DNA from: Populus alba
Taxonomy: Eukaryota > Streptophyta > Magnoliopsida > Malpighiales > Salicaceae
Length of the DNA: 64,000 nt
Reading direction: 5' to 3'
NCBI RefSeq assembly: GCF_005239225.2
Contig: NC_133289.1
Coordinates: forward strand, 14,802,889-14,866,888
Shown here piece after piece: positions 1-64,000 of this stretch. Position numbers and translations under genes: made by a program. How positions within the stretch are numbered: position 1 is the stretch's first letter; the number at the start of each line of letters is the position of its first letter. The notes below the pieces were generated by a model that worked only from the letters and a program-made list of their open reading frames with translations, was not told the origin of the DNA and did not search any database.

Positions 1-1457
1 ATAAAATATCCAAACGACCCTCTTAAAATTCTGTAATACTAAACAATTCCCTTTTTATATAGTTTGTCTATCTTGATTTCAAACTGAATCCCATAAATTA
101 CACTTATTAAAGCTTGTATGCTTGCATGGATAAAATAATTAATGAATATTGAATACAATAAAACACACAGAGACAGAGATAAATAATCTATGTAATAAGG
201 ACACCATCACCCATACGAATATGGTTGTTCGGAGGCAATTGTCACCGGATTAAGCCCATCAAACTAATAATAGCATAACAATTGATTGATTCTTTTTAAT
301 TTTCTTTTTGTGGGGAGAAGCATGTGTGCATCTGCAGGTTTTTCTTAAAGGCCAAATTGTCACTTCCAGCACCAATAATCCATGGCCAAATTGAAATTGA
401 AAAAAGCTACAGCTTAGCTTGTAAATATTATAATTATAAGAGGTGTAATTTAATTGATTATGTTTTAGATTTGTTTTATAGAAGTTATTAGTACAAGTTT
501 TATGAATTTTAGGGTCATTGGAGACTTACATGATTATTAACTTTAGAGCATGTGGGATTAGTTTAGATGCACGCAAACTGATTCGAACACTCATATTAAT
601 AATAAAAAAAAAATTATACCAAAAACCCTTTCCCCCCCTGTTTCATAACAAATAAAATTCATTTTCCTTTTTCTTTTGTTTACCATCATAACACACACAT
701 ATTGTTTATACCCTCCTCTCCATCTATCTAGCTGTTCCTACTGGCTTCTTCTCATTGGGTTCCTGGAGAAGGAAATGGCTGAGGCTGGAGATTTGCTACA
801 GTATATAGCAAATATAACTCTCGATCTTAATTATTTACAAGTCTGAATGAAACTAACATCTCTACTACAATAGACACTGTAGGGGTAAAATGGATGTCCC
901 AATTAATTACAGCAGTAAAAGAAACACCCTAGAATCTCAACTCATTAATTATTACTTTTTTTTTAATCTACTTTCCCATTCACTATTCATTAACAAATGT
1001 TAATTATCCCTGAGTCACCACCTTCATTAGTTTCCTTTACTAAAGGCACCAAATCAGAGAAAGAGACTCTAATACTTGTTTGGTTTAAGTGTTAACTAGC
1101 AAGAGTAACTATATAGTTTGACCACTAGCTCCGAATTTCAGGATGGAAGGGAATTTTAACCATTAATATATCAAACAATGTATGTAACGTGCAAACCGGT
1201 TTGGTAAAAAAAAAACTGTTCAAGTCCAACCCGAAATCAATAGTTATAGAATAATTCACCAGTGAATAATCTAGCAAAACAAAATTAGTTAATAATAATT
1301 AATTAGCAAAGAAACAAAGAACACAACTTGATTAGCAAGCAAAAATTAAGTATTGTGACCCTTCAAAAGAAACCAGCAAAGAAAACAATAATATACCCAG
1401 AGGAAAAATGAAAAACAAAAGGGGGGCGGGGGGGGGTAAATTTCACTAAACTAATGA
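1..1457. other. Intergenic DNA 3' of the DREB gene
   Basis: AT-rich DNA with no credible coding region. It holds the 3' flank (and probably the 3' UTR and polyadenylation region) of the minus-strand gene that ends at 1458. A G-rich homopolymer run lies near 1422-1437. No transposon or RNA gene was recognised. Confidence 0.6.
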
Positions 1458-2318
1458 TTAATGCTCCCACAATAAAGTCTCAAAACCACTAGTAATTACG
1501 TTATTTTCTGGAATTATTGACAAGTACTGATCGCTAAAATACCCATTACTCTTCACGCCATAATCTTCATAACACCAAGATTGATTAATGTACGGCCACG
1601 AGTCACCAAATAAAACAAACTCGGGAGATTCCTCGTAACTCGTTTCCAAACTCGGCAGCTCAACTATCTCACTCAGTTCCTCAGGAGTCGCCACGTCACT
1701 TGTCACCCTTACTGTTGAAGATGATGATGATGATGATGAGGAGGAGGACTGTGTCATTTGTGAGGACGATGACCCATTATTATTACTGGCCGTGCTGTTA
1801 TTATTACTGTTGTTTTCGTCGCTGCAGACATTGGTGGTGACTGTAGTGACAGTGTTGAAGTCCATAGAAGCGGCTTTAGCGGCGGCAGCTTGGACATCAC
1901 GTGGAGAGTTAGAAGCGGGTCGGGGGAGCGACCCGGCTAGTTCGGGGAAGTTGAGGATGGCTGAGTTGCCTTTTATGCTCAAGGCTGCAACGTCATGGGC
2001 ACGTGCTGCCATTTCTGGGGTGGAGAAAGTTCCTAGCCAGATCCGATTCTTCTTTCTGGGCTCCCGGATCTCCGACACCCATTTTCCCCATGTCCGCATT
2101 CGTACCCCCCTGAACACCGGGTGCTTGCTGTTGTTGCTACTGTTAGTTTCCCTTGGCCTCTTTGGTTTTCTCAGGTTTTTTTCCGGGTCGGGTTTAGAAA
2201 CGGGGTTTGGTGATAACCCAGATGAAGATGTTGAAGATGGGGTTGGCGAAGAGGAGTAGGAGTAAATGCTTGAAGAGTCTTTCTTGGAGTTGGAGTTCGA
2301 AGTCGGCGGATCAGTCAT
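1458..2318 (-). CDS. AP2/ERF transcription factor, DREB subfamily A-4 like
   Basis: A 286-aa single-exon protein with one AP2/ERF DNA-binding domain at about residues 68-125. It runs from [15 protein letters not shown] through the YLG-equivalent IWLGTF to [14 protein letters not shown]. Val and Glu stand at the two positions (WV..EIRE) that in this family favour binding of DRE/CRT (CCGAC) sites, which points to DREB rather than ERF. The conserved extension [14 protein letters not shown] followed by [10 protein letters not shown] is typical of the A-4 (TINY/ERF034-035-like) group. A basic stretch before the domain (residues 50-56, RKPKRPR) is a likely nuclear signal. A poly-Ser run lies near residues 185-202, and an acidic C-terminal half ends in LLWEH, a possible activation region. 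The length and lack of introns fit the family. It would act in the nucleus on stress or developmental promoters. The exact orthologue cannot be named from sequence alone. Confidence 0.93.
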
Positions 2319-2457
2319 GTTCTTGGTGATAGAGTGTGTGGTCTGTTTTGTTTAATTTAGACTTACGAATAAGCACCCAAGAGGAGGGGGGGGGGGGTGA
2401 TTTGGATGTGGAGAAGGAAATGCACAAAGAAAGTTGGGTTTTTTATGGATGGAGGGA

Positions 2458-2464
2458 ATTTATA
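2458..2464 (-). promoter_or_regulatory. Candidate TATA box of the DREB gene
   Basis: On the minus strand TATAAAT is read here, about 140 bases upstream of the ATG at 2318. It would give a 5' leader of about 110 bases, normal for such a gene. This is position and consensus only. Confidence 0.4.
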
Positions 2465-2599
2465 GGGAGAGAGGGTAGTTCTGTTGCTATAAATTGCAGA
2501 TGGAGGAAGAAAGAGGAAGATAATAGAAAAATAGAGGTAAGAGAGGGTCAGGGAAGGGAGCCGAACTTGAAGGGCCGACGTCCTAGCTATATGTGACAT

Positions 2600-4275
2600 T
2601 TATATTTCATAAAGTCTTGTTTTTGTTTATTTAACACCCAGCTAATAAAAAGTTGAAAAAAAAAGAAAAAGAAAAAGAAGTTGGACTTGGACTCCGAGTT
2701 CATAAACTCCTCTCAAGTTCAACTTAAAATGATTGTTGGTTGAATTGATCAACTTGAACACAGAAATCAGTGTTGATGCTAAAAGAAAGTACCAAGCATC
2801 TATGGGTTTTTTTTTATGCTTCCCTCTAACAGATCGAATATTTAAGCATGTATACAAGGATCATATGTATGTATTCATTCATGCTAGTACGTGTTGTGGT
2901 CTTTGTTAATTATTTGTCTCGTGCAACTATATATATATATGTATGATACCGTATTTCTGACCAACTATACTCGTACGTTTTAAGGGTTTTGATTTTATAT
3001 TGATACATTCCACCCCTTGACATTATTAAATATAAGGGAATTTGGGGTGCATTATATATATATGACCAACTCTTGGGGTTCTATTTTAATTTGTGATATC
3101 GTGTCTAGCTAGCTACTAGTAATTAATAATGTCTTTTTTTTTTCTTTCAAGAATAGCGTTTGATTATCGATCTTCAAATGATAAAATATGATGCCCATAT
3201 ACACACACTGACATGTACATATTAACAAGGAGGAGACAGAGAGGGGCGGATGGGAATGAGAGCAGATGAGTGCTGTGAAACGGGAGTGGCCCTAGAGAAG
3301 GAGGAGGAGGGGAGGGGCATCACAACGCATGCATAGCTGGCATAGCCGTTCTGTGAAACTAGGATTTTTCGATTATACATTAATGGCCTAGGCTCACTGT
3401 AGTTAATACACTCTTCTCCTTCATAATTATCTACGTATTTTCTGCTTATTAATTGATGTCATAATTAATACTGCTGCTGTTTCTTCAACAGAACTAACTA
3501 ATTTGCCAAACTTTGTTTAGTACCCAAAATGTATTAATTTAAGAGACTTGCACGCACCAGATTTCCTTTTCTGCTTATTAATTTGTGCTACTTCAGGTTT
3601 TCCATTGTCGTACGTATATGTTATATCTGGGGGGTGGTACTAAATCTAGAGAGCATAAATAAAATTTGAGTTTGAGTTTTTGAGTGTTTTCTGCTTGCTT
3701 GTTCTTCGGAACTAGGGTTGACAGAGTTACCATGCCTTCATAACTCCCGAGTTGTAGAGGCTTTATTGATTCTCGACCGAACAAGATAATAGATTTAGTT
3801 GAGCTTTGTTAGAAATTTTATGTAGAATTTCTTAAAACTTTACATCATAACTTGAAGAACATATATTTTTTTAAAAGCCTTAAATGAGGTTTTTCTTTTA
3901 TATAGATTAACCCGAAGGTGATTCTTGGTTTAAAGGGATACAGTATTCACATTTTAGCTATAGCTACTTTTTTTATGCAAAACAATTTGCTAGTTTCAAA
4001 CTTAACTTTTTTGGTAAAACAAAAAAGACGGCTTTTTTATTATTATTAAAGAAAGCTAAGATAATGGCTTTTGAGGTGGAAATGCAATCTCAATCTCATA
4101 AGTATAAAATAACAAGTGACCTACATGCGAAATCTCTTTTTTCGAACACAAATTGTAACAACCAATCCAGGACCTGTTTGCATTGCGTCCTTTCTTATGT
4201 ACTATATTTTTTAGACTAATTAGTGCAGACAATGACACTACAAAAATTAAAAAAAAAAGTCTCTTTCCATCGTAG
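2600..4275. other. Intergenic DNA upstream of the DREB gene
   Basis: AT-rich sequence with short poly-A/T runs and (TA)n near 2928-2942. The short open frames are not family-like. The first kilobase is probably the distal DREB promoter; nothing else was recognised. Confidence 0.45.
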
Positions 4276-4279
4276 TTGT

Positions 4280-4480
4280 TGACTCTAAAGGTGGGTATGA
4301 TATTATAAAAATGATGATAATTTAAAATTTTTTTTATTTAAAAATATATTAAAATAATTTTATTTTATTTTTTAAAAAATTATTTTTAATATCAACATAT
4401 TAAAACAAAATGAAAATATATAATTTTTTTTATTTTAAATAAAAAAAAATTAAAATTTGAGAGAATGCGATGGAACACCC
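4280..4480. repeat. AT-rich short interspersed (MITE-like) repeat, partial copy
   Basis: Contains the characteristic string of A/T runs around AAAATATATTAAAATAAT and a phrase like ATATCAACATATTAAAAC. The same arrangement recurs near 39370-39560 and, most completely, at about 43660-44140. From memory this kind of repeat is common in Salicaceae genomes, but a database match was not possible. Confidence 0.5.
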
Positions 4481-4599
4481 TAAGACTATTATAATTTTTT
4501 TTAAAAAATAAATAAAAAGAAAGAGTTTCTTGTTTTAGCTACTCTGTGACACGGATTGTGAACTGCTTTAATTCATCTTAATAGGATACTTATTTATTA

Positions 4600-4890
4600 T
4601 TTATGAATAATTATTTATTTTAGTTATTATTTTTCAAAATTTTATCATTCCTTGTCATATTTACATAGTTTTAAATCTAATAATTTATTCTATTTATCAT
4701 GCCACGCTGTATTGTATTCATGATTTCAAAAAAATAATTCCACATTAAATTGATGCTAAATTTTGTAAAATAATATTTTTTTGGGTGTAGAAAATTACAA
4801 GTTAGTTCCTAGAGTTGTTTCCTTTTTATTTTTGGTTCACGTGTTTGATTGTAATAATGCCATAATTTTTTTTTGCCACACAAGTTTTAT
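4600..4890 (+). repeat. Dispersed repeat R1, copy 1
   Basis: Shares a collinear order of phrases with 8620-8900 and 9090-9430: a 'TTTTATC/TTTTGTC..T' start, then 'CATAGTTTTAA..CTAATAATTT', then 'ATTCATGAT..TCAAAA', then 'TTTTGTAAAATA', then a line like 'AGTTTGGTCCCTAGAG'. All three copies have the same orientation. No coding potential; family unknown. Confidence 0.55.
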
Positions 4891-5122
4891 AAATTGTTTT
4901 GTCGAATAAGTTTATTCTTTCTTTAATTTTATCCTCTCAAATTCCGGTTGGATATAATGATTTGTATAATCACACCAAAATCAAAAAAAATAGAACAAAA
5001 ATAAAAATAAAAGAGAAGTAAAAAGAAAGAAAATCTGAATTTTTTTATTGTTTTGATATGTTGGGTTGTCACCCCAATAATTACATTTGTTTTTTTTTTT
5101 TGGCTAGATTCTATATCCATGT

Positions 5123-5640
5123 CTAAGGTTCAACCAAATTAACCTCTAACACAATACCCTTCTTAAAACCATCAAAGAGCTTCAAACACAAATGAAAGAG
5201 AAGAACTTTATACACAAACATGAATTTTGTATCCTTTGCCAATAATTTGCATAAGAGTAATGCTATTTTTAAAAATTCGTTTATAAATCTTTGATAAAAA
5301 CCTGCATATTCAAGAAAAGAATGAACTTCCCATATACTCACGAGATAAAGTAAGGAAAAAATAATATTTATTTTAACTTTATTAACTTCAAGACCTCTAG
5401 CAAAAACTACGTGCTCTAAAACTATCCTATATTCAACCATAAATTGACACTTCTCATAATTCAAAATGAAATTAGTTTATATGTATCTTTTCAAAATAAG
5501 TTTTAAGTTTTCTAGACATGCATAAAAAGAATTATCATAAATAGTAAAATCATCCATAAAAACCTTTATGATTCTTTTTACATACTTTAAAAATATACTC
5601 ATCATGCATCTTTGAAAAGTAGTACATGCAATGCAATGCA
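5123..5640 (-). pseudogene. Decayed Ty3/gypsy reverse transcriptase fragment
   Basis: On the minus strand a 113-aa open stretch (5123-5464) reads like the end of a gypsy RT: YEKCQFMV, a GLEVNKVKI-like segment, HSFLEYAGFYQRFINEF, then LLAKDTKF. Just upstream (about 5540-5560) the frame gives MDDF, the RT active-site region. No LTRs or further domains survive next to it. The pattern matches Athila-type RT, but it is too diverged to assign to the family described further right. Confidence 0.75.
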
Positions 5641-5649
5641 TAGACCAAA

Positions 5650-7290
5650 AAACATTCTCTTACATGTGAAAGTACCAAGAATGCTAAACTAAACAAAAAC
5701 ACAAACTTGATTCAAGTAAACAAGGATTAATATCCCCTATAATAGTGCTAAAAATTTGACATGTGTTGAAATCATGAAAATTAAAATCCTTAAAACCAAT
5801 GATTTGTAGTATAGAAAGTAAAGATATCGTTCCATAGAGGACAAGTTTTAGAATTTGGTTACATAATCAAGACAAGTTATTTAAGTTTAGATTAAAGCAA
5901 ACCAAGTAAAAATACATGAAATATACTAATCTGACGAAATCAACTAATTCTTTTTATGATCTAAACTAAATAAAAGTAATTAAATGGAGGATTTTGTTTT
6001 ATAATCTAAACTAACTAAAAGCAACTTAGAAAGCTTAGAAAATAAAAGAAATTAAGAGAAAAATTAAGAGAAAAATTGGTAGAATACAAAAAAATAGAAA
6101 GAAAACGTTTTTTTTACAAGTATTCCTCATGGATAACTAAACATCAATCATTCAACCTAGATATGTTTTCTAATTTTATTTATGATAATCAATAAATCAA
6201 CAATGGGAAATGACAAATTTTACTATCTATCCTTAATTTTTAGTTAACCTAGCATTCATGATTAATTAACTCTAATCGCACAATAACTTTTATTAAGTAT
6301 GCAAGATTTAATTACGTGAAAATATCAACACCAAGATAGGTATTTATTTATATAATTAAACACGTATGGAGAGTTAATTTAATCAAGAATTATATTTTTC
6401 AAGTAACAAATAATCAAGCATGAGTTTGAAAATTAGATACTCTTGCTACTCAAGTTGATTAGTCATGAATCCATCATAAACTAATCTCTAGCAACAAATT
6501 TAAAACCAAAAGCATATGTCGTGCATCATATTTATGGAATTTCAATCATCAATCATAAATCATCAAATTTAATCATAGAAAAAATAAAATATTCATGTAT
6601 CATAAATCATATTTATAATAATTTTAAATACAAATGCTCATGATAATTTAAATCCAAGGGCATTAAACTCTTAAAATTGAAAACTAAAATTGTCATAAAT
6701 TTAAAAAAGAAAAAAAGACAAAATAAATAATAGAACCCTTCTATTTTTCTAAATTTTGAACATGATCCCCTTCTTTTTTTAAAAGTTGGGACTACTTGTA
6801 GATGAAATTGAGGAGGAGAAGAAGTTTTCTTGTTAATAACTAATTGTTAATTAGATTAGTTTAAAGTTTTCTTATATTAAATTGACTTCAATGATTTGTG
6901 CATTGATTTTGACCTTTAAAAGATATTTTCTAGTCATATGGGACATGGCCACATCATTAATGAGATGCCACATCATCATCCTAACATGGAAAGATTGGGC
7001 CAACACTAGTTTTCTAGTAGATTTCAGACCCAACTTTAAATAAGTCATTTTCTCTTGTCTAGATGAGTTATTAGACCTATCCAATTAGGATCTTAATATA
7101 TTATCTATAATGGTTTGTCCAAATGTGCTTTTTTTAGTCATTTGCTTGAGATTGTGCTAAAAATGCTTCATTTAACTCTTTAACACTTTGTGTCTCCATA
7201 GCACTGTTAAGCACAAAACAAGATAGATAGGCTATTGTAAAACACAAAATATGAATAAAAGACTAAGAATAAGGTACTAAAAATATAGAA
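5650..7290. other. AT-rich intergenic DNA
   Basis: No gene seen. The stretch around 5700-5850 has the texture of decayed LTR sequence (phrases such as 'CGTTCCATAGAGGAC'), but no boundaries or target duplications could be found. Confidence 0.35.
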
Positions 7291-7539
7291 TACTATGAGT
7301 GTATTAGTCATCGACTTTCATTGATGGCTTTCTTTGGTATCATTTGATTTGTTTTGGTGGCGACACAACCATATGTAAGAGGTCCAATTTGGCTTAAATG
7401 ACCCTATTTTTTTTTCTTATCTCTCTCTTCTTTTCCTTGATTTTAATGCTTGAATCTCTAAAAAATAATAAAGTAGTTTGTCATTTTTATGTCAAATTTG
7501 TTACTTAATCTTTAGATTTAGTTTTGGGTTTCATAATAT

Positions 7540-8310
7540 GTTTTGGATTGCTTTCTATTGAGTTATCTTGGTATCCTAAACAAAATCACGAGTTTGGTAA
7601 GTTATTTGAGGTTGACTTGGATTATTTTTTTTTGTCCTTAATTTTTAATTGATTCTTTTTTTTTTTCAATTCATCATTCAATTATTGGTTTGTTGCAAAA
7701 TAGGTTTTGTGATTGTTTTTTATTTATTTTTTATGACTTTATCTTCTTATCATGACTTGGGTCACGAGTTTGACAGTTTAGTTCAAGTTGACTTTTTCAT
7801 TTTTTGGGGTACTTTTTATTTGATTTTACTTCTCAAATTTATCTTTTAAAATTAGGTTGGTTATGGCACTAGGCTTTGTGATTTTGTTTTTTAATTTTCT
7901 TTATGTTCACTTATTCTAGTCTTATAACCTTGGATAGGCTAACCCAGGTCATGAGTTCGAAAACTTAACACATGTTGACTCGAATATTTTTTTTTAATTT
8001 TTTTTTAATTTTATTTTTCAACATTGTATTGGTGGAGAATTAAGCTTCATAATTTCTTTTTTCAATTTACTTTCTATAAAGTTATCATATTCTCATGACC
8101 CAAGCCGTAGGTTTAGAAGGTTAATCCAAGTTGACCAAGTTATTATTTTTTTTTAATTTTATCATTCAATATTTTTTTTAATTGAAAATTGAGCTTCATA
8201 AATTATTTTGATTTTCTTTCTATGAGATTTTTACTGTCTCATTACTTAAGGTGCAAATTTGACAAGTTATCCAAGGTTAGTACAAGTCGATCTAATATTT
8301 TGTCACCTAA
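7540..8310 (+). repeat. Degenerate tandem repeat, about five units of 145-180 bp
   Basis: A block of the form 'TTATC..TATCATGAC..GGTCACGAGTTTGA..AGTT..AAGTTGAC', followed by a T-rich spacer, recurs with starts near 7566, 7741, 7921, 8086 and 8230. Units are strongly diverged but keep their order. No open frame spans them. Confidence 0.6.
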
Positions 8311-8619
8311 GTAATTAAAATAAATGTTGTCCAATATATTAGTGTCTCAATATTTAAAAAAGGTGTGATTCAATGTGCATCAAATTTTGAATTCATGATA
8401 AAAAATATATATATATTCATGCTAAAAAGCATGTAAGCAACGCCTAAGAAGTTTTTTGTTTATGTTATAAAAATTCAATCCTTATCGCAACTTAACGTTA
8501 GTCACTAATTTAGTTCATAAAACTAAAAAGGAAAAGTTATTTACAATTCTAGGGTGTAAGACTTAAACGCACTATGGCTGCTATAGTGCACCTGAGTCTA
8601 GTCTTTTCTCTTTTTTTAT

Positions 8620-8900
8620 TTATTTTTATCTTGAACACTTGTGCATTTTAGTTACTAAATATATTTTTTAATTTTATCTTTCCATGAGTTTATAGTTTTA
8701 AGCCTAATAATTTATTTATTTTTCTGCGTGCTGCATCATATTCATGATGTCAAAATTGTTTTTGCATTAACCTGATGATTAATTTTACAAAATGGAATGT
8801 TGAAACAAAATTTAATATAGAAACAAAATAGTTGCCTTTTTTCCTTTTTTTTTTTTATTGTTCATGGGGCATGGAAATGCTATAGTTTGGTCCCTAGAGT
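8620..8900 (+). repeat. Dispersed repeat R1, copy 2
   Basis: Second copy of the repeat also at 4600-4890 and 9090-9430. It has the collinear phrases 'TTTTAAGCCTAATAATTT', 'ATTCATGATGTCAAAA', 'TTTACAAAATGGAAT' and 'AGTTTGGTCCCTAGAG'. Confidence 0.6.
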
Positions 8901-9089
8901 TTTTATTTTCTATCCTTATGTTTATAGGGTGGTATATAGAATTAGTTTTTTTTTTTTATAGAATTAGTTTTTTTTTAAAAAAAAAAAAAACTAAAAGGGC
9001 ATGGTTATTTGTTGTTTCAATTATTATGATGTCAAACTCAGAAACACTATGAATTGTTATAATACACTTGGTCTAGTTCTTTTTTTTTT

Positions 9090-9430
9090 TTTGTCATAGA
9101 AACAATTATCCATTTTAGTCACTATATATATATTATATATATATTTTTTTTTTTTTTAATTTTGTCCTCCTATGCTATATTCACATGGTTTTAAGCCTAA
9201 TAATTTGTTTCAGTTTTTATACTATATCGAATTCACGATGTCAAAAAAGATCCTTGCATTACATAGATGTTTGATTTTGCAAAATAGAATTTGATTTTAT
9301 TATTTGAACGATTAAAAAAAGCAGGGACCAAATTTAACATATAAACAAAACGATAACTTATCTTCTTTTTTCATGGAGAATAAAACTATAGTTTGGTATT
9401 TGAAGTTTTTACTTTTTCAATTTGGCCCCT
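9090..9430 (+). repeat. Dispersed repeat R1, copy 3
   Basis: Third copy, closest to copy 2. It shares 'ATTTTAGTCACTA', 'GGTTTTAAGCCTAATAATTT', 'GAATTCACGATGTCAAAA', 'TTTGCAAAATAGAAT' and 'AGTTTGGTATTTGAAG'. A (TA)n/poly-T tract at 9125-9160 is an internal expansion. Confidence 0.6.
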
Positions 9431-9557
9431 AGATTTTGATTGTCTGACAGTTCAATCGTAAACTTTATTATTTTTTTAATTTCTATCCTTGAAATTTCAG
9501 AAGATAACGAGAGTTACTAAAATATAGAAGTGGAGAGAGAAAATAATCTGTTAGTTA

Positions 9558-9904
9558 TATTCCACCAACCAAGAGGCTGGTCTTGATGTCAATGATGAAA
9601 GTCTTAAAAAGCCTTAGATGGAGGTGAATCAAGGTTTTATTGTAAATCTTAGAACCTTGAATTTCAATTTTGAATGCATAAAAAAACTGACATCATATAC
9701 AATATTAAAAAACACAAGTGAAAGGGATGATGATAGAACGACAAAAGCACACTAACTTTTATATCCCAGCAACCAAGAGGCTAGTCTTGATGTCAATGAT
9801 GAAAGCCTTAAAAAGCCTTAGAGGGAGGTGAATTAAGGCTTTATTGTAAATATTAGAACTTTGAATTTCAATTCTTAATGCATAAAAAAATTGATACCAT
9901 ATAC
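9558..9904 (+). repeat. Pair of about 143-bp direct repeats, 204 bp apart
   Basis: 9558-9700 and 9762-9904 are nearly the same sequence, with shared landmarks 'ACCAAGAGGCT', 'CTTGATGTCAATGATGAAAG' and 'AAAAAGCCTTAGA'. The second copy runs straight into the integrase-like frame of element E, so the repeat unit is probably part of, or flanks, that element. Confidence 0.7.
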
Positions 9905-10306
9905 ACTGATGGTCCATTTCGGATTATAGAGAAGGTGAATGACAATGCGTATAAGGTAGATCTTCCTGGTGATTACAACATATCAGCTACTTTTAATGTG
10001 AAAGACTTGACTCCATACTTGGATGATGATGACGATTCTGATTTGAGGACAAATCATTATCAACCCGGGGTTGATGATGTGCATCATGGGAATTATAATC
10101 CATCTCGTAAAGCTGAATCTAATATGCAAGAGGGCGCAGATGGTCCAATGACAAGAGCGAGAGCAAAACAACTACAACGGGCCATGACGAATCAAATTGC
10201 AATTATTGAAGTTGTGTCGGAGTTAAAAATTAGCAATAAGTTTGAAATTGGTTCAAGGGTGCTTATTTGCTTACAATTGGAACTTGAAGATGGGAAAAGC
10301 CCTTAA
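9899..10306 (+). pseudogene. 3' end of a Ty3/gypsy pol (integrase C-terminus), element E
   Basis: The frame reads DGPFRIIEKVNDNAYKVDLPGDYNISATFNVKDLTPY, the C-terminal integrase segment found in short-LTR chromoviruses (CRM/Reina-like). An acidic linker (DDDDDSD) follows, then GPMTRARAKQLQ, a common pol terminus in these elements. The upstream integrase core, RT and gag are absent, so only the last part of pol remains. It is followed by a polypurine-like tract and a candidate LTR at 10666. The lineage assignment is from motif memory. Confidence 0.8.
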
Positions 10307-10665
10307 TGGTTCTTTTCATGCTGGGCTACTTGTATTTGGATTGATAATGCAAGTGAAGGAATTGATGTTGTTTACAGTCAGAATAGTAGATGGATTTGAA
10401 CCCGAATTTAAAGTCATCCAATGCATGTGAAAGCAAGATTTATGTAGGTAAAATTGAAGTTCAGAACGTGATCTTTCTAGATTGTCCAACCATGATTGCA
10501 TTGGACTTTTGTGTTAAAAGTTATGGCTGTTTTAAATTTGGTCTGCTTATGTTTTAGAAATGTAAAAAAAAACGTGTGTTAGTTAAATTTGTCTACTTAC
10601 TTTATTAAAAGTCTAGTTTTTAGGCTTGACTTCTGTCATGTTGAATTCGCCTAACTTTGGAGGGA

Positions 10666-11017
10666 TGTTCCAAAGATAAATATGTATCAGAATATGTAAT
10701 AAACACTTTTGGTCAAGATTTGAAACTTAATTCAGAGAATTAAGAGTTGTTCTTCCAAATTCATTTTGTGAAGAACCCTACCTGACTTATCACTCTTCAA
10801 TCACAAAGAGTGTGGCGTCGAAATCCTAGACTGATCTTTGTGGCATCCAGATCGACTTATCAAAGTATCATTCTAGTCTATCCTCCATCTTATTTACTTT
10901 TAAATCACTATAATCCAACCTAAATACCAAAAGAAAGACAACACAACCAGACCCATCCTTCATCCATTTTAGTTAGAATCATTGTTGCCGATTTTTCAAA
11001 TCATTCACGACACATCA
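10666..11017 (+). mobile_element. Candidate 3' LTR of element E (about 350 bp)
   Basis: Begins TGTTCCAAAG directly after the purine-rich tract CTTTGGAGGGA, as expected for a polypurine tract followed by an LTR. It ends near CACGACACATCA, where gag sequence of another element starts abruptly (about 11018). The length of about 350 bp is typical of short-LTR chromoviruses. The right end is uncertain by a few bases (11014 or 11017) and no matching 5' LTR is present. Confidence 0.6.
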
Positions 11018-12455
11018 GTTAACACCTACAGATAGGCAAATGTTGATTTGATGTGTAATGGAACTTTTAAAGATAAAGACCCTAATGAAGCAATGGAGTA
11101 CCTAGACTTGCTAGATGAAAATACACAAAATTAGAACACTACGGGCACTTATGAGGCACCAAGTAAAACCCAACTTATACATCTAGTGGAGGTATGTATA
11201 ACCTTAGGGAAGATCATGACTTCCAAGCCAAGTTTGCATCTTTAGCTAGAAAAGTCAAGGCACTAAAATTGAAAAGGAGTGGTCAATTAAAATCTGTTCA
11301 AGACATTATGTGAAATTTATAAAACAAATGAATATGCAACCAATGACTGTCCAACTTTGCCTTCTTTTAAGGAATGCCTCCATGAACAAGCCCATGCTTT
11401 AAACAGTTTCCAAAGGCCCAATCATAACCCATACTTGTAAACATACAACCCTGGTTGGAGAAATCACCCAAATTTCAGTTGGAAGAGTAATAATAATAAT
11501 ACACAAACTTCACAACCACTATTTCAAGCACACCATAATTTCCAAAATTCTCATGGATATGCACCTCCTTATGCTCCACCTCCTAGAAGAAATCTTGAGG
11601 AAACATTGCATGCATTCATTGAAAAGCAAGAGACAATCAACACTCAACTTGCTCAAAGCATGACAAATTTTAAAGATGCTCTTGCAAAACTAACATCTGC
11701 CCTCAGTTTCTAAGAGAAAGGTAAGTTTCCATCTCAACCACAACAAAATCCAAAGAGGCAATACAATGCAAATGCAAGTAGTTCTGAAAGTCAACACATG
11801 GATCAAGTCAAATCAGTCATCACTCTTCATAATAGTAAGGCTATTGAAAAATTCACTCTTGAACCTTATGAGAAAGATGATGAGTCAATGTCTGAGGGTA
11901 ATGAAGGGGTTGAATCTGAAAATTATAAACAAAAGACTGATTCTTCGCTAGCACTTCCATTTCCTCATGCCATGACCAAATAAAGGAAAATCAATCACAT
12001 TTCTGAAATCCTTAAAACTTTCAAACAAGGATCAATATACCTTTGTTGGATGCTATTAAACAAGTACCTTCCTATGCTAAATTTTTGAAAGATCTATACA
12101 TTGTGAAGAGAAAACTGAATGTGAAAAATAAAGCATTTTTAGCCGAACAAGTAAGTGCTATTCTTGAAAACAATAATGCTTTGAAATAGAAAGACCTTGG
12201 TTGTCCTACAATTTCTTGCTTTATTAGATAACATAAAATTAAAAGAGCTTTATTTGATCTTGGAGTTAGTGTGAATTTACATCCAAATTCGATTTTTCAA
12301 AGTCTCAATCTAGGTGAGTTAAAACCAACTTCTGTAACTCTTTTACTTGTTGATAGATCTATAAAAGTGCCTAGAGGAATAGTTGAGGATGTGTTAGTAC
12401 AAGTTGATAAATTCATTTACCCTGTAGATTTTTTTGTCTTGGATACACAACCTGT
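11018..12455 (+). pseudogene. Element D: decayed gag-protease, left part
   Basis: Collinear with gag-protease of element B (about 49470-50912). It covers the end of the gag capsid region, a spacer, the proline-rich [14 protein letters not shown] segment and the protease region up to 'ACACAACCTGT'. Several in-frame stops and frameshifts (for example at 11132, 11712 and 12188) kill it. It is cut at 12455 by insertion of element C and resumes at 20752, the two sides sharing the 5-bp duplication CCTGT. The 5' LTR and first half of gag of D are missing; sequence of element E abuts at 11018. Confidence 0.9.
12451..12455 (+). repeat. Target site duplication of element C, left copy (CCTGT)
   Basis: CCTGT directly precedes the LTR start TGATTAG at 12456, and CCTGT at 20752-20756 directly follows the LTR end TGTCA at 20751. 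The protease reading of D continues across the pair, which proves the insertion. Confidence 0.95.
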
Positions 12456-13357
12456 TGATTAGTACTTAAAAGTGCATATTTATCAAGGTTTTATAACTCC
12501 TTAACTAAAGCATGTTTTATAATAACAAGTCTAATATTATAAAATGCCTTAATATATGGTAAATGTTCATCTTAAATGTAGGCCTATCACATAAATCAAA
12601 GGATTGATTGATGAGTTCAAGTATGGAAATTGAAAGGACAAAGAGAGGGCTAAACGTAGAAAAGAGATATTGGTGCAGCCCAAACTGGAACACTGTTCGG
12701 TAATTGGGTCATATCTCGAGTTCTAGATATCCAAATGACCTCACATTTTTACACAGATTCAGTAAGACATAGGCTTACAACTATCATGTTTTCATCAAGA
12801 TCTAAGAAGGCCGTTTTCAAGTCTAAATTATAGCAGCAACGGAGAAGTCCGAATCTATCCTGTAGCCCAAACACTGTTCAGTGTTTGGCCCATATCTGGA
12901 GTTCTAGAAGTCCAAATGACCTCCATTTTTTTTCCTGGAAAGCTGAGACAATTTCCTACAACTTTCATGTTTTCCAGTGGACCCAGTTCGGATGGTAGCA
13001 GTTTTGTTTTATCAGAAAAGAAGATAAGGATTTTCACCAAGTCAAAAGTTGGCCACACACTCAACAATTAGTCATCAAATCAATAATTCTGAATTTTGAC
13101 TTATAAAAGGAGGCATTTGCCATGCATTTGGGGGCTTGGTTGTTCAGATCAAGTTCATGCTTTTTATTTCTCTCTTTATATTTTTTTTTTAATTTTTAAG
13201 TTTTGCTTTCATTAATATCTTGTTTATGCTTTTCATTTCCTTTCCTTTACTTAGTTAACTTGTATTTTATTTATGTTCTTGTTTTGTTTATTTATGTTTC
13301 TCTTCTTCATTATGTTTAGCTAAGCTTATTATGTCAAGGTGAAAAGGTTACACTAAT
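12456..13357 (+). mobile_element. Element C 5' LTR, first part
   Basis: Nearly identical to 18933-19867 of the 3' LTR except for a 30-bp deletion after 'CAAGGTTTTAT'. The near identity implies a recent insertion relative to D. It stops at 'CACTAATGGTG', where foreign sequence begins. Confidence 0.9.
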
Positions 13358-13927
13358 GGTGTATTTTCTTTATGTTCTTGTTTTGGATTTGCTGATGATA
13401 TTCTCCTGCTCTGCTGTTGTGACATGGCCTCTGTTAACATTCTCCTCCAGCAGCTTAGGGTTTTTGGGGAGTCTTCTGGCCTTATAATTAATGCTGCCAA
13501 ATCATCTATTTTCTTTGCTGGCGTCTTGGAGGATATGAAGCAGGCCATCCTCAGCCTCTCCCAGTTCACCGAAGGATGTTTTCCCTTTAAATACCTTGGT
13601 GTCCCTCTCAGCCCTCACAGGCTTCTAGCAAGTCAATTCTCCCCTCTCATTCACAGATTAGAATCTACTATTCAGAATTGGATGGGAAAGTATCTCTCTT
13701 ATGCAGGTCAGCTGGAGTTAATAAAATCAGTATTGCATGGCATGGTGCAGTTTTGGATTAATATCTTCCCTATCCCAACTGTTGTTATCAGCAAGATTAC
13801 CAGTTTGTGCAGGAATTTTCTATGGACTAGCAATATGCTTAGAAGTAAATCAGCTCTTGTAGCTTGGAAACAGGTGTGACTGTCAAAAGATGAAGGGGGT
13901 CTGGGGATTCATGATATGAAAGCTAGG
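13358..13927 (+). pseudogene. LINE (L1-type) reverse transcriptase fragment inside the C 5' LTR
   Basis: After about 27 bp that repeat an internal stretch of the same LTR ('TATTTTCTTTATGTTCTTG'), the frame reads FADDILLLC, the FADD active-site motif of plant L1-like RT. Then come INAAKSSIFF, FKYLGVPLSPHRL, YLSYAGQLELIKSVL and AWKQV, the normal order after the RT palm. It ends at a stop near 13878, with GLGIHD-like sequence after it. About 180 residues of a protein normally over 1,000 aa remain. It is embedded in the LTR with no target duplication or poly-A tail, so it did not arrive by ordinary LINE insertion. Confidence 0.85.
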
Positions 13928-14398
13928 TGTCTGGGCTGCAGGACAGATTCGGACTTCTTCGTTGTTCCTTCAATTTGGACTTCAAAACGACCTTTTTAAA
14001 TCTTGGGCTCCTCATGAAAGTTGTAGGCCTTTGTCTTACCTTTCCATCCATATAAAATGAACCTAAATCCGAGATCTAGAGCTCCAGATATGATCCAATT
14101 ACCGAGCAATGTTCTGGTTTGGACTGAACCCTATCTCTTTTCTAAGTTTGGCCATCTCTTTGTCTTTTCACTTTCAATACTTAAACTCATCAATCAATCC
14201 TTTCATTTATGTGATAGACCTGCATTTAAAATGAGTATTTACCATAAATTAAGGTATCTTATAGTATCAAACTTGTTATTATAAAACATGCTTTAGTTAA
14301 GGAGTTATTGATACTTCAAGTGCAAAATGATGATATAAAACCTTGATAAACATGCACTTTTAAGTAATAATCTCACCCCCCAACCAACTTATTACTTA
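13928..14398 (-). mobile_element. Inverted fragment of Athila-like LTR plus polypurine tract
   Basis: Reverse complement of the first roughly 445 bp of the family LTR, from the 'GCAGCCCA' landmark back to the LTR start near 14374. It continues into the reverse complement of the internal polypurine end (CCCCCCAACCAACTTATTAC at 14375-14395). It therefore includes an internal/3'-LTR junction in reverse orientation. It resembles the B 3' LTR variant more than the surrounding C LTR. Confidence 0.85.
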
Positions 14399-14554
14399 TT
14401 TAATGTTCTGCCCATACTTGTTTAAAGTACCATTAGTGGATCCTCTAACCGTGACATTTATTTTAATCGTTGTTTAATCCTTACATTAATCTTTCATCTC
14501 AAAGTTCTCATTAATTTCTTCATCTTCTTCTTCTTTTATTACTACTACTACTTT

Positions 14555-14589
<35 letters not shown>

Positions 14590-14906
14590 TTATTACTATT
14601 AGTATTATTACTTACATTTTGTTTATATTATATAATATATCTTTTTGATCTTTCATAAACTCAATATATAGGCTGGAAACCTGTGACCCGATCTTTTAGA
14701 TCATTCTCAGGTGTAATAATGCCACGTACTGAGTATTATTATTATTATTATTATTATTATTGTTTTTTTTGTTGTTGTTATTGTTGTCTTGTTATTTATA
14801 ATTTATACAATTAACCTCTTTGTGGTTCGACCCCGGTCTTGCAGGGTTATTTATTGCTTCGACACTCCTGCACTTGGGAGAAGACATCAAGCTTTTGGTC
14901 ATGTCA
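14399..14906 (+). mobile_element. Element C 5' LTR, last part
   Basis: Resumes the forward LTR at 'TACTTGTTTAAAGTACCATTAG' and ends TGTCA at 14906. Contains a (TAC)n/(TTA)n microsatellite pair (14532-14600 and 14733-14790) around the conserved 'GGCTGGAAACCTGTGACCC' core. Gag sequence follows directly; leader, primer site and the first part of gag are deleted. Confidence 0.88.
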
Positions 14907-16077
14907 GAAATCTTGAGGAAACATTGCATGCATTCATTGAAAAGCAAGAGGCAATCAACACTCAATTTGCTCAAAGCATGACAATTTTTAAAGATGCTCT
15001 TGCAAAATTAACATCTGCTCTCAGTTTCTAAGAGAAAGGTAAGTTTCCATCTCAACCACAACAAAATCCAAAGGGGCAATACAGTGCAAATGCAAGTAGT
15101 TCCGAAAGCCAACACATGGATCAAGTCAAATCAGTCATCACTCTTCGTAGTGGTAAGATTATTGAAAAACCCACTCTTGAACCTTGTGAGAAAGATGATG
15201 AGTCAATCTCTAAGAGTAAGGAAGGGGTTGAATCTGAACATTGTGAAGAAAAGACTGATTCTCCGCAAGCACTTCCATTTCCTCATGCCATAACCAAACA
15301 AAGGAAAGTCAATCACAATTCTGAAATCCTTGAAACTTTCAAACAGGTAAGGATCAATATACCTTTGTTGGATGCTATTAAACAGGTACTTTCCTATGCT
15401 AAATTTTTGAAAGATCTATGCACTGTGAAGAGAAAAATGAATGTGAAAAAGAAAGTCTTTTTAGCCGAACAAGTAAGTGTCATTCTTCAAAACAATAATG
15501 CTTTGAAATATAAAGACCCTGATTGTCCTACAATTTCTTGCTTTATTGGAGAACATAAAATTGAAAGAGCTTTACTTGATCTTAGAGCTAGTGTGAATTT
15601 ACTTCCATATTCAGTTTTTAGAGTCTTAATCTAGGTGAGTTAAACCCAACTTCTGTAACTCTTTTACTTGCTGATAGATCTGTAAAAGTGCCTAGAGGAA
15701 TAATTGAAGATGTGTTAGTACAAGTCGATAAATTCATTTATCTTGTGGATTTTATTGTCTTGAACACGCAACCTGTTGAAGCATGTAATTCATTTCCTGT
15801 TATTTTAGGACGTCCGTTTCTTGCAACTTCTAATGCATTGATTAATTGTAGGAATGGACTCATGAAGTTATCTTGTGGAAACATGACATTGGAGATGAAT
15901 ATTTTCAACATTTGCAAGCAGCCTGCAGATGATAATGATTTACAAGAAGTAGATAATATTGAAGAATTAGTTCATGATCAACTTGAATCTACTTTGAGTA
16001 AAATTGAGTTGGATGAATCTGAAGATTTGCAAATGATTTATTCTCAGGAAGAAATCACAGATGAAAAAGGCACCTAA
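14907..16077 (+). pseudogene. Element C gag C-terminus and protease
   Basis: Joins the LTR end to mid-gag (equivalent to B about 50037). It continues through the [18 protein letters not shown] linker, the conserved [13 protein letters not shown] and [19 protein letters not shown], the protease active-site region. Here the usual DLGAS reads DLRAS. A stop (15028) and a 1-bp loss near 15620 break the frame; a second open piece (15688-16077) continues protease to DLQMIYSQEEITDEKGT. It ends at the first shared deletion joint, where RT and most of RNase H are missing. Confidence 0.88.
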
Positions 16078-16748
16078 AATGTTGATGCCGATCTTTTATC
16101 AAGAGTGACAAGAAATTTGACATCTGACATCCCACCAATCGATGATTACTCTCCTGAAAAATCCTTACTTTCTCTTAGTTCAATGCCTTGGTTTGTTAAA
16201 AATATCAATTTTTTTTTACTTTAGGAGATTTGCCGGCTCACTAGAGTACTGAAGACAGAAAAGTTTTTGAATGAAGTGAAGAACTTTTATTGGGATGACC
16301 CTAACTTATTTAAATATTGTCCTGATCAAAAATTTCAAAGATGCATTCCTGACAATGAGGTAAGTAGTGTCATTAAACTTTGTCATTCTAAAGCATGTAG
16401 GAGTCAATTCTCATCAAGAAAGACAACTGCAAAAATCTTATAAAGTGGATTTTACTAGCCCACCATGTTCAAAGACTCACATGCATTCTGCAAAACTTGT
16501 AAAATTGTCAAAAAGTTGATACTAGTCAAAAGGTTTTGCTTTATAATTCTCGACTCCATTTATTTCCTGAAAAAATAAGATTAAGATGGAGCGGTCCATT
16601 TATTTTGAAACATGTGTATCCTTATGGGGCCCTTGATATTGAGAATTCAAATAATGACAATGTTTTGAAGGTAAATGGACATCGTTTGAAAGCTTACTTT
16701 GATGAGTTCCTAGTGAAAATGAATCCATTGGTTGGAATGATCTTGTAG
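16078..16748 (+). pseudogene. Element C fused pol remnant (RNase H tail, integrase ends)
   Basis: Continues collinearly with A 61100-61785. After the RNase H tail come the integrase zinc-binding region (about 16370-16510) and then, across the second deletion joint near 16515, the integrase C-terminal part ([13 protein letters not shown]... to 16748). Stops and small indels disrupt it. The integrase DDE core is absent. Confidence 0.85.
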
Positions 16749-16840
16749 ATAAAGGTTGATTATTTTGTTTTTCTCACATTTTTTTTTGTGTTCCTTTTTT
16801 GTGTGACTTTTGTTTTGCTAGTTTCTCTCACCCCAGTCAA

Positions 16841-16864
16841 ATGGCAGATAACGGTACTCCGTGA
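16841..16864 (+). CDS. Seven-codon conserved mini-ORF (MADNGTP), element C
   Basis: ATG in a good context (CAAATGGC) followed by six sense codons and TGA, between pol and ORF3. The same peptide is encoded in B (54233-54256) and A (61862-61885). In D the stop codon is CGA and the frame runs on. Function unknown; it could be a short upstream ORF in an ORF3 transcript, or chance. Confidence 0.35.
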   Translation: MADNGTP

Positions 16865-16977
16865 CTCTTAAGTCGGTTCTTTCAGTTTCCCATGATAACT
16901 GATATCTATATATATAATTGTGCAATTCTTTGCTCTTTCTTCTTTCTTTGAATCTCTCCCTCAATTCTTATTTGAAA

Positions 16978-17484
16978 ATGGACACCACTCTTGAAAAATT
17001 GAAAAAGTATTTTCCCACTCTGCCTCAGAATGCGATTACAAAAATTTACCGTGCTAGGTGTGAAAGATTAAGGTTGTTAATGAATCATGGAATTCCTGAA
17101 GATATTTGTTGGCTGATTGAAGCAAAGGTCCGGTTATCAGGCGAGTCCTCCAATTCTTTCATTTCACACATGCCTGGAATAGGTAAAAGCACTTTTGCAA
17201 AGAAACGTCGTGCAAAACGACTGAAAGTCTGTCACAGATGTGCCAGATGGACTTGTAATGCAACATGTCATTCTTTAGGAATGGTATCTATAAACCGTGA
17301 AAATAAAATACAATTCATTAAGGATGGCCTGAGTAAAGGGTCTTTAGATAATCTTCTATTGACTCTTGAGACGCACCCTAGTAGAGATGTGCATCGTGCA
17401 ATTTATGATTTATGGCCCCAATTCCATAAAGAACATGCTCGACTTAGTCTTGGGAATCTGACTAAAAAAGACCCTGTTTGCTAG
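16978..17484 (+). CDS. ORF3, nucleic-acid-binding-like protein, element C (stop 14 codons early)
   Basis: Starts MDTTLEKLKKYFP at the ATG shared by all copies and keeps the basic patch KKRRAKRLK with the C-x2-C-x4-C-x3-C cluster (CHRCARWTCNATC). A C-to-T change makes TAG at 17482-17484, where other copies have Gln, so 168 of 182 residues are made. The remaining codons to the usual end (17526) are still readable. See the entry for element B for the family description. This is the intact part of the only coding module in C with an almost full-length frame. Confidence 0.75.
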   Translation: MDTTLEKLKKYFPTLPQNAITKIYRARCERLRLLMNHGIPEDICWLIEAKVRLSGESSNSFISHMPGIGKSTFAKKRRAKRLKVCHRCARWTCNATCHSLGMVSINRENKIQFIKDGLSKGSLDNLLLTLETHPSRDVHRAIYDLWPQFHKEHARLSLGNLTKKDPVC

Positions 17485-17526
17485 TTTTTAAGAAAAGTGG
17501 ATGGGAAGCCTATCCCTGACCCATAG

Positions 17527-18932
17527 AGGGCGTTTAAGCCGTTCTTGGATGTAAAACCAAGGAAAGATGTGAGCCACAATCACAACTACCTGTACATACA
17601 CATGCTTTTTCAAAATAAATAAATAAATAAATAAAGAGAGAGAGAGTGTGTGAGACTACGATTGGCCTACATATAGGTGGTGTGATTGCATTTTTAATTT
17701 CTCATCTATAAATATTTGCGTCTTTTGGTTTTATTATTGTGTTTTGTTGTTTTTTATATTTGTTTAAATGTGTTTTAGGTTTGTCAGTGTTTTTTATTTC
17801 AGGTGATGTCTTCTATACTCTATCTTTTTACCTTAAGACATTGAGGATAATGTCTCATTTTGGTTGGGGGGAAAGGGTAATAGTTGATATTTAAAAAAAA
17901 AAAACGGTGTTTTCCATTTCATAAACTATTTGCAAAACTGTTGTTACTAGGATGGCAGAGTAAAAGGAGTTCTTTTGTTAAAAGTGACTCTTGAGACGCA
18001 TCTTAGTAAACATTCTTAACAGGGTCTATCAGAATACTTCTTGAAATATTCAGGTTTACAAACTCTCGTATTGGTATCACTTGATTCTGCTCATATGCTC
18101 ATTTAACAAGTATTTTTAAATCTTCATTTTCACACACACACTTTAACATATGATTGTGGGTTGCACATTGGATTATTACATTATTTATGTTCTTTTGTTA
18201 AAGGTAACAACTAAGGGAAAAGGACAATACATAATTTGCAAAAAAAAAAAAAACAAATAAAACAAATAAAATAAAAAATAATGATAATAAAAAGGTAGAT
18301 AAGTTTGGTTTCGTAGCCTTCCTAACCTAAGCAATTAAGCCCGAAGAGGTGTTTTAACACTTAATATCCTAAAGTTAACTGAATTGGGAGCTATTTACCC
18401 AACGCTTGTTACATGGGTTGAGGAGAAAAGCTTAAGGAAATCAAACATTGCACTATTTACGTATCAGTATCTGCAACCCGAGTTGCTAAGCTCGTAGGGG
18501 TGTCTCAACACCTAATGCCCTAAGACCAACTAGTCTGGGAGTCATTAGCCTAAAACTCATTACATGGGTTAAAGATACATTGTGTTTCAAGTTGTATGTG
18601 TATATAAATAAATAAATAAATAAATAAATAAAAAGAAAAAGAATAATAATCCCAATCTAAGGAAGTTAACCTTAAGCATTAGAACAAAAATTTGTTTTTC
18701 TTCCAAGTAAAGCCCTATAACTATATGTTGATATTTTGAGCACAAAAGAAAGGTTTAGTAATATCTTGTTTAAGAGGTATTTAGCATATATATGAATTTA
18801 ATAAGAGTTTGTTTATCTGGATAGATTAATGGAAGTTGAATGATGAATGCCTTGCTTTGTGGAACTTGCAAATTGTTTTTCTATTTTAACGCTTTCATTA
18901 CTAGGGACTAGTAATAAGCTGGTTGGGAGTTG
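17527..18932 (+). other. Element C 3' non-coding region, LOG gene missing
   Basis: Contains the (GA)n/(TA) block (17634-17680) and the TATAAAT box at 17707-17713 that precede LOG in A, B and D. The sequence then jumps straight to the 'TCTTTTGGTTTTATT' that follows the LOG stop codon in the other copies. After this come the ACATTG/CAATGT-type hairpin with purine tract (about 17840-17880), the duplicated RNA motif (about 18311-18600) and the polypurine tract before 18933. Confidence 0.75.
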
Positions 18933-20377
18933 TGATTAGTACTTAAAAGTGCATATTTATCAAGGTTTTATGTCATCATTTTGCACTTAAAGTATCAATA
19001 ACTCCTTAACTAAAGCATGTTTTATAATAACAAGTCTAATACTATAAAATGCCTTAATATATGGTAAATGTTCATCTTAAATGTAGGCCTATCACATAAA
19101 TCAAAGGATTGATTGATGAGTTCAAGTATGGAAATTGAAAGGACAAAGAGAGGGCTAAACGTAGAAAAGAGATATTGGTGCAGCCCAAACTGGAACACTG
19201 TTCGGTAATTGGGTCATATCTCGAGTTCTAGATATCCAAATGACCTCACATTTTTACACAGATTCAGTAAGACATAGGCTTACAACTATCATGTTTTCAT
19301 CAAGATCTAAGAAGGCCGTTTTCAAGTCTAAATTATAGCAACAACGGAGAAGTCCGAATCTGTCCTGCAGCCCAAACACTGTTCAGTGTTTGGCCCATAT
19401 CTGGAGTTCTAGAAGTCCAAATGACCTCCATTTTTTTTCCTGGAAAGCTAAGTCAATTTCCTACAACTTTCATGTTTTCCAGTGGACCCAGTTCGGATGG
19501 AAGAATTTTTGTTTTATTCAGACAAAAAGATAAGGATTTTCACCAAGTCAAAAGTTGGCCACCCACTCAACAATTAGTCATCAAATCAATAATTCTGAAT
19601 TTTGACCTATAAAAGGAGGCATTTGCCATGCATTTGGGGGCTTGGTTGTTCAGATCAAGTTCATGCTTTTTATTTCTCTCTTTTTATTTTTTTTGTAATT
19701 TTTAAGTTTTGCTTTCATTAATATCTTGTTTATGCTTTTCATTTCCTTTCCTTTACTTAGTTACCTTGTATTTTCTTTATGTTCTTGTTTTGTTTATTTA
19801 TGTTTCTCTTCTTCATCATGTTTAGCTAAGCTTATTATGTCAAGGTGAAAAGGTTACACTAATGGTGTAAGAATAAGTATGGTGTAAACTCAACATGGAC
19901 CTTAATGTTTAATATTAACATGTCTTATCTTTTTATCTTACTAATTCTTAATACCTTGCTTGTTAAATGGTTAATCTAGATTTGTGTTGTATAATACTTG
20001 GTACAACAAATGCTTGGCACTCTCATAGCCCAACCGTATGATATTACCTACACTTGCGCTATGAAAGGAACTTGATTTGTTGTTAACATCAGTTAACATC
20101 ATGAATTCCTAACAATATTTAAAAGTTTGGTGTTATGTAAATAAGATAATTAATATGATCATGTTAATAATTTATAATGAGCTATTAATGAGAAATCATC
20201 CGATTGGAACCTCTTTTATGTGTGGTTTCCAATTGAATAATAAGAGTTTATACTATACTTGTTTGAAATACCATTGGTGGATCCTCTAACCTTGACATTT
20301 GTTTTTATCATTGTTTAATCCTTACATTAATCTTTCATCTCAAAGTTCTCATTAATTTCTTCATCTTCTTCTTTTAT

Positions 20378-20415
<38 letters not shown>

Positions 20416-20751
20416 TTATTTACATTTTATTTATATTATATAATATATCTCTTTGATCTTTTTATAAACTCAGTATATAGGCTGGAAACCTGTGACCCGA
20501 TCTTTTAGATCATTCTCAGGTATAACAACACCACGTACTGAGTATTACTATTACTATTACTATTACTATTATTGCTATTATTGCTATTATTATTGCTATT
20601 ATTATTGTTGTTGTTGTTGTTGTTGTTGTTGTCTTGTTATTTATAATTTATACAATTAACCTCTTTGTGGTTCAACCTCGGTCTTGCCGGGTTATTTATT
20701 ACTTCGACACTCCTGCACTTGGGAGAAGACATCAATCTTTTGGTCATGTCA
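18933..20751 (+). mobile_element. Element C 3' LTR
   Basis: TGATTAG...TGTCA, 1,819 bp. Promoter-like TATAAAAGG at 19608-19616. Contains the two microsatellites, (TAC)n near 20378-20415 and (TTA/TTG)n near 20546-20632, on either side of the conserved 'GGCTGGAAACCTGTGACCC' core. Followed by the target duplication CCTGT. Confidence 0.93.
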
Positions 20752-23020
20752 CCTGTTGAAGCATGTTATTCAATTCTTGTTATTTTAGGTCGTCCATTTC
20801 TTGCAACTTCTAATGCATTGATTAATTGTATGAATGGACTAATGAAGCTATCATTTGGAAACATGACATTGGAGATTTGATGATTCATTTGATGATTGTT
20901 TAACTAACTTGGAAAAGGTTTTGAACAGGTGTGAAGAGAAGAATCTTGTACTAAATTGGGGAAAATGTCACTTTATGATAACAAACGACATTGTACTTGG
21001 TCACATTGTTTTATCGAAAGGAATTGAGGTTGACAAAACTAAAATCAAGTTAATTACCAACTTACCAACATCAAAATCTGTTAAAGATGTTAGATCAATT
21101 TTAGGACATGTTTGTTTTTACAGAAGGTTCATTAAAGATTTTAGCGTAATATCTAAACCATTGTGTAACCTTCTAACAAAGGAAAATGTTTTTGAATGGA
21201 CTGAACAATGTGAAAAAGCCTTTGTTAAACTTAAAAGCTTGCTTACTTCTACTCTTGTCATTCAACCTCCTGATTGGTCATTACATTTTGAAATAATGTG
21301 TGACGCTAGTATTTATGTCGTGGGTGTTATCTTGGAAAAAAGAAAAGATAAGAAACCTTATGTGATTTACTATGCAAGTAAAACTTTAATATAGTGCTCA
21401 AATGAATTACATTACCACTGAAAAGGAATTACTTGTAGTAGTATTTGCATGTGACAAGTTCAGATCTTATCTTGTTGGCTCACTTGTTGTCGTTTTTAGT
21501 GATCATGCAGCTTTGAAATATCTTCTTTCAAAAAAGGATTCTAAGGCTAGATTGGTATGATGGATTTTGTTACTTCAAAAATTTGATATCACAATCAAAG
21601 ACAAGAAAGGCACCAAAAATGTTGTCGCAGATCATTTGTCAAGATTGACAACCAATCTGAGATCTGACATCACACCAATCGATGATTACTTTTATGATGA
21701 ATCTTTATTTTCTGTCTCTACAATGCCTTGGTTTGCTAATATTGTTAATTTTCTTGTTTCAGGACAATTGCCAACTCATTGGAGTACCCAAGACAAAAGA
21801 AAGTTCTTGAACAAAGTGAAAAACTTTTATTGGGATGACCTTTATTTATTCAAATATTGTCTTGATCAAATATTTCAAAGATGCATTCCTAACAATGAAG
21901 TAAGTAGTGTCATTAAATTTTGTTACTCTAAGGCATGTGGGGGTCATTTCTCATCAAGAAAGACATTTGCAAAAATCTTACAAAGTGGATTTTACTGGCC
22001 CACCATGTTCAAAGACTCACAAGCATTCTGCAAGACTTGTGAAAATTGTCAAAAGTTCGAATCTATTTCAAAACGTTACATGATGCCTTTAAATCATATT
22101 CTTGTTATTGAGATCTTTGACTATTGGGGTATAGATTTCATAGGTCTATTTCCTCCATAATTTGGTTTCTTGTACATATTAGTCGCAGTAGATTATATTT
22201 GAAAATGGATACAGGCAATTCCAAGTCGAAACAATGATCACAAAATAATGATAAAGTTTTTGAAAGAAAACATTTTAAGTCGATTTGGAATTCCTCGAGC
22301 CATGATAGGTGATGGTGGAACACATTTTTGCAACAAGCCATTTGAGTCTTTAATAACGAAATATGAAATCACACACAAAGTTGCCACCCCTTATCACCCT
22401 CAAACGAATGGACATATAGAACTTGCTAATAGGGAGATCAAACAGATCTTAGAGAAAATAGTGAACCCTAATCGAAAAGACTGGTCTTTAAGACTTAATG
22501 ATGCATTTTGGGCTTATCGAACTGCTTATAAAACATCATTAGGTATGCCACCTTATAGAGTAGTCTTTGGAAAACCTTGTCACTTGCTTGTGAAACTTGA
22601 ACATAAAGCTTATTGGGCTATTAAAGCTTTCAATTCAAACCTTGATGATGCTAGTTAGCTGTGAAAATTACAAATAAATGAGCTTGAGGAAATAAGAAAT
22701 GATGCATATGAAAATTCAAGAATTCATAAAGCAAGAATCAAAGAGTTTTATGACAAGAAAATATTGATAAAAACATTCAATGTTGGTTAAAAAGTCTTGC
22801 TTTATAATTCTAGACTCCATTTATTTCCTGGAAAACTAAGATCAAGATGGAGTGGTCCTTTTATTGTGAAACATGTGTATCCATATGGAGCCTGTGATAT
22901 CAAGAATCCAAAGAATGGCAATGTTTTCAAGGTAAATGGACATTGTTTGAAAGTTTACTTTGACAAATTTTCAGTTGAACATGACTCTATTGAATTGGGT
23001 GATCCTGTATATAAAGATTG
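20752..23020 (+). pseudogene. Element D pol (protease end, RT, RNase H, integrase), decayed
   Basis: Resumes the protease of D after element C: VEACYSILVILGRPF. Near 20877 a deletion joins the protease end directly to RT just past its FMDDF motif ([12 protein letters not shown]). Then follow the RT thumb and RNase H (IMCDASIYVVG, 21290), the linker, the integrase zinc site (KTCENCQK), [21 protein letters not shown] and the C-terminal VNGHCLK. Several stops (21393, 22158, 22200, 22658) and frame changes make it inactive. The lost RT segment corresponds to about 1 kb of B (about 51029-52029). Confidence 0.92.
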
Positions 23021-23235
23021 ATTCTTTTTTTCTCATATTGTTTTGATGTTTCTTTTTTGTGTGAATTTTGTTTTGCTAGTCTCTCTCTCCCCGGTCAAAT
23101 GGTGGATAACGGTACTCCGAGACTCTTAAGTCGGTTCTTTCAGTTTCCCATGATAACTGATATCTGTGTATATATTTGTGCAATTCTTTGCTCTTTCCCT
23201 TTTCTTTGAATCTCTCCTCCAATTCTTATTTGAAA

Positions 23236-23783
23236 ATGGACACCACTCTTGAAAATTGAAAAAGTATTTTCTCGCTCTACCTTAGAATGTGATTACAAAA
23301 ATTTACCATGCTAGATGAGTAAGATTGAGGTTGTTAATGAACCATGGAATTCCTGAAGATATTCGCTAGCTGATTAAAGCAAATGTTCGATTATCAGGTG
23401 AGTCCTCCAATTCTTTCATTTCATACATGCTTGGAACTGGTAAAAGCACTTTTGTGAAGAAACGTCGTGCAAAACAACTGAAAGTCTGTCACAGATGTGC
23501 CAGATGGACTTGTAATACGACATGTCATTCTTTAGTAAAGGTATCTGTAAACCGTGAAGATAAAATACAATTCATTAAGGATGGCCTGAGTAAGGTGTCT
23601 TTAAATAATCTTCTATTGACTCTTGAGAAGCACCCTAGTGGAGACGTGCATCGTGTAATTCATGATTTATGGCCACAATTTCATAAAGAATATGCTCGAC
23701 TTAGTCTTGAGAATTTGACTAAAAAAAACCATGTTTGCCAGTTTTTAAGAAAACTAGATGGGAAGCCTATCCTCGACCCATAG
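23236..23783 (+). pseudogene. ORF3, element D copy (frameshifted)
   Basis: The ATG and first codons match MDTTLE, then one base is missing near 23256 and further stops occur. From 23427 the open part resumes as GKSTFVKKRRAKQLKVCHRCARWTCNTTC and runs to the usual C-terminus LDGKPILDP at 23783. The four cysteines and the basic patch are kept although the gene is dead. Confidence 0.85.
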
Positions 23784-23929
23784 AAAGATGTGAGCCACAA
23801 TCACAACTACCTATACATACAACTACTTTTTCAAAATAAATAAATAAATAAAGAGAGAGTGAGTGAGACTACAGCTAGCCTACATATAGGTGGTATGATT
23901 GTATTTTCAATTTCTCATCTATAAATTCT

Positions 23930-23936
23930 TCTCTTC
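23930..23936 (+). promoter_or_regulatory. TATA-like box upstream of LOG, element D
   Basis: TATAAAT followed by a pyrimidine-rich stretch, 62 bases before the LOG start codon. The same arrangement is found in A and B. Confidence 0.4.
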
Positions 23937-23991
23937 CTTCCCTTCATTTCTACTCAACCCATACATTCATCAAATATAGAAGTGTGTAGAA

Positions 23992-24646
23992 ATGGAAAGT
24001 TCCTCAAGTCATCACATAAGAAATATTTGTGTTTTTGATGGATCCAGTCCTGGGAAAGAAAAAGAGTTTTAAGAATCAGCAAATCATCTTGGTCAGGTAC
24101 TAGTTGAGCGAAAGATTCATTTAGTATATGGAGGAGGCAGCCTTAGGTTAATGGGGGGAGTGTCAATAGCTGCATTTTTAGAAGGTAGTCAAGTTTTGGG
24201 GGTTGTCTCTAAAGCTTTAGCACACGGGTACATCATTGGAAAAAATAATTGGAGAGGAACTAAAGGTCCCCATAATGTCTGATCGACTGAATGCAATGTT
24301 TAACCATGCTGATGCCTTCATTGCCTTACCAGGTGGTTTGGGCACATTAGAAGAGATCTTTCATATCTCCTCTTGGGCCCAACTGCATATTCACCATAAA
24401 CCCATAGGTTTGTTAAATGTTAATGGTTTTTATGATAAGTTGTTGTCTTTTATTGATCATGATGTGGAACAGGAATTTCTAACATCTTCGACACTAAAAA
24501 TCACAATCTCTATTGCTACTGCTGAACAATTGATTGACCAACTACAATCTTTTATCCCTGTAATTGATCCCTCTATGAGTCGCATAAATTGGTCAACTAA
24601 GGAAAGCTGTAAAAAGCTTAGATTGGATTTGAGGCTTCATTTGTAA
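23992..24646 (+). pseudogene. LOG-type cytokinin riboside 5'-monophosphate phosphoribohydrolase, element D copy (dead)
   Basis: Collinear with the 217-aa LOG of elements A and B. An in-frame TAA near 24068 replaces Leu in KEFLES, and an indel near 24235-24245 shifts the frame. The second half is open and reads SDRLNAMFNHADAFIALPGGLGTLEEIFHISSWAQLHIHHKPIGLL. The PGGLGTLEE signature is canonical here, so it was probably functional when D inserted. D is the oldest copy in the window, so its LOG shows that the gene was gained before the A/C subfamily arose. Confidence 0.88.
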
Positions 24647-24996
24647 AAACTTTGTGTCTTTTGGTTTTATTGTTTCTTATATTTGTTTAAGTGTGTTTCA
24701 GGTTTGTCAGTATTCGTTATTTCAGGTGATGTCTTCTATACTCTATCTTTCTACCTTAGGACATTGTGGACGATGTCTTATTTTGGTTAGAGGGAAAGGG
24801 TACTAGTTGGTATTTAAAAAAAAAAAACTAATTGTGTTTTCTATTTCATAAACTATTTGCAAAACTGTTGTTACTAGGATGACAGAGTAAATGAGTTTTT
24901 TTTTTGTTAAAGTGACTCTTGATACGCATCTTAGTAAATACTTCTTGAAATATTTAGGTTTACAAACTCCCATATTGTTATCACCTAATTCTGCTC
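24647..24996 (+). other. Element D 3' non-coding region, first part
   Basis: Matches the sequence after LOG in B and A, including a decayed hairpin (ACATTG...GATGT) and the purine tract GGTTAGAGGGAAAGGG near 24784-24799. Interrupted at 24996 by the solo LTR; resumes at 27381. Confidence 0.8.
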
Positions 24997-25817
24997 TGTA
25001 ACATCCCCCATTCCAAGATAAAAACAACAATCTTATGTCAATAAAAAATAAAAATATTCTTTTTTCTTTTTGTGTGTGTATATATATATATATATGTTCC
25101 TAGTCTTCGTATTAAAATCTATCAGAATTTCAACGGAGTCCCCCCTATACCGGAAGGTCCAAGTTATTGACATGAAATTTATTTACATTTCTAATAGCTC
25201 GCATCTCATAACTTATTTTCTGACCCAATCATCTTGGGTTTCAATTTCCACACTTATACTCATACATATCAACCACAATATTTACGATATGCATTATGTA
25301 ACAAAATATCATTATGGATAGATAAAAATAAATAAATATAATTACATAGGCATGAAGTATGGTTATATGAACTACATGGTTAAATTCATTCATCAAGTTT
25401 AAACACTAATTACACAAATTACATTATACAAATATTTTCATGTTTACAAAATACAAGGGTATATTCCCTAGAACCTAAATTACAAGAAGGGGATATAAGC
25501 TAGGATCTACTCCTGTCATGCATGCGATGATCTTGAAACAAAATACATATCATTGAAAGGTGAATATTACAATAAATATAACAACACGAATATCTAACAA
25601 TTTTAACAGGGTAACATGCATTCGTAGTTCATTAACTTCTCCCTTCTAGTTTTTATTAGAATCCCTTCCTTATCCAACTTTAATAATTGTTCTCTCTACC
25701 ACTTTCAACCTTTATTTCAGACTTTATAAGATTGAACATGATTATTTTTACTTATCACCTTACCGATACCAATTTCACTAGTACCATCATCATCACCCCA
25801 TATAAGTCGATCCAAGG

Positions 25818-25974
25818 TAATCCCCTTATTCAGGATCCTAACATACACTAAATGTATGCTAGCCAATACATGGTGATCCCCTTACCCAGGATCCTAACAT
25901 ACACTAAATGTATGCTAGTCCAATCGTGGTGATCCCCTTACCCAGGATCCTAACATACACTAAATGTATGCTAG
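25818..25974 (+). repeat. Three tandem copies of a 56-bp unit
   Basis: GGATCCTAACATACACTAAA occurs at 25833, 25889 and 25945. Each unit holds CATAC-(7 nt)-GTATG, a small inverted repeat. Lies inside the solo LTR. Confidence 0.9.
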
Positions 25975-26387
25975 TTTACTTCTTAAATCACACTTCTCAT
26001 ATTTCTTTTGTCATTGATAATTTCATCATTTGGCAATTCACACAACTTTTCACCTTGAATACCCATATATTCATTGATTCACATTTCACATTGGTAATAT
26101 AAATAAATCATGGAATTAACTAGGAAGTATAGGTGCAATTCACTTACTTGCAATAGAAGCTCTACTCGAACTCCCCTACTATTGTTAATGTTGTTGCACC
26201 ACACCTGTGGTCCCTCCTGCAATTCACAGGTTTATCTCATAAATTCTCCTCACTCAAGGATATATTTTATTATAAACATATCAACAACCATTAAGTCTTT
26301 CTTTCAGTTATTTTTTTAATATTTTATGTTTTTCTTATTTCACCCATTAATATTGTCATTCTTTGTGAAACCATAGTAATCATTCCT

Positions 26388-26430
26388 TTATATATATATG
26401 TGTGTGTGTGTGTGCGCGCACGCGCGCGCT
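26388..26430. repeat. Alternating purine-pyrimidine tract (TA)n(TG)n(CG)n
   Basis: About 40 bases of almost uninterrupted purine/pyrimidine alternation (TATATA, TGTGTG, then GCGCGCACGCGCGCG). Such tracts can adopt left-handed Z-DNA. Inside the solo LTR. Confidence 0.9.
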
Positions 26431-27380
26431 TAAATTCTGAACTGTTATTGTCTAGACATTGAACTATTACTTTCCAACTTCTCCTCAGATTTTTAACTAT
26501 ATCTAGAGTTATAGAACTCCAATTCAAGCGAGATTAGTCTTGTTGTAAAGCTAAGACATGAGGCTACAAGTTCTCTGAAGGAAAGAGAACTCAGTTTTGC
26601 ATCTAAGACAATCAAAATTTCTCATCAACGAACCAGACCTCCTACCCTATAGGGTCTGTCATGACCCAGTCTCGGTTGGTGACCCAAAGCTGGAGTTCTA
26701 TAACTTCAAATTAAGCAAAACCAATTTCATTAGTTAGCCAACATTCAAAACTACAATGTCTATGAGGAATCTGATCCTAATTCCTTCATCCTCCTACCTG
26801 AAATCTCTCTGAAAGTCAAGAGATGAAACTGTCCAGATTCGTCAACCTTTCCATTTACACACAACACATGAAGTTCTTTAATTTAACAACTCATTTTTTT
26901 CTCAATTCAAGTCTAAGAACTAAAATCTATAAATTAACATCCAGGCATCAATTCATAATCAACTTAAAATGACTCATAAGAGTAGGTTTAGAATATCTTA
27001 CCCAGTACGAATCAAAGTTTTGATCCCTTCTTTTCTTTCTAATAACAGTCGGCCCTCCTCTCTTCTCTTCTTGTTAATCCCTTTCCCACTAGTGTTTATT
27101 CTATCTATAACCCTTAATCTTAGATGGGTTTTTGAAATTTTGATGTTTCTATCTTGATTTGTAAAAATAAATTTAAAAACTCTCTTTTCTTTCTTTATGT
27201 AATTTGCAGATCTGTTTTTGGTAAGAAGATGAGTACTTATGCTTTATCATTATTCTTATTTGCATTTATGCCCTATTTTCTTTAAATGTATTTGTTTTTG
27301 CCTCCACTTCTTTCTAGTTTAGTTTATTTTCTTTAATTTAATCTAGCCTCGATTTTTTTTTTCTCAGGATTTACATGCTC

Positions 27381-28174
27381 ATTTAACAAGTATTCTTAAA
27401 TCTTTATTTTCACACACACACATTTTAACATATGATTGTGGGTTGCACATTGGATTATTACATTATTTATGTTCTTTTGTTAAAGGTAACAACTAAGAGA
27501 AATGGATAATATATAATTTGCAAAAAATAAAAATAAAAAATAAAATAAAAGTAAATAAAAACATAGATAAGTTTGGTTTCGTAGCCTCCTTAACCTAAGC
27601 AATTAAGCTTGAAGGGGTGTTTTAACACTTAATACCCTAAAAGTCAACTGACTTGGGAGCTATTGGCCCAACGCTTGTTACATGGGTTGAGGAGAAAAAC
27701 TTAAGGGAATCAAACATTGCACTATCTACATATCAGTATCTGCAACTTGAGTTACTAAGCTCATAGGGGTGTCTCAATATCTAATGCCCTAAGACCAACT
27801 GGTCTGAGAGTCATTAGTTGAAAGCTCATTATATGGGTTAAAGATGCATTATGTTTTAAGCTATATGTATATATTAAAAAAAAAAGATAATAATCTCAAC
27901 CCAAGGAATTTAACCTTAAACATTAGAACAAAAAATTTGTTTTCTTCCAAGTAAAGCCCCATAACTATATGTTGATATTTTAAGCACAAAAGAAAGATTT
28001 ATTAATATCTTGTTCAAGAGGTATTGAGAAGATATGTGAATTTAATGAGAGTTTGTTTATCTGGATAGATTAATAGAAGTTGAATGACGAATGCCTTGCT
28101 TTGTGGAATTTACAAATTGTTTTTCTATTTTAACGCTTGGATTACTAGGGACTAGTAATAAGCCGGTTGGGGTA
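27381..28174 (+). other. Element D 3' non-coding region, second part
   Basis: Continues D after the solo LTR. Contains both units of the duplicated RNA motif (about 27576-27700 and 27740-27850), with the stems AGTC/GACT and GACC/GGTC intact, and the polypurine end GCCGGTTGGGG just before the LTR at 28175. Confidence 0.8.
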
Positions 28175-29813
28175 TGATTAGTACTTAAAAGTATATTTTT
28201 ATCAAGGTTTTATATCATCATTTTGCACTTGAAGTATCAATAACTGCTTAACTAAAGCATGTATTATAATAACATACCTAATAATATAAGATACCTTTAA
28301 TTTATGGTAAATGTTCATCTTAAATGCAGGCCTATCACATAAATGACAGGATTGATTGATGAGTTTAAGTATTGAAATTGAAAGGACAAAGAGAGGGCCA
28401 AACTTAAAAAAGAGATGTTGGTGCAGTCCAAACTGGAACACTGTTCGGTAATTAGGTCATATCTGGAGTTCTAGATGTCCAAATGACCTTAATTGTGTGG
28501 ATAGATTCGGTAAGACATAAGCCTACAACTTTCATGTGGAATCCAAGATTTAAAAAGATTGTTTTCAAGTCCAAATTATAGCAACAATGGAGAAGTTTGA
28601 ATCTGTCTTGTAGCCCAAACACTGTTCAGTGTTCAGCCCATATCTCGAGTTCTAGAAGTCCAAATGACCTTAATTTTTTTTCCTAGAAAGATAAGATAAT
28701 TTTCTATAACTTTCATGAGTACAGGTGGTTTCAGTTCTGATGCTAGCAATGACGTTTTATTCAGACAAGAAGATAAGGATTTTGACCAAGTCAAGAGTTG
28801 GCCACCCACTTGACAATTAGTCATCAAATCAATAGTTCTAAATTTTGACCTATAAAAGGAGGCATTTACCATGCATTTAGGGGCTTGGTTGTTTAGATCA
28901 AGAACTTGATCTTGCTCTCTCTCTTTATATTTTTTTTGTAATTCTTAAGTTTTGCTTTCATTAATATCTTGTTTATGCTTTTCATTTCCTTTCCTTTACT
29001 TTGTTAACTTGTATCTTATTTATATTCTTATTTTGTCTATTTATGTTTCTCTTATTCATTATGTTTAGCTAAGTTTATTATATCAAGGTGAAAAGGTTAC
29101 ACTAATGGTGTAAGAACAACTATGGTGTAAACTCAACATGGACCTTAATGTTTAATATTAACATGTCTTTTTTTTTTATCTTACTAATTCTTAATACCTT
29201 GCTTGTTAAATGGTTAATCTAGATTGGTGTTGTATAACACTTGGTACAACAAATGCTTGGCACTCTCATAGCCCAACCGTATGATATTACCTACACCTGT
29301 ACTATGAAAGAAACTTGATTTGTTGTTAACATAAGTTAGCATCATGAATTCTTGACAATATTTAAAAGTTTAGTGTTATGTAAATAAGATAATTAATATA
29401 ATCATGTTAACAATTTATAATGAGCTATTAATGACAAATCATCCAATTGGAATCTCCTTTGTGTGTGGTTTCCAGTTGAGTAATAAGAGTTTATACTATA
29501 CTTGTTTGAAATACCATTAGTGGATCCTCTAACCTTAACATTTTTTTTTGTAATTATTTAATCCTTACATTAATCTTGCATCTCAAAGTTCTCATCAACT
29601 TCTTCTTCTTCTTCTTTATTATTATTAGTACTACTACTACTACTACTACTACTAATATTATTACTAATATTATTGTTGTTGTTGTTGTTGTATTATTGTT
29701 ATTTATAATTTATACAATTAACCTCCTTATGGTTTGACCCCGGTCTTGCCGAGTTATTTATCACTTCAACACTCATGCACTTAGGAGAAAAGATCAATCT
29801 TTTGGTCGTGTCA
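28175..29813 (+). mobile_element. Element D 3' LTR
   Basis: TGATTAG...GTCGTGTCA, 1,639 bp. TATAAAAGG promoter-like box near 28852. The 'GGCTGGAAACCTGTGACCC' core seen in A, B and C is missing: a (TAC)n run passes straight into (ATT/GTT)n at about 29620-29690. This suggests a deletion between the two microsatellites. The right edge abuts a minus-strand integrase fragment, so D had inserted into the Tat-type element. Confidence 0.9.
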
Positions 29814-32800
29814 GAAGGCCAATAAAAGCCCGCTTTTGTGATCTAAGCAGTTAAGGTTCCAAAGCCTGCATGCAACCCACAAACTCCCTTATGCATCTCT
29901 CTCAAAACATAAATTCTTTCCTCTAAAGATAAGCACTTGAGGAGTGGTGATGATGTGGATCTTCAAAACAAAACCACGTCAATCAAACAATAATTTAAGG
30001 CTCTGTGAGTAGGTATTCCTTAATTAGTGCTCTCCAATCCTTAACTCCATGATTGGGAGGGCTGTAGTGATGCTCTCTTCCACGCTGGGACGATCTAGGA
30101 CTTCAATACATACATCAATGGGGAGGTCTGCCGGGTTAGCGCTGGCTAGCTTGGAAAGGAAGTCAACTTGTGTAATTTCTTCCCGGGGCACTCTAATGAT
30201 GTTAATTATCTTATCCTTCTAAGCTAGCATGGGTTTGACCTTTTCAAAATATAATATCATGGTTGGATCCCTAGCTTCATATGCCCCTTAGCATTGCCCT
30301 ACAATTAGTTGAGAATCACTATGCACCTGTAGAGGATATGCGTTCAGGGCTTCCTCTAGACCTAAGCCTATTATCAAAGCTTTATACTCGACCATATTGT
30401 TGGTACCTGAAAATCCAAACCTGAGCCCGTATTGGTAAACCAACCCCTCTAGGTTGATAAGGAGGATCCCTGCCCCACTTCCTTCTTGTGTGGAGTTACC
30501 ATCCATATAGAGATGCCAATATTGAGAGAGGATATGCCCTAGTGACCCAGGGTCTACCAGTTTCAAATTAGGAGAAGGATTCTCTATGACAACTTCTTCA
30601 AATCTGCATTCCATATGAAGTCGGCCAAGGCTTTCCCCTTGATTGCGGGCCTTGACCTGTACTGCAATCCGGATTCTCCTAGTTCCACTGCCCATTTCAC
30701 CAGTCGTCTTGATATGTCCAATTTGTGAAGAATCTGTCTTAGAGGTTGGTTTGTCAATACCACCACTTGGTGTGCTTAAAAGTAGGCCTTCAGTTTCCTG
30801 AAGCTGTCACCAAGGCCATTTTTTATGCTCTCAGGTAGCGGGTTTCTGCATCTAAAAGTTCCTTGCCTATATAGTAGATCAGATGTTATACTTTTTCTTC
30901 CTCCCTAACCAGCACTGCTCTGATAGCCCGGTCTGCTGCTGCTAAATGCAGGAATAGAGTCCCTCCTTCTCTAGGCTAAGAGAGAACATTTAGGGAGGAG
31001 AGGTAAATCTTCAACTCTTTAAGGATTTTTGAAATTTAGGTGTCCACTGGAAGTTAGGGGCATTCCTTAGAACTTTTAAAAATGGAAAACTACATTCCTT
31101 CAGTTTAGCTATGAACCTGCTCAGAGCTGCTAACCTCCTTATGAGACGTTGCACCTCTTTCACTATCTTGAGGGGATTCATGCCCAACACTACTTGTATC
31201 TTCACTGGGTTAGGCTCAATCCCTCTATGGTTGACTAAAAAGCCCAAGAATTTCTCTCATTAGATGGAAAACATGCACTTGAAGGGGTTCAACTTCATAT
31301 TGTAGTTCTCTAGTGCTTGGAAGACTTCTCTGAGGTCGTGTAAATGTTTTTGAAAGGTCATACTTTTCACCAACATATCATTTACATATCCTTACATAAT
31401 CCTGCCCAACTGATGCTTGAACACCTTGTCCACCATTCTCTGATATGTTGCCCCTGCATTTTTTAAACTGAAAGGCATGACCCTGTAGCAGTAGGTCCCT
31501 CTTTTAGTTATAAAAGATGTTTTCTTTTCATCAGTTGGATACATCGGGATTTGATGATACCCAAAGTATGCATCCAACATGCTGAGAAACTCGTACCCCA
31601 CTATTGAATCCACCACTTTATCTATCTTAGGGAGTGGATAACTATCCTTTGGGTAGGCCTTATTCAAATATGTGAAGTCCACACACATTCACCATTTGTT
31701 GTTGGCCTTCCTTACAATCACAACGATGGTGAGCCACTCAGGGTATGTCACCCCCCGTATAAATCCTGCTGACATGAGCTTGTCCACCTTCTTAGCTTCT
31801 GTTTGTCCCCCCTTACACCTTTTTTTTTATGTACAGGGGAAAATTGGGATCTACACTCAATCGATGTGAAGCTATTTTAAAGTTGATCCCTGACATGTCC
31901 TCTTGATGGAAGGCAAAGTTGCTTTTATACGAAACCAACAGCTCTGTGAGATCTTGTTTATGTTGGTTGTTCAGGGTGTAATAAACTTTCTTGACCTCTT
32001 TCTTAATGGAGCCTAAACAGACTTTAATTAACTCTTCAGCTCTCTTTGTTCTAACTTCGGGCTTCTCTTTATAGGTTTCAGAACTATCAATCAATAGGGC
32101 TTTCTTTCCCTTTAGACATGTGTTTGTGCACTCTCTCAAGGCTTCTTAATTTCCCTTCATTACAACTACTCCTTTATTAGTTGGGAACTTTAGGGTCAGA
32201 TACTTAGTGCTGACTATTATACTGAGTTGATGGAGCAGCAGCCTCCCGATAATGGCATTGTATGGGACATGGGTATCAATAACCATAAAGGTTTGTTAGA
32301 GAGTTACACAACAAGGTGCATTTCCCATAGTGACGGTCAACCTTACTGCTCCCTTCACGAGCACTGTTGACCCTTCTATCTTGATGAGGGGCGTTGGCAC
32401 TAGAGTCATTCTAGAGGCATTTATGGTCATCTTTTTCATAGCCTCAGTTGATATGATGTTAATTAAGTTGCTATCATCCACTAGTATCCTATGGGCCCTG
32501 TGTCCCTCAATGACAATAGAAATCACCTAGGCATCTTCATGTGGATACTTAATCCCTTGTCCATCAACAGGGGTGAATATGATGGGTTCATGCCAAGACC
32601 TTTTTTGACCCATTGCAGCTAAGACTCAATCCCCCACCTCGTCCTCTTATTGCTGGTGATGCCCACATTGGTTGATAAGCTCCCTAGTATGACAAGGACC
32701 TCTTGAAGTGCTAGTCCTTGTTGTCTCACTTCACCTTCCTCCCCATCCAGAGATGGATCCTTTTTTAAGAACTGCCTGAGGTATCCTTATGTCAAGAGTC

Positions 32801-34290
32801 TTTCCACCTCCTTTTTTAGAGAATAACAATCCTCAATGTCATGTCCCTTCTCCTTATGAAACTGACAATACTTCTTAGATGACTTAAGGCTGGGATTAGG
32901 CTTGAAGGGAGGAGGATACTAGAGCAAGTTTTGACCCTTTAAGGTCGTGTATATCTTTGTGTAAGTGGCATTTCCAGGAGTATAAACCCTTTCAGACTTG
33001 TTGAAGGTTCCCTGAAGGGCCCTTTCTTCTTAACCTCCTGTTGTCTAATAGAGGAATGATTTTTGTTAGGGGATTCGTCATTGATCACTCCTCTATGAAC
33101 CTGAATAGAGCTTTTATAACCAGCCAAGGCTTCCTTTACCCTTATATGACTCTATCATCTACTTCACCCTTAGAAGAGTTTTGTTTTGTAAAGGGTGGAA
33201 TTGTTTCCACAACTCTTCATTTCTGACCCTTTTGATTAAAGCCTTGTAGGCCATGGGCTCTAGTAAATCCTCCACCTGAAGCATTTCATCATTAAATCTC
33301 TTCAGATAAGCCCGAGTGGACTCCTTCTTACCTTGGATAACTCCAAATAATTCAGCAAAGCTTTTCTTCATGAGGATGCTGGTAAAGAAACATGCTACTA
33401 GCTTAACATATAGGTCCTAAAAACTCAGAATTGACCATAATTTCAGGTTATTATACCATGTTCTCATGTTCCTTCTAAAGGTGGTGGGCAATATCTTGTA
33501 CATGATGTCGTTGTCATGGATGACTAGCTCGAGACTCCCTCTCAAGTTCTGGATGTGCTCCTGATGATTTGTAAGTCCATCATACTTGTCCAAGCTCATC
33601 TTTACAGATAAAAAGTCTTTGGGTACTTTGGCTTCTAGAATTCTCCTGGACAATGGAGAGCAACCTAGTACTGGTGGGCAGGTTGGTGATGCCTTGAGTT
33701 CTCCTCAGCCCTTCTTCTAGGTTCTTCTTGGTGTGGGCCAAAAAAACTAGATGAATCCAACATGGAATGTGTGGAGTGGTGACCTTTTTCTCTCCATAGT
33801 GGTTAGTTTGAACTCTACAATAGTGTTCACTTCTTACTGGTACTGTAGGATGGTGTGAATGTACTCGGGTTGGACTACGAGAATGACATTTGGGTGGTTC
33901 CTCTTCATTCTGTCCATACCCCTCAGCATAGTTGACACATCTCCGAGCTACAAGAGTTATTTGTGGCTAAGGTGGTAAGTCATGTACTAGGACATCGTGA
34001 AGAGGTTAAGGATGAACTATGAGCTGCCCTCTCAACATGATGACCTCCTTTGAGAGCAAATGTATCTCCTAAGCCATCCTTTTAATATAGGATTGAACAA
34101 ACATACCAGCAACAATGTTAGCATTCATAATATGCCCTGGTATGTATGGTTAAGCCATAGTGGAGCACTAGGTAGAACTGCATATCAAAGCTTACTTTTT
34201 TGAACTGTATATCAAAGCTTACTTTCTTACTTGAGAAGTAATTAGCTTTTAGTAAAGTTCCCACAAACGACGCCAACTAACAAGGTTATA
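29814..34290 (-). pseudogene. Tat/Retand-type Ty3/gypsy element, decayed gag-pol
   Basis: Read on the minus strand, right to left. Gag fragments lie at 33653-33417 and 33371-33159 (ELFGVIQGKKESTRAYLKRFNDEM). The protease region is at 32526-32296 and a pre-RT region at 32139-31813. RT is at 31688-31392 (CVDFTYLNKAYPKDSYPLPKID, FGYHQIPM, MPFSLKNAGATYQRMVD) and its thumb at 31247-31011. RNase H is at 30695-30288 (LYMDGNSTQEGSGAG, NNMVEYKALIIGL, VHSDSQLIVGQ). The start of integrase (HAGF.., KAGFYWP) is cut at 29814 by the end of D. Many stops and frameshifts are present. The NKAYPKDSYPLP and dual RNase H style are characteristic of the Tat clade. Confidence 0.88.
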
Positions 34291-35028
34291 AAAATCACAG
34301 GGAATATTTTGGGGTGAATTATTCCTAGAAATTCTCATACATCATTTAATTCAATGACCACATAGGCTTCTCCTTGGGCAAATCTTTCCCTTAGGGGATA
34401 TAAAACTCTTCTATAACAAATACCTGCACAAAGTCCCCTAGGATGTAGATGGAGGACCTTCTAAAGATCAAGTCAGTGCTATAAATATTTGTATAAAGAA
34501 TGACATTAATGAAGATATTAAAGAGCTTTTATGAAGCTATAGAAAATGATGGAAATAAAGGTCTAAAGGTTAGGGGACGAAGCTAAGAATCCTCCTGTCT
34601 TTTTTCTTATCTTCTTTTATATTACCTTATTTGAAATACCTCATGCAACATAGAAGGGGTAAAAAAGTAATCTTGTATTATTAAGATGATATTATCTTAC
34701 AACTCGTACCATCACATTTAATTAATGTAAGCATGGACTGCTTGTTCTTATTTAATGGGATTATGAAGGGCATTATAATTATTAATCTAGGCTCAAGGTA
34801 TGGGAGGCTTAACGTAGAGTGACCCTTCAGCCACGCACTCAAGCTGAGGGATGTTGAGTGCAACTCATACCCTAAGCCCAAGAGAAATTGGGTTTAGCTC
34901 GCAACTGCACCTAAGAATGGTCAGTAATGACTATGCAGCTGCCCAACATGGAGCTAGGTATGGTCACATCCTTAACCCATCGTGAGGTTGGGTGTGGACA
35001 TGCCCCCGCCCAACATGTAGTTACAACA
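34258..35028 (-). mobile_element. Primer site and 5' LTR remnant of the Tat-type element
   Basis: On the minus strand TTGGCGTCGTTTGTGGGAAC is read at about 34258-34277, a one-base variant of the primer-binding sequence typical of Tat/Ogre elements. The following 0.75 kb to about 35028 has no coding and ends TTACAACA, i.e. a minus-strand LTR start TGTTGTAA. The LTR boundary next to the primer site is not clear. Confidence 0.6.
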
Positions 35029-35457
35029 ATTCTGACTTCTCTTTTGTTGCTACAATTTAAACTTGAAAACGACCCTTATGAATCTTGGACTCTTATGAGA
35101 GTTTTAGGCCTATGTCTTAGCTTTCCATACATATAAACCAGACCTAAATACATGTTCTACAACTTCAGTTATGATCCAATAACCAAATGATGTTACAGTT
35201 TGAATTGAACCAGCATCTCTTATTTAAGCTTATCCCTCTCTTTATCTTTTCACTTTCAATAGTTAAACACATCAATCAATCCTTTAAATTATGAGATATG
35301 ACTTCATTCAAAATGAGCATTTACCATAAATTAAAGATATCTTATGTTATCAGACTTGTTACTAAATAACATGCTGAAGTTAGGAAATTTAATGATACTT
35401 TAAGTGCAATATGATAATATAAAACCTTGATAAAAATACACGTTTAAGTACTAATCA
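35029..35457 (-). mobile_element. Element F2: partial Athila-like LTR
   Basis: The first about 430 bp of the family LTR in reverse orientation, from its TGATTAG start at 35457 to the 'CAGAATTGT'-type landmark at 35029, where the Tat element begins. It lies directly next to the primer-site remnant of LTR F1. Confidence 0.85.
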
Positions 35458-35480
35458 ATTTTCCTCTTTATTGCCAAAAC
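35458..35480 (-). other. Decayed leader/primer-site remnant between LTRs F1 and F2
   Basis: On the minus strand it reads like a shortened version of the TTTTTGGCGCCGTTGCC...GGAGGTAAAT block that follows the LTR in A and B, with the GGCGCC part deleted. It shows that F1 is a 5' LTR and that F2 begins within its leader. Confidence 0.6.
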
Positions 35481-37010
35481 TAAACAAACCAAAAGATTGA
35501 TGTCTTATCCTAAGTACAGGAGTGTCGAAGTAATAAATAACCCGGTAAGATTGGGGTTGAACCACAAGGAGGTAAACTATATAAAATTATAAACGACAAA
35601 TGAAAAGGAGTTGAATAGAACTTTTGAGATGTGATATTGATGTGAGAATTAATCAAAGATAAAAGCAATTATCAAGGTTAGAAGATCTACTAATAGTATT
35701 AGAAATAAGTATAGTATAAACTCTTTTTATTAATCAACTAGAAACCACACACAAAGGAGGTTCCAATTGGATGATTTATCCTTAATAGTTCATTATAAAT
35801 TTTTAACATGATCATATTAATTATCTTATTTTAGTAACACTATACTTTTAAATATTATCAAGAATTCATGATGTTAACTTATGTTAACAACAAATCAAGT
35901 TCCTTTTACAGCACAGGTGTCTGTTATACCATATAGTAGGCTATGGAAGTTCCAAGTATTTATTGTACAAATGGTTGTACAACACAAATCTAGATTAATC
36001 ATTTAACAAGCAAGGCATTAAAAGTAAGTAAGATAAAAAAAAATAAGACATGTTAATAACAAACTTTCTTGGATATAAACAATTCCATGTTGAGTTTATA
36101 TTATACCTATTCTAACACCATTAATAAAACCTTTTCACCTTGACATAATAAACATAGTTAAACATTATAAAGAAGAGAAACATAAATAAACTAGATAAAA
36201 ACATAGTTATGATGAAAAGCATAAATAAGAGATTAATGAAAGCAAAACTTAAACATTACAAAAATACAAAGAAAGAAAGCAAGAATATGATCTTGATTTG
36301 AAAACCAAGATGTCTAAATGTATGGCAAATGCCTCCTTTTATAGGCTAAAATTCAGAACTATTGATTTGATGAGTAATTATTGAGTGGGTGGCCACCTCT
36401 TCACTTGGTGAGAACCATTATCTTTTTGTCTGAACAAAACACTATTACTAACGTCATAATTTGAACAGAGTCTCCTGAAAGTTTTGGAAAGTTGTCTCAG
36501 CTTTCCAACAAAACATGAATGAGCTCATTTAGACTTTAGAACTCGAGATATGGGTTGAACAGTGTCTGGCCTGCATGACAGATTCTGACTTCTCTTTTGT
36601 TGTTACAATTTGAACTTGAAAACGACCATTTTGAATCTTGGACTTTTTATGAAAGTTTTAGGCCTATGTTTTAGCTTTCCATACATATAAACTAGACCTA
36701 AATCCATGTTCTACAACTCCAGTTATGATCCAATAACCGAATGATGTTCTAATTTGGATTGAATTAGCATCTCTTCTTTAAGTTTAGCCCTCTATTTGTC
36801 TTTTCACTTTCAATAGTTGAACACATCAATCAATCCTTTAAATTGTGAGATATGCCTGCATTCAAAATGAGAATTTATCATAAATTAAAGATATCTTATG
36901 TTATCAGACTTGTTATTATAAAACATGCTTAAGTTAGGGAATTTAATGATACTTTAAGTGCAATATGATAAAATAAAATCTTGATAAAATACACTTTTAA
37001 GTACTAATCA
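35481..37010 (-). mobile_element. Element F1: Athila-like 5' LTR, diverged
   Basis: Reverse-orientation LTR of about 1.53 kb from TGATTAG (37010) to a decayed end near 35481. Collinear with the A-D LTRs, including CTATAAAAGGAGGC on the minus strand near 36345-36330. More diverged, and like D it lacks the microsatellite-flanked core. Confidence 0.88.
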
Positions 37011-38040
37011 TCTAGCCCAGCAATAAAAGGTTTGACTCACATGCCAGACTTCTTTTTTTAAAAAAAATAATTAAAATGTAGACGTGTCATGTCCTTTATT
37101 TAAAAATAAAATAAAAAAGTTGTAGATGACGCATTGTCTAAATTCCCATAATCCGATGAACAAAGGATCAATAGAAAATAGGGGTAGTGTTATTTTTTGC
37201 CCAAAATCTTGATTTCTCAATCCATTTTGACTCAGAATACCTAGAAAATACCTTAGAGACCTCGTTAAACCCATTTATAGCCTCAAATAAACCACAAATT
37301 GATTCAAAAACCAAAACCAACTCGAATCCAAAAAAACTTCTTGAACTTAGATCTATCATCTCAAGTGATTTTAATGCTAAAGAACACTCTCGTGCAACTC
37401 CTCTCATCGAATAGAACTTGTTGAGACAAAGACTGACTATTTTTATGTTCGAAATCAATGTTAACTGGAACACTCTCTTTACTACAAGAATTTGACAAGT
37501 CTCACTCTCCTATCTCGAACCATAGATTGAAAAATAAAGTTTTGCATCAAAATTTAAAGTATTCAATTGATGAGAATAAAAGTTTAAGGATCACAATGAA
37601 AAAAAAAAAACTACTTTTAGATTAATTCTACAGTGAATTGTGAAAGGCTAAATAGTGTATGTGTGCATACTAATTTCACCTCTTGGCTTTGTATTCTTTA
37701 TAATGTTAGCTGTTTGCATAAGTTACGAAAAATAAAAAAAAAATGGTTTGCAAAACTTATTTCATTGGGGTAGATCACATGTTTTATAACAATGTTGAAC
37801 ATAGTTTTTTCATTCCTTTGATTTTACAAGTTAGTTTCAGTTTTTTGTTCATTTTTTTAATGCTTTTATTCTCTTTCTAAGGCTTTTAAAGTTTCTCTAA
37901 ATCTTTTAAAACTGATTTTCCAATTCTTATATTTTTAAAAATTAATTGTTGTCTTGGTGGTTTAAGGGGCGTTTTCAATTAAAAGTGGTGTGTTTAGAGA
38001 ACACACTCAATATATTTGGGGGGGGGGGGGGTGGTCAACG
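37011..38040. other. Intergenic DNA, nothing recognised
   Basis: AT-rich with a G run (38020-38031). Overlapping short frames at 37070-37470 show no family resemblance. Confidence 0.4.
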
Positions 38041-39314
38041 GCAGGTCATTCTATGCCTCCTAAATGTATATGATGCCTAAGCAAGAATAATCATTTCTAT
38101 CTACAGAAAGTTTCTATGGATAGGAGTGGAGGTGGAGAAGAAAATTTGCAAGATTGTATGCAAACAATTGTTAAGGGAAAAGAAGAGGGGCGGGTTCATT
38201 ACTGGCAAAAAATAAAGCACCTTTGTTCAAATGGCTATAGAATTTAAGTGAAGATAATCCTATAGGCTGGCAGCAATTTGTAATCCACGAATATGAGCCT
38301 TCCTTCTTAAATGGTTTGCAATATTTTAATATTCAATTGTCTTCAATATAGCGGGACATTTATTCAGTGCTTGGATCAAAAAATGAATCATGTAGGAGCT
38401 TAAGAAATTCAATAAGGTTTGTAGTTGCAGATGGAAAAATACTGAGGTTTTGGACAGACAAATGGGCAGGAAATTCTATTCTCTCACATCAATTTTCAAG
38501 GTTGTTTGCATTATCAATGCAATAAGAAGGCTGAATTTCAAGCTTTGGAACTTGGGATGACATTACTTGGATTCAGAGTCTTGCATGAGGAGGGAGTCAC
38601 GGGTCTTTGAACATTAGCAGTTAACAAGCTTGGCGGGTATTATTCAACCACAGACACTATCTCAAAAAAAGTCAGATAAGAAGATTTGGGAAGCGACCAC
38701 AGTTGAAATTTATACTGTAAGAAGTTGCAACTTGATATTGATAGAATTCTCTTCCCATGTGACGGTAACTGGAAATTATGTGCTGGTTGTCTATGAAAAA
38801 ACAACTTCGTACAGAGGAATTTTTAGCTTGGAGAAATCTCATTAATATGGATGCAGCAAAATGTCTTTCCAGCAACAAATTTACTAAATCAACATTATAC
38901 CTTCTTCTCCACTTGCTCCTGGTGTTTTTGGCCTAGAGTAATTCAATGGTGCGGAGTTTTAACCAGTTTTTCAGAATCTCTTGAAGATTTTTGTAGTCAA
39001 TGGGTAGTTTTCGTTGCAACCTTGTGGAGTATTTGGTTAGCAAGGAATAATCTAGTGTTTAATGGTGTGCAGTCGAATTAGCTATCTTTTTTCAACTGTT
39101 AATGTATAGAATTTCAGTTTGGATTCATAAAATATAAGGGAATTTCACACATACAGTGTACGATTATGGACCAGCACTGTTAAGAAACACATGTTATTAT
39201 GGTCTGGTTTTTAGCCTTTGTGTATGTAATCTTTTTTAAGTTTCATGCCATGTACTTTATCTTAGTTAGTCATCGTCTTTGTGGCTAACTTTCTTATATT
39301 AATAGTACTCTCGT

Positions 39315-39320
<6 letters not shown>
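38041..39320 (+). pseudogene. LINE (L1-type) ORF2 3'-terminal remnant
   Basis: Scattered frames give the post-RT region. RKFLWIG near 38110 corresponds to the FLW..G motif. Further on is the zinc-knuckle/RNase H-adjacent region SWCFWPRVIQWCG...WVVFVATLWSIWLARNNLVFNG (38851-39081), a common terminal signature of plant L1-like proteins. Followed by about 240 bp of 3' UTR-like sequence. Many stops. Confidence 0.75.

Positions 39321-39347
<27 letters not shown>
39318..39347. repeat. (TA)n microsatellite
   Basis: About 14 TA dinucleotides at the end of the LINE remnant, where a poly-A or short-repeat tail would be expected. Confidence 0.85.
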
Positions 39348-39350
<3 letters not shown>

Positions 39351-39359
39351 CCATTATCA

Positions 39360-39560
39360 ATACTATTATAATTCGAGTAGTTTTTATAAAAAAATATATG
39401 AAATTTTAAAATGTATTAAATTATTTTTTTATTTTTAAAAAATTATTTTTTAACATTAACAAATCAAAATGGTTTAAAAATTATAAAAAAATATTAATTT
39501 AAAATAATTTTTTTTATTTTTTTTAAAAACACAGTTTGAACCGCATTTCTAAATACTATC
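39360..39560. repeat. AT-rich short interspersed repeat, partial copy
   Basis: Same pattern as 4280-4480 and 43660-44140: long A/T runs with 'AATTATTTTTTAACATTAACAAATC' phrasing, ending in 'AACACAGTTTGAACCGCATTT'. Decayed. Confidence 0.45.
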
Positions 39561-42500
39561 AAAAATCTCACACACATCATACCACTATCATCAACATTCT
39601 AATCACCATTACCTTATTACTACCATCATCATTGTCATTCTACCACCATAAAAATATTCTTTACATTATTAAAAGAAACTAAAAGATATACAAGATTTAT
39701 TGTAGTATAAGTTTTATTATGCATCCTCTTATATTTCGCTATAGAGTAGTGTCATTTTTATATAAAAAAAATTTATCCTTGAAATGTTTTCTCTTCAATT
39801 GGATCTTTTTTTATGGCCAATTATTTCTGGTTTGTTAAGAGGCTAGATTAAAAAAACATAGGACCAAAAATGAAAAACATGGAGAAACTTAAGTGGTCAT
39901 TTGCAAATTGACCCTGATAAGTTTTCTTTGGTCCCACCTATCTTTCAATGAATACATTTTTTTATTCCGTTTAGTTTTTAAAATTTTATTTTTTTTATTC
40001 AAAATTTTATTTTATTTTATTTTATTTTTTAGTCTCTAAATTTGAAGATGAAAGAGTTGCTCGATTTTAATAGAGGAGATTAGAAAAGTGTGTTAATTAG
40101 TATTGATTTTGACTATGTAAGAGGTTGATTTTAATATTAATAAGTTTTATTCGATAAGAAAAGTTTTATTTAGATATTATTTAGTCTTTATCTTGTCTTA
40201 CAACTGCATCTAGACTTGAGAAGTTTTTTTAAATTTAAATTGATTTTTTTTAGTTGATTTTTGATCAATTTAAGGTCATATAAAAGTTTATTTAGATTTC
40301 TAACGTGTTTTGTAATTTAAAATTGTCAAAAAATAATTTTTTTCTTTTTTAATCCAAGAAGTTCAAGATCTAATTTTTTGGTTACCTGAGGTGGCCAATG
40401 ACAAAACCAAAAATGACACATTGTCTGGTCATTTAAAAAAAGAAAGATGGACAGGCCCCCACGCACCAATCCTTATTTTATTTTTTAGGTGAGGAGGGTG
40501 TCCAATATGCCTCGACTTTTGAACTCTTTTTAAAGGCTCTTATTTAAAAAAAAAAGGTTAATTAAAATTCATTTTATTAAAAATAGCTAAAATTATTTTT
40601 TAAAAATTATTCTATTAAATAGTATTTGGCTCGAACTTCCTTTTAAATGAGATTATGATTTTTTTTATACTAATATATGTTTTTTTATATAGCTCTTCAT
40701 GATTTTTTTCTTAACGTTTAATTAAAGTTAATTATTAATTAATTAAATAAAATTATATTTAAGATATTATTTCATACCAATCAATTCAATATTTACTTTT
40801 GGATGGAGATTCTTGCCTTTTTCTTTCCCTTTTCTTTTTTAAAGGGTTAAAATGATGGTTTTCCTTGCAAGAAATAATTTTATTGTCATATAATTAAATA
40901 AAAAAATTTATTAAGCTCCTTGCAAGTCAAAATCAGGTATTTTAATTTGTATCTTTATCTTAATTTACCGGTTCAATCTTTGGTTAGCATCATAAATTAT
41001 TTTTAACATTTAGTAATGCATCTAATTCTCAAATTTATTTTAGATTTGTGTTTAAAAAAATTAATTATATAAAATGCGTTGTAAATGCCTACTTTTTGTA
41101 GTGTTTATATATATAAAACAATTGTATCTAACTCCAGGCTCGCAGATAACTAATTAATTGCTAAACATCGAAGAATATACATATAAAAAATATTTACACA
41201 GAATAATTATCATTTATAAATATTTTATGCAAAACAGTAGAATTCACTTTTCTTAAAAATATGAGTTTTTAAACTTGTTACTCGATTACTCAGTTTTTAA
41301 TTTGTAGAACTACCTTAACTCATAGCCTGTAATTTAGCGGTGTATTTTGAACTTGTGAGGTATGAGTTCAAATATTTCTCCTTATAATTTGAAAAGCACC
41401 TACTGGAAAAGAAAAGCAAAGTAGAGTCTCAACCACGAGAAACTAAGACGCATTTTTTCTGTCAGCTGCGTTTGATCGAAGTTCGGGATTATTCATTTTG
41501 ACGATTCTTGTTTATGTGTGAAGGCAATTATCTAACTGGAGTTTTTACATATTGTAGTTCTTCTTTATTTAACTTTGCCCCCCCTCCCTTATGCAATGTG
41601 ATTCAAGTATACGCTACCCACCCAAAGGATTTGATGCTGTACTTGTTTTCCGTCTAGTAGGTTTCTGGGTTAATACTTAACAAAATTATTAACTTAATCT
41701 CCACTCTTCAAAATCCTGATCGCTATAAGCCTAAGTCCAAACTCCAAAGTAATTAATTTATAAATAGAGACAGCCTCTGTGAATGCATTTAATCTCCAAA
41801 GGACTGCATGTCTCTCTCCTGGACATTACCCTTGCTTTGCCGTGTATGGGGTTCTTCTCTATTTTCTTGGCAGATGGGGGAGCTACAGCTAACATAATCT
41901 CGAATTTTAAACTTTGCCCAATTGATGCTGTTATTATTAATTAATGGAGGGACGATCACAATTCACAGCCTTACTCATTAAAGAGTTTATCATTAGTTGA
42001 TGGCATATTTGCTTGCTTGTCTCATTATTTGACCTTTTCATTTTCTTCCTTGATTAGATAATAAAGATATCTTAATTGCATTAATAAATAAAATAATATT
42101 TTATGATCAACCTATGAGATATTTCCGAGTTTATTGTCCGAAAAATCAATGGCTATATCCTCGGTAGAAAACATTATATTAAAAAAAAAAAAAAAGAAAT
42201 TTACACATATTTGGAAACTTTTATTATAGTTATATGGGTCAAAATTCTAAACCTATTTTGTTGAGTGATATTCAGTGGATCGTCCAAGTATTACATCGTG
42301 TGATGGAAACTTGAATATAGTAAGAACCTCACAGATTGAAGGACACATAGTAAAACAATTCATCAAAATTTTGGGAATGTAATTTATTGATAAGAACAGA
42401 ATTTGGGGAAGGAATAAGAAAAAAAAGATCAGAGGTTTGGAAAAGCATGTTTGTATTATTCAACGATGCCCCATTCAATAGAATAAATGAGCCTAAATAA

Positions 42501-42890
42501 ACCACAACATTACAAAATCTTCCATGATAATAGGAACTCAACTAATGGATCTAAAGAATAGAAAAGCTTTCATTAACTTTCCTTACTACAACTAATTATT
42601 CATTGAATATTTCAATTGCAATTAAATAAAATGAATGGAAATATCTAAGCTTTGTTCTCCACCGCTGCTTTTCAACATATGCAACTTTCAATTATGTAAC
42701 GTCATTAAAGAATCATATCCATTTTTCTAAGGGCCTTGTCCTCAAAGCCGAAATTTGGATAAGTTTTCCCATATAGCATTTATGGGGAAGATCTTTTCCA
42801 TTGAACCAGAATTTTTGTTTTCGAACTATATTTTTTCTTCTGAATAACATTATGGTCCAAAATAAACTCAGGTTCTGGTAACAAGGATGC
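39561..42890. other. AT-rich intergenic DNA, nothing recognised
   Basis: No coding region, RNA gene or clear repeat structure was found. The open frames here (for example 42329-42541) are short and family-less. Confidence 0.4.
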
Positions 42891-42899
42891 ATCTGCTAA

Positions 42900-43640
42900 G
42901 ACAAGAGAAAAGGTTACTATAGTGGTATCGAAGATCGATCCCTATTTTTTCTTGAGCAAACTGACATGAAAAACATCATGTATTTACGCCTATGCTTGAA
43001 GGGCTATTTTGTACACCATCGTTCCTATTCAGGCAAGAACTTTGAAAGGTCCAAAATATATTGGTGAAAATTTCAACAATCTTTGGAAAGCCACTGATTT
43101 TTTGCGGTAAGGTTGCAATCGTAAGAATATGCAATTGCTTACCTCAAAAGTGACCTCGTGGCTATGTAGATCTGCCTGTCCATTCATGCGTACTTGTGCT
43201 TCTAACAAATTATGTCATAGTTCACAAAGAATGACCTCCCTTGTGTGCAACAAGTCTCCACTCCTTGGACTTTTATTGTTCCCAAAACATAAGATATTAG
43301 AGAGGGAGGAGGAACACCATAAACAGCTTTAAAAGCAGACAATTTAGTGGATGAATGGATGATAATATTGCATCCATATTCCTCCCACGAGAGCCATTCC
43401 ATCCATCTTTTTGGTTGGTCAAAAGTGAAGCAATGTAAATATTGCTTAAAGGTGCGATTCACAACCTTGGTTTGGCCATTGGATTGTCGGTGATAATTGG
43501 AACTAAAACACAATGATGTCCCCTGCAATTTGAACAAAGATTTCCAAAAAATACTAAGGAATATTTTATCGCAATTACTGATAATGGAAAAAGGCACACT
43601 ATGCAAACGCACAACATTGTTGACATAACTGTTAGCTATT
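42900..43640 (-). pseudogene. Ty3/gypsy chromovirus integrase core and C-terminus, decayed
   Basis: Minus strand 43612-43202 reads LHSVPFSIISNCDKIFLSIFWKSLFKLQGT, YHRQSNGQTKVVNRTFKQYL, VYGVPPPSLISYVLGTIKVQGVE, the integrase core of Tekay/Galadriel-like chromoviruses. The second catalytic Asp sits in SNCDK. The C-terminal part (KFSPIYFGPFKVL) follows near 43080-43020. In-frame stops occur. Split from its upstream part by the repeat at about 43650-44145. Confidence 0.85.
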
Positions 43641-43649
43641 GATGTGGTT

Positions 43650-44145
43650 GTGTAAAGGTGCTTTAGAGAGTGTTTGTTTTTTAGGTAACTTTTGTGGTTG
43701 TGGTTTAAAAAAAATAAGTTTTTAAAAAGTATGGTTTAGTTGGATTTATATACATGTTTGGTAAAAAATTATGGTTGAGAATATATGTGTAGCAAAAAAC
43801 ATATATAAATTATTTGGTATAGTTGTGTTTGAAAGAGTGGTTACTGTTGTTTTTCAAAGTGCTTTTTACTTGAAAATACATCAAAATAATTTTTTTTATT
43901 TTTTTTTTATATCAGCGCATCAAATTGATCTAAAACCACAAAAAAAATTGAAGTAAAAAAAAATAAAAAAAAATTCAAAGTTTTTCAAAAAGCGTTTGTG
44001 AAATGCTTTTTCACAAACAACGTTTTATAAAACTCGGTTAAAAAGGCATGTAAAAATTGCTTCACAAAAACTGTGTTTCAAACTCAATTTTTTAATGGGC
44101 CTCGCAATATAAAACGTAGTTTGGTATGTTACCAAACACCTTACT
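43650..44145. repeat. MITE-like interspersed repeat inserted in the chromovirus integrase
   Basis: About 0.5 kb whose removal restores the integrase reading (VVNNLSKHAPFIPF..TFAFA before, IANSYVNNVVRLH after, on the minus strand). Its ends carry related inverted phrases (AGTGTTTGTTTTTTAGGTAAC at the left; GGTATGTTACCAAACACCTTACT at the right). Internally it has the A/T-rich 'ATATCAGCGCATCAAATTGATC' phrase shared with the partial copies at 4280 and 39360. A clear target duplication was not found, so the edges are approximate. Confidence 0.65.
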
Positions 44146-44149
44146 GTGT

Positions 44150-45062
44150 TTTTTGCATTGCAAATGCAAAAGTTAAAGGTAAACAAAATGGTATAAAAGG
44201 TGCATGCTTTGAAAGGTTATTAACAACAACCATAATCACATCGTCGCCTTGGGACGTTGGTAATCCTTTAAAAAAATCTATAGAGATTTCTATCCATAAT
44301 CGTTATGGAATTGGAAGGGGCTGGAGTAGTCTGGCACAACGAAGAGTCTCATTCTTACAACAATAACACACATCATAATTCTAAATGAATTGTTTAATAG
44401 AGGTGCGGATGCCAGGCCAAACATAGCTAGCAAAAATTCAGCTAAGTGTTCTTTAAGTAACCAAAATGTTCACCCACTGGAGAAGAATTGGCATCAACCA
44501 AAACAACTAGTAGCATCGATGAAATGGGGTTCAAGTGGATTTTTCCATTTTACATCCACACACCATCCCTTTGAACTCAATTTAAGGATTGATTATTAGT
44601 TAAAGAAGCATAATAAGGATGGTGTATTACCTCTTGTTGAAGTGTTGACCACCAGTCAATAATTGGAATTAACAAAGCTTGAAATTGGACAATAGCAATG
44701 CAAGAGAGAGTGTCCGCATCTTGATTTTCTTTGCCTTTCTAGTACTAAATATAGTAATCAAATCCCACAATTTTTGGTAGCCATCTTGCTTGTGAAGGTG
44801 TGGTAATTCTCTGCTCTAGGAGATATTTTAGACTTCGATGGTCTATTATGATGACAAACAACTTCCCCAATATATATGGTCGCCATTTTTGAATAGCCTT
44901 CACTAAACCAACATTTCTTTGTCGTAGGGTGACAATAATACCTCTAAAAAGAGGTTGGGGTGTTAGTCAAACTGAAGGGCATCACTAGAAATTCATAGTG
45001 CCTATTGTGAATCTAGAAGGTGGTTTTGTGAATGTCTTCTTGCTGGATATGCATATGGTGAT
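44150..45062 (-). pseudogene. Chromovirus RT end, RNase H and integrase N-terminus, decayed
   Basis: On the minus strand from 45062: RT (HMHIQQEDIHKTTF, YEFLVMPFSLTNTPTSF), a deletion, then RNase H end (IDHRSLKYLLEQRITTPSQARWLPKIVGFDYYI, KGKENQDADTL), the integrase zinc site with YCCK, and the start of the core (GLPTSQGDDVIMVVNNLSKHAPF). Element A is inserted within the RT at 45062/45063; the rest of this element should lie beyond the right edge of the window. Confidence 0.83.
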
Positions 45063-46780
45063 TGATTAGTACTTAAAAGTGCATGTTTATCAAGGTTTTA
45101 TATCATCATTTTGCACTTTAAGTATCAATAACTCCTTAACGAAAGCATGTTTTATAATAACAAGTTTGATATTATAAGATACCTTAATTTATGGTAAATG
45201 CTCATTTTAAATGCAGGACTATCACATAAATAAAAGGATTGATTGATGAGTTTAAGCATTGAAAGTTAAAGGACAAAGAGATGGCCAAACTTAGAAAAGA
45301 GATGTCGGTGCAGTCCAAACCGGAACATTGCTCGGTAATTGGATCATATCTGGAGCTCTAGATCTCGGATTTAGGTCCATTTTATATGGATGGAAAGGTA
45401 AAACATAGGCCTACAACTTTCATTAGACACCAAGATCAAAGAAGGCCGTTTTCAAGTCCAAATTATAGGAACAATGAAGAAGTCCGAAGCTGTCCTGCAG
45501 CCCAGACACTATTTAGTGTTCAGCCCATATCTTGAGTTCTAGAAGTCCAAATGACCTCATCTTTTTAGAACATTCCTGAGGATTCTGGGCAAATTATGAT
45601 GTTAGCAATGACGTCTTGATCAGACAAGAAGATAAGGATTGTTAGCAAGTCAAGATGTGGCCACCCACTCATCAATTAGTCAACAAATCAATAGTTCCAA
45701 ATTTTGGCCTATAAAAGGAGGCACTTACCATGTATTGAGGCATCTTGGTTTCCAGATCAAGATCATGCTCTTGCTTTCTCTCTTTGTATTGCTTATGTTT
45801 TGCTTTCATTAATATCAAGTTTATGCACTTCATTTCCTTTCCTTTACTTAGTTAACTTCTTTCTCATTTATGTTCTTATCTTGTTTATTTATGTTTCTTT
45901 CTTTCATTATGTTTAACTAAGTTAATTATGTCAAGGTGAAAAGGGTACACTAATGGTGTAAGAATAAGTATAATATAAACTTAACATGGACCTTAATGTT
46001 GGATACTAACATGTTTTATATTTGTTATCTTGTTCACTTTTAATACTTTACTTGTTAAATGGTTAATCTAGATTTATGTTATATAACACTTGGTACAACA
46101 AATACTCGGTACTTTCATAGCCCATACTGTATGGTATAACCGACACCTGAGCTATGAAAGGACTTGATTTGTTGTTAACATAAGTTATAATAATGAATGC
46201 CTGCCAACATTTACAAGTATTAGCTTTATTCGAATAAGATAACTAATGTAATCATGTTATCAATTTATAATTTGATTGGAACCTCCTTTATGTGTGGTTT
46301 CCAATTGAGTAATAAGAGTTTATATTATACTTGTTTGAAGTACCATTAGTGGATCCTCTAACCTTGACATTTGTTTTTATCGTTGCTTAATCCTTACGTT
46401 AATCTTCCAACTCAAAGTTCTCATTAATTTCTTCATCTTCTTCTGTTATTATATTATTATTATTATTATTATTATTTACATTCTGTTTATATTATATAAT
46501 ATATATCTTTGATCTTTTCATAAACTCAGTATATAGGCTGGAAACCTGTGACCCGATCTTTTAGATCATTCTCAGGTATAACAACACCACGTACTGAGTA
46601 TAATAATAATAATTATTGTTATTGTTGTTGTTGTTGTTATTGATGTTATTGTTGTTGTTGTCTTGTTATTTATAATTTATACAATTAACCTCTCTGTGGT
46701 TCGACCCCGGTCTTGCCGGGTTATTTATTACTTCGACACTCCTGCACTTGGGAGAAGACATCAAGCTTTTGGTCGTGTCA
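45063..46780 (+). mobile_element. Element A 5' LTR
   Basis: TGATTAG...GTCGTGTCA, 1,718 bp. TATAAAAGG at 45710-45718. Lacks about 31 bp after 'GACCTCATCTTTTT' that B has. Contains the microsatellite-flanked 'GGCTGGAAACCTGTGACCC' core near 46537. Preceded by GTGAT, which should be its target duplication, but the other copy lies outside the window. Confidence 0.93.
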
Positions 46781-46786
46781 AGTTTT

Positions 46787-46804
46787 TGGCGCCGTTGCCG
46801 GGGA
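46787..46804 (+). other. Primer-binding site of element A (tRNA-Asp)
   Basis: TGGCGCCGTTGCCGGGGA, complementary to the 3' end of plant tRNA-Asp(GTC) including CCA, six bases after the LTR. This is the usual primer of Athila elements. Confidence 0.9.
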
Positions 46805-46961
46805 GGTAAATTCTTGTATAAATTATAATATTTATTTTATTTTATCTTTTCACTTTCCATTTTATTTAACTTTTGTTTCTTTTGTTTTCTTTTGTTTCGT
46901 TTTCTTCTCTTTTCTTTTCTTCCTTTTATTCTCTTTTTACACGTGCATGAGAGTTTGGTCA
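46805..46961 (+). other. Element A leader, interrupted by element B
   Basis: Untranslated leader, T-rich, collinear with B 48698-48856. It stops at GGTCA (46957-46961), which is repeated at 58750-58754 where A continues. This is the B insertion site. Confidence 0.92.
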
Positions 46962-48673
46962 TGATTAGTACTTAAAAGTGCATGTTTATCAAGGTTTTAT
47001 ATCATCATTTTGCACTTGAAGTATCAATAACTCCTTAACTAAAGCATGTTTTATAATAACAAGTTTGATATTATAAGATATCTTAATTTATGGTAAATGC
47101 TCATTTTAAATGCAGGACTATCACATAAATAAAAGGATTGATTGATGAGTTTAAACATTGAAAGTTAAAGGACAAAGAGATGGCCAAACTTAGAAAAGAG
47201 ATGTCGGTGCAGTCCAAACTGGAACATTGCTCGGTAATTGGATCATATCTGGAGCTCTAGATCTCGGATTTAGGTCCATTTTATATGGATGGAAAGGTAA
47301 AACATAGGCCTACAACTTTCATTAGACACCAAGATCAAAGAAGGCCGTTTTCAAGTCCAAATTATAGGAACAATGAAGAAGTCCGAAGCTGTCCTGCAGC
47401 CCAGACACTATTTAGTGTTCAGCCCATATCTTGAGTTCTAGAAGTCCAAATGACCTCATCTTTTTTTTGTTGGAAAGCTGAGACAATTTCCTAGAACATT
47501 CTTGAGGATTCTGGGCAAATTATGATGTTAGCAATGACGTCTTGATCAGACAAGAAGATAAGGATTGTTATCTAGTCAAGATGTGGCCACCCACTCATCA
47601 ATTAGTCAACAAATCAATAGTTCCAAATTTTGGCCTATAAAAGGAGGCACTTACCATGTATTGAGGCATCTTGGTGTTCAGATCAAGATCATGCTCTTGC
47701 TTTCTCTCTTTGTATTGCTTATGTCTTGCTTTCATTAATATCAAGTTTATGCACTTCATTTCCTTTCCTTTGTCTAGTTAACTTCTTTCTCATTTATGTT
47801 CTTGTCTTGCTCATTTATGTTTCTTTCTTTTATTATGTCTAGCTAAGTTAATTATGTCAAGGTGAAAAGGGTACACTAATGGTGTAAGAACAAGTATAAT
47901 ATAAACTTAACATGGACCTTAACGTTGGATACTAACATGTTTTATATTTGTTATCTTGTTCACTTTAATACTTTGCTTGTTAAATGGTTAATCTAGATTT
48001 ATGTTGTGTAACACTTGGTACAACAAATACTTGGCACTTTCATAGCCCATACTGTATGGTTTAACCGACACCTGAGCTATGAAAGGCACTTGATTTGTTG
48101 TTAACACAAGTTATAATCATGAATGCCTGCCAACATTTACAAGTATTAGCTTTATTCGAATAAGATAATTAATGTAATCATGTTAACAATTTATAATCTG
48201 ATTGGAACCTCCTTTATGTGTGGTTTCCAATTGAGTAATAAGAGTTTATATTATACTTGTTTGAAGTAGCATAAGTGGATCCTCTAACCTTGACATTTGT
48301 TTTTATCATTGTTTAATCCTTACGTTAATCTTTTATCTCAAAGTTCTCATTAATTTCTTCATCTTCTGTTATTATTATTATTATCATTGTTATTATTATT
48401 ATTATTTACATTCTGTTTATACTATATAATATATATCTTTGATCTTTTCATAAAGTCAGTATATAGGCTGGAAACCTGTGACCCGATCTTTAGATCATTC
48501 TCAGGTATAACAACGCCACGTACTGAGTATTATTATTGTTGTTGTTGTTGTTGTCTTGTTATTTATAATTTATACAATTAACCTCTCTGTGGTTCGACCC
48601 CGGTCTTGCCGGGTTATTTATTACTTCGACACTCCTGCACTTGGGAAGAGACATCAAGCTTTTGGTCGTGTCA
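46962..48673 (+). mobile_element. Element B 5' LTR
   Basis: TGATTAG...GTCGTGTCA, 1,712 bp. Promoter-like TATAAAAGG at 47636-47644, so U3 is about 0.7 kb and R-U5 about 1 kb. Between about 47300 and 47375 its sequence follows the A 5' LTR rather than its own 3' LTR. Confidence 0.95.
47636..47644 (+). promoter_or_regulatory. LTR promoter TATA box, element B
   Basis: TATAAAAGG, conserved at the same LTR position in A (45710), C (19608) and the B 3' LTR (57721). It would start the genomic RNA about 30 bases downstream. Confidence 0.7.
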
Positions 48674-48679
48674 AGTTTT

Positions 48680-48697
48680 TGGCGCCGTTGCCGGGGA
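48680..48697 (+). other. Primer-binding site of element B (tRNA-Asp)
   Basis: TGGCGCCGTTGCCGGGGA, identical to that of element A, six bases after the LTR end. Confidence 0.92.
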
Positions 48698-48910
48698 GGT
48701 AAATTCTTGTATAAATTATAATATTTAATTTAGTTTCTCTTTTCACTCTTCATTTTATTTAACTTTTGTTTTCTTTGTTTTGTTTTGTTTTGTTTCTTTT
48801 TCTTCTATTTTCTTTTCTTCCTTTTATTCTCTTCTTACACGTGCATGAGAGTTTGGTCACGTACATTAAGTGGTCGACTTTGTAGGGTATCTTCATCATT
48901 TTCAGAAAAT

Positions 48911-49927
48911 ATGGCCGAAGAAGATAATCAATCGCTTCATAATGAGAATAATGAGAATAACCGTATGAGAACACTTAGAGACCACATGAATCCCACAAGA
49001 ACAAGTGCACCCTCATGCATAGTTTTCCCTCCTGATGCATCTCATTTTAATTTTAAGCCAGACATTATTCAACTTTTACCATCTTTTCATGGCTTAGACT
49101 TAGAAAATCCATACTTGCATTTAAGGGAATTTGAGGAGGTCTGTAATACCTATAATGACTCAAATTGTAGCATGAACACCATTCGATTAAAGCTTTTTCC
49201 TTTTTCATTAAAAGATAAAGCTAAAACATGGCTACAAAATTTGAGACCGGGATCCATTCGTGCTTGGGATGAAATGCAACAACAATTTTTAAAGAAGTTT
49301 TTTCCATCTCACAGAACAAACTCTTTCAAAAGACAAATCATCACTTTCACTCAAAAACCAGGAGAAACATTTTACCAATGTTGGGATAGGTATCGAGATT
49401 TGCTTAATACTTGCCCACATCATGGTTTTGAAACATGGAGATTGGTTTCACATTTTTATGAAGGTTTAACGCCTAGAGATAGGCAAATGGTTGAATTGAT
49501 GTGCAATGGAACTTTCGAAGATAAAGACCCTAATGAAGCAATGGAGTACCTAGACTTGCTAGCCGAAAATGCTCAAAATTGGGACACCACAGGTACTTAT
49601 GAGGCACCAAGTAAAACTCAACCCCATACATCTAGTGGAGGTATGCACAACCTTAGGGAAGATCATGACCTCCAAGCCAAGTTTGCATCTTTAGCTAGAA
49701 AAGTCGAGGCACTAGAATTAAAAAAGAGTGGTCAATTAAAATATGTTCAAGACATTGTGTGTCAAATCTGTGAAATAAATGAGCATGCAACCAATGATTG
49801 TCCAACTTTGCCTTCTTTCAAGGAATGCCTCCATGAACAAGCCCATGCTTTAAACAGTTTCCAAAGACCCAACCATAACCCATACTCACAAACATATAGG
49901 GGGTTGGAGAAATCACCTAAATTTTAG
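48911..49927 (+). CDS. Gag, element B (separated from pol by a small deletion)
   Basis: Starts at [12 protein letters not shown] (ATG 48911); upstream in-frame residues come from leader and are ignored. Retrotransposon gag capsid domain: [99 protein letters not shown] zinc-knuckle-like [15 protein letters not shown] follows (C-x2-C-x4-H-x4-C). In element A gag runs on into protease in one frame. Here two bases are missing near 49899 (TATAGGGGGTTGG where A has 15 bases), so the frame ends early at 49927. The protein would form the virus-like particle around the RNA. Confidence 0.92.
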
Positions 49928-52900
49928 TTGGAAGAGTGATAGCAACAATGCACAAACTTCACATCCACCGTTTCGAGCACACCATAATTTCCAAAATTCT
50001 CATGGATATGCACCTCCTTATGCTCCACCTCCTAGAAGAAATTTTGAGGAAACATTGCATGCATTCATTGAAAAGCAGGAGACAATCAACACTCAACTTG
50101 CTCAAAGCATGACCGATTTTAAAGATGCTCTTGCAAAATTAACATCTGCTCTCAGTTTCCAAGAGAAAGGTAAGTTTCCTTCTCAACCACAGCAAAATCC
50201 AAAGGGGCAATACAATGCAAATGCAAGTAGTTCTGGAAGCCAACACATGGATCAAGTCAAATCAGTCATCACTCTTCGTAGTGGTAAGGTTATTGAAAAA
50301 CCTATTCTTGAACCTTGTGAGAAAGATGATGAGTCTATCTCTGAGGGTAAGGAAGGGGTTGAACCTGAACATTGCAAAGAAAAGGCTGATTCCCCGCCAG
50401 CACTTCCATTTCCTCATGCCATGATCAAACAAAGGAAAGTTAGTCACAACTCTGAAATCTTTGAAATTTTCAAACAGGTAAGGATCAATATACCTTTGTT
50501 GGATGCTATTAAACAGGTTCCTTCCTATGCTAAATTTTTGAAAGATCTGTGCACTGTGAAGAGAAAATTGAATGTGAAAAAGAAAGCATTTTTAGCCGAA
50601 CAAGTAAGTGCCATTCTTCAGAACAATAATGCTTTGAAATATAAAGACCCTGGTTGTCCTACAATTTCTTGCTTTATTGGAGAACATAAAATTGAAAGAG
50701 CCTTACTTGATCTTGGAGCTAGTGTGAATTTACTTTCATATTCAGTTTTTCAGAGTCTCAATCTAGGTGAGTTAAAACCAACCTCTGTAACTCTTTTACT
50801 CGCCGATAGATCTGTAAAAGTGCCTAGAGGAATAATTGAAGATGTGTTGGTACAAGTTGATAAATTCATTTATCCTGTGGATTTTGTTGTCTTGGACACG
50901 CAACCTGTTGAAGCATGTAATTCAATTCCTGTCATTTTAGGACGTCCATTTCTTGCCACTTCTAATGCATTGATTAATTGTAGGAATGGACTGATGAAGT
51001 TATCATTTGGAAACATGACATTGGAGATGAATATTTTCAACATTTACAAGCAACCTGGAGATGATAATGATTTACAGGAAGTGGACTTTATTGAAAAATT
51101 AGTTCATGATCAATTTCAAACCACTTCTAGTGAAACTGAGATTGATGAATCTGATGATTTGCAAATGGTCTACTTTCAGGAATCAAAGGCATGCAATTGG
51201 AAACCACAAATTGAAGAATTTCCACCACGATCAATTGAGCCCATACCTTCAAGTGTTCAACCACCAAAACCTGAATTGAGGCCGTTACCATTTAATCTCA
51301 AATACTCATTTTTGGGAGAAAATGAAACTTTTCCGGTAATAATCTCTTCCAAACTTAATGCGCATCAAGAAGGTAAGTTATTACAGACTCTGAAAATGCA
51401 CAAAAATGCATTAGGATGGACCATAGCTGACATAAAAGGAATTAGCCCTTTGATTTGCACACACAGGATTTATTTGGAGGAAAATGCTAAACCCTCTAGA
51501 GAAATGCAACGAAGGCTTAATCCTAATATGAAAGAAGTAGTGAAAAATGAAGTCATTAAGCTTCTAGATAATGGAATCATTTATCCTATTTCTGATAGCA
51601 AATGGGTAAGTCCTACCCAAGTTGTACCCAAAAAGTCTGGAGTCACTGTGATAACAAATGAGAAAAATGAGTTAATTCCAACTAGGACTGTTACGGGTTG
51701 GCGCATGTGCATTGACTATAGGAAACTTAATTCAATGACAAGAAAAGATAATTTCCCTTTACCTTTCATGGACCAAATCCTAGAAAGAGTTGCAGGTCAT
51801 GAATTTTATTGTTTCCTAGATGGTTATTCAGGTTACAATCAAATTGAAATTGCATTGGAAGATCAAGAGAAGACTACTTTCACATGTCCATTTGGTACTT
51901 TTGCATATCGAAGGATGCCTTTTGGATTATGTAATGCACCAGCCATGTTTCAAAGATGCATGCTTAGCATATTCAGTGATATGGTTGAACGTTTTCTTGA
52001 AATTTTTATGGATGATTTTTCTGTTTTTGGTGATTCATTTGATGATTGTTTGACTAACTTAGAAAAGGTTTTGAGCAGGTGTGAAGAGAAGAATCTTGTA
52101 CTGAATTGGGAAAAATGTCACTTTATGGTAACAAACGGCATTGTACTTGGTCACATTGTTTCATCGAAAGGAATTGAGGTTGACAAATCTAAAATCGAGT
52201 TAATTGCCAACTTACCAACACCAAAATCTGTTAAAGATGTTAGATCATTCTTAGGACATGCTGGTTTTTACAGAAGGTTCATCAAAGATTTTAGTGTAAT
52301 ATCTAAGCCTTTGAGTAACCTTCTAACAAAGGATAATATTTTTGAATGGACTGAACATTGTGAGGAAGCCTTTGTTAAACTTAAAAACTTGCTTACTTCT
52401 GCTCCTGTCATTCAACCTCCTGATTGGTCATTACCTTTTGAAATAATGTGTGACGCTAGTGATTATGTCGTGGGTGCTGTCTTGGGACAAAGGAAAGATA
52501 AGAAACCTTATGTGATTTACTATGCAAGTAAAACTTTAAATAGTGCTCAAATGAATTACACTACCACTGAAAAAGAATTACTTGCAGTAGTATTTGCATG
52601 TGACAAGTTCAGATCTTATCTTGTTGGCTCACCTGTTATTGTTTTTAGTGATCATGCAGCATTGAAATATCTTCTCTCTAAGAAAGATTCTAAGGCTAGA
52701 TTGGTGCGGTGGATTTTGTTACTTCAAGAATTTGATATCACAATCAAAGACAAGAAAGGCACCGAAAATGTTGTCGCGGATCATTTGTCAAGATTGACAA
52801 CCGATTCGAGATCTGACATTACACCAATCGATGACTACTTTCCTGATGAATCTTTATTTTCTGTCTCTACGATGCCTTGGTTTGCTAATATTGTTAATTT

Positions 52901-54170
52901 TCTTGTTTCAGGACAATTGCCAGCTCATTGGAGTACCCAAGTTAAAAGAAAGTTCTTGAACGAAGTAAAGAAATTTTATTGGGATGACCCTTATTTATTC
53001 AAATATTGTCCTGATCAAATATTTCGAAGATGCATTCCTGACAATGAGGTAAGTAGTGTCATTAAATTTTGTCATTCTGAGGCATGTAGGGGTCATTTCT
53101 CATCAAGAAAGACAACTGCAAAAATCTTACAAAGTGGATTCTATTGGCCCACCATGTTCAAAGACTCACATGCATTCTGTAAGATTTGTGAAAATTATCA
53201 AAAGTTGGGATCTATTTCGAAACGTCACATGATGCCTTTAAATCCTATTCTTGTCATTGAGATCTTTGATTGTTGGGGTATAGATTTCATGGGTCCATTT
53301 CCTCCATCATTTGGTTTCTTGTACATATTGGTCGCAGTAGATTATGTTTCAAAATGGATAGAGGCAATTCCAAGTCGAACCAATGATCACAAAATAGTGA
53401 TAAAGTTTTTGAAAGAAAACATTTTAAGTCGATTTGGAATCCCTCGAGCCATGATAAGTGACGGTGGAACACACTTTTGCAACAAGCCATTTGAGTCTTT
53501 AATGAAGAAATATGGAATCACACATAAAGTTGCCACCCCTTATCACCCTCAGACAAGTGGACAAGTAGAGCTTGCTAATAGGGAGATCAAACAGATCTTG
53601 GAGAAAACAGTGAACCCTAATAGGAAAGACTGGTCTTTAAGACTTAATGATGCACTTTGGGCTTATCGAACTACTTATAAAACATCATTAGGTATGTCAC
53701 CTTATAGACTAGTCTATGGAAAACCTTGTCACTTGCCTGTGGAAATTGAACATAAAGCTTATTGGGCTATTAAAGCTTTCAATTCAAGCCTTGATGATGC
53801 TAGTCAGCTGCGAAAATTGCAAATAAATGAGCTTGAGAAAATAAGAAATGATGCATATGACAATTCAAAAATTCATAAAGCAAGAATTAAAGAGTTTCAT
53901 GACAAGAAAATACTGAGAAAAACATTCAATGTTGGTCAAAAAGTCTTGCTTTATAATTCTCGACTCCATTTATTTCCTGGAAAACTAAGAACAAGATGGA
54001 GCGGTCCTTTTATTGTGAAACATGTGTATCCATATGGGGCCTGTGATATTGAGAATCCAAAGAATGGCAATGTTTTCAAGGTAAATGGGCATCGTTTGAA
54101 AGTTTATTTTGACAATTTTTCGGTTGAAAATGACTCTATTGAATTGAGTGATCCTGTATATAAAGATTGA
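49928..54170 (+). CDS. Pol polyprotein (protease, RT, RNase H, integrase), element B
   Basis: Open from 50055 to 54170 (1,371 codons). Its first codons are really the gag C-terminal linker, since gag-pol is one frame in the family. Counting from 50055: protease active-site region [11 protein letters not shown] near residue 217; RT with MCIDYRKLN near 551, [11 protein letters not shown] near 590 and the catalytic FMDDF near 651; RNase [16 protein letters not shown] near 796-810. Integrase has its zinc site at about 1012-1060, then GIDFMGPF near 1075, SDGGTHF near 1135 and [10 protein letters not shown] near 1171 (the D,D-35-E triad). The C-terminal domain ends [12 protein letters not shown]. 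The second zinc-binding Cys of the CENCQ motif is Tyr (CENYQK), whereas A, C and D keep it or a readable Cys. Integrase may therefore be impaired. There is no stop within 4.1 kb, so the insertion is young. Confidence 0.93.
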
Positions 54171-54232
54171 TTCTTTTTCTCACATTGTTTTGTGTTTTGT
54201 TGTTTTGCAAGTCTCTCTTTCACCCCGGTCAA

Positions 54233-54256
54233 ATGGCGGATAACGGTACTCCGTGA
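54233..54256 (+). CDS. Seven-codon conserved mini-ORF (MADNGTP), element B
   Basis: ATGGCG... to TGA within a 60-bp block (CCCCGGTCAAATGGCGGATA onwards) that is almost invariant in A, B, C and D although it lies between genes. It precedes ORF3 by 109 bases. Confidence 0.35.
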   Translation: MADNGTP

Positions 54257-54263
54257 CTTAAGT

Positions 54264-54275
54264 CGGTTCTTTCAG
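54264..54275 (+). promoter_or_regulatory. Candidate 3' splice site upstream of ORF3
   Basis: CGGTTCTTTCAG, a pyrimidine stretch ending in CAG, is conserved in all four copies about 90 bases before the ORF3 ATG. Athila-type elements are thought to express genes 3' of pol from spliced RNA, so this could be the acceptor. No donor was assigned. Confidence 0.35.
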
Positions 54276-54364
54276 TTTCCCAAATAACTGATATCTGTAT
54301 ATGTTTGTATAATTCTTAGCTCTTTCTTCCTTCTTTGAATCGCTTCTCTAATTCTCTTTTGAAA

Positions 54365-54913
54365 ATGGACACCACTCTTGAAAAGTTGAAAAGGTATTTT
54401 CCCGCTTTGCCTCCAAATGCGATTAATAAAATTTACCGTGCTAGGTGTGCAAGATTGAGGTTGTTAATGAATCATGGAATTCCTGAAGATATCCATTGGT
54501 TAATTGAAGCAAAGGTTCGATTATCAGGTGAGTCATCCAATTCTTTCATTTCACACATGCCTGGAATAGGTAAAAGCACTTTTGCAAAGAAACGTCGTGC
54601 AAAACGACTGAAAGTCTGTCATCGATGTGCCAAATGGACTTGTAATATGACATGTCGTTCTTTAGGAATGGTATCTGTAAACCGTGAAGATAAGATACAA
54701 TTCATTAAGGATGGCCTGAGTAAGGGGTCTTTAGATAATCTTTTGTTGACCCTTGAGACGCATCCTAGTGGAGATGTGCATCGTGTAATTCATGATTTAT
54801 GGCCACAATTCCATAAAGAACATGATCGACTTAGTCTTGGGAATCTGACTAAAAAAGACCCTGTTTGCCAGTTTTTAAGAAAACTGGATGGGAAGCCTAT
54901 CCCCGACCCATAG
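54365..54913 (+). CDS. ORF3: cysteine-rich, nucleic-acid-binding-like protein (carlavirus NABP-like), element B
   Basis: 182 aa, start MDTTLEKLKR. The ATG is chosen because all four copies align from here; the frame upstream is leader. N-terminal half is helical-looking (KLKRYFPALPPNAINKIYRARCARLRLLMNHGIPEDIHWLIEA, residues 8-49). Then come SFISHMPGIGKSTFAKKRRAKRLK (60-83) and four cysteines C85-x2-C88-x4-C93-x3-C97, then LGMVSVN and IQFIKDGL (111-118). A basic patch, a Cys cluster, a Gly-x-x-x-Asn turn and a F-I-x-x-G segment is the order I know from the carlavirus cysteine-rich nucleic-acid-binding proteins (Pfam Viral_NABP). The rest of the protein has no relative I recognise. It is not an envelope protein: no signal or membrane segment. 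Likely nuclear or RNA/DNA-binding; function unproven. Confidence 0.72.
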   Translation: MDTTLEKLKRYFPALPPNAINKIYRARCARLRLLMNHGIPEDIHWLIEAKVRLSGESSNSFISHMPGIGKSTFAKKRRAKRLKVCHRCAKWTCNMTCRSLGMVSVNREDKIQFIKDGLSKGSLDNLLLTLETHPSGDVHRVIHDLWPQFHKEHDRLSLGNLTKKDPVCQFLRKLDGKPIPDP

Positions 54914-55162
54914 AGGGCGTTTAAGCCGTTCTTGGACGTAAAACCAAGGGAAGATGTGAGCCACAATCACAACTACCTGTACATACATGCTTTTTCAAAA
55001 TAAATAATTAATAAAGAGAGAGAGAGAGAGTTTGTGAGACTATAGCTGGCCTATATATAGGTGGTATGATTGCATTTTCACTTTTTCATCTATAAATTCT
55101 TCTCTTCCTTCCCTTCATTTCTACTCATCCCATATATTCATCAAATATAGAAGTGTGTAGAA
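54914..55162 (+). promoter_or_regulatory. ORF3-LOG spacer with candidate private LOG promoter, element B
   Basis: Contains a (GA)n run (55015-55030), CTATATATAG (55051-55060) and TATAAAT (55091-55097), followed by a CT-rich stretch. TATAAAT lies 72 bases before the LOG ATG in both A and B and 62 in D. GA repeats and a TATA box followed by pyrimidines are normal in plant core promoters. LOG could thus be transcribed independently of the LTR. Confidence 0.5.
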
Positions 55163-55816
55163 ATGGCAGGTTCCTCAAGTCATCATATAAGAAATATTTG
55201 TGTTTTCGGTGGATCCAGTTCTGGGAAAGAAAAAGAGTTTTTAGAATCAGCAAATCATCTTGGTCGGGTACTAGCTGAGAGAAAGATTCATTTAGTGTAT
55301 GGGGGAGGCAGCCTTGGGTTAATGGGAGGTGTGTTAATGGCTGCATTTTTAGGAGGCAGTCAAGTTTTGGGGGTTGTCCCCAAAGCTTTAGCAACTGGGG
55401 ACATCATTGGAAAAACAATTGGAGAGGAACTACAGGTCCCAACAATGTCTGACCGACTGAATACCATGTTTAACCATGCTGATGCCTTCATTGCCTTACC
55501 AGGTGGTCTGGGCATATTGGAAGAGATCTTTCATATTTCATCTTGGGCCCAACTGCACATTCACCATAAACCTATAGGTTTGTTAAATGTTAATGGTTTT
55601 TATGATAAGTTGCTGTCTTTCCTTGATCAAGCTGTGGAACAGGAATTTCTAACATCTTCGGCACGACGAATCATAATCTCTGCTGCTACTGCTGAACAAT
55701 TGATTGACCAACTACAATCTTTCATCCCTGTCATTGATCCCTGCATGAGTCGGCTAGATTGGTCAACTAAGGAAAGCCGTAAAAAGCTTAGATTAGATTT
55801 GAGCCTTCATCTGTGA
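55163..55816 (+). CDS. LONELY GUY-type cytokinin riboside 5'-monophosphate phosphoribohydrolase carried by element B
   Basis: 217 aa, intronless. Rossmann-like LOG/lysine-decarboxylase-like family: NICVFGGSSSGK (11-22), HLVYGGGSLGLMGG (43-56), LGVVPKAL (69-76), SDRLNTMFNHADAFIALPGG (96-115), then WAQLHIHHKPIGLLNVNGFYDKLLSFL. LOG enzymes release active cytokinin base from its riboside monophosphate, in the cytosol or nucleus. The family signature PGGxGTxxE reads PGGLGILEE here (T118I), which may hurt catalysis; A and D have Thr. The length fits plant LOGs (about 210-240 aa), whose nuclear genes have several introns, so an mRNA origin is likely. The C-terminal RLDWSTKESRKKLRLDLSLHL is unlike the usual short LOG tail. 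It lies in the same orientation as pol, 249 bases after ORF3. Confidence 0.93.
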   Translation: MAGSSSHHIRNICVFGGSSSGKEKEFLESANHLGRVLAERKIHLVYGGGSLGLMGGVLMAAFLGGSQVLGVVPKALATGDIIGKTIGEELQVPTMSDRLNTMFNHADAFIALPGGLGILEEIFHISSWAQLHIHHKPIGLLNVNGFYDKLLSFLDQAVEQEFLTSSARRIIISAATAEQLIDQLQSFIPVIDPCMSRLDWSTKESRKKLRLDLSLHL

Positions 55817-57045
55817 AACCTTGTGTCTTTTGGTTTTATTAATAGCATATTATTTTGTTTTTGTTACTTCTTATGTTTGTTTAAGTGTGTTTCAGGTTTG
55901 TCATTGTTCGCTGTTTCAGGTGATGTCTTCTATACTCTATCTTTCTACCTTCGAACATTGAGGACAATGTCTCGTTTTGGTTGGGGGAGAGGGTAGTAGT
56001 TTAAAAAAAAAAAAATACTAACTTGCTAACTGTTTTTGCTATTATTAAAACCATTTGACAAAATTGTTATTAGGATGGCAGAGTATGGAATCAATTTTAT
56101 TGACTCTAGAGACGCATCTTAGTAAGTTTCATTACCAAGGTCTATCATAATACTTCTTGAAATATTCAGGTTTACAAACTCTCACATTGTTATCACTTGA
56201 TTCTGCTCCTATACTCATTTAACAAGTATTATTAAACCTTCATTTTCACACACACACTTTAACATATGATTGTGGGTTGCACATTGGATTATTACATTAA
56301 TTATGTTCTTTTGTTGAAGGTAACAACTAAGGGAAAAGGATAGTATATAATTTGCAAAGAAAAAAAAAAAAAAGATAGTATTGATGATAATAAAACGTGG
56401 ATAAGTTTGGTTTCGTAGCCTCCCTAACCTAAGCAATTAAGCCCGAAGGGGTGTTTTAACACCTAATACCCTAAAGTCAACTGACTTGGGAGCTATTGGC
56501 TCAAAACTTGTTACATGGGTTAAGGAGAAAAGCTTAAGGGAATCAAACATTGCACTATCTACGTATCAGTATCTGCAACCCGAGTTGTTAAGCTCGTAGG
56601 GGTGTCTCAACACCTAATGCCCTAAGACCAACTGGTCTGGGAGTCATTAGCCTAAAACTCGTTACATGGGTTAAAGATACATTGTGTTTTAAGTTGTATG
56701 TGTATATAAATAAAAAGAAAAAAAAAAGAAAAAAAAAAGAGAAAAAAAAAAAGAAGAAAAAAATCCCAACCCAAGGAAGTTCACCTTAAACATTTGAACA
56801 TAATATTGTTTTCTTCCAACAAAAGCCCCATCATCTATGTTTTCATTGAGCACACAAAAAGAAGGTTTATTAATATCTTGTTTACGAAGTATGAAGCAGG
56901 AATATAAATTTAATGAGAGTTTGTTTATCTGGATAGATTAATGGAAGTTGAATGATGAATGCCTTGCTTTGTGGAACTTGCAAATTGTTTCTCTATTTTA
57001 ACGCTTTAGATTACTAGGGACTAGTAATAAGCTGGTTGGGGGGTG
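55817..57045 (+). other. Element B 3' non-coding region
   Basis: 1.2 kb without a gene. In order: ACATTG-AGGA-CAATGT hairpin (55955-55970); a purine tract GGTTGGGGGAGAGGG (55979-55993) followed by poly-A; a tandemly duplicated 151-bp RNA motif (56411-56680); an A/G-rich run (56710-56762); and the polypurine tract GGTTGGGGGGTG (57034-57045) just before the 3' LTR. The same order is found in C and D. Confidence 0.85.
56411..56680 (+). repeat. Duplicated structured RNA motif, period 151 bp
   Basis: Two diverged units. Each has GGTGT-(4 nt)-ACACC (56450-56463 and 56601-56614), followed 25 bases later by a 4-bp stem with loop AACT: AGTC-AACT-GACT at 56475-56486 and GACC-AACT-GGTC at 56626-56637. 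Three of the four pairs differ by compensating changes. Both units end '..TTACATGGGTTAA'. Confidence 0.65.
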
Positions 57046-58749
57046 TGATTAGTACTTAAAAGTGCATGTTTATCAAGGTTTTATATCATCATTTTGCACT
57101 TGAAGTATCAATAACTCCTTAACTAAAGCATGTTTTATAATAACAAGTTTGATATTATAAGATATCTTAATTTATGGTAAATACTCATTTTAAATGCAGG
57201 ACTATCACATAAATAAAAGGATTGATTGATGAGTTTAAGCATTGAAAGTTAAAGGACAAAGAGATGGCCAAACTTAGAAAAGAGATGTCGGTGCAGTCCA
57301 AACCGGAACATTGCTCGGTAATTGGATCATATCTGGAGCTCTAGATTTCGGATTTAGGTCCACTTTATATGGATGGAAAGGTAAGACAAAAGCCTACAAC
57401 TTTCATGCGGAGCCCAAGTTTTGAAAAGGTCGTTTTGAAGTCCAAATTGAAGGAACAACGAAGAAGTCCGAAGCTGTCCTGCAGCCCAAACACTATTTAG
57501 TGTTCAGCCCATATCTTGAGTTCTAGAAGTCCAAATGACCTCATCTTTTTTTTGTTGGAAAACTGAGACAATTTCCTAGAACATTCTTGAGGATTCTGGG
57601 CAAATTATGATGTTAGAAATGACCTCTTGATCAGACAAGAAGATAAGGATTGTTATCTAGTCAAGATGTGGCCACCCACTCATCAATTAGTCAACAAATC
57701 AATAGTTCCAAATTTTGGCCTATAAAAGGAGGCACTTACCATTTATTGAGGCATCTTGGTGTTCAGATCAAGATCATGCTCTTGCTTTCTCTCTTTGTAT
57801 TGCTTATGTCTTGCTTTCATTAATATCAAGTTTATGCACTTCATTTCCTTTCCTTTGTCTAGTTAACTTCTTTCTCATTTATGTTCTTGTCTTGCTCATT
57901 TATGTTTCTTTCTTTTATTATGTCTAGCTAAGTTAATTATGTCAAGGTGAAAAGGGTACACTAATGGTGTAAGAACAAGTATAATATAAACTTAACATGG
58001 ACCTTAACGTTGGATACTAACATGTTTTATATTTGTTATCTTGTTCACTTTAATACTTTGCTTGTTAAATGGTTAATCTAGATTTATGTTGTGTAACACT
58101 TGGTACAACAAATACTTGGCACTTTCATAGCCCATACTGTATGGTTTAACCGACACCTGAGCTATGAAAGGGACTTGATTTGTTGTTAACATAAGTTATA
58201 ATCATGAATGCCTGCCAACAGTTACAAGTATTAGCTTTATTCGAATAAGATAATTAATGTAATCATGTTAACAATTTATAATCTGATTGGAACCTCCTTT
58301 ATGTGTGGTTTCCAATTGAGTAATAAGAGTTTATATTATACTTGTTTGAAGTACCATAAGTGGATCCTCTAACCTTGACATTTGTTTTTATCATTGTTTA
58401 ATCCTTACGTTAATCTTTTATCTCAAAGTTCTCATTAATTTCTTCATCTTCTGTTATTATTATTATTATCATTGTTATTATTATTATTATTTACATTCTG
58501 TTTATACTATATAATATATATCTTTGATCTTTTCATAAAGTCAGTATATAGGCTGGAAACCTGTGACCCGATCTTTAGATCATTCTCAGGTATAACAACG
58601 CCACGTACTGAGTATTATTGTTGTTGTTGTCTTGTTATTTATAATTTATACAATTAGCCTCTCTGTGGTTCGACCCCGGTCTTGCCGGGTTATTTATTAC
58701 TTCGACACTCCTGCACTTGGGAAGAGACATCAAGCTTTTGGTCGTGTCA
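57046..58749 (+). mobile_element. Element B 3' LTR
   Basis: TGATTAG...GTCGTGTCA, 1,704 bp. TATAAAAGG at 57721-57729. Differs from the 5' LTR at scattered single bases plus a dense cluster near 57385-57465. Followed by the target duplication GGTCA at 58750-58754. Confidence 0.95.
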
Positions 58750-58754
58750 GGTCA
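58750..58754 (+). repeat. Target site duplication of element B, right copy (GGTCA)
   Basis: Matches GGTCA at 46957-46961. Joining the two sides recreates the family leader GAGTTTGGTCACGTACATTA, which B itself shows uninterrupted at 48849 onward. Confidence 0.97.
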
Positions 58755-58805
58755 CGTACATTAAGTGGTCGACTTTGTAGGGTATTCTCATCATTTTCAG
58801 AAAAT

Positions 58806-60475
58806 ATGGCCGAAGAAGATAATCAATCGCTTCATAATGAGAATAATGAGAATAACCGTATGAGAACACTTAGAGACCATATGAATCCCACAAGAACAAG
58901 TGCACCCTCATGCATAGTTTTCCCTCCTGATGCATCTCATTTTAATTTTAAACCAGGCATTATTCAACTTTTACCTTCTTTTCATGGTTTAGACCTAGAA
59001 AATCCATACTTGCATTTAAGGGAATTTGAGGAGGTCTGTAATACCTATAATGACTCAAATTGTAGCATGAACACCATTCGATTAAAGCTTTTTCCTTTTT
59101 CATTAAAAGATAAAGCTAAAACATGGCTACAAAATTTGAGACCAGGATCCATTCGTGCTTGGGATGATATGCAACAACAATTTTTAAAGAAGTTTTTTCC
59201 GTCTCATAGAACAAACTCTTTCAAAAGACAAATCATCACTTTCACTCAAAAGCCAGGAGAAACATTTTACCAATGTTGGGATAGGTATCGAGATTTGCTT
59301 AATACTTTCCCACATCATGGTTTTGAAACATGGAGATTGGTTTCACATTTTTATGAAGGTTTAACACCTAGAGATAGGCAAATGGTTGAATTGATGTGCA
59401 ATGGAACTTTTGAAGATAAAGACCCTAATGAAGCAATGAAGTACCTAGACTTGCTAGCCGAAAATGCTCAAAATTGGGACACCACAGGTACTTATGAGGC
59501 ACCAAGTAAAACTCAACCTCATACATCTAGTGGAGGTATGCACAACCTTAGGGAAGATCATGACCTTCAAGCCAAGTTTGCATCTTTAGCTAGAAAAGTC
59601 GAAGCACTTGAATTGAAAAAGAGTGGTCAATTAAAATCTGTTCAGGACATTGTGTGTCAAATCTGTGAAACCAAGGAACACTCAACCAATGATTGTCCAA
59701 CTTTGCCTTCTTTCAAGGAATGCCTCCATGAACAAACTCATGCTTTAAACAGTTTCCAAAGGCCCAACCATAACCCATACTCGCAAACATACAATCCTGG
59801 TTGGAGAAATCACCCAAATTTCAGTTGGAAGAGTGACAACAATAATACACAAAGTTCACAGCCACCATTTCAAGCACACCATAATTTCCAAAATTCTTAT
59901 GGATATGCACCTCCTTATGCTCCACCTCCTAGAAGAAATTTTGAGGACACATTGCATGTATTCATTGAAAAGCAGGAGACAATCAACACTCAACTTGCTC
60001 AAAGCATGACAGATTTTAAAGATGCTCTTGCAAAATTGACATCTGCTCTCAGTTTCCAAGAGAAAGGTAAGTTTCCATCTCAACCACAACAAAATCCAAA
60101 GGGGCAATACAATGCAAGTAGTTCCGGAAGTCAACACATGGATCAAGTCAAATCAGTCATCAGTCTTCGTAGTGGTAAGGTTATTGAAAAACCTATTCTT
60201 GAACCTTGTGAGAAAGATGATGAGTCTATCTCTGAGGGTAAGGAAGGGGTTGAACCTGAACATTGCAAAGAAAAGGCTAATTCCCCGCCATCACTTCCAT
60301 TTCCTCATACCATGACCAAACAAAGGAAAGTCAATCACAACTCTGAAATCTTTGAAATTTTCAAACAGGTAAGGATCAATATACCTTTGTTGGATGCTAT
60401 TAAACAGGTACCTTCCTATGCTAAATTTTTGAAAGATCTTTGCACTGTGAAGAGAAAACTGAATATGAAAAAAAA
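58806..60475 (+). CDS. Gag and start of protease region, element A
   Basis: ATG 58806, [12 protein letters not shown]. Same capsid domain as in B; zinc-knuckle-like CQICETKEHSTNDCP. Unlike B it continues in frame through NPGWRNHPNFSWKSDNNN, the proline/tyrosine-rich [14 protein letters not shown] and the linker [18 protein letters not shown] up to VKRKLN. One extra A in a run of ten (60468-60477) then shifts the frame, which closes at 60521. The protease continues in the next frame from about 60480. Gag and protease were thus a single frame in this family. Confidence 0.9.
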
Positions 60476-60479
60476 AAGC

Positions 60480-61785
60480 CTTTTTAGCCGAACAAGTAAG
60501 TGTCATTCTTCAAAACAATAATGCTTTGAAATATAAAGACCCTGGTTGTCCTACAATTTCTTGCTTTATTGGAGAACATAAAATTCAAAGAGCCTTACTT
60601 GATCTTGGAGCTAGTGTGAATTTACTTCCATATTCAGTTTTTCAAAGTCTCAATCTAGGTGAGTTAAAACCAACTTCTGTAACTCTTTTACTCGCCGATA
60701 GATCTGTAAAAGTGCCTAGAGGAATAATTGAGGATGTGTTAGTACAAGTTGATAAATTTATTTATCTTGTGGATTTTATTGTCTTGGACACGCAACCTGT
60801 TGAAGCATGTAATTCATTTCCTGTTATTTTAGGACGTCCATTTCTTGCCACTTCTAATGCATTGATTAATTGTAGGAATGGACTGATGAAGCTATCATTT
60901 GGAAACATGACATTGGAGATGAATATTTTCAACATTTGCAAGCAACCTGGAGATGATAATGATTTACAAGAAGTAGATCTTATTGAAGAATTAGTTCATG
61001 ATCAACTTGAATCTACTTTGAGTAAAATTGAGTTGGATGAATCTGAAGATTTGCAAATGATTTATTCTCAGGAAGAAATCACGGATGAAAAAGGCACCAA
61101 AAATATTGATGTTGATCTTGTGTCAAAAGTGACAACAGATTTGACATTTGACATCTCACCAATCGATGATTACTTTCCTGAAGAATCCTTACTTTCTCTC
61201 AGTTCAATGCTTTGGTTTGCTAAAAATATCAATTTTCTTGCAACAGGAGATTTGCCAGCTCACTGGAGTACCGAAGACAAAGGAAAGTTTTTGAACGAAG
61301 TGAAGAACTTTTACTTAGATGACCCTTACTTATTCAAAAATTATCCTGATCAAATATTTCAAAAATGCATTCCCGACAATGAGGTAAGTAATGTCATTAA
61401 ACTTTGTCATTCTGAAGCATGTGGGAGTCAATTCTCATCAAGAGAGACGACTGCAAAAATCTTACAAAATGGATTTTATTGGCCCACCATGTTTAAGGAC
61501 ACACATGCATTCTGCAAAACTTGTGAAAATTGTCAAAAAGTTGATACTGGTCAAAAAGTTTTGCTTTATAATTCTCAACTTCATTTATTTCCTGAAAAAC
61601 TAAGATCAAGATGGAGCGGTCCAATTATTTTGAAACATGTGTATCCTTATGGGGCCCTTGATATTGAGAATCCAAAGAATGACAATGTTTTGAAGGTAAA
61701 TGAACATCGTTTAAAAGCTTACTTTGATGAGTTTCCTAGTGAAAATGAATCCATTGGTTTGAATAATCTTATTGATAAAGGTTGA
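60480..61785 (+). CDS. Protease fused to RNase H tail and integrase ends, element A
   Basis: An open frame of over 400 codons despite two large internal deletions. It has the protease region ([41 protein letters not shown]), a joint near 61074-61090 passing into the RNase H tail (EKGTKNIDVDLVSKVTTDL), and the integrase zinc site (HSEACGSQFSSRETTAKIL...CKTCENCQK). A second joint near 61540-61550 leads to the integrase C-terminal domain ([25 protein letters not shown]...). RT, most of RNase H and the D,D,E core are missing. Both joints keep the frame and recur in element C. A protein of this composition could at most supply protease; upstream it needs the frame broken at 60477. Confidence 0.87.
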
Positions 61786-61861
61786 TTATTTTGTTTTTCT
61801 CACTTTTTTTTTGTTGCTTTTTAGTGTGACTTTTGTTTTGCTAGTCTCTCACCCCGGTCAA

Positions 61862-61885
61862 ATGGCGGATAACGGTACTCCGTGA
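61862..61885 (+). CDS. Seven-codon conserved mini-ORF (MADNGTP), element A
   Basis: Identical to the B copy and in the same position between pol and ORF3. Confidence 0.35.
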   Translation: MADNGTP

Positions 61886-61993
61886 CATAAGTCGGTTCTT
61901 TCAGTTTCCCAAATAACTGATATCTGTATATATTTGTACAATTCTGTGCTCTTTTTCCCTTATTTGAATCTCGTCTCCAATTCTCTTTTGAAA

Positions 61994-62542
61994 ATGGACA
62001 CCACTCTTGAAAAGTTGAAAAGGTATTTTCCCGCTCTGCCTCAGAATGCGATTACAAAAATTTACCGTGCTAGGTGTGAAAGATTACGGTTGTTAATGAA
62101 TCATGGAATTCCTGAAGATATTCGCTGGCTAATTGAAGCAAAGGTCCGATTATCAGGTGAGTCCTCCAATTCTTTCATTTCACACATGCCTGGAACAGGT
62201 AAAAGCACTTTTGCAAAAAAACGTCGTGCTAAACGACTGAAAGTCTGTCACAGATGTGCCAGATGGACTTGTAATGCGACATGTCGTTCTTTAGGAATGG
62301 TATCTGTAAACCGTGAAGATAAAATACAATTCATTAAGGATGGCCTGAGTAAGGGGTCTTTAGATAATCTTTTGTTGACCCTTGAGACGCATCCTAGTGG
62401 AGATGTGCATCGTGTAGTTCATGATTTATGGCCACAATTCCATAAAGAACATGATCGACTTAGTCTTGGGAATCTGACTAAAAAAGACCTTGTTTGCCAG
62501 TTTTTAAGAAAACTGGATGGGAAGCCTATCCCCGACCCATAG
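61994..62542 (+). CDS. ORF3: cysteine-rich, nucleic-acid-binding-like protein, element A
   Basis: 182 aa, complete, start MDTTLEKLKR. Very similar to the B protein, with MPGTGKSTFAKKRRAKRLK followed by CHRCARWTCNATC. Because the enzymes of pol are lost in A while this frame is whole, it is the clearest sign that ORF3 matters to the element, or that the insertion is recent. See the B entry for domain reasoning. Confidence 0.75.
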   Translation: MDTTLEKLKRYFPALPQNAITKIYRARCERLRLLMNHGIPEDIRWLIEAKVRLSGESSNSFISHMPGTGKSTFAKKRRAKRLKVCHRCARWTCNATCRSLGMVSVNREDKIQFIKDGLSKGSLDNLLLTLETHPSGDVHRVVHDLWPQFHKEHDRLSLGNLTKKDLVCQFLRKLDGKPIPDP

Positions 62543-62639
62543 AGGGCGTTTAAGCCGTTCTTGGACGTAAAACCAAGGGAAAATGTGAGCCACAATCACA
62601 ACTACCTGTACATACATGCTTTTTCAAAATAAATAATTA

Positions 62640-62674
<35 letters not shown>

Positions 62675-62795
62675 ATAGCTGACCTACATATAGGTGGTAT
62701 GATTGCATTTTCCATTTTTAATCTATAAATTCTTCTCTTCCTTCCCTTCATTTCTACTCATCCCATACATTCATCAAATTTAGAAGTGTGTAGAA
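62543..62795 (+). promoter_or_regulatory. ORF3-LOG spacer with candidate private LOG promoter, element A
   Basis: (GA)n expanded to about 14 repeats (62643-62671), CTACATATAGG and TATAAAT (62724-62730), 72 bases before the LOG ATG, followed by CT-rich sequence as in B. Confidence 0.5.
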
Positions 62796-63449
62796 ATGGC
62801 AGGTTCCTCAAGTCATCACATAAAAAATATTTGTGTTTTCGGTGGATCCAGTCCTGGGAAAGTAAAAGAGTTTTTAGAATCAGCAAATCATCTTGGTCGG
62901 GTACTAGCTGAGAGAAAGATTCATTTAGTGTATGGGGGAGGTAGCCTTGGGTTAATGGGAGGTGTTTCAATGGCTGCATTTTTAGGAGGCAGTCAAGTTT
63001 TGGGGGTTGTCCCCAAAGCTTTAGCAAATGGGGACATCATTGGAAAAACAATTGGAGAGGAACTACAGGTCCCAACAATGTCTGACCGACTGAATACCAT
63101 GTTTAACCATGTTGATGCCTTCATTGCCTTACCAGGTGGTCTGGGCACATTTGAAGAGATCTTTCATATTTCATCTTGGGCCCAACTGCACATTCACCAT
63201 AAACCTATAGGTTTGTTAAATGTTAATGGTTTTTATGATAAGTTGCTCTCTTTCCTTGATCAAGCTGTGGAACATGAATTTCTAACATCTTCGGCACGAC
63301 GAATCATAATCTCTGCTGCTACTGCTGAACAATTGATTGACCAAGTACAATCTTTCATCCCTATCATTGATCCCTGCATGAGTCGCCTAGATTGGTCAAC
63401 TAAGGAAAGCCGTAAAAAGCTTAGATTAGATTTGAGCCTTCATCTGTGA
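62796..63449 (+). CDS. LONELY GUY-type cytokinin riboside 5'-monophosphate phosphoribohydrolase carried by element A
   Basis: 217 aa, intact and intronless. NICVFGGSSPGK (11-22), VYGGGSLGLMGG (45-56), VVPKAL (71-76), SDRLNTMFNHVDAFIALPGGLGTFEE (96-121), WAQLHIHHKPIGLLNVNGFYDKLLSF. The PGGxGTxxE signature and the preceding Arg (SDR) that LOG enzymes use for the nucleotide are all present, so this copy is the best candidate for an active enzyme. It would convert cytokinin nucleotides (iP- or tZ-riboside monophosphate) to free cytokinin. Compared with B I count about 16 base differences, some 11 of them changing residues. Confidence 0.93.
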   Translation: MAGSSSHHIKNICVFGGSSPGKVKEFLESANHLGRVLAERKIHLVYGGGSLGLMGGVSMAAFLGGSQVLGVVPKALANGDIIGKTIGEELQVPTMSDRLNTMFNHVDAFIALPGGLGTFEEIFHISSWAQLHIHHKPIGLLNVNGFYDKLLSFLDQAVEHEFLTSSARRIIISAATAEQLIDQVQSFIPIIDPCMSRLDWSTKESRKKLRLDLSLHL

Positions 63450-64000
63450 AACCTTGTGTCTTTTGGTTTTATTAATAGCATATTATTTTGTTATGTTACT
63501 TCTTATATTTGTTTAAGTGTGTTTCAGGTTTGTCATTGTTCGTTGTTTCAGGTGATGTCTTCTATACTCTATCTTTCTACCTTAGGACATTGAGGACAAT
63601 GTCTCGTTTTGGTTGGGGGGAGAGGGTAGTACTTCAAAAAAAAAAAAAAAAAAAAAAACTAATTTGCTAACTGTTTTTGCTATTATTAAAACCATTTGAC
63701 AAAATTGTTATTAGGATGGCAGAGTATGGAATCAATTTTATTGACTCTAGAGACGCATCTTAGTAAGTTTCATTACCAAGGTCTATCATAATACTTCTTG
63801 AAATATTCAGGTTTACAAACTCTCACATTGTTATCACTTGATTCTGCTCATATACTCATTTAACAAGTATTATTAAACCTTCATTTTCACACACACACTT
63901 TAAAATATGATTGTGGGTTGCACATTGGATTATTACATTAATTATGTTCTTTTGTTGAAGGTAACAACTAAGGGAAAATGATAGTATATAATTTGCAAAA
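63450..64000 (+). other. Element A 3' non-coding region, cut by the window edge
   Basis: Same order as in B: hairpin ACATTG-AGGA-CAATGT (63587-63602), purine tract GGTTGGGGGGAGAGGG (from about 63610), a 22-base poly-A run, then AT-rich sequence. The duplicated RNA motif and 3' LTR should follow outside the window. Confidence 0.85.

Follow-up and report, generated by a model that had tools for sequence, protein, structure and literature searches.

Element anatomy and copies in the window

The window, that is, the whole 64,000-nucleotide stretch of Populus alba DNA analyzed here (contig NC_133289.1, positions 14,802,889 to 14,866,888 of the forward strand), contains four copies, A to D, of one retrotransposon family. 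Copy A has the following features.

46962-58749, + strand: element A, with an LTR pair and the target duplication GGTCA at each flank
46957..46961 (left) and 58750-58754 (right): GGTCA target duplication of A
46962..48673, + strand: 5' LTR of A, 1712 bp, ends TG...CA
48680..48696, + strand: primer binding site of A, TGGCGCCGTTGCCGGGG, by sequence match
48785..49927, + strand: gag ORF of A (Pfam Retrotrans_gag, E 4e-21)
50055..54170, + strand: pol ORF of A, with protease, RT, RNase H, and integrase (ORF list, Pfam)
54365..54913, + strand: ORF3 of A, 182 codons counted from ATG
55163..55816, + strand: LOG-derived ORF of A, 217 codons, intronless
55775..55813, + strand: C-terminal tail of the LOG ORF of A, SRKKLRLDLSLHL, a basic stretch plus LxLxLxLxL
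57034..57045, + strand: polypurine-tract-like GGTTGGGGGGTG of A, adjoining the 3' LTR, recognized by eye
57046..58749, + strand: 3' LTR of A

The two LTRs of A differ at 32 of 1703 aligned sites (1.9%), and its gag and pol occupy separate reading frames. The primer binding site, which we take to be of the tRNA-Asp type, fits Athila. The order protease, RT, RNase H, integrase, with an extra ORF between integrase and the 3' LTR, is likewise that of Athila; Pfam detected a single RNase H region and no second, archaeal-type one, although a weak second region could escape Pfam. Judged by domain order and the extra ORF, the family is an Athila-like lineage of Ty3/gypsy (defining features of the Athila clade, within OTA, as given in the available part of PMC6317226).

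The other three copies contribute the following features.

45063..46780, + strand: 5' LTR of B, with GTGAT at its left; A is inserted in the leader of B
58683..61779, + strand: gag, protease, and shortened pol of B
61994..62542, + strand: ORF3 of B
62796..63449, + strand: LOG ORF of B
16978..17526, + strand: ORF3 of C, ended 14 codons early by a stop at codon 169
23253..23783, + strand: broken ORF3 of D, with three internal stops
23992..24613, + strand: broken LOG of D, with a frameshift and stop codons

Copy B starts at 45063, is split by the nested A, and ends beyond the window, with the GTGAT duplication at both flanks. RT, RNase H, and much of integrase are missing from both B and C. LOG has been deleted from C, with a junction near 17713-17732; the alignment of C to A runs up to A:55097 and resumes from A:55848. 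The initial annotation had placed ORF3 followed by a LOG gene in A, B, and D and ORF3 alone in C. These placements hold, but both D genes are broken, and the ORF3 of C, although present, is truncated by its early stop; among A to D, both genes are open only in A and B.

ORF3 resembles cysteine-rich proteins of plant viruses

ORF3 of A contains a KKRRAKR basic stretch and a CxxCx4Cx3C cluster. Extended by 10 upstream codons, it matched the Pfam profiles Viral_NABP (E 2e-07) and Carla_C4 (E 2.2e-05), and both matches exceed the curated cut-off in A as well as in B. Of 30 aligned relatives, 28 matched Viral_NABP and 27 matched Carla_C4 at E <= 0.001, and the more distant of the aligned relatives retain 65-77% identity along their full length. 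What had been called a virus-like cysteine-rich gene is thus, by Pfam, of the carlavirus nucleic-acid-binding type, and on these profile matches ORF3 is related to the cysteine-rich nucleic-acid-binding proteins of carlaviruses and kindred plant viruses. One such relative, CVB p12, is described in the available part of PMC12172455 as a weak silencing suppressor and transcription factor that results in hyperplasia. Scans of viral contigs with the ORF3 alignment and with LOG confirmed no relative of either protein there. No solved structure was found for ORF3, and its AlphaFold2 model is poor (mean pLDDT 57.2). Among the matches listed in a literature search, none described a viral-type ORF inside retrotransposons; Chiba et al. 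2011, in the available part of PMC3136472, concerns a betaflexivirus replicase in cucumber, a different case.

The poplar LOG keeps its catalytic residues but has an altered putative pocket and a basic LxLxL tail

The LOG ORF of A matched the Pfam Lysine_decarbox (LOG) profile with E 2.5e-36, and the element proteins have this profile, PGGxGTxxE, and the catalytic Arg and Glu of the LOG phosphoribohydrolase family. The LOG motifs originally noted are therefore borne out by the profile, but copy A has Ile for Thr in PGGxGT; Thr is present in the other 31 of 32 copies. For CgLOG, the available part of PMC4979012 proposes a side-chain pocket of Met96, His97, Lys100, Glu125, and Trp129, the roles being the authors' inference. 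In this numbering, among 32 full-length poplar element copies, Arg99, Glu121, Glu122, and Trp129 are kept in 32/32 and Met96 in 31/32, whereas His97, Lys100, and Glu125 are replaced in 32/32, so that three of the five proposed pocket residues of a cytokinin LOG are gone. Six Xanthoceras element-type LOGs have the canonical pocket intact, and protein P0262 is intermediate (His retained, Lys to Ile, Glu to Gln). The change does not extend to the whole lineage, because the element LOGs of Sapindales retain a canonical pocket and have no LxLxL. Nor is the catalytic Arg universal: it is absent from 6 of 113 parsed element-type database proteins (scored by pattern and by eye) and from the Acer protein P0260; active-site residues are otherwise largely retained among element LOGs that are only about 60% identical.

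Of 104 element-type LOG proteins (214-219 aa), 102 have LxLxL, an EAR-like motif, within their last 10 residues, against 1 of 99 host-like LOGs within the last 15; a basic tail with an LxLxL ending is absent from the host-like LOGs. Shuffling the final 16 residues of these 104 proteins produced LxLxL in the last 10 by chance in 8.4% of shuffles; all the LxLxL tails may descend from one event. The tail leucines are no more conserved than the rest (modal frequency 0.93-0.99 versus a mean of 0.97 for body leucines). An EAR motif alone need not confer TOPLESS binding, according to the available text of PMC7446885. Among the matches listed in a literature search, no title reported an EAR motif in transposons.

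These features bear on whether the element encodes a LOG that activates cytokinin in the ordinary way, with free cytokinin in the expressing cells, perhaps of meristem or germline, favoring spread of the element, as the initial annotation had supposed. Arg99, Glu122, Thr119, and PGGxGTxEE are kept in nearly all full-length copies, the element LOGs are 46-49% identical to 11 plant host LOGs, the Xanthoceras proteins have a full canonical pocket, and hyperplasia also results from the viral relative of ORF3 (CVB p12, in the available part of PMC12172455). However, His97, Lys100, and Glu125 are replaced in every poplar copy, and because free hormone acts in trans on neighbors, a cytokinin gene is not expected to persist copy by copy unless the hormone acts early and locally. 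The viral-type partner, the pocket replacements, and the basic LxLxL tail weaken this reading, which we consider unlikely, although the poplar enzyme might still accept cytokinin nucleotides.

Alternatively, the poplar LOG could be an active phosphoribohydrolase whose substrate is new (a modified nucleotide, for instance, or another AMP-like one) and which adjusts nucleotide pools or modified nucleotides while the element is reverse transcribed. The retention of the catalytic residues and the phosphate-binding Thr alongside a changed side-chain pocket, the intermediate P0262, and the reported cleavage of AMP itself by CgLOG (PMC4979012, available part) are consistent with such an enzyme, but it leaves the conserved tail unexplained and names no substrate; this, too, we regard as improbable.

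ORF3 and LOG form a standing, selected module

Whether LOG is a standing component was assessed in copies located by other parts of the element. LOG occupied its expected site in 16 of 20 integrase-anchored copies (none at 4/20) and in 33 of 36 ORF3-anchored copies (19/20 and 14/16 in two sets; none at 3/36), and 20 of 20 LOG-anchored loci had some ORF3 sequence upstream. Thus, LOG is not absent from other copies of the family across the genome, and the claim that the family keeps it as a standing component is supported. Because LOG is missing from 4/20 and 3/36 of these places and C has lost it, it is dispensable for a single copy. A first look at the genome gave 1248 LOG candidates, and all 150 scored matched; by such counts, the element may number perhaps a thousand copies.

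LOG is under purifying selection, with an omega of about 0.42. In a codon model of 23 distinct stop-free LOGs, drawn from the integrase- and ORF3-anchored sets and thus not chosen by LOG, omega was 0.416 (2dlnL 33.2 versus omega 1); a fit to 30 LOGs gave 0.430. When the first ORF3-anchored set was fitted by itself, selection on its 10 stop-free LOGs was weaker (omega 0.59, 2dlnL 4.0). One could argue that LOG and ORF3 are neutral passengers, seemingly conserved through the youth of the copies: many sampled LOGs carry stops or frameshifts, the LTRs of A differ by only 1.9%, and variants shared among the 23 LOGs are 27 synonymous and 26 non-synonymous. However, the omega of copies not chosen by LOG, the active-site retention at about 60% identity, and the 65-77% identity of distant ORF3 relatives over its length all speak against passengers, a reading that is already disfavored and in our estimate very unlikely. 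Overall, ORF3-LOG is very probably a standing selected module of one element lineage.

A promoter of LOG's own was also considered and rejected: the striking TATATATA upstream of LOG in copy A reads CTACATATAGG in 25 of 32 copies. Thirty of the 32 copies have a TATAAA at -72 of LOG, whereas L011 has it at -71 and L034 lacks it; because the whole spacer is about 95% conserved, it is no evidence for a promoter.

The element LOGs probably derive from one old capture

In a tree of 45 proteins, the element LOGs of poplar, Xanthoceras, and Acer formed one clade (support 97/97) apart from the host LOG proteins sampled; the other clade held 14 host LOG7-type proteins, AtLOG3, and AtLOG8. The split recurred, with support 89 (not starred), in a quick tree from which AtLOG8 and one bacterial row were omitted. 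Grouping the poplar element LOG with poplar host LOGs (two were included) was rejected (AU p 1.4e-07), and the topology test also rejects the idea that LOG was recently taken from LOG7 of either host, poplar or Xanthoceras. Because the element LOGs are one clade apart from the sampled hosts, the results indicate one old capture rather than the independent recent insertions that would have undone the original proposal. A LOG7-type host gene on C6, reached with a short end piece of LOG7, is interrupted by about 0.1 kb at a point where the element LOGs run on unbroken, so the host gene has an intron that is missing from the element LOG. In a search of the poplar genome with AtLOG3, the 150 matches listed look like element copies (49-53% identical). 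In Xanthoceras, the LOG P0249 (ACOSQ2_032186) and the ORF3 relative P0202 (ACOSQ2_032187) have consecutive locus tags, and their contigs are equal in length.

That host LOG genes merely lie near retrotransposons, as the database name LOGL10 on some element proteins (P0094, P0116) might imply, is refuted by the arrangement of the genes, which keep one order, strand, and spacing within elements bounded by LTRs and target duplications, by the copy number (1248 candidates, 150/150 scored matching), and by the separate, intron-bearing LOG7-type locus, and its probability is negligible.

Discussion

The explanation that we favor, tentatively and at somewhat less than even confidence, is that of an old accessory module with a single LOG capture, a rebuilt LOG, and two proteins acting on the host. 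A plant LOG gene would have been captured a single time, in an intronless form and at an early date, when the element lineages of Populus and Sapindales (Xanthoceras, Acer) had not yet split. The poplar lineage would then have rebuilt the captured LOG, leaving the catalytic Arg and Glu in place and altering the side-chain pocket, and its basic tail would have come to end in the EAR-like LxLxLxLxL.

The viral-type partner, the altered pocket, and the tail suggest, without proving it, a nuclear host-manipulating role. Most likely, both proteins would act on the host, largely in the nucleus, easing expression or copying of the element: by analogy with its viral relatives, ORF3 may be a silencing suppressor or a regulator of host genes, and the LOG derivative may act via its tail by recruiting TOPLESS-type corepressors or titrating them, while any residual nucleosidase activity would have an altered substrate. 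The module, its conservation and selection, the single clade of element LOGs, the residue changes, and the tail are observed; localization, TOPLESS contact, silencing suppression, and benefit to the element are what we infer here. A nuclear effector role of LOG is possible, if doubtful; the fuller picture, in which a captured hormone enzyme was turned into a nuclear TOPLESS-engaging effector paired with a silencing suppressor or transcription factor of plant-virus type, is rather unlikely to hold in every part.

Many extra ORFs of plant retrotransposons have no recognizable relatives. Because both genes here are selected, the activities of their relatives are known, and the change in LOG is traceable from canonical enzyme through an intermediate to the rebuilt form, the benefit of such genes to the element is testable by enzyme, localization, and binding assays. 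If the fuller picture above is true, a genome-resident element carries a pair of genes for manipulating its host, much like the effectors of pathogens. Further, a large number of "LOG" gene models in poplar may belong to elements, which would distort counts of the cytokinin gene family.

Steinbauerova et al. (2011) are said to have described a LOG-like extra ORF in Athila-like Ty3/gypsy elements. The sole match of our literature search on LOG in retrotransposons, PMC9289625, credits them in its available part with the finding of the YgdH/LOG domain and reports it for consensus Ty3/gypsy elements from Citrus sinensis, C. clementina, and Populus trichocarpa. Therefore, the initial view of an undescribed LOG-bearing lineage does not stand, and LOG in the element is not new as a headline, because LOG in Athila-like elements has been published. 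What looks new is the viral-type partner, the three pocket replacements with the catalytic pair kept, and the basic EAR-like tail; the available parts of the earlier accounts mention neither an ORF3 of viral type, nor changes in the pocket, nor a tail, nor selection, nor a single origin shared with Sapindaceae.

Compared with known systems, the poplar family shares with the published Athila-like LOG elements of Citrus and Populus a LOG/YgdH domain in a Ty3/gypsy element (PMC9289625, available part). Its LOG has the fold family, catalytic residues, and PGGxGTxEE of plant LOGs (AtLOG3, PDB 2a33), but differs in the replacement of three of the five proposed pocket residues, in its basic LxLxL tail, and in being intronless. 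ORF3 shares with the carla-, allexi-, viti-, and mandarivirus proteins (PF05515, PF01623) the profile match and a basic stretch followed by a Cys cluster; unlike them, it belongs to an LTR retrotransposon, where its gene lies between integrase and the 3' LTR, and has a conserved C-terminal half outside the Pfam matches. The effector HaRxL21 also carries a short LxLxL at its extreme C terminus and, according to the available part of PMC7446885, has demonstrated TOPLESS binding, whereas the element LOG has the motif only. Finally, the Ty3/gypsy elements of orchids that carry an AlkB m6A demethylase, described in the available part of PMC9289625, involve a different enzyme family, with activity shown in vitro, but like the poplar element they retain a captured host-type enzyme within a gypsy lineage.

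Anatomy of the elements in the window

Four Athila-like Ty3/gypsy retrotransposons (A to D) occupy the window, with A nested in B. ORF3, which encodes a viral-type nucleic-acid-binding protein, and then an ORF derived from LOG, the cytokinin-activating enzyme family, lie downstream of pol.

46962-58749, element A, with GGTCA on both sides, carrying gag, pol, ORF3, and LOG
48680, primer binding site of A
45063-46780, 5' LTR of element B, A being inserted in the leader of B

The LTRs of A (1712 and 1704 bp) have 32 differences over 1703 aligned sites (K2P 0.019), and a purine tract lies directly before the 3' LTR. Gag and pol of A are in different frames; in other genomic copies, stop-free frames over integrase reach up to 1812 codons. 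The right end of B lies ∼2.45 kb beyond the window, with the same GTGAT flanks at both ends. The stretch 5' of LOG (55040-55162) is core-promoter-like in having a GA repeat, a CT-rich leader, and, at -72, TATAAA; conservation did not single it out. An ORF of 285 codons on the reverse strand (1458-2318) has an AP2 domain (E 1.3e-14) and is probably an ordinary host gene for a transcription factor.

LOG is a standing component of the family

The genome (416 Mb, 96 contigs) was searched with LOG, ORF3, and a piece of integrase, giving 1248, 1715, and 3847 first-look candidates, respectively; 150 were scored in each case, the candidates beyond these being unconfirmed copies. All 150 best-scoring LOG candidates matched, and 149 of these best-scoring copies were stop-free, as were 138 of the 150 scored for ORF3. 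In 20 of the 150 LOG matches, taken with their flanks, ORF3 was present at least in part upstream of LOG at every locus, and gag or pol pieces were found at 19 (the exception being L020). Two diverged copies (L011 and L012) have a degraded ORF3 and a LOG matching across all 217 residues, showing that LOG can outlast ORF3.

The initial annotation had proposed that LOG is kept as a standing component, and sampling from the other parts of the element bears this out. ORF3 was used as the anchor at 36 places, the first 20 and then 16 as shorter pieces: LOG was present in 19/20 (none at L047; full-length, ungapped, and stop-free in 10) and 14/16 (none at L057 and L064), respectively. Four places outside this count (C3:4780322, C31:7815, C13:9602900, and C17:9300059) each have a LOG match ∼1 kb on. 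Integrase-anchored copies were taken at about every seventh row of the 150 matches most like A, reaching into the lower rows. Of these 20 copies, 16 carried a complete or fragmentary LOG at the offset where it was expected; L067 and L079 were without LOG, and L068 and L081 had pol sequence in its place.

Both genes are under selection

With a GY codon model on a fixed tree, in which excluding copies with stops conditions the estimates on intactness, ω was 0.416 (2ΔlnL 33.2 versus ω of 1) for the 23 distinct LOGs without stops in the ORF3- and integrase-anchored samples (8 with stops excluded), 0.589 (2ΔlnL 4.0) for the first ORF3-anchored set alone (n = 10), and 0.432 (2ΔlnL 34.6) for 30 LOGs from the LOG-anchored sample, the first ORF3-anchored set, and the window. 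For 31 ORF3s, ω was 0.358 (2ΔlnL 33.7). Pairwise NG86 ratios in the first sample were 0.30 for LOG (n = 22), 0.215 for ORF3 (n = 20), 0.26 for the protease region (n = 11), 0.21 for RT-integrase (n = 4), and 0.12 for gag (n = 2). Variants in at least two of the 23 LOGs comprised 27 synonymous and 26 non-synonymous changes, and singletons 27 and 33, which indicates that constraint is moderate and that many differences probably arose post-insertion.

A shortened-pol, non-autonomous subfamily

The pol genes of B (within 58683-61779) and C (14924-16718) have a common shortening, in which residues ∼1-376 are fused to ∼897 onward and a further gap precedes 1292, so that RT and RNase H are missing together with much of the integrase. 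B retains gag, protease, ORF3, and LOG, and C retains protease and a prematurely terminated ORF3, without LOG. A gag piece at 11042-11476 is a candidate part of C. The junction recurred in 8/20 LOG-anchored loci (L009, L010, L013, L017, L019, L024, L025, and L028), its left side near residue 376 and its right side at 867 to 899, indicating an amplified non-autonomous subfamily. For 8 distinct LOGs of this type, including that of B, ω was 0.363 (2ΔlnL 12.3), a value biased low because the loci were chosen from high-scoring LOG matches; for 5 stop-free ORF3s, it was 0.296 (2ΔlnL 9.9). These copies mostly keep gag, protease, ORF3, and LOG, and the retention of trans-acting genes in non-autonomous copies is puzzling.

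A single element-type LOG clade

A tree of 45 proteins grouped the LOGs of element type into a single clade of 27 (support 97/97), comprising poplar, Xanthoceras, Acer P0260, P0250-P0252, P0254, and P0262. Host LOGs were sampled as 14 proteins of the LOG7 type, those of poplar and Xanthoceras among them, together with AtLOG3 and AtLOG8, and these formed a second clade (98/93). AtLOG8 and the bacteria have long branches, and a quick tree minus AtLOG8 and one bacterium retained the element clade (support 89, not starred). From cluster sizes (35 member sequences for P0242 and 39 for P0243) and the consecutive locus tags of LOG P0249 and ORF3 relative P0202, we infer that the Xanthoceras and Acer LOGs are located in elements. 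The LOG7-type poplar gene on contig C6 (C6:19026589-19026886) has a ∼0.1-kb split where the element LOGs are continuous, which suggests that LOG was captured via spliced RNA.

Two annotated Xanthoceras proteins (P0104 and P0112) have two tandem LOG domains, for which assembly, annotation, or real duplication is possible. Annotation labels element-type LOGs such as P0094, P0116, P0002, and P0039 as poplar LOGL10 or as hypothetical genes, which may inflate the number of members counted in the poplar LOG gene family.

The LOG pocket and C-terminal tail are rebuilt

Residue roles were taken from parts of the CgLOG report (PMC4979012), whose numbering is used. Arg99, Glu121, Glu122, Trp129, and Ser19 were unchanged in all 32 full-length poplar copies compared, and Met96 and Thr119 were each present in 31 (copy A being the Thr119 exception). 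In all 32, His97 was replaced by Ser or Phe, Lys100 by Leu, and Glu125 by His. The 23 anchored LOGs gave the same pattern, with Lys100 to Met and Trp129 to Cys once each. The catalytic Arg was absent, by pattern and by eye, in 6 of 113 parsed element-type database proteins, a seventh that the pattern picked out having the Arg on inspection; P0116 has Glu121 changed to Lys, and Acer P0260 is without Arg99, Met96, and Ser19. Xanthoceras, Acer, and P0250-type LOGs retain His97, Lys100, and Glu125, and in P0262, which is the sister of the poplar clade, these positions are His, Ile, and Gln.

The tails read SKKRRLA in Xanthoceras, SKRRRLD in Acer and the P0250 type, NKRKLDLTLRL in P0262, and SRKKLRLDLSLxL in poplar; host LOG7 has no such tail. 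The EAR-like motif LxLxL lay within the last 10 residues in 102 of 104 element-type proteins of 214-219 aa (from P0001-P0120, 16 of other length being excluded) and within the last 15 in 1 of 99 host-like proteins; shuffling the tails of the 104 gave a chance level of 8.4% per tail. None of the 104 had it in the protein body, and 85 had the extended LxLxLxLxL. The modal residue frequency was 0.93 to 0.99 at tail leucines, 0.97 on average at body leucines, and 0.90 over the whole protein; the position preceding the last tail leucine is free (0.64). The consulted portion of an EAR repressor review (PMC9956375) gives two LxLxLxLxL in 119 proteins and the C-terminus as the commonest place.

ORF3 and comparison with known elements

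By Pfam, ORF3 matches Viral_NABP and Carla_C4, as do 28/30 and 27/30 aligned relatives, respectively. In the alignment, a KKRRAKR-type stretch and a C-x2-C-x4-C-x3-C cluster are seen, and the C-terminal half is conserved. The 120 listed of 595 relatives come, where a plant is named, from Populus, Xanthoceras, or Acer; 84 of the 120 fit a loose Cys pattern. In the ORF3 tree (n = 27), in which deep support is weak, Xanthoceras and Acer paired (95/86), apart from poplar.

Two Athila-like elements were reportedly found similar to LOGL4 by Steinbauerova et al. in 2011. The proposal that an element lineage with LOG was undescribed is not supported, because Ty3/gypsy elements with LOG in Citrus and poplar are already published in PMC9289625, which cites Steinbauerova et al. 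2011. Neither LOG nor cytokinin came up in a term search over the accessible text of PMC7264820, a review of additional ORFs from 2020. The literature searched, which mostly excludes subscription papers, yielded nothing on the viral-type ORF, the pocket change, or the tail. Viral relatives of ORF3 are described, in the portion consulted of PMC12172455, as silencing suppressors and pathogenicity factors, and CVB p12 also as a transcription factor causing hyperplasia. Overall, ORF3-LOG is a real, old, selected accessory module of a known kind of element; the presence of LOG has been published before, and what appears new is its viral-type partner and its rebuilding.
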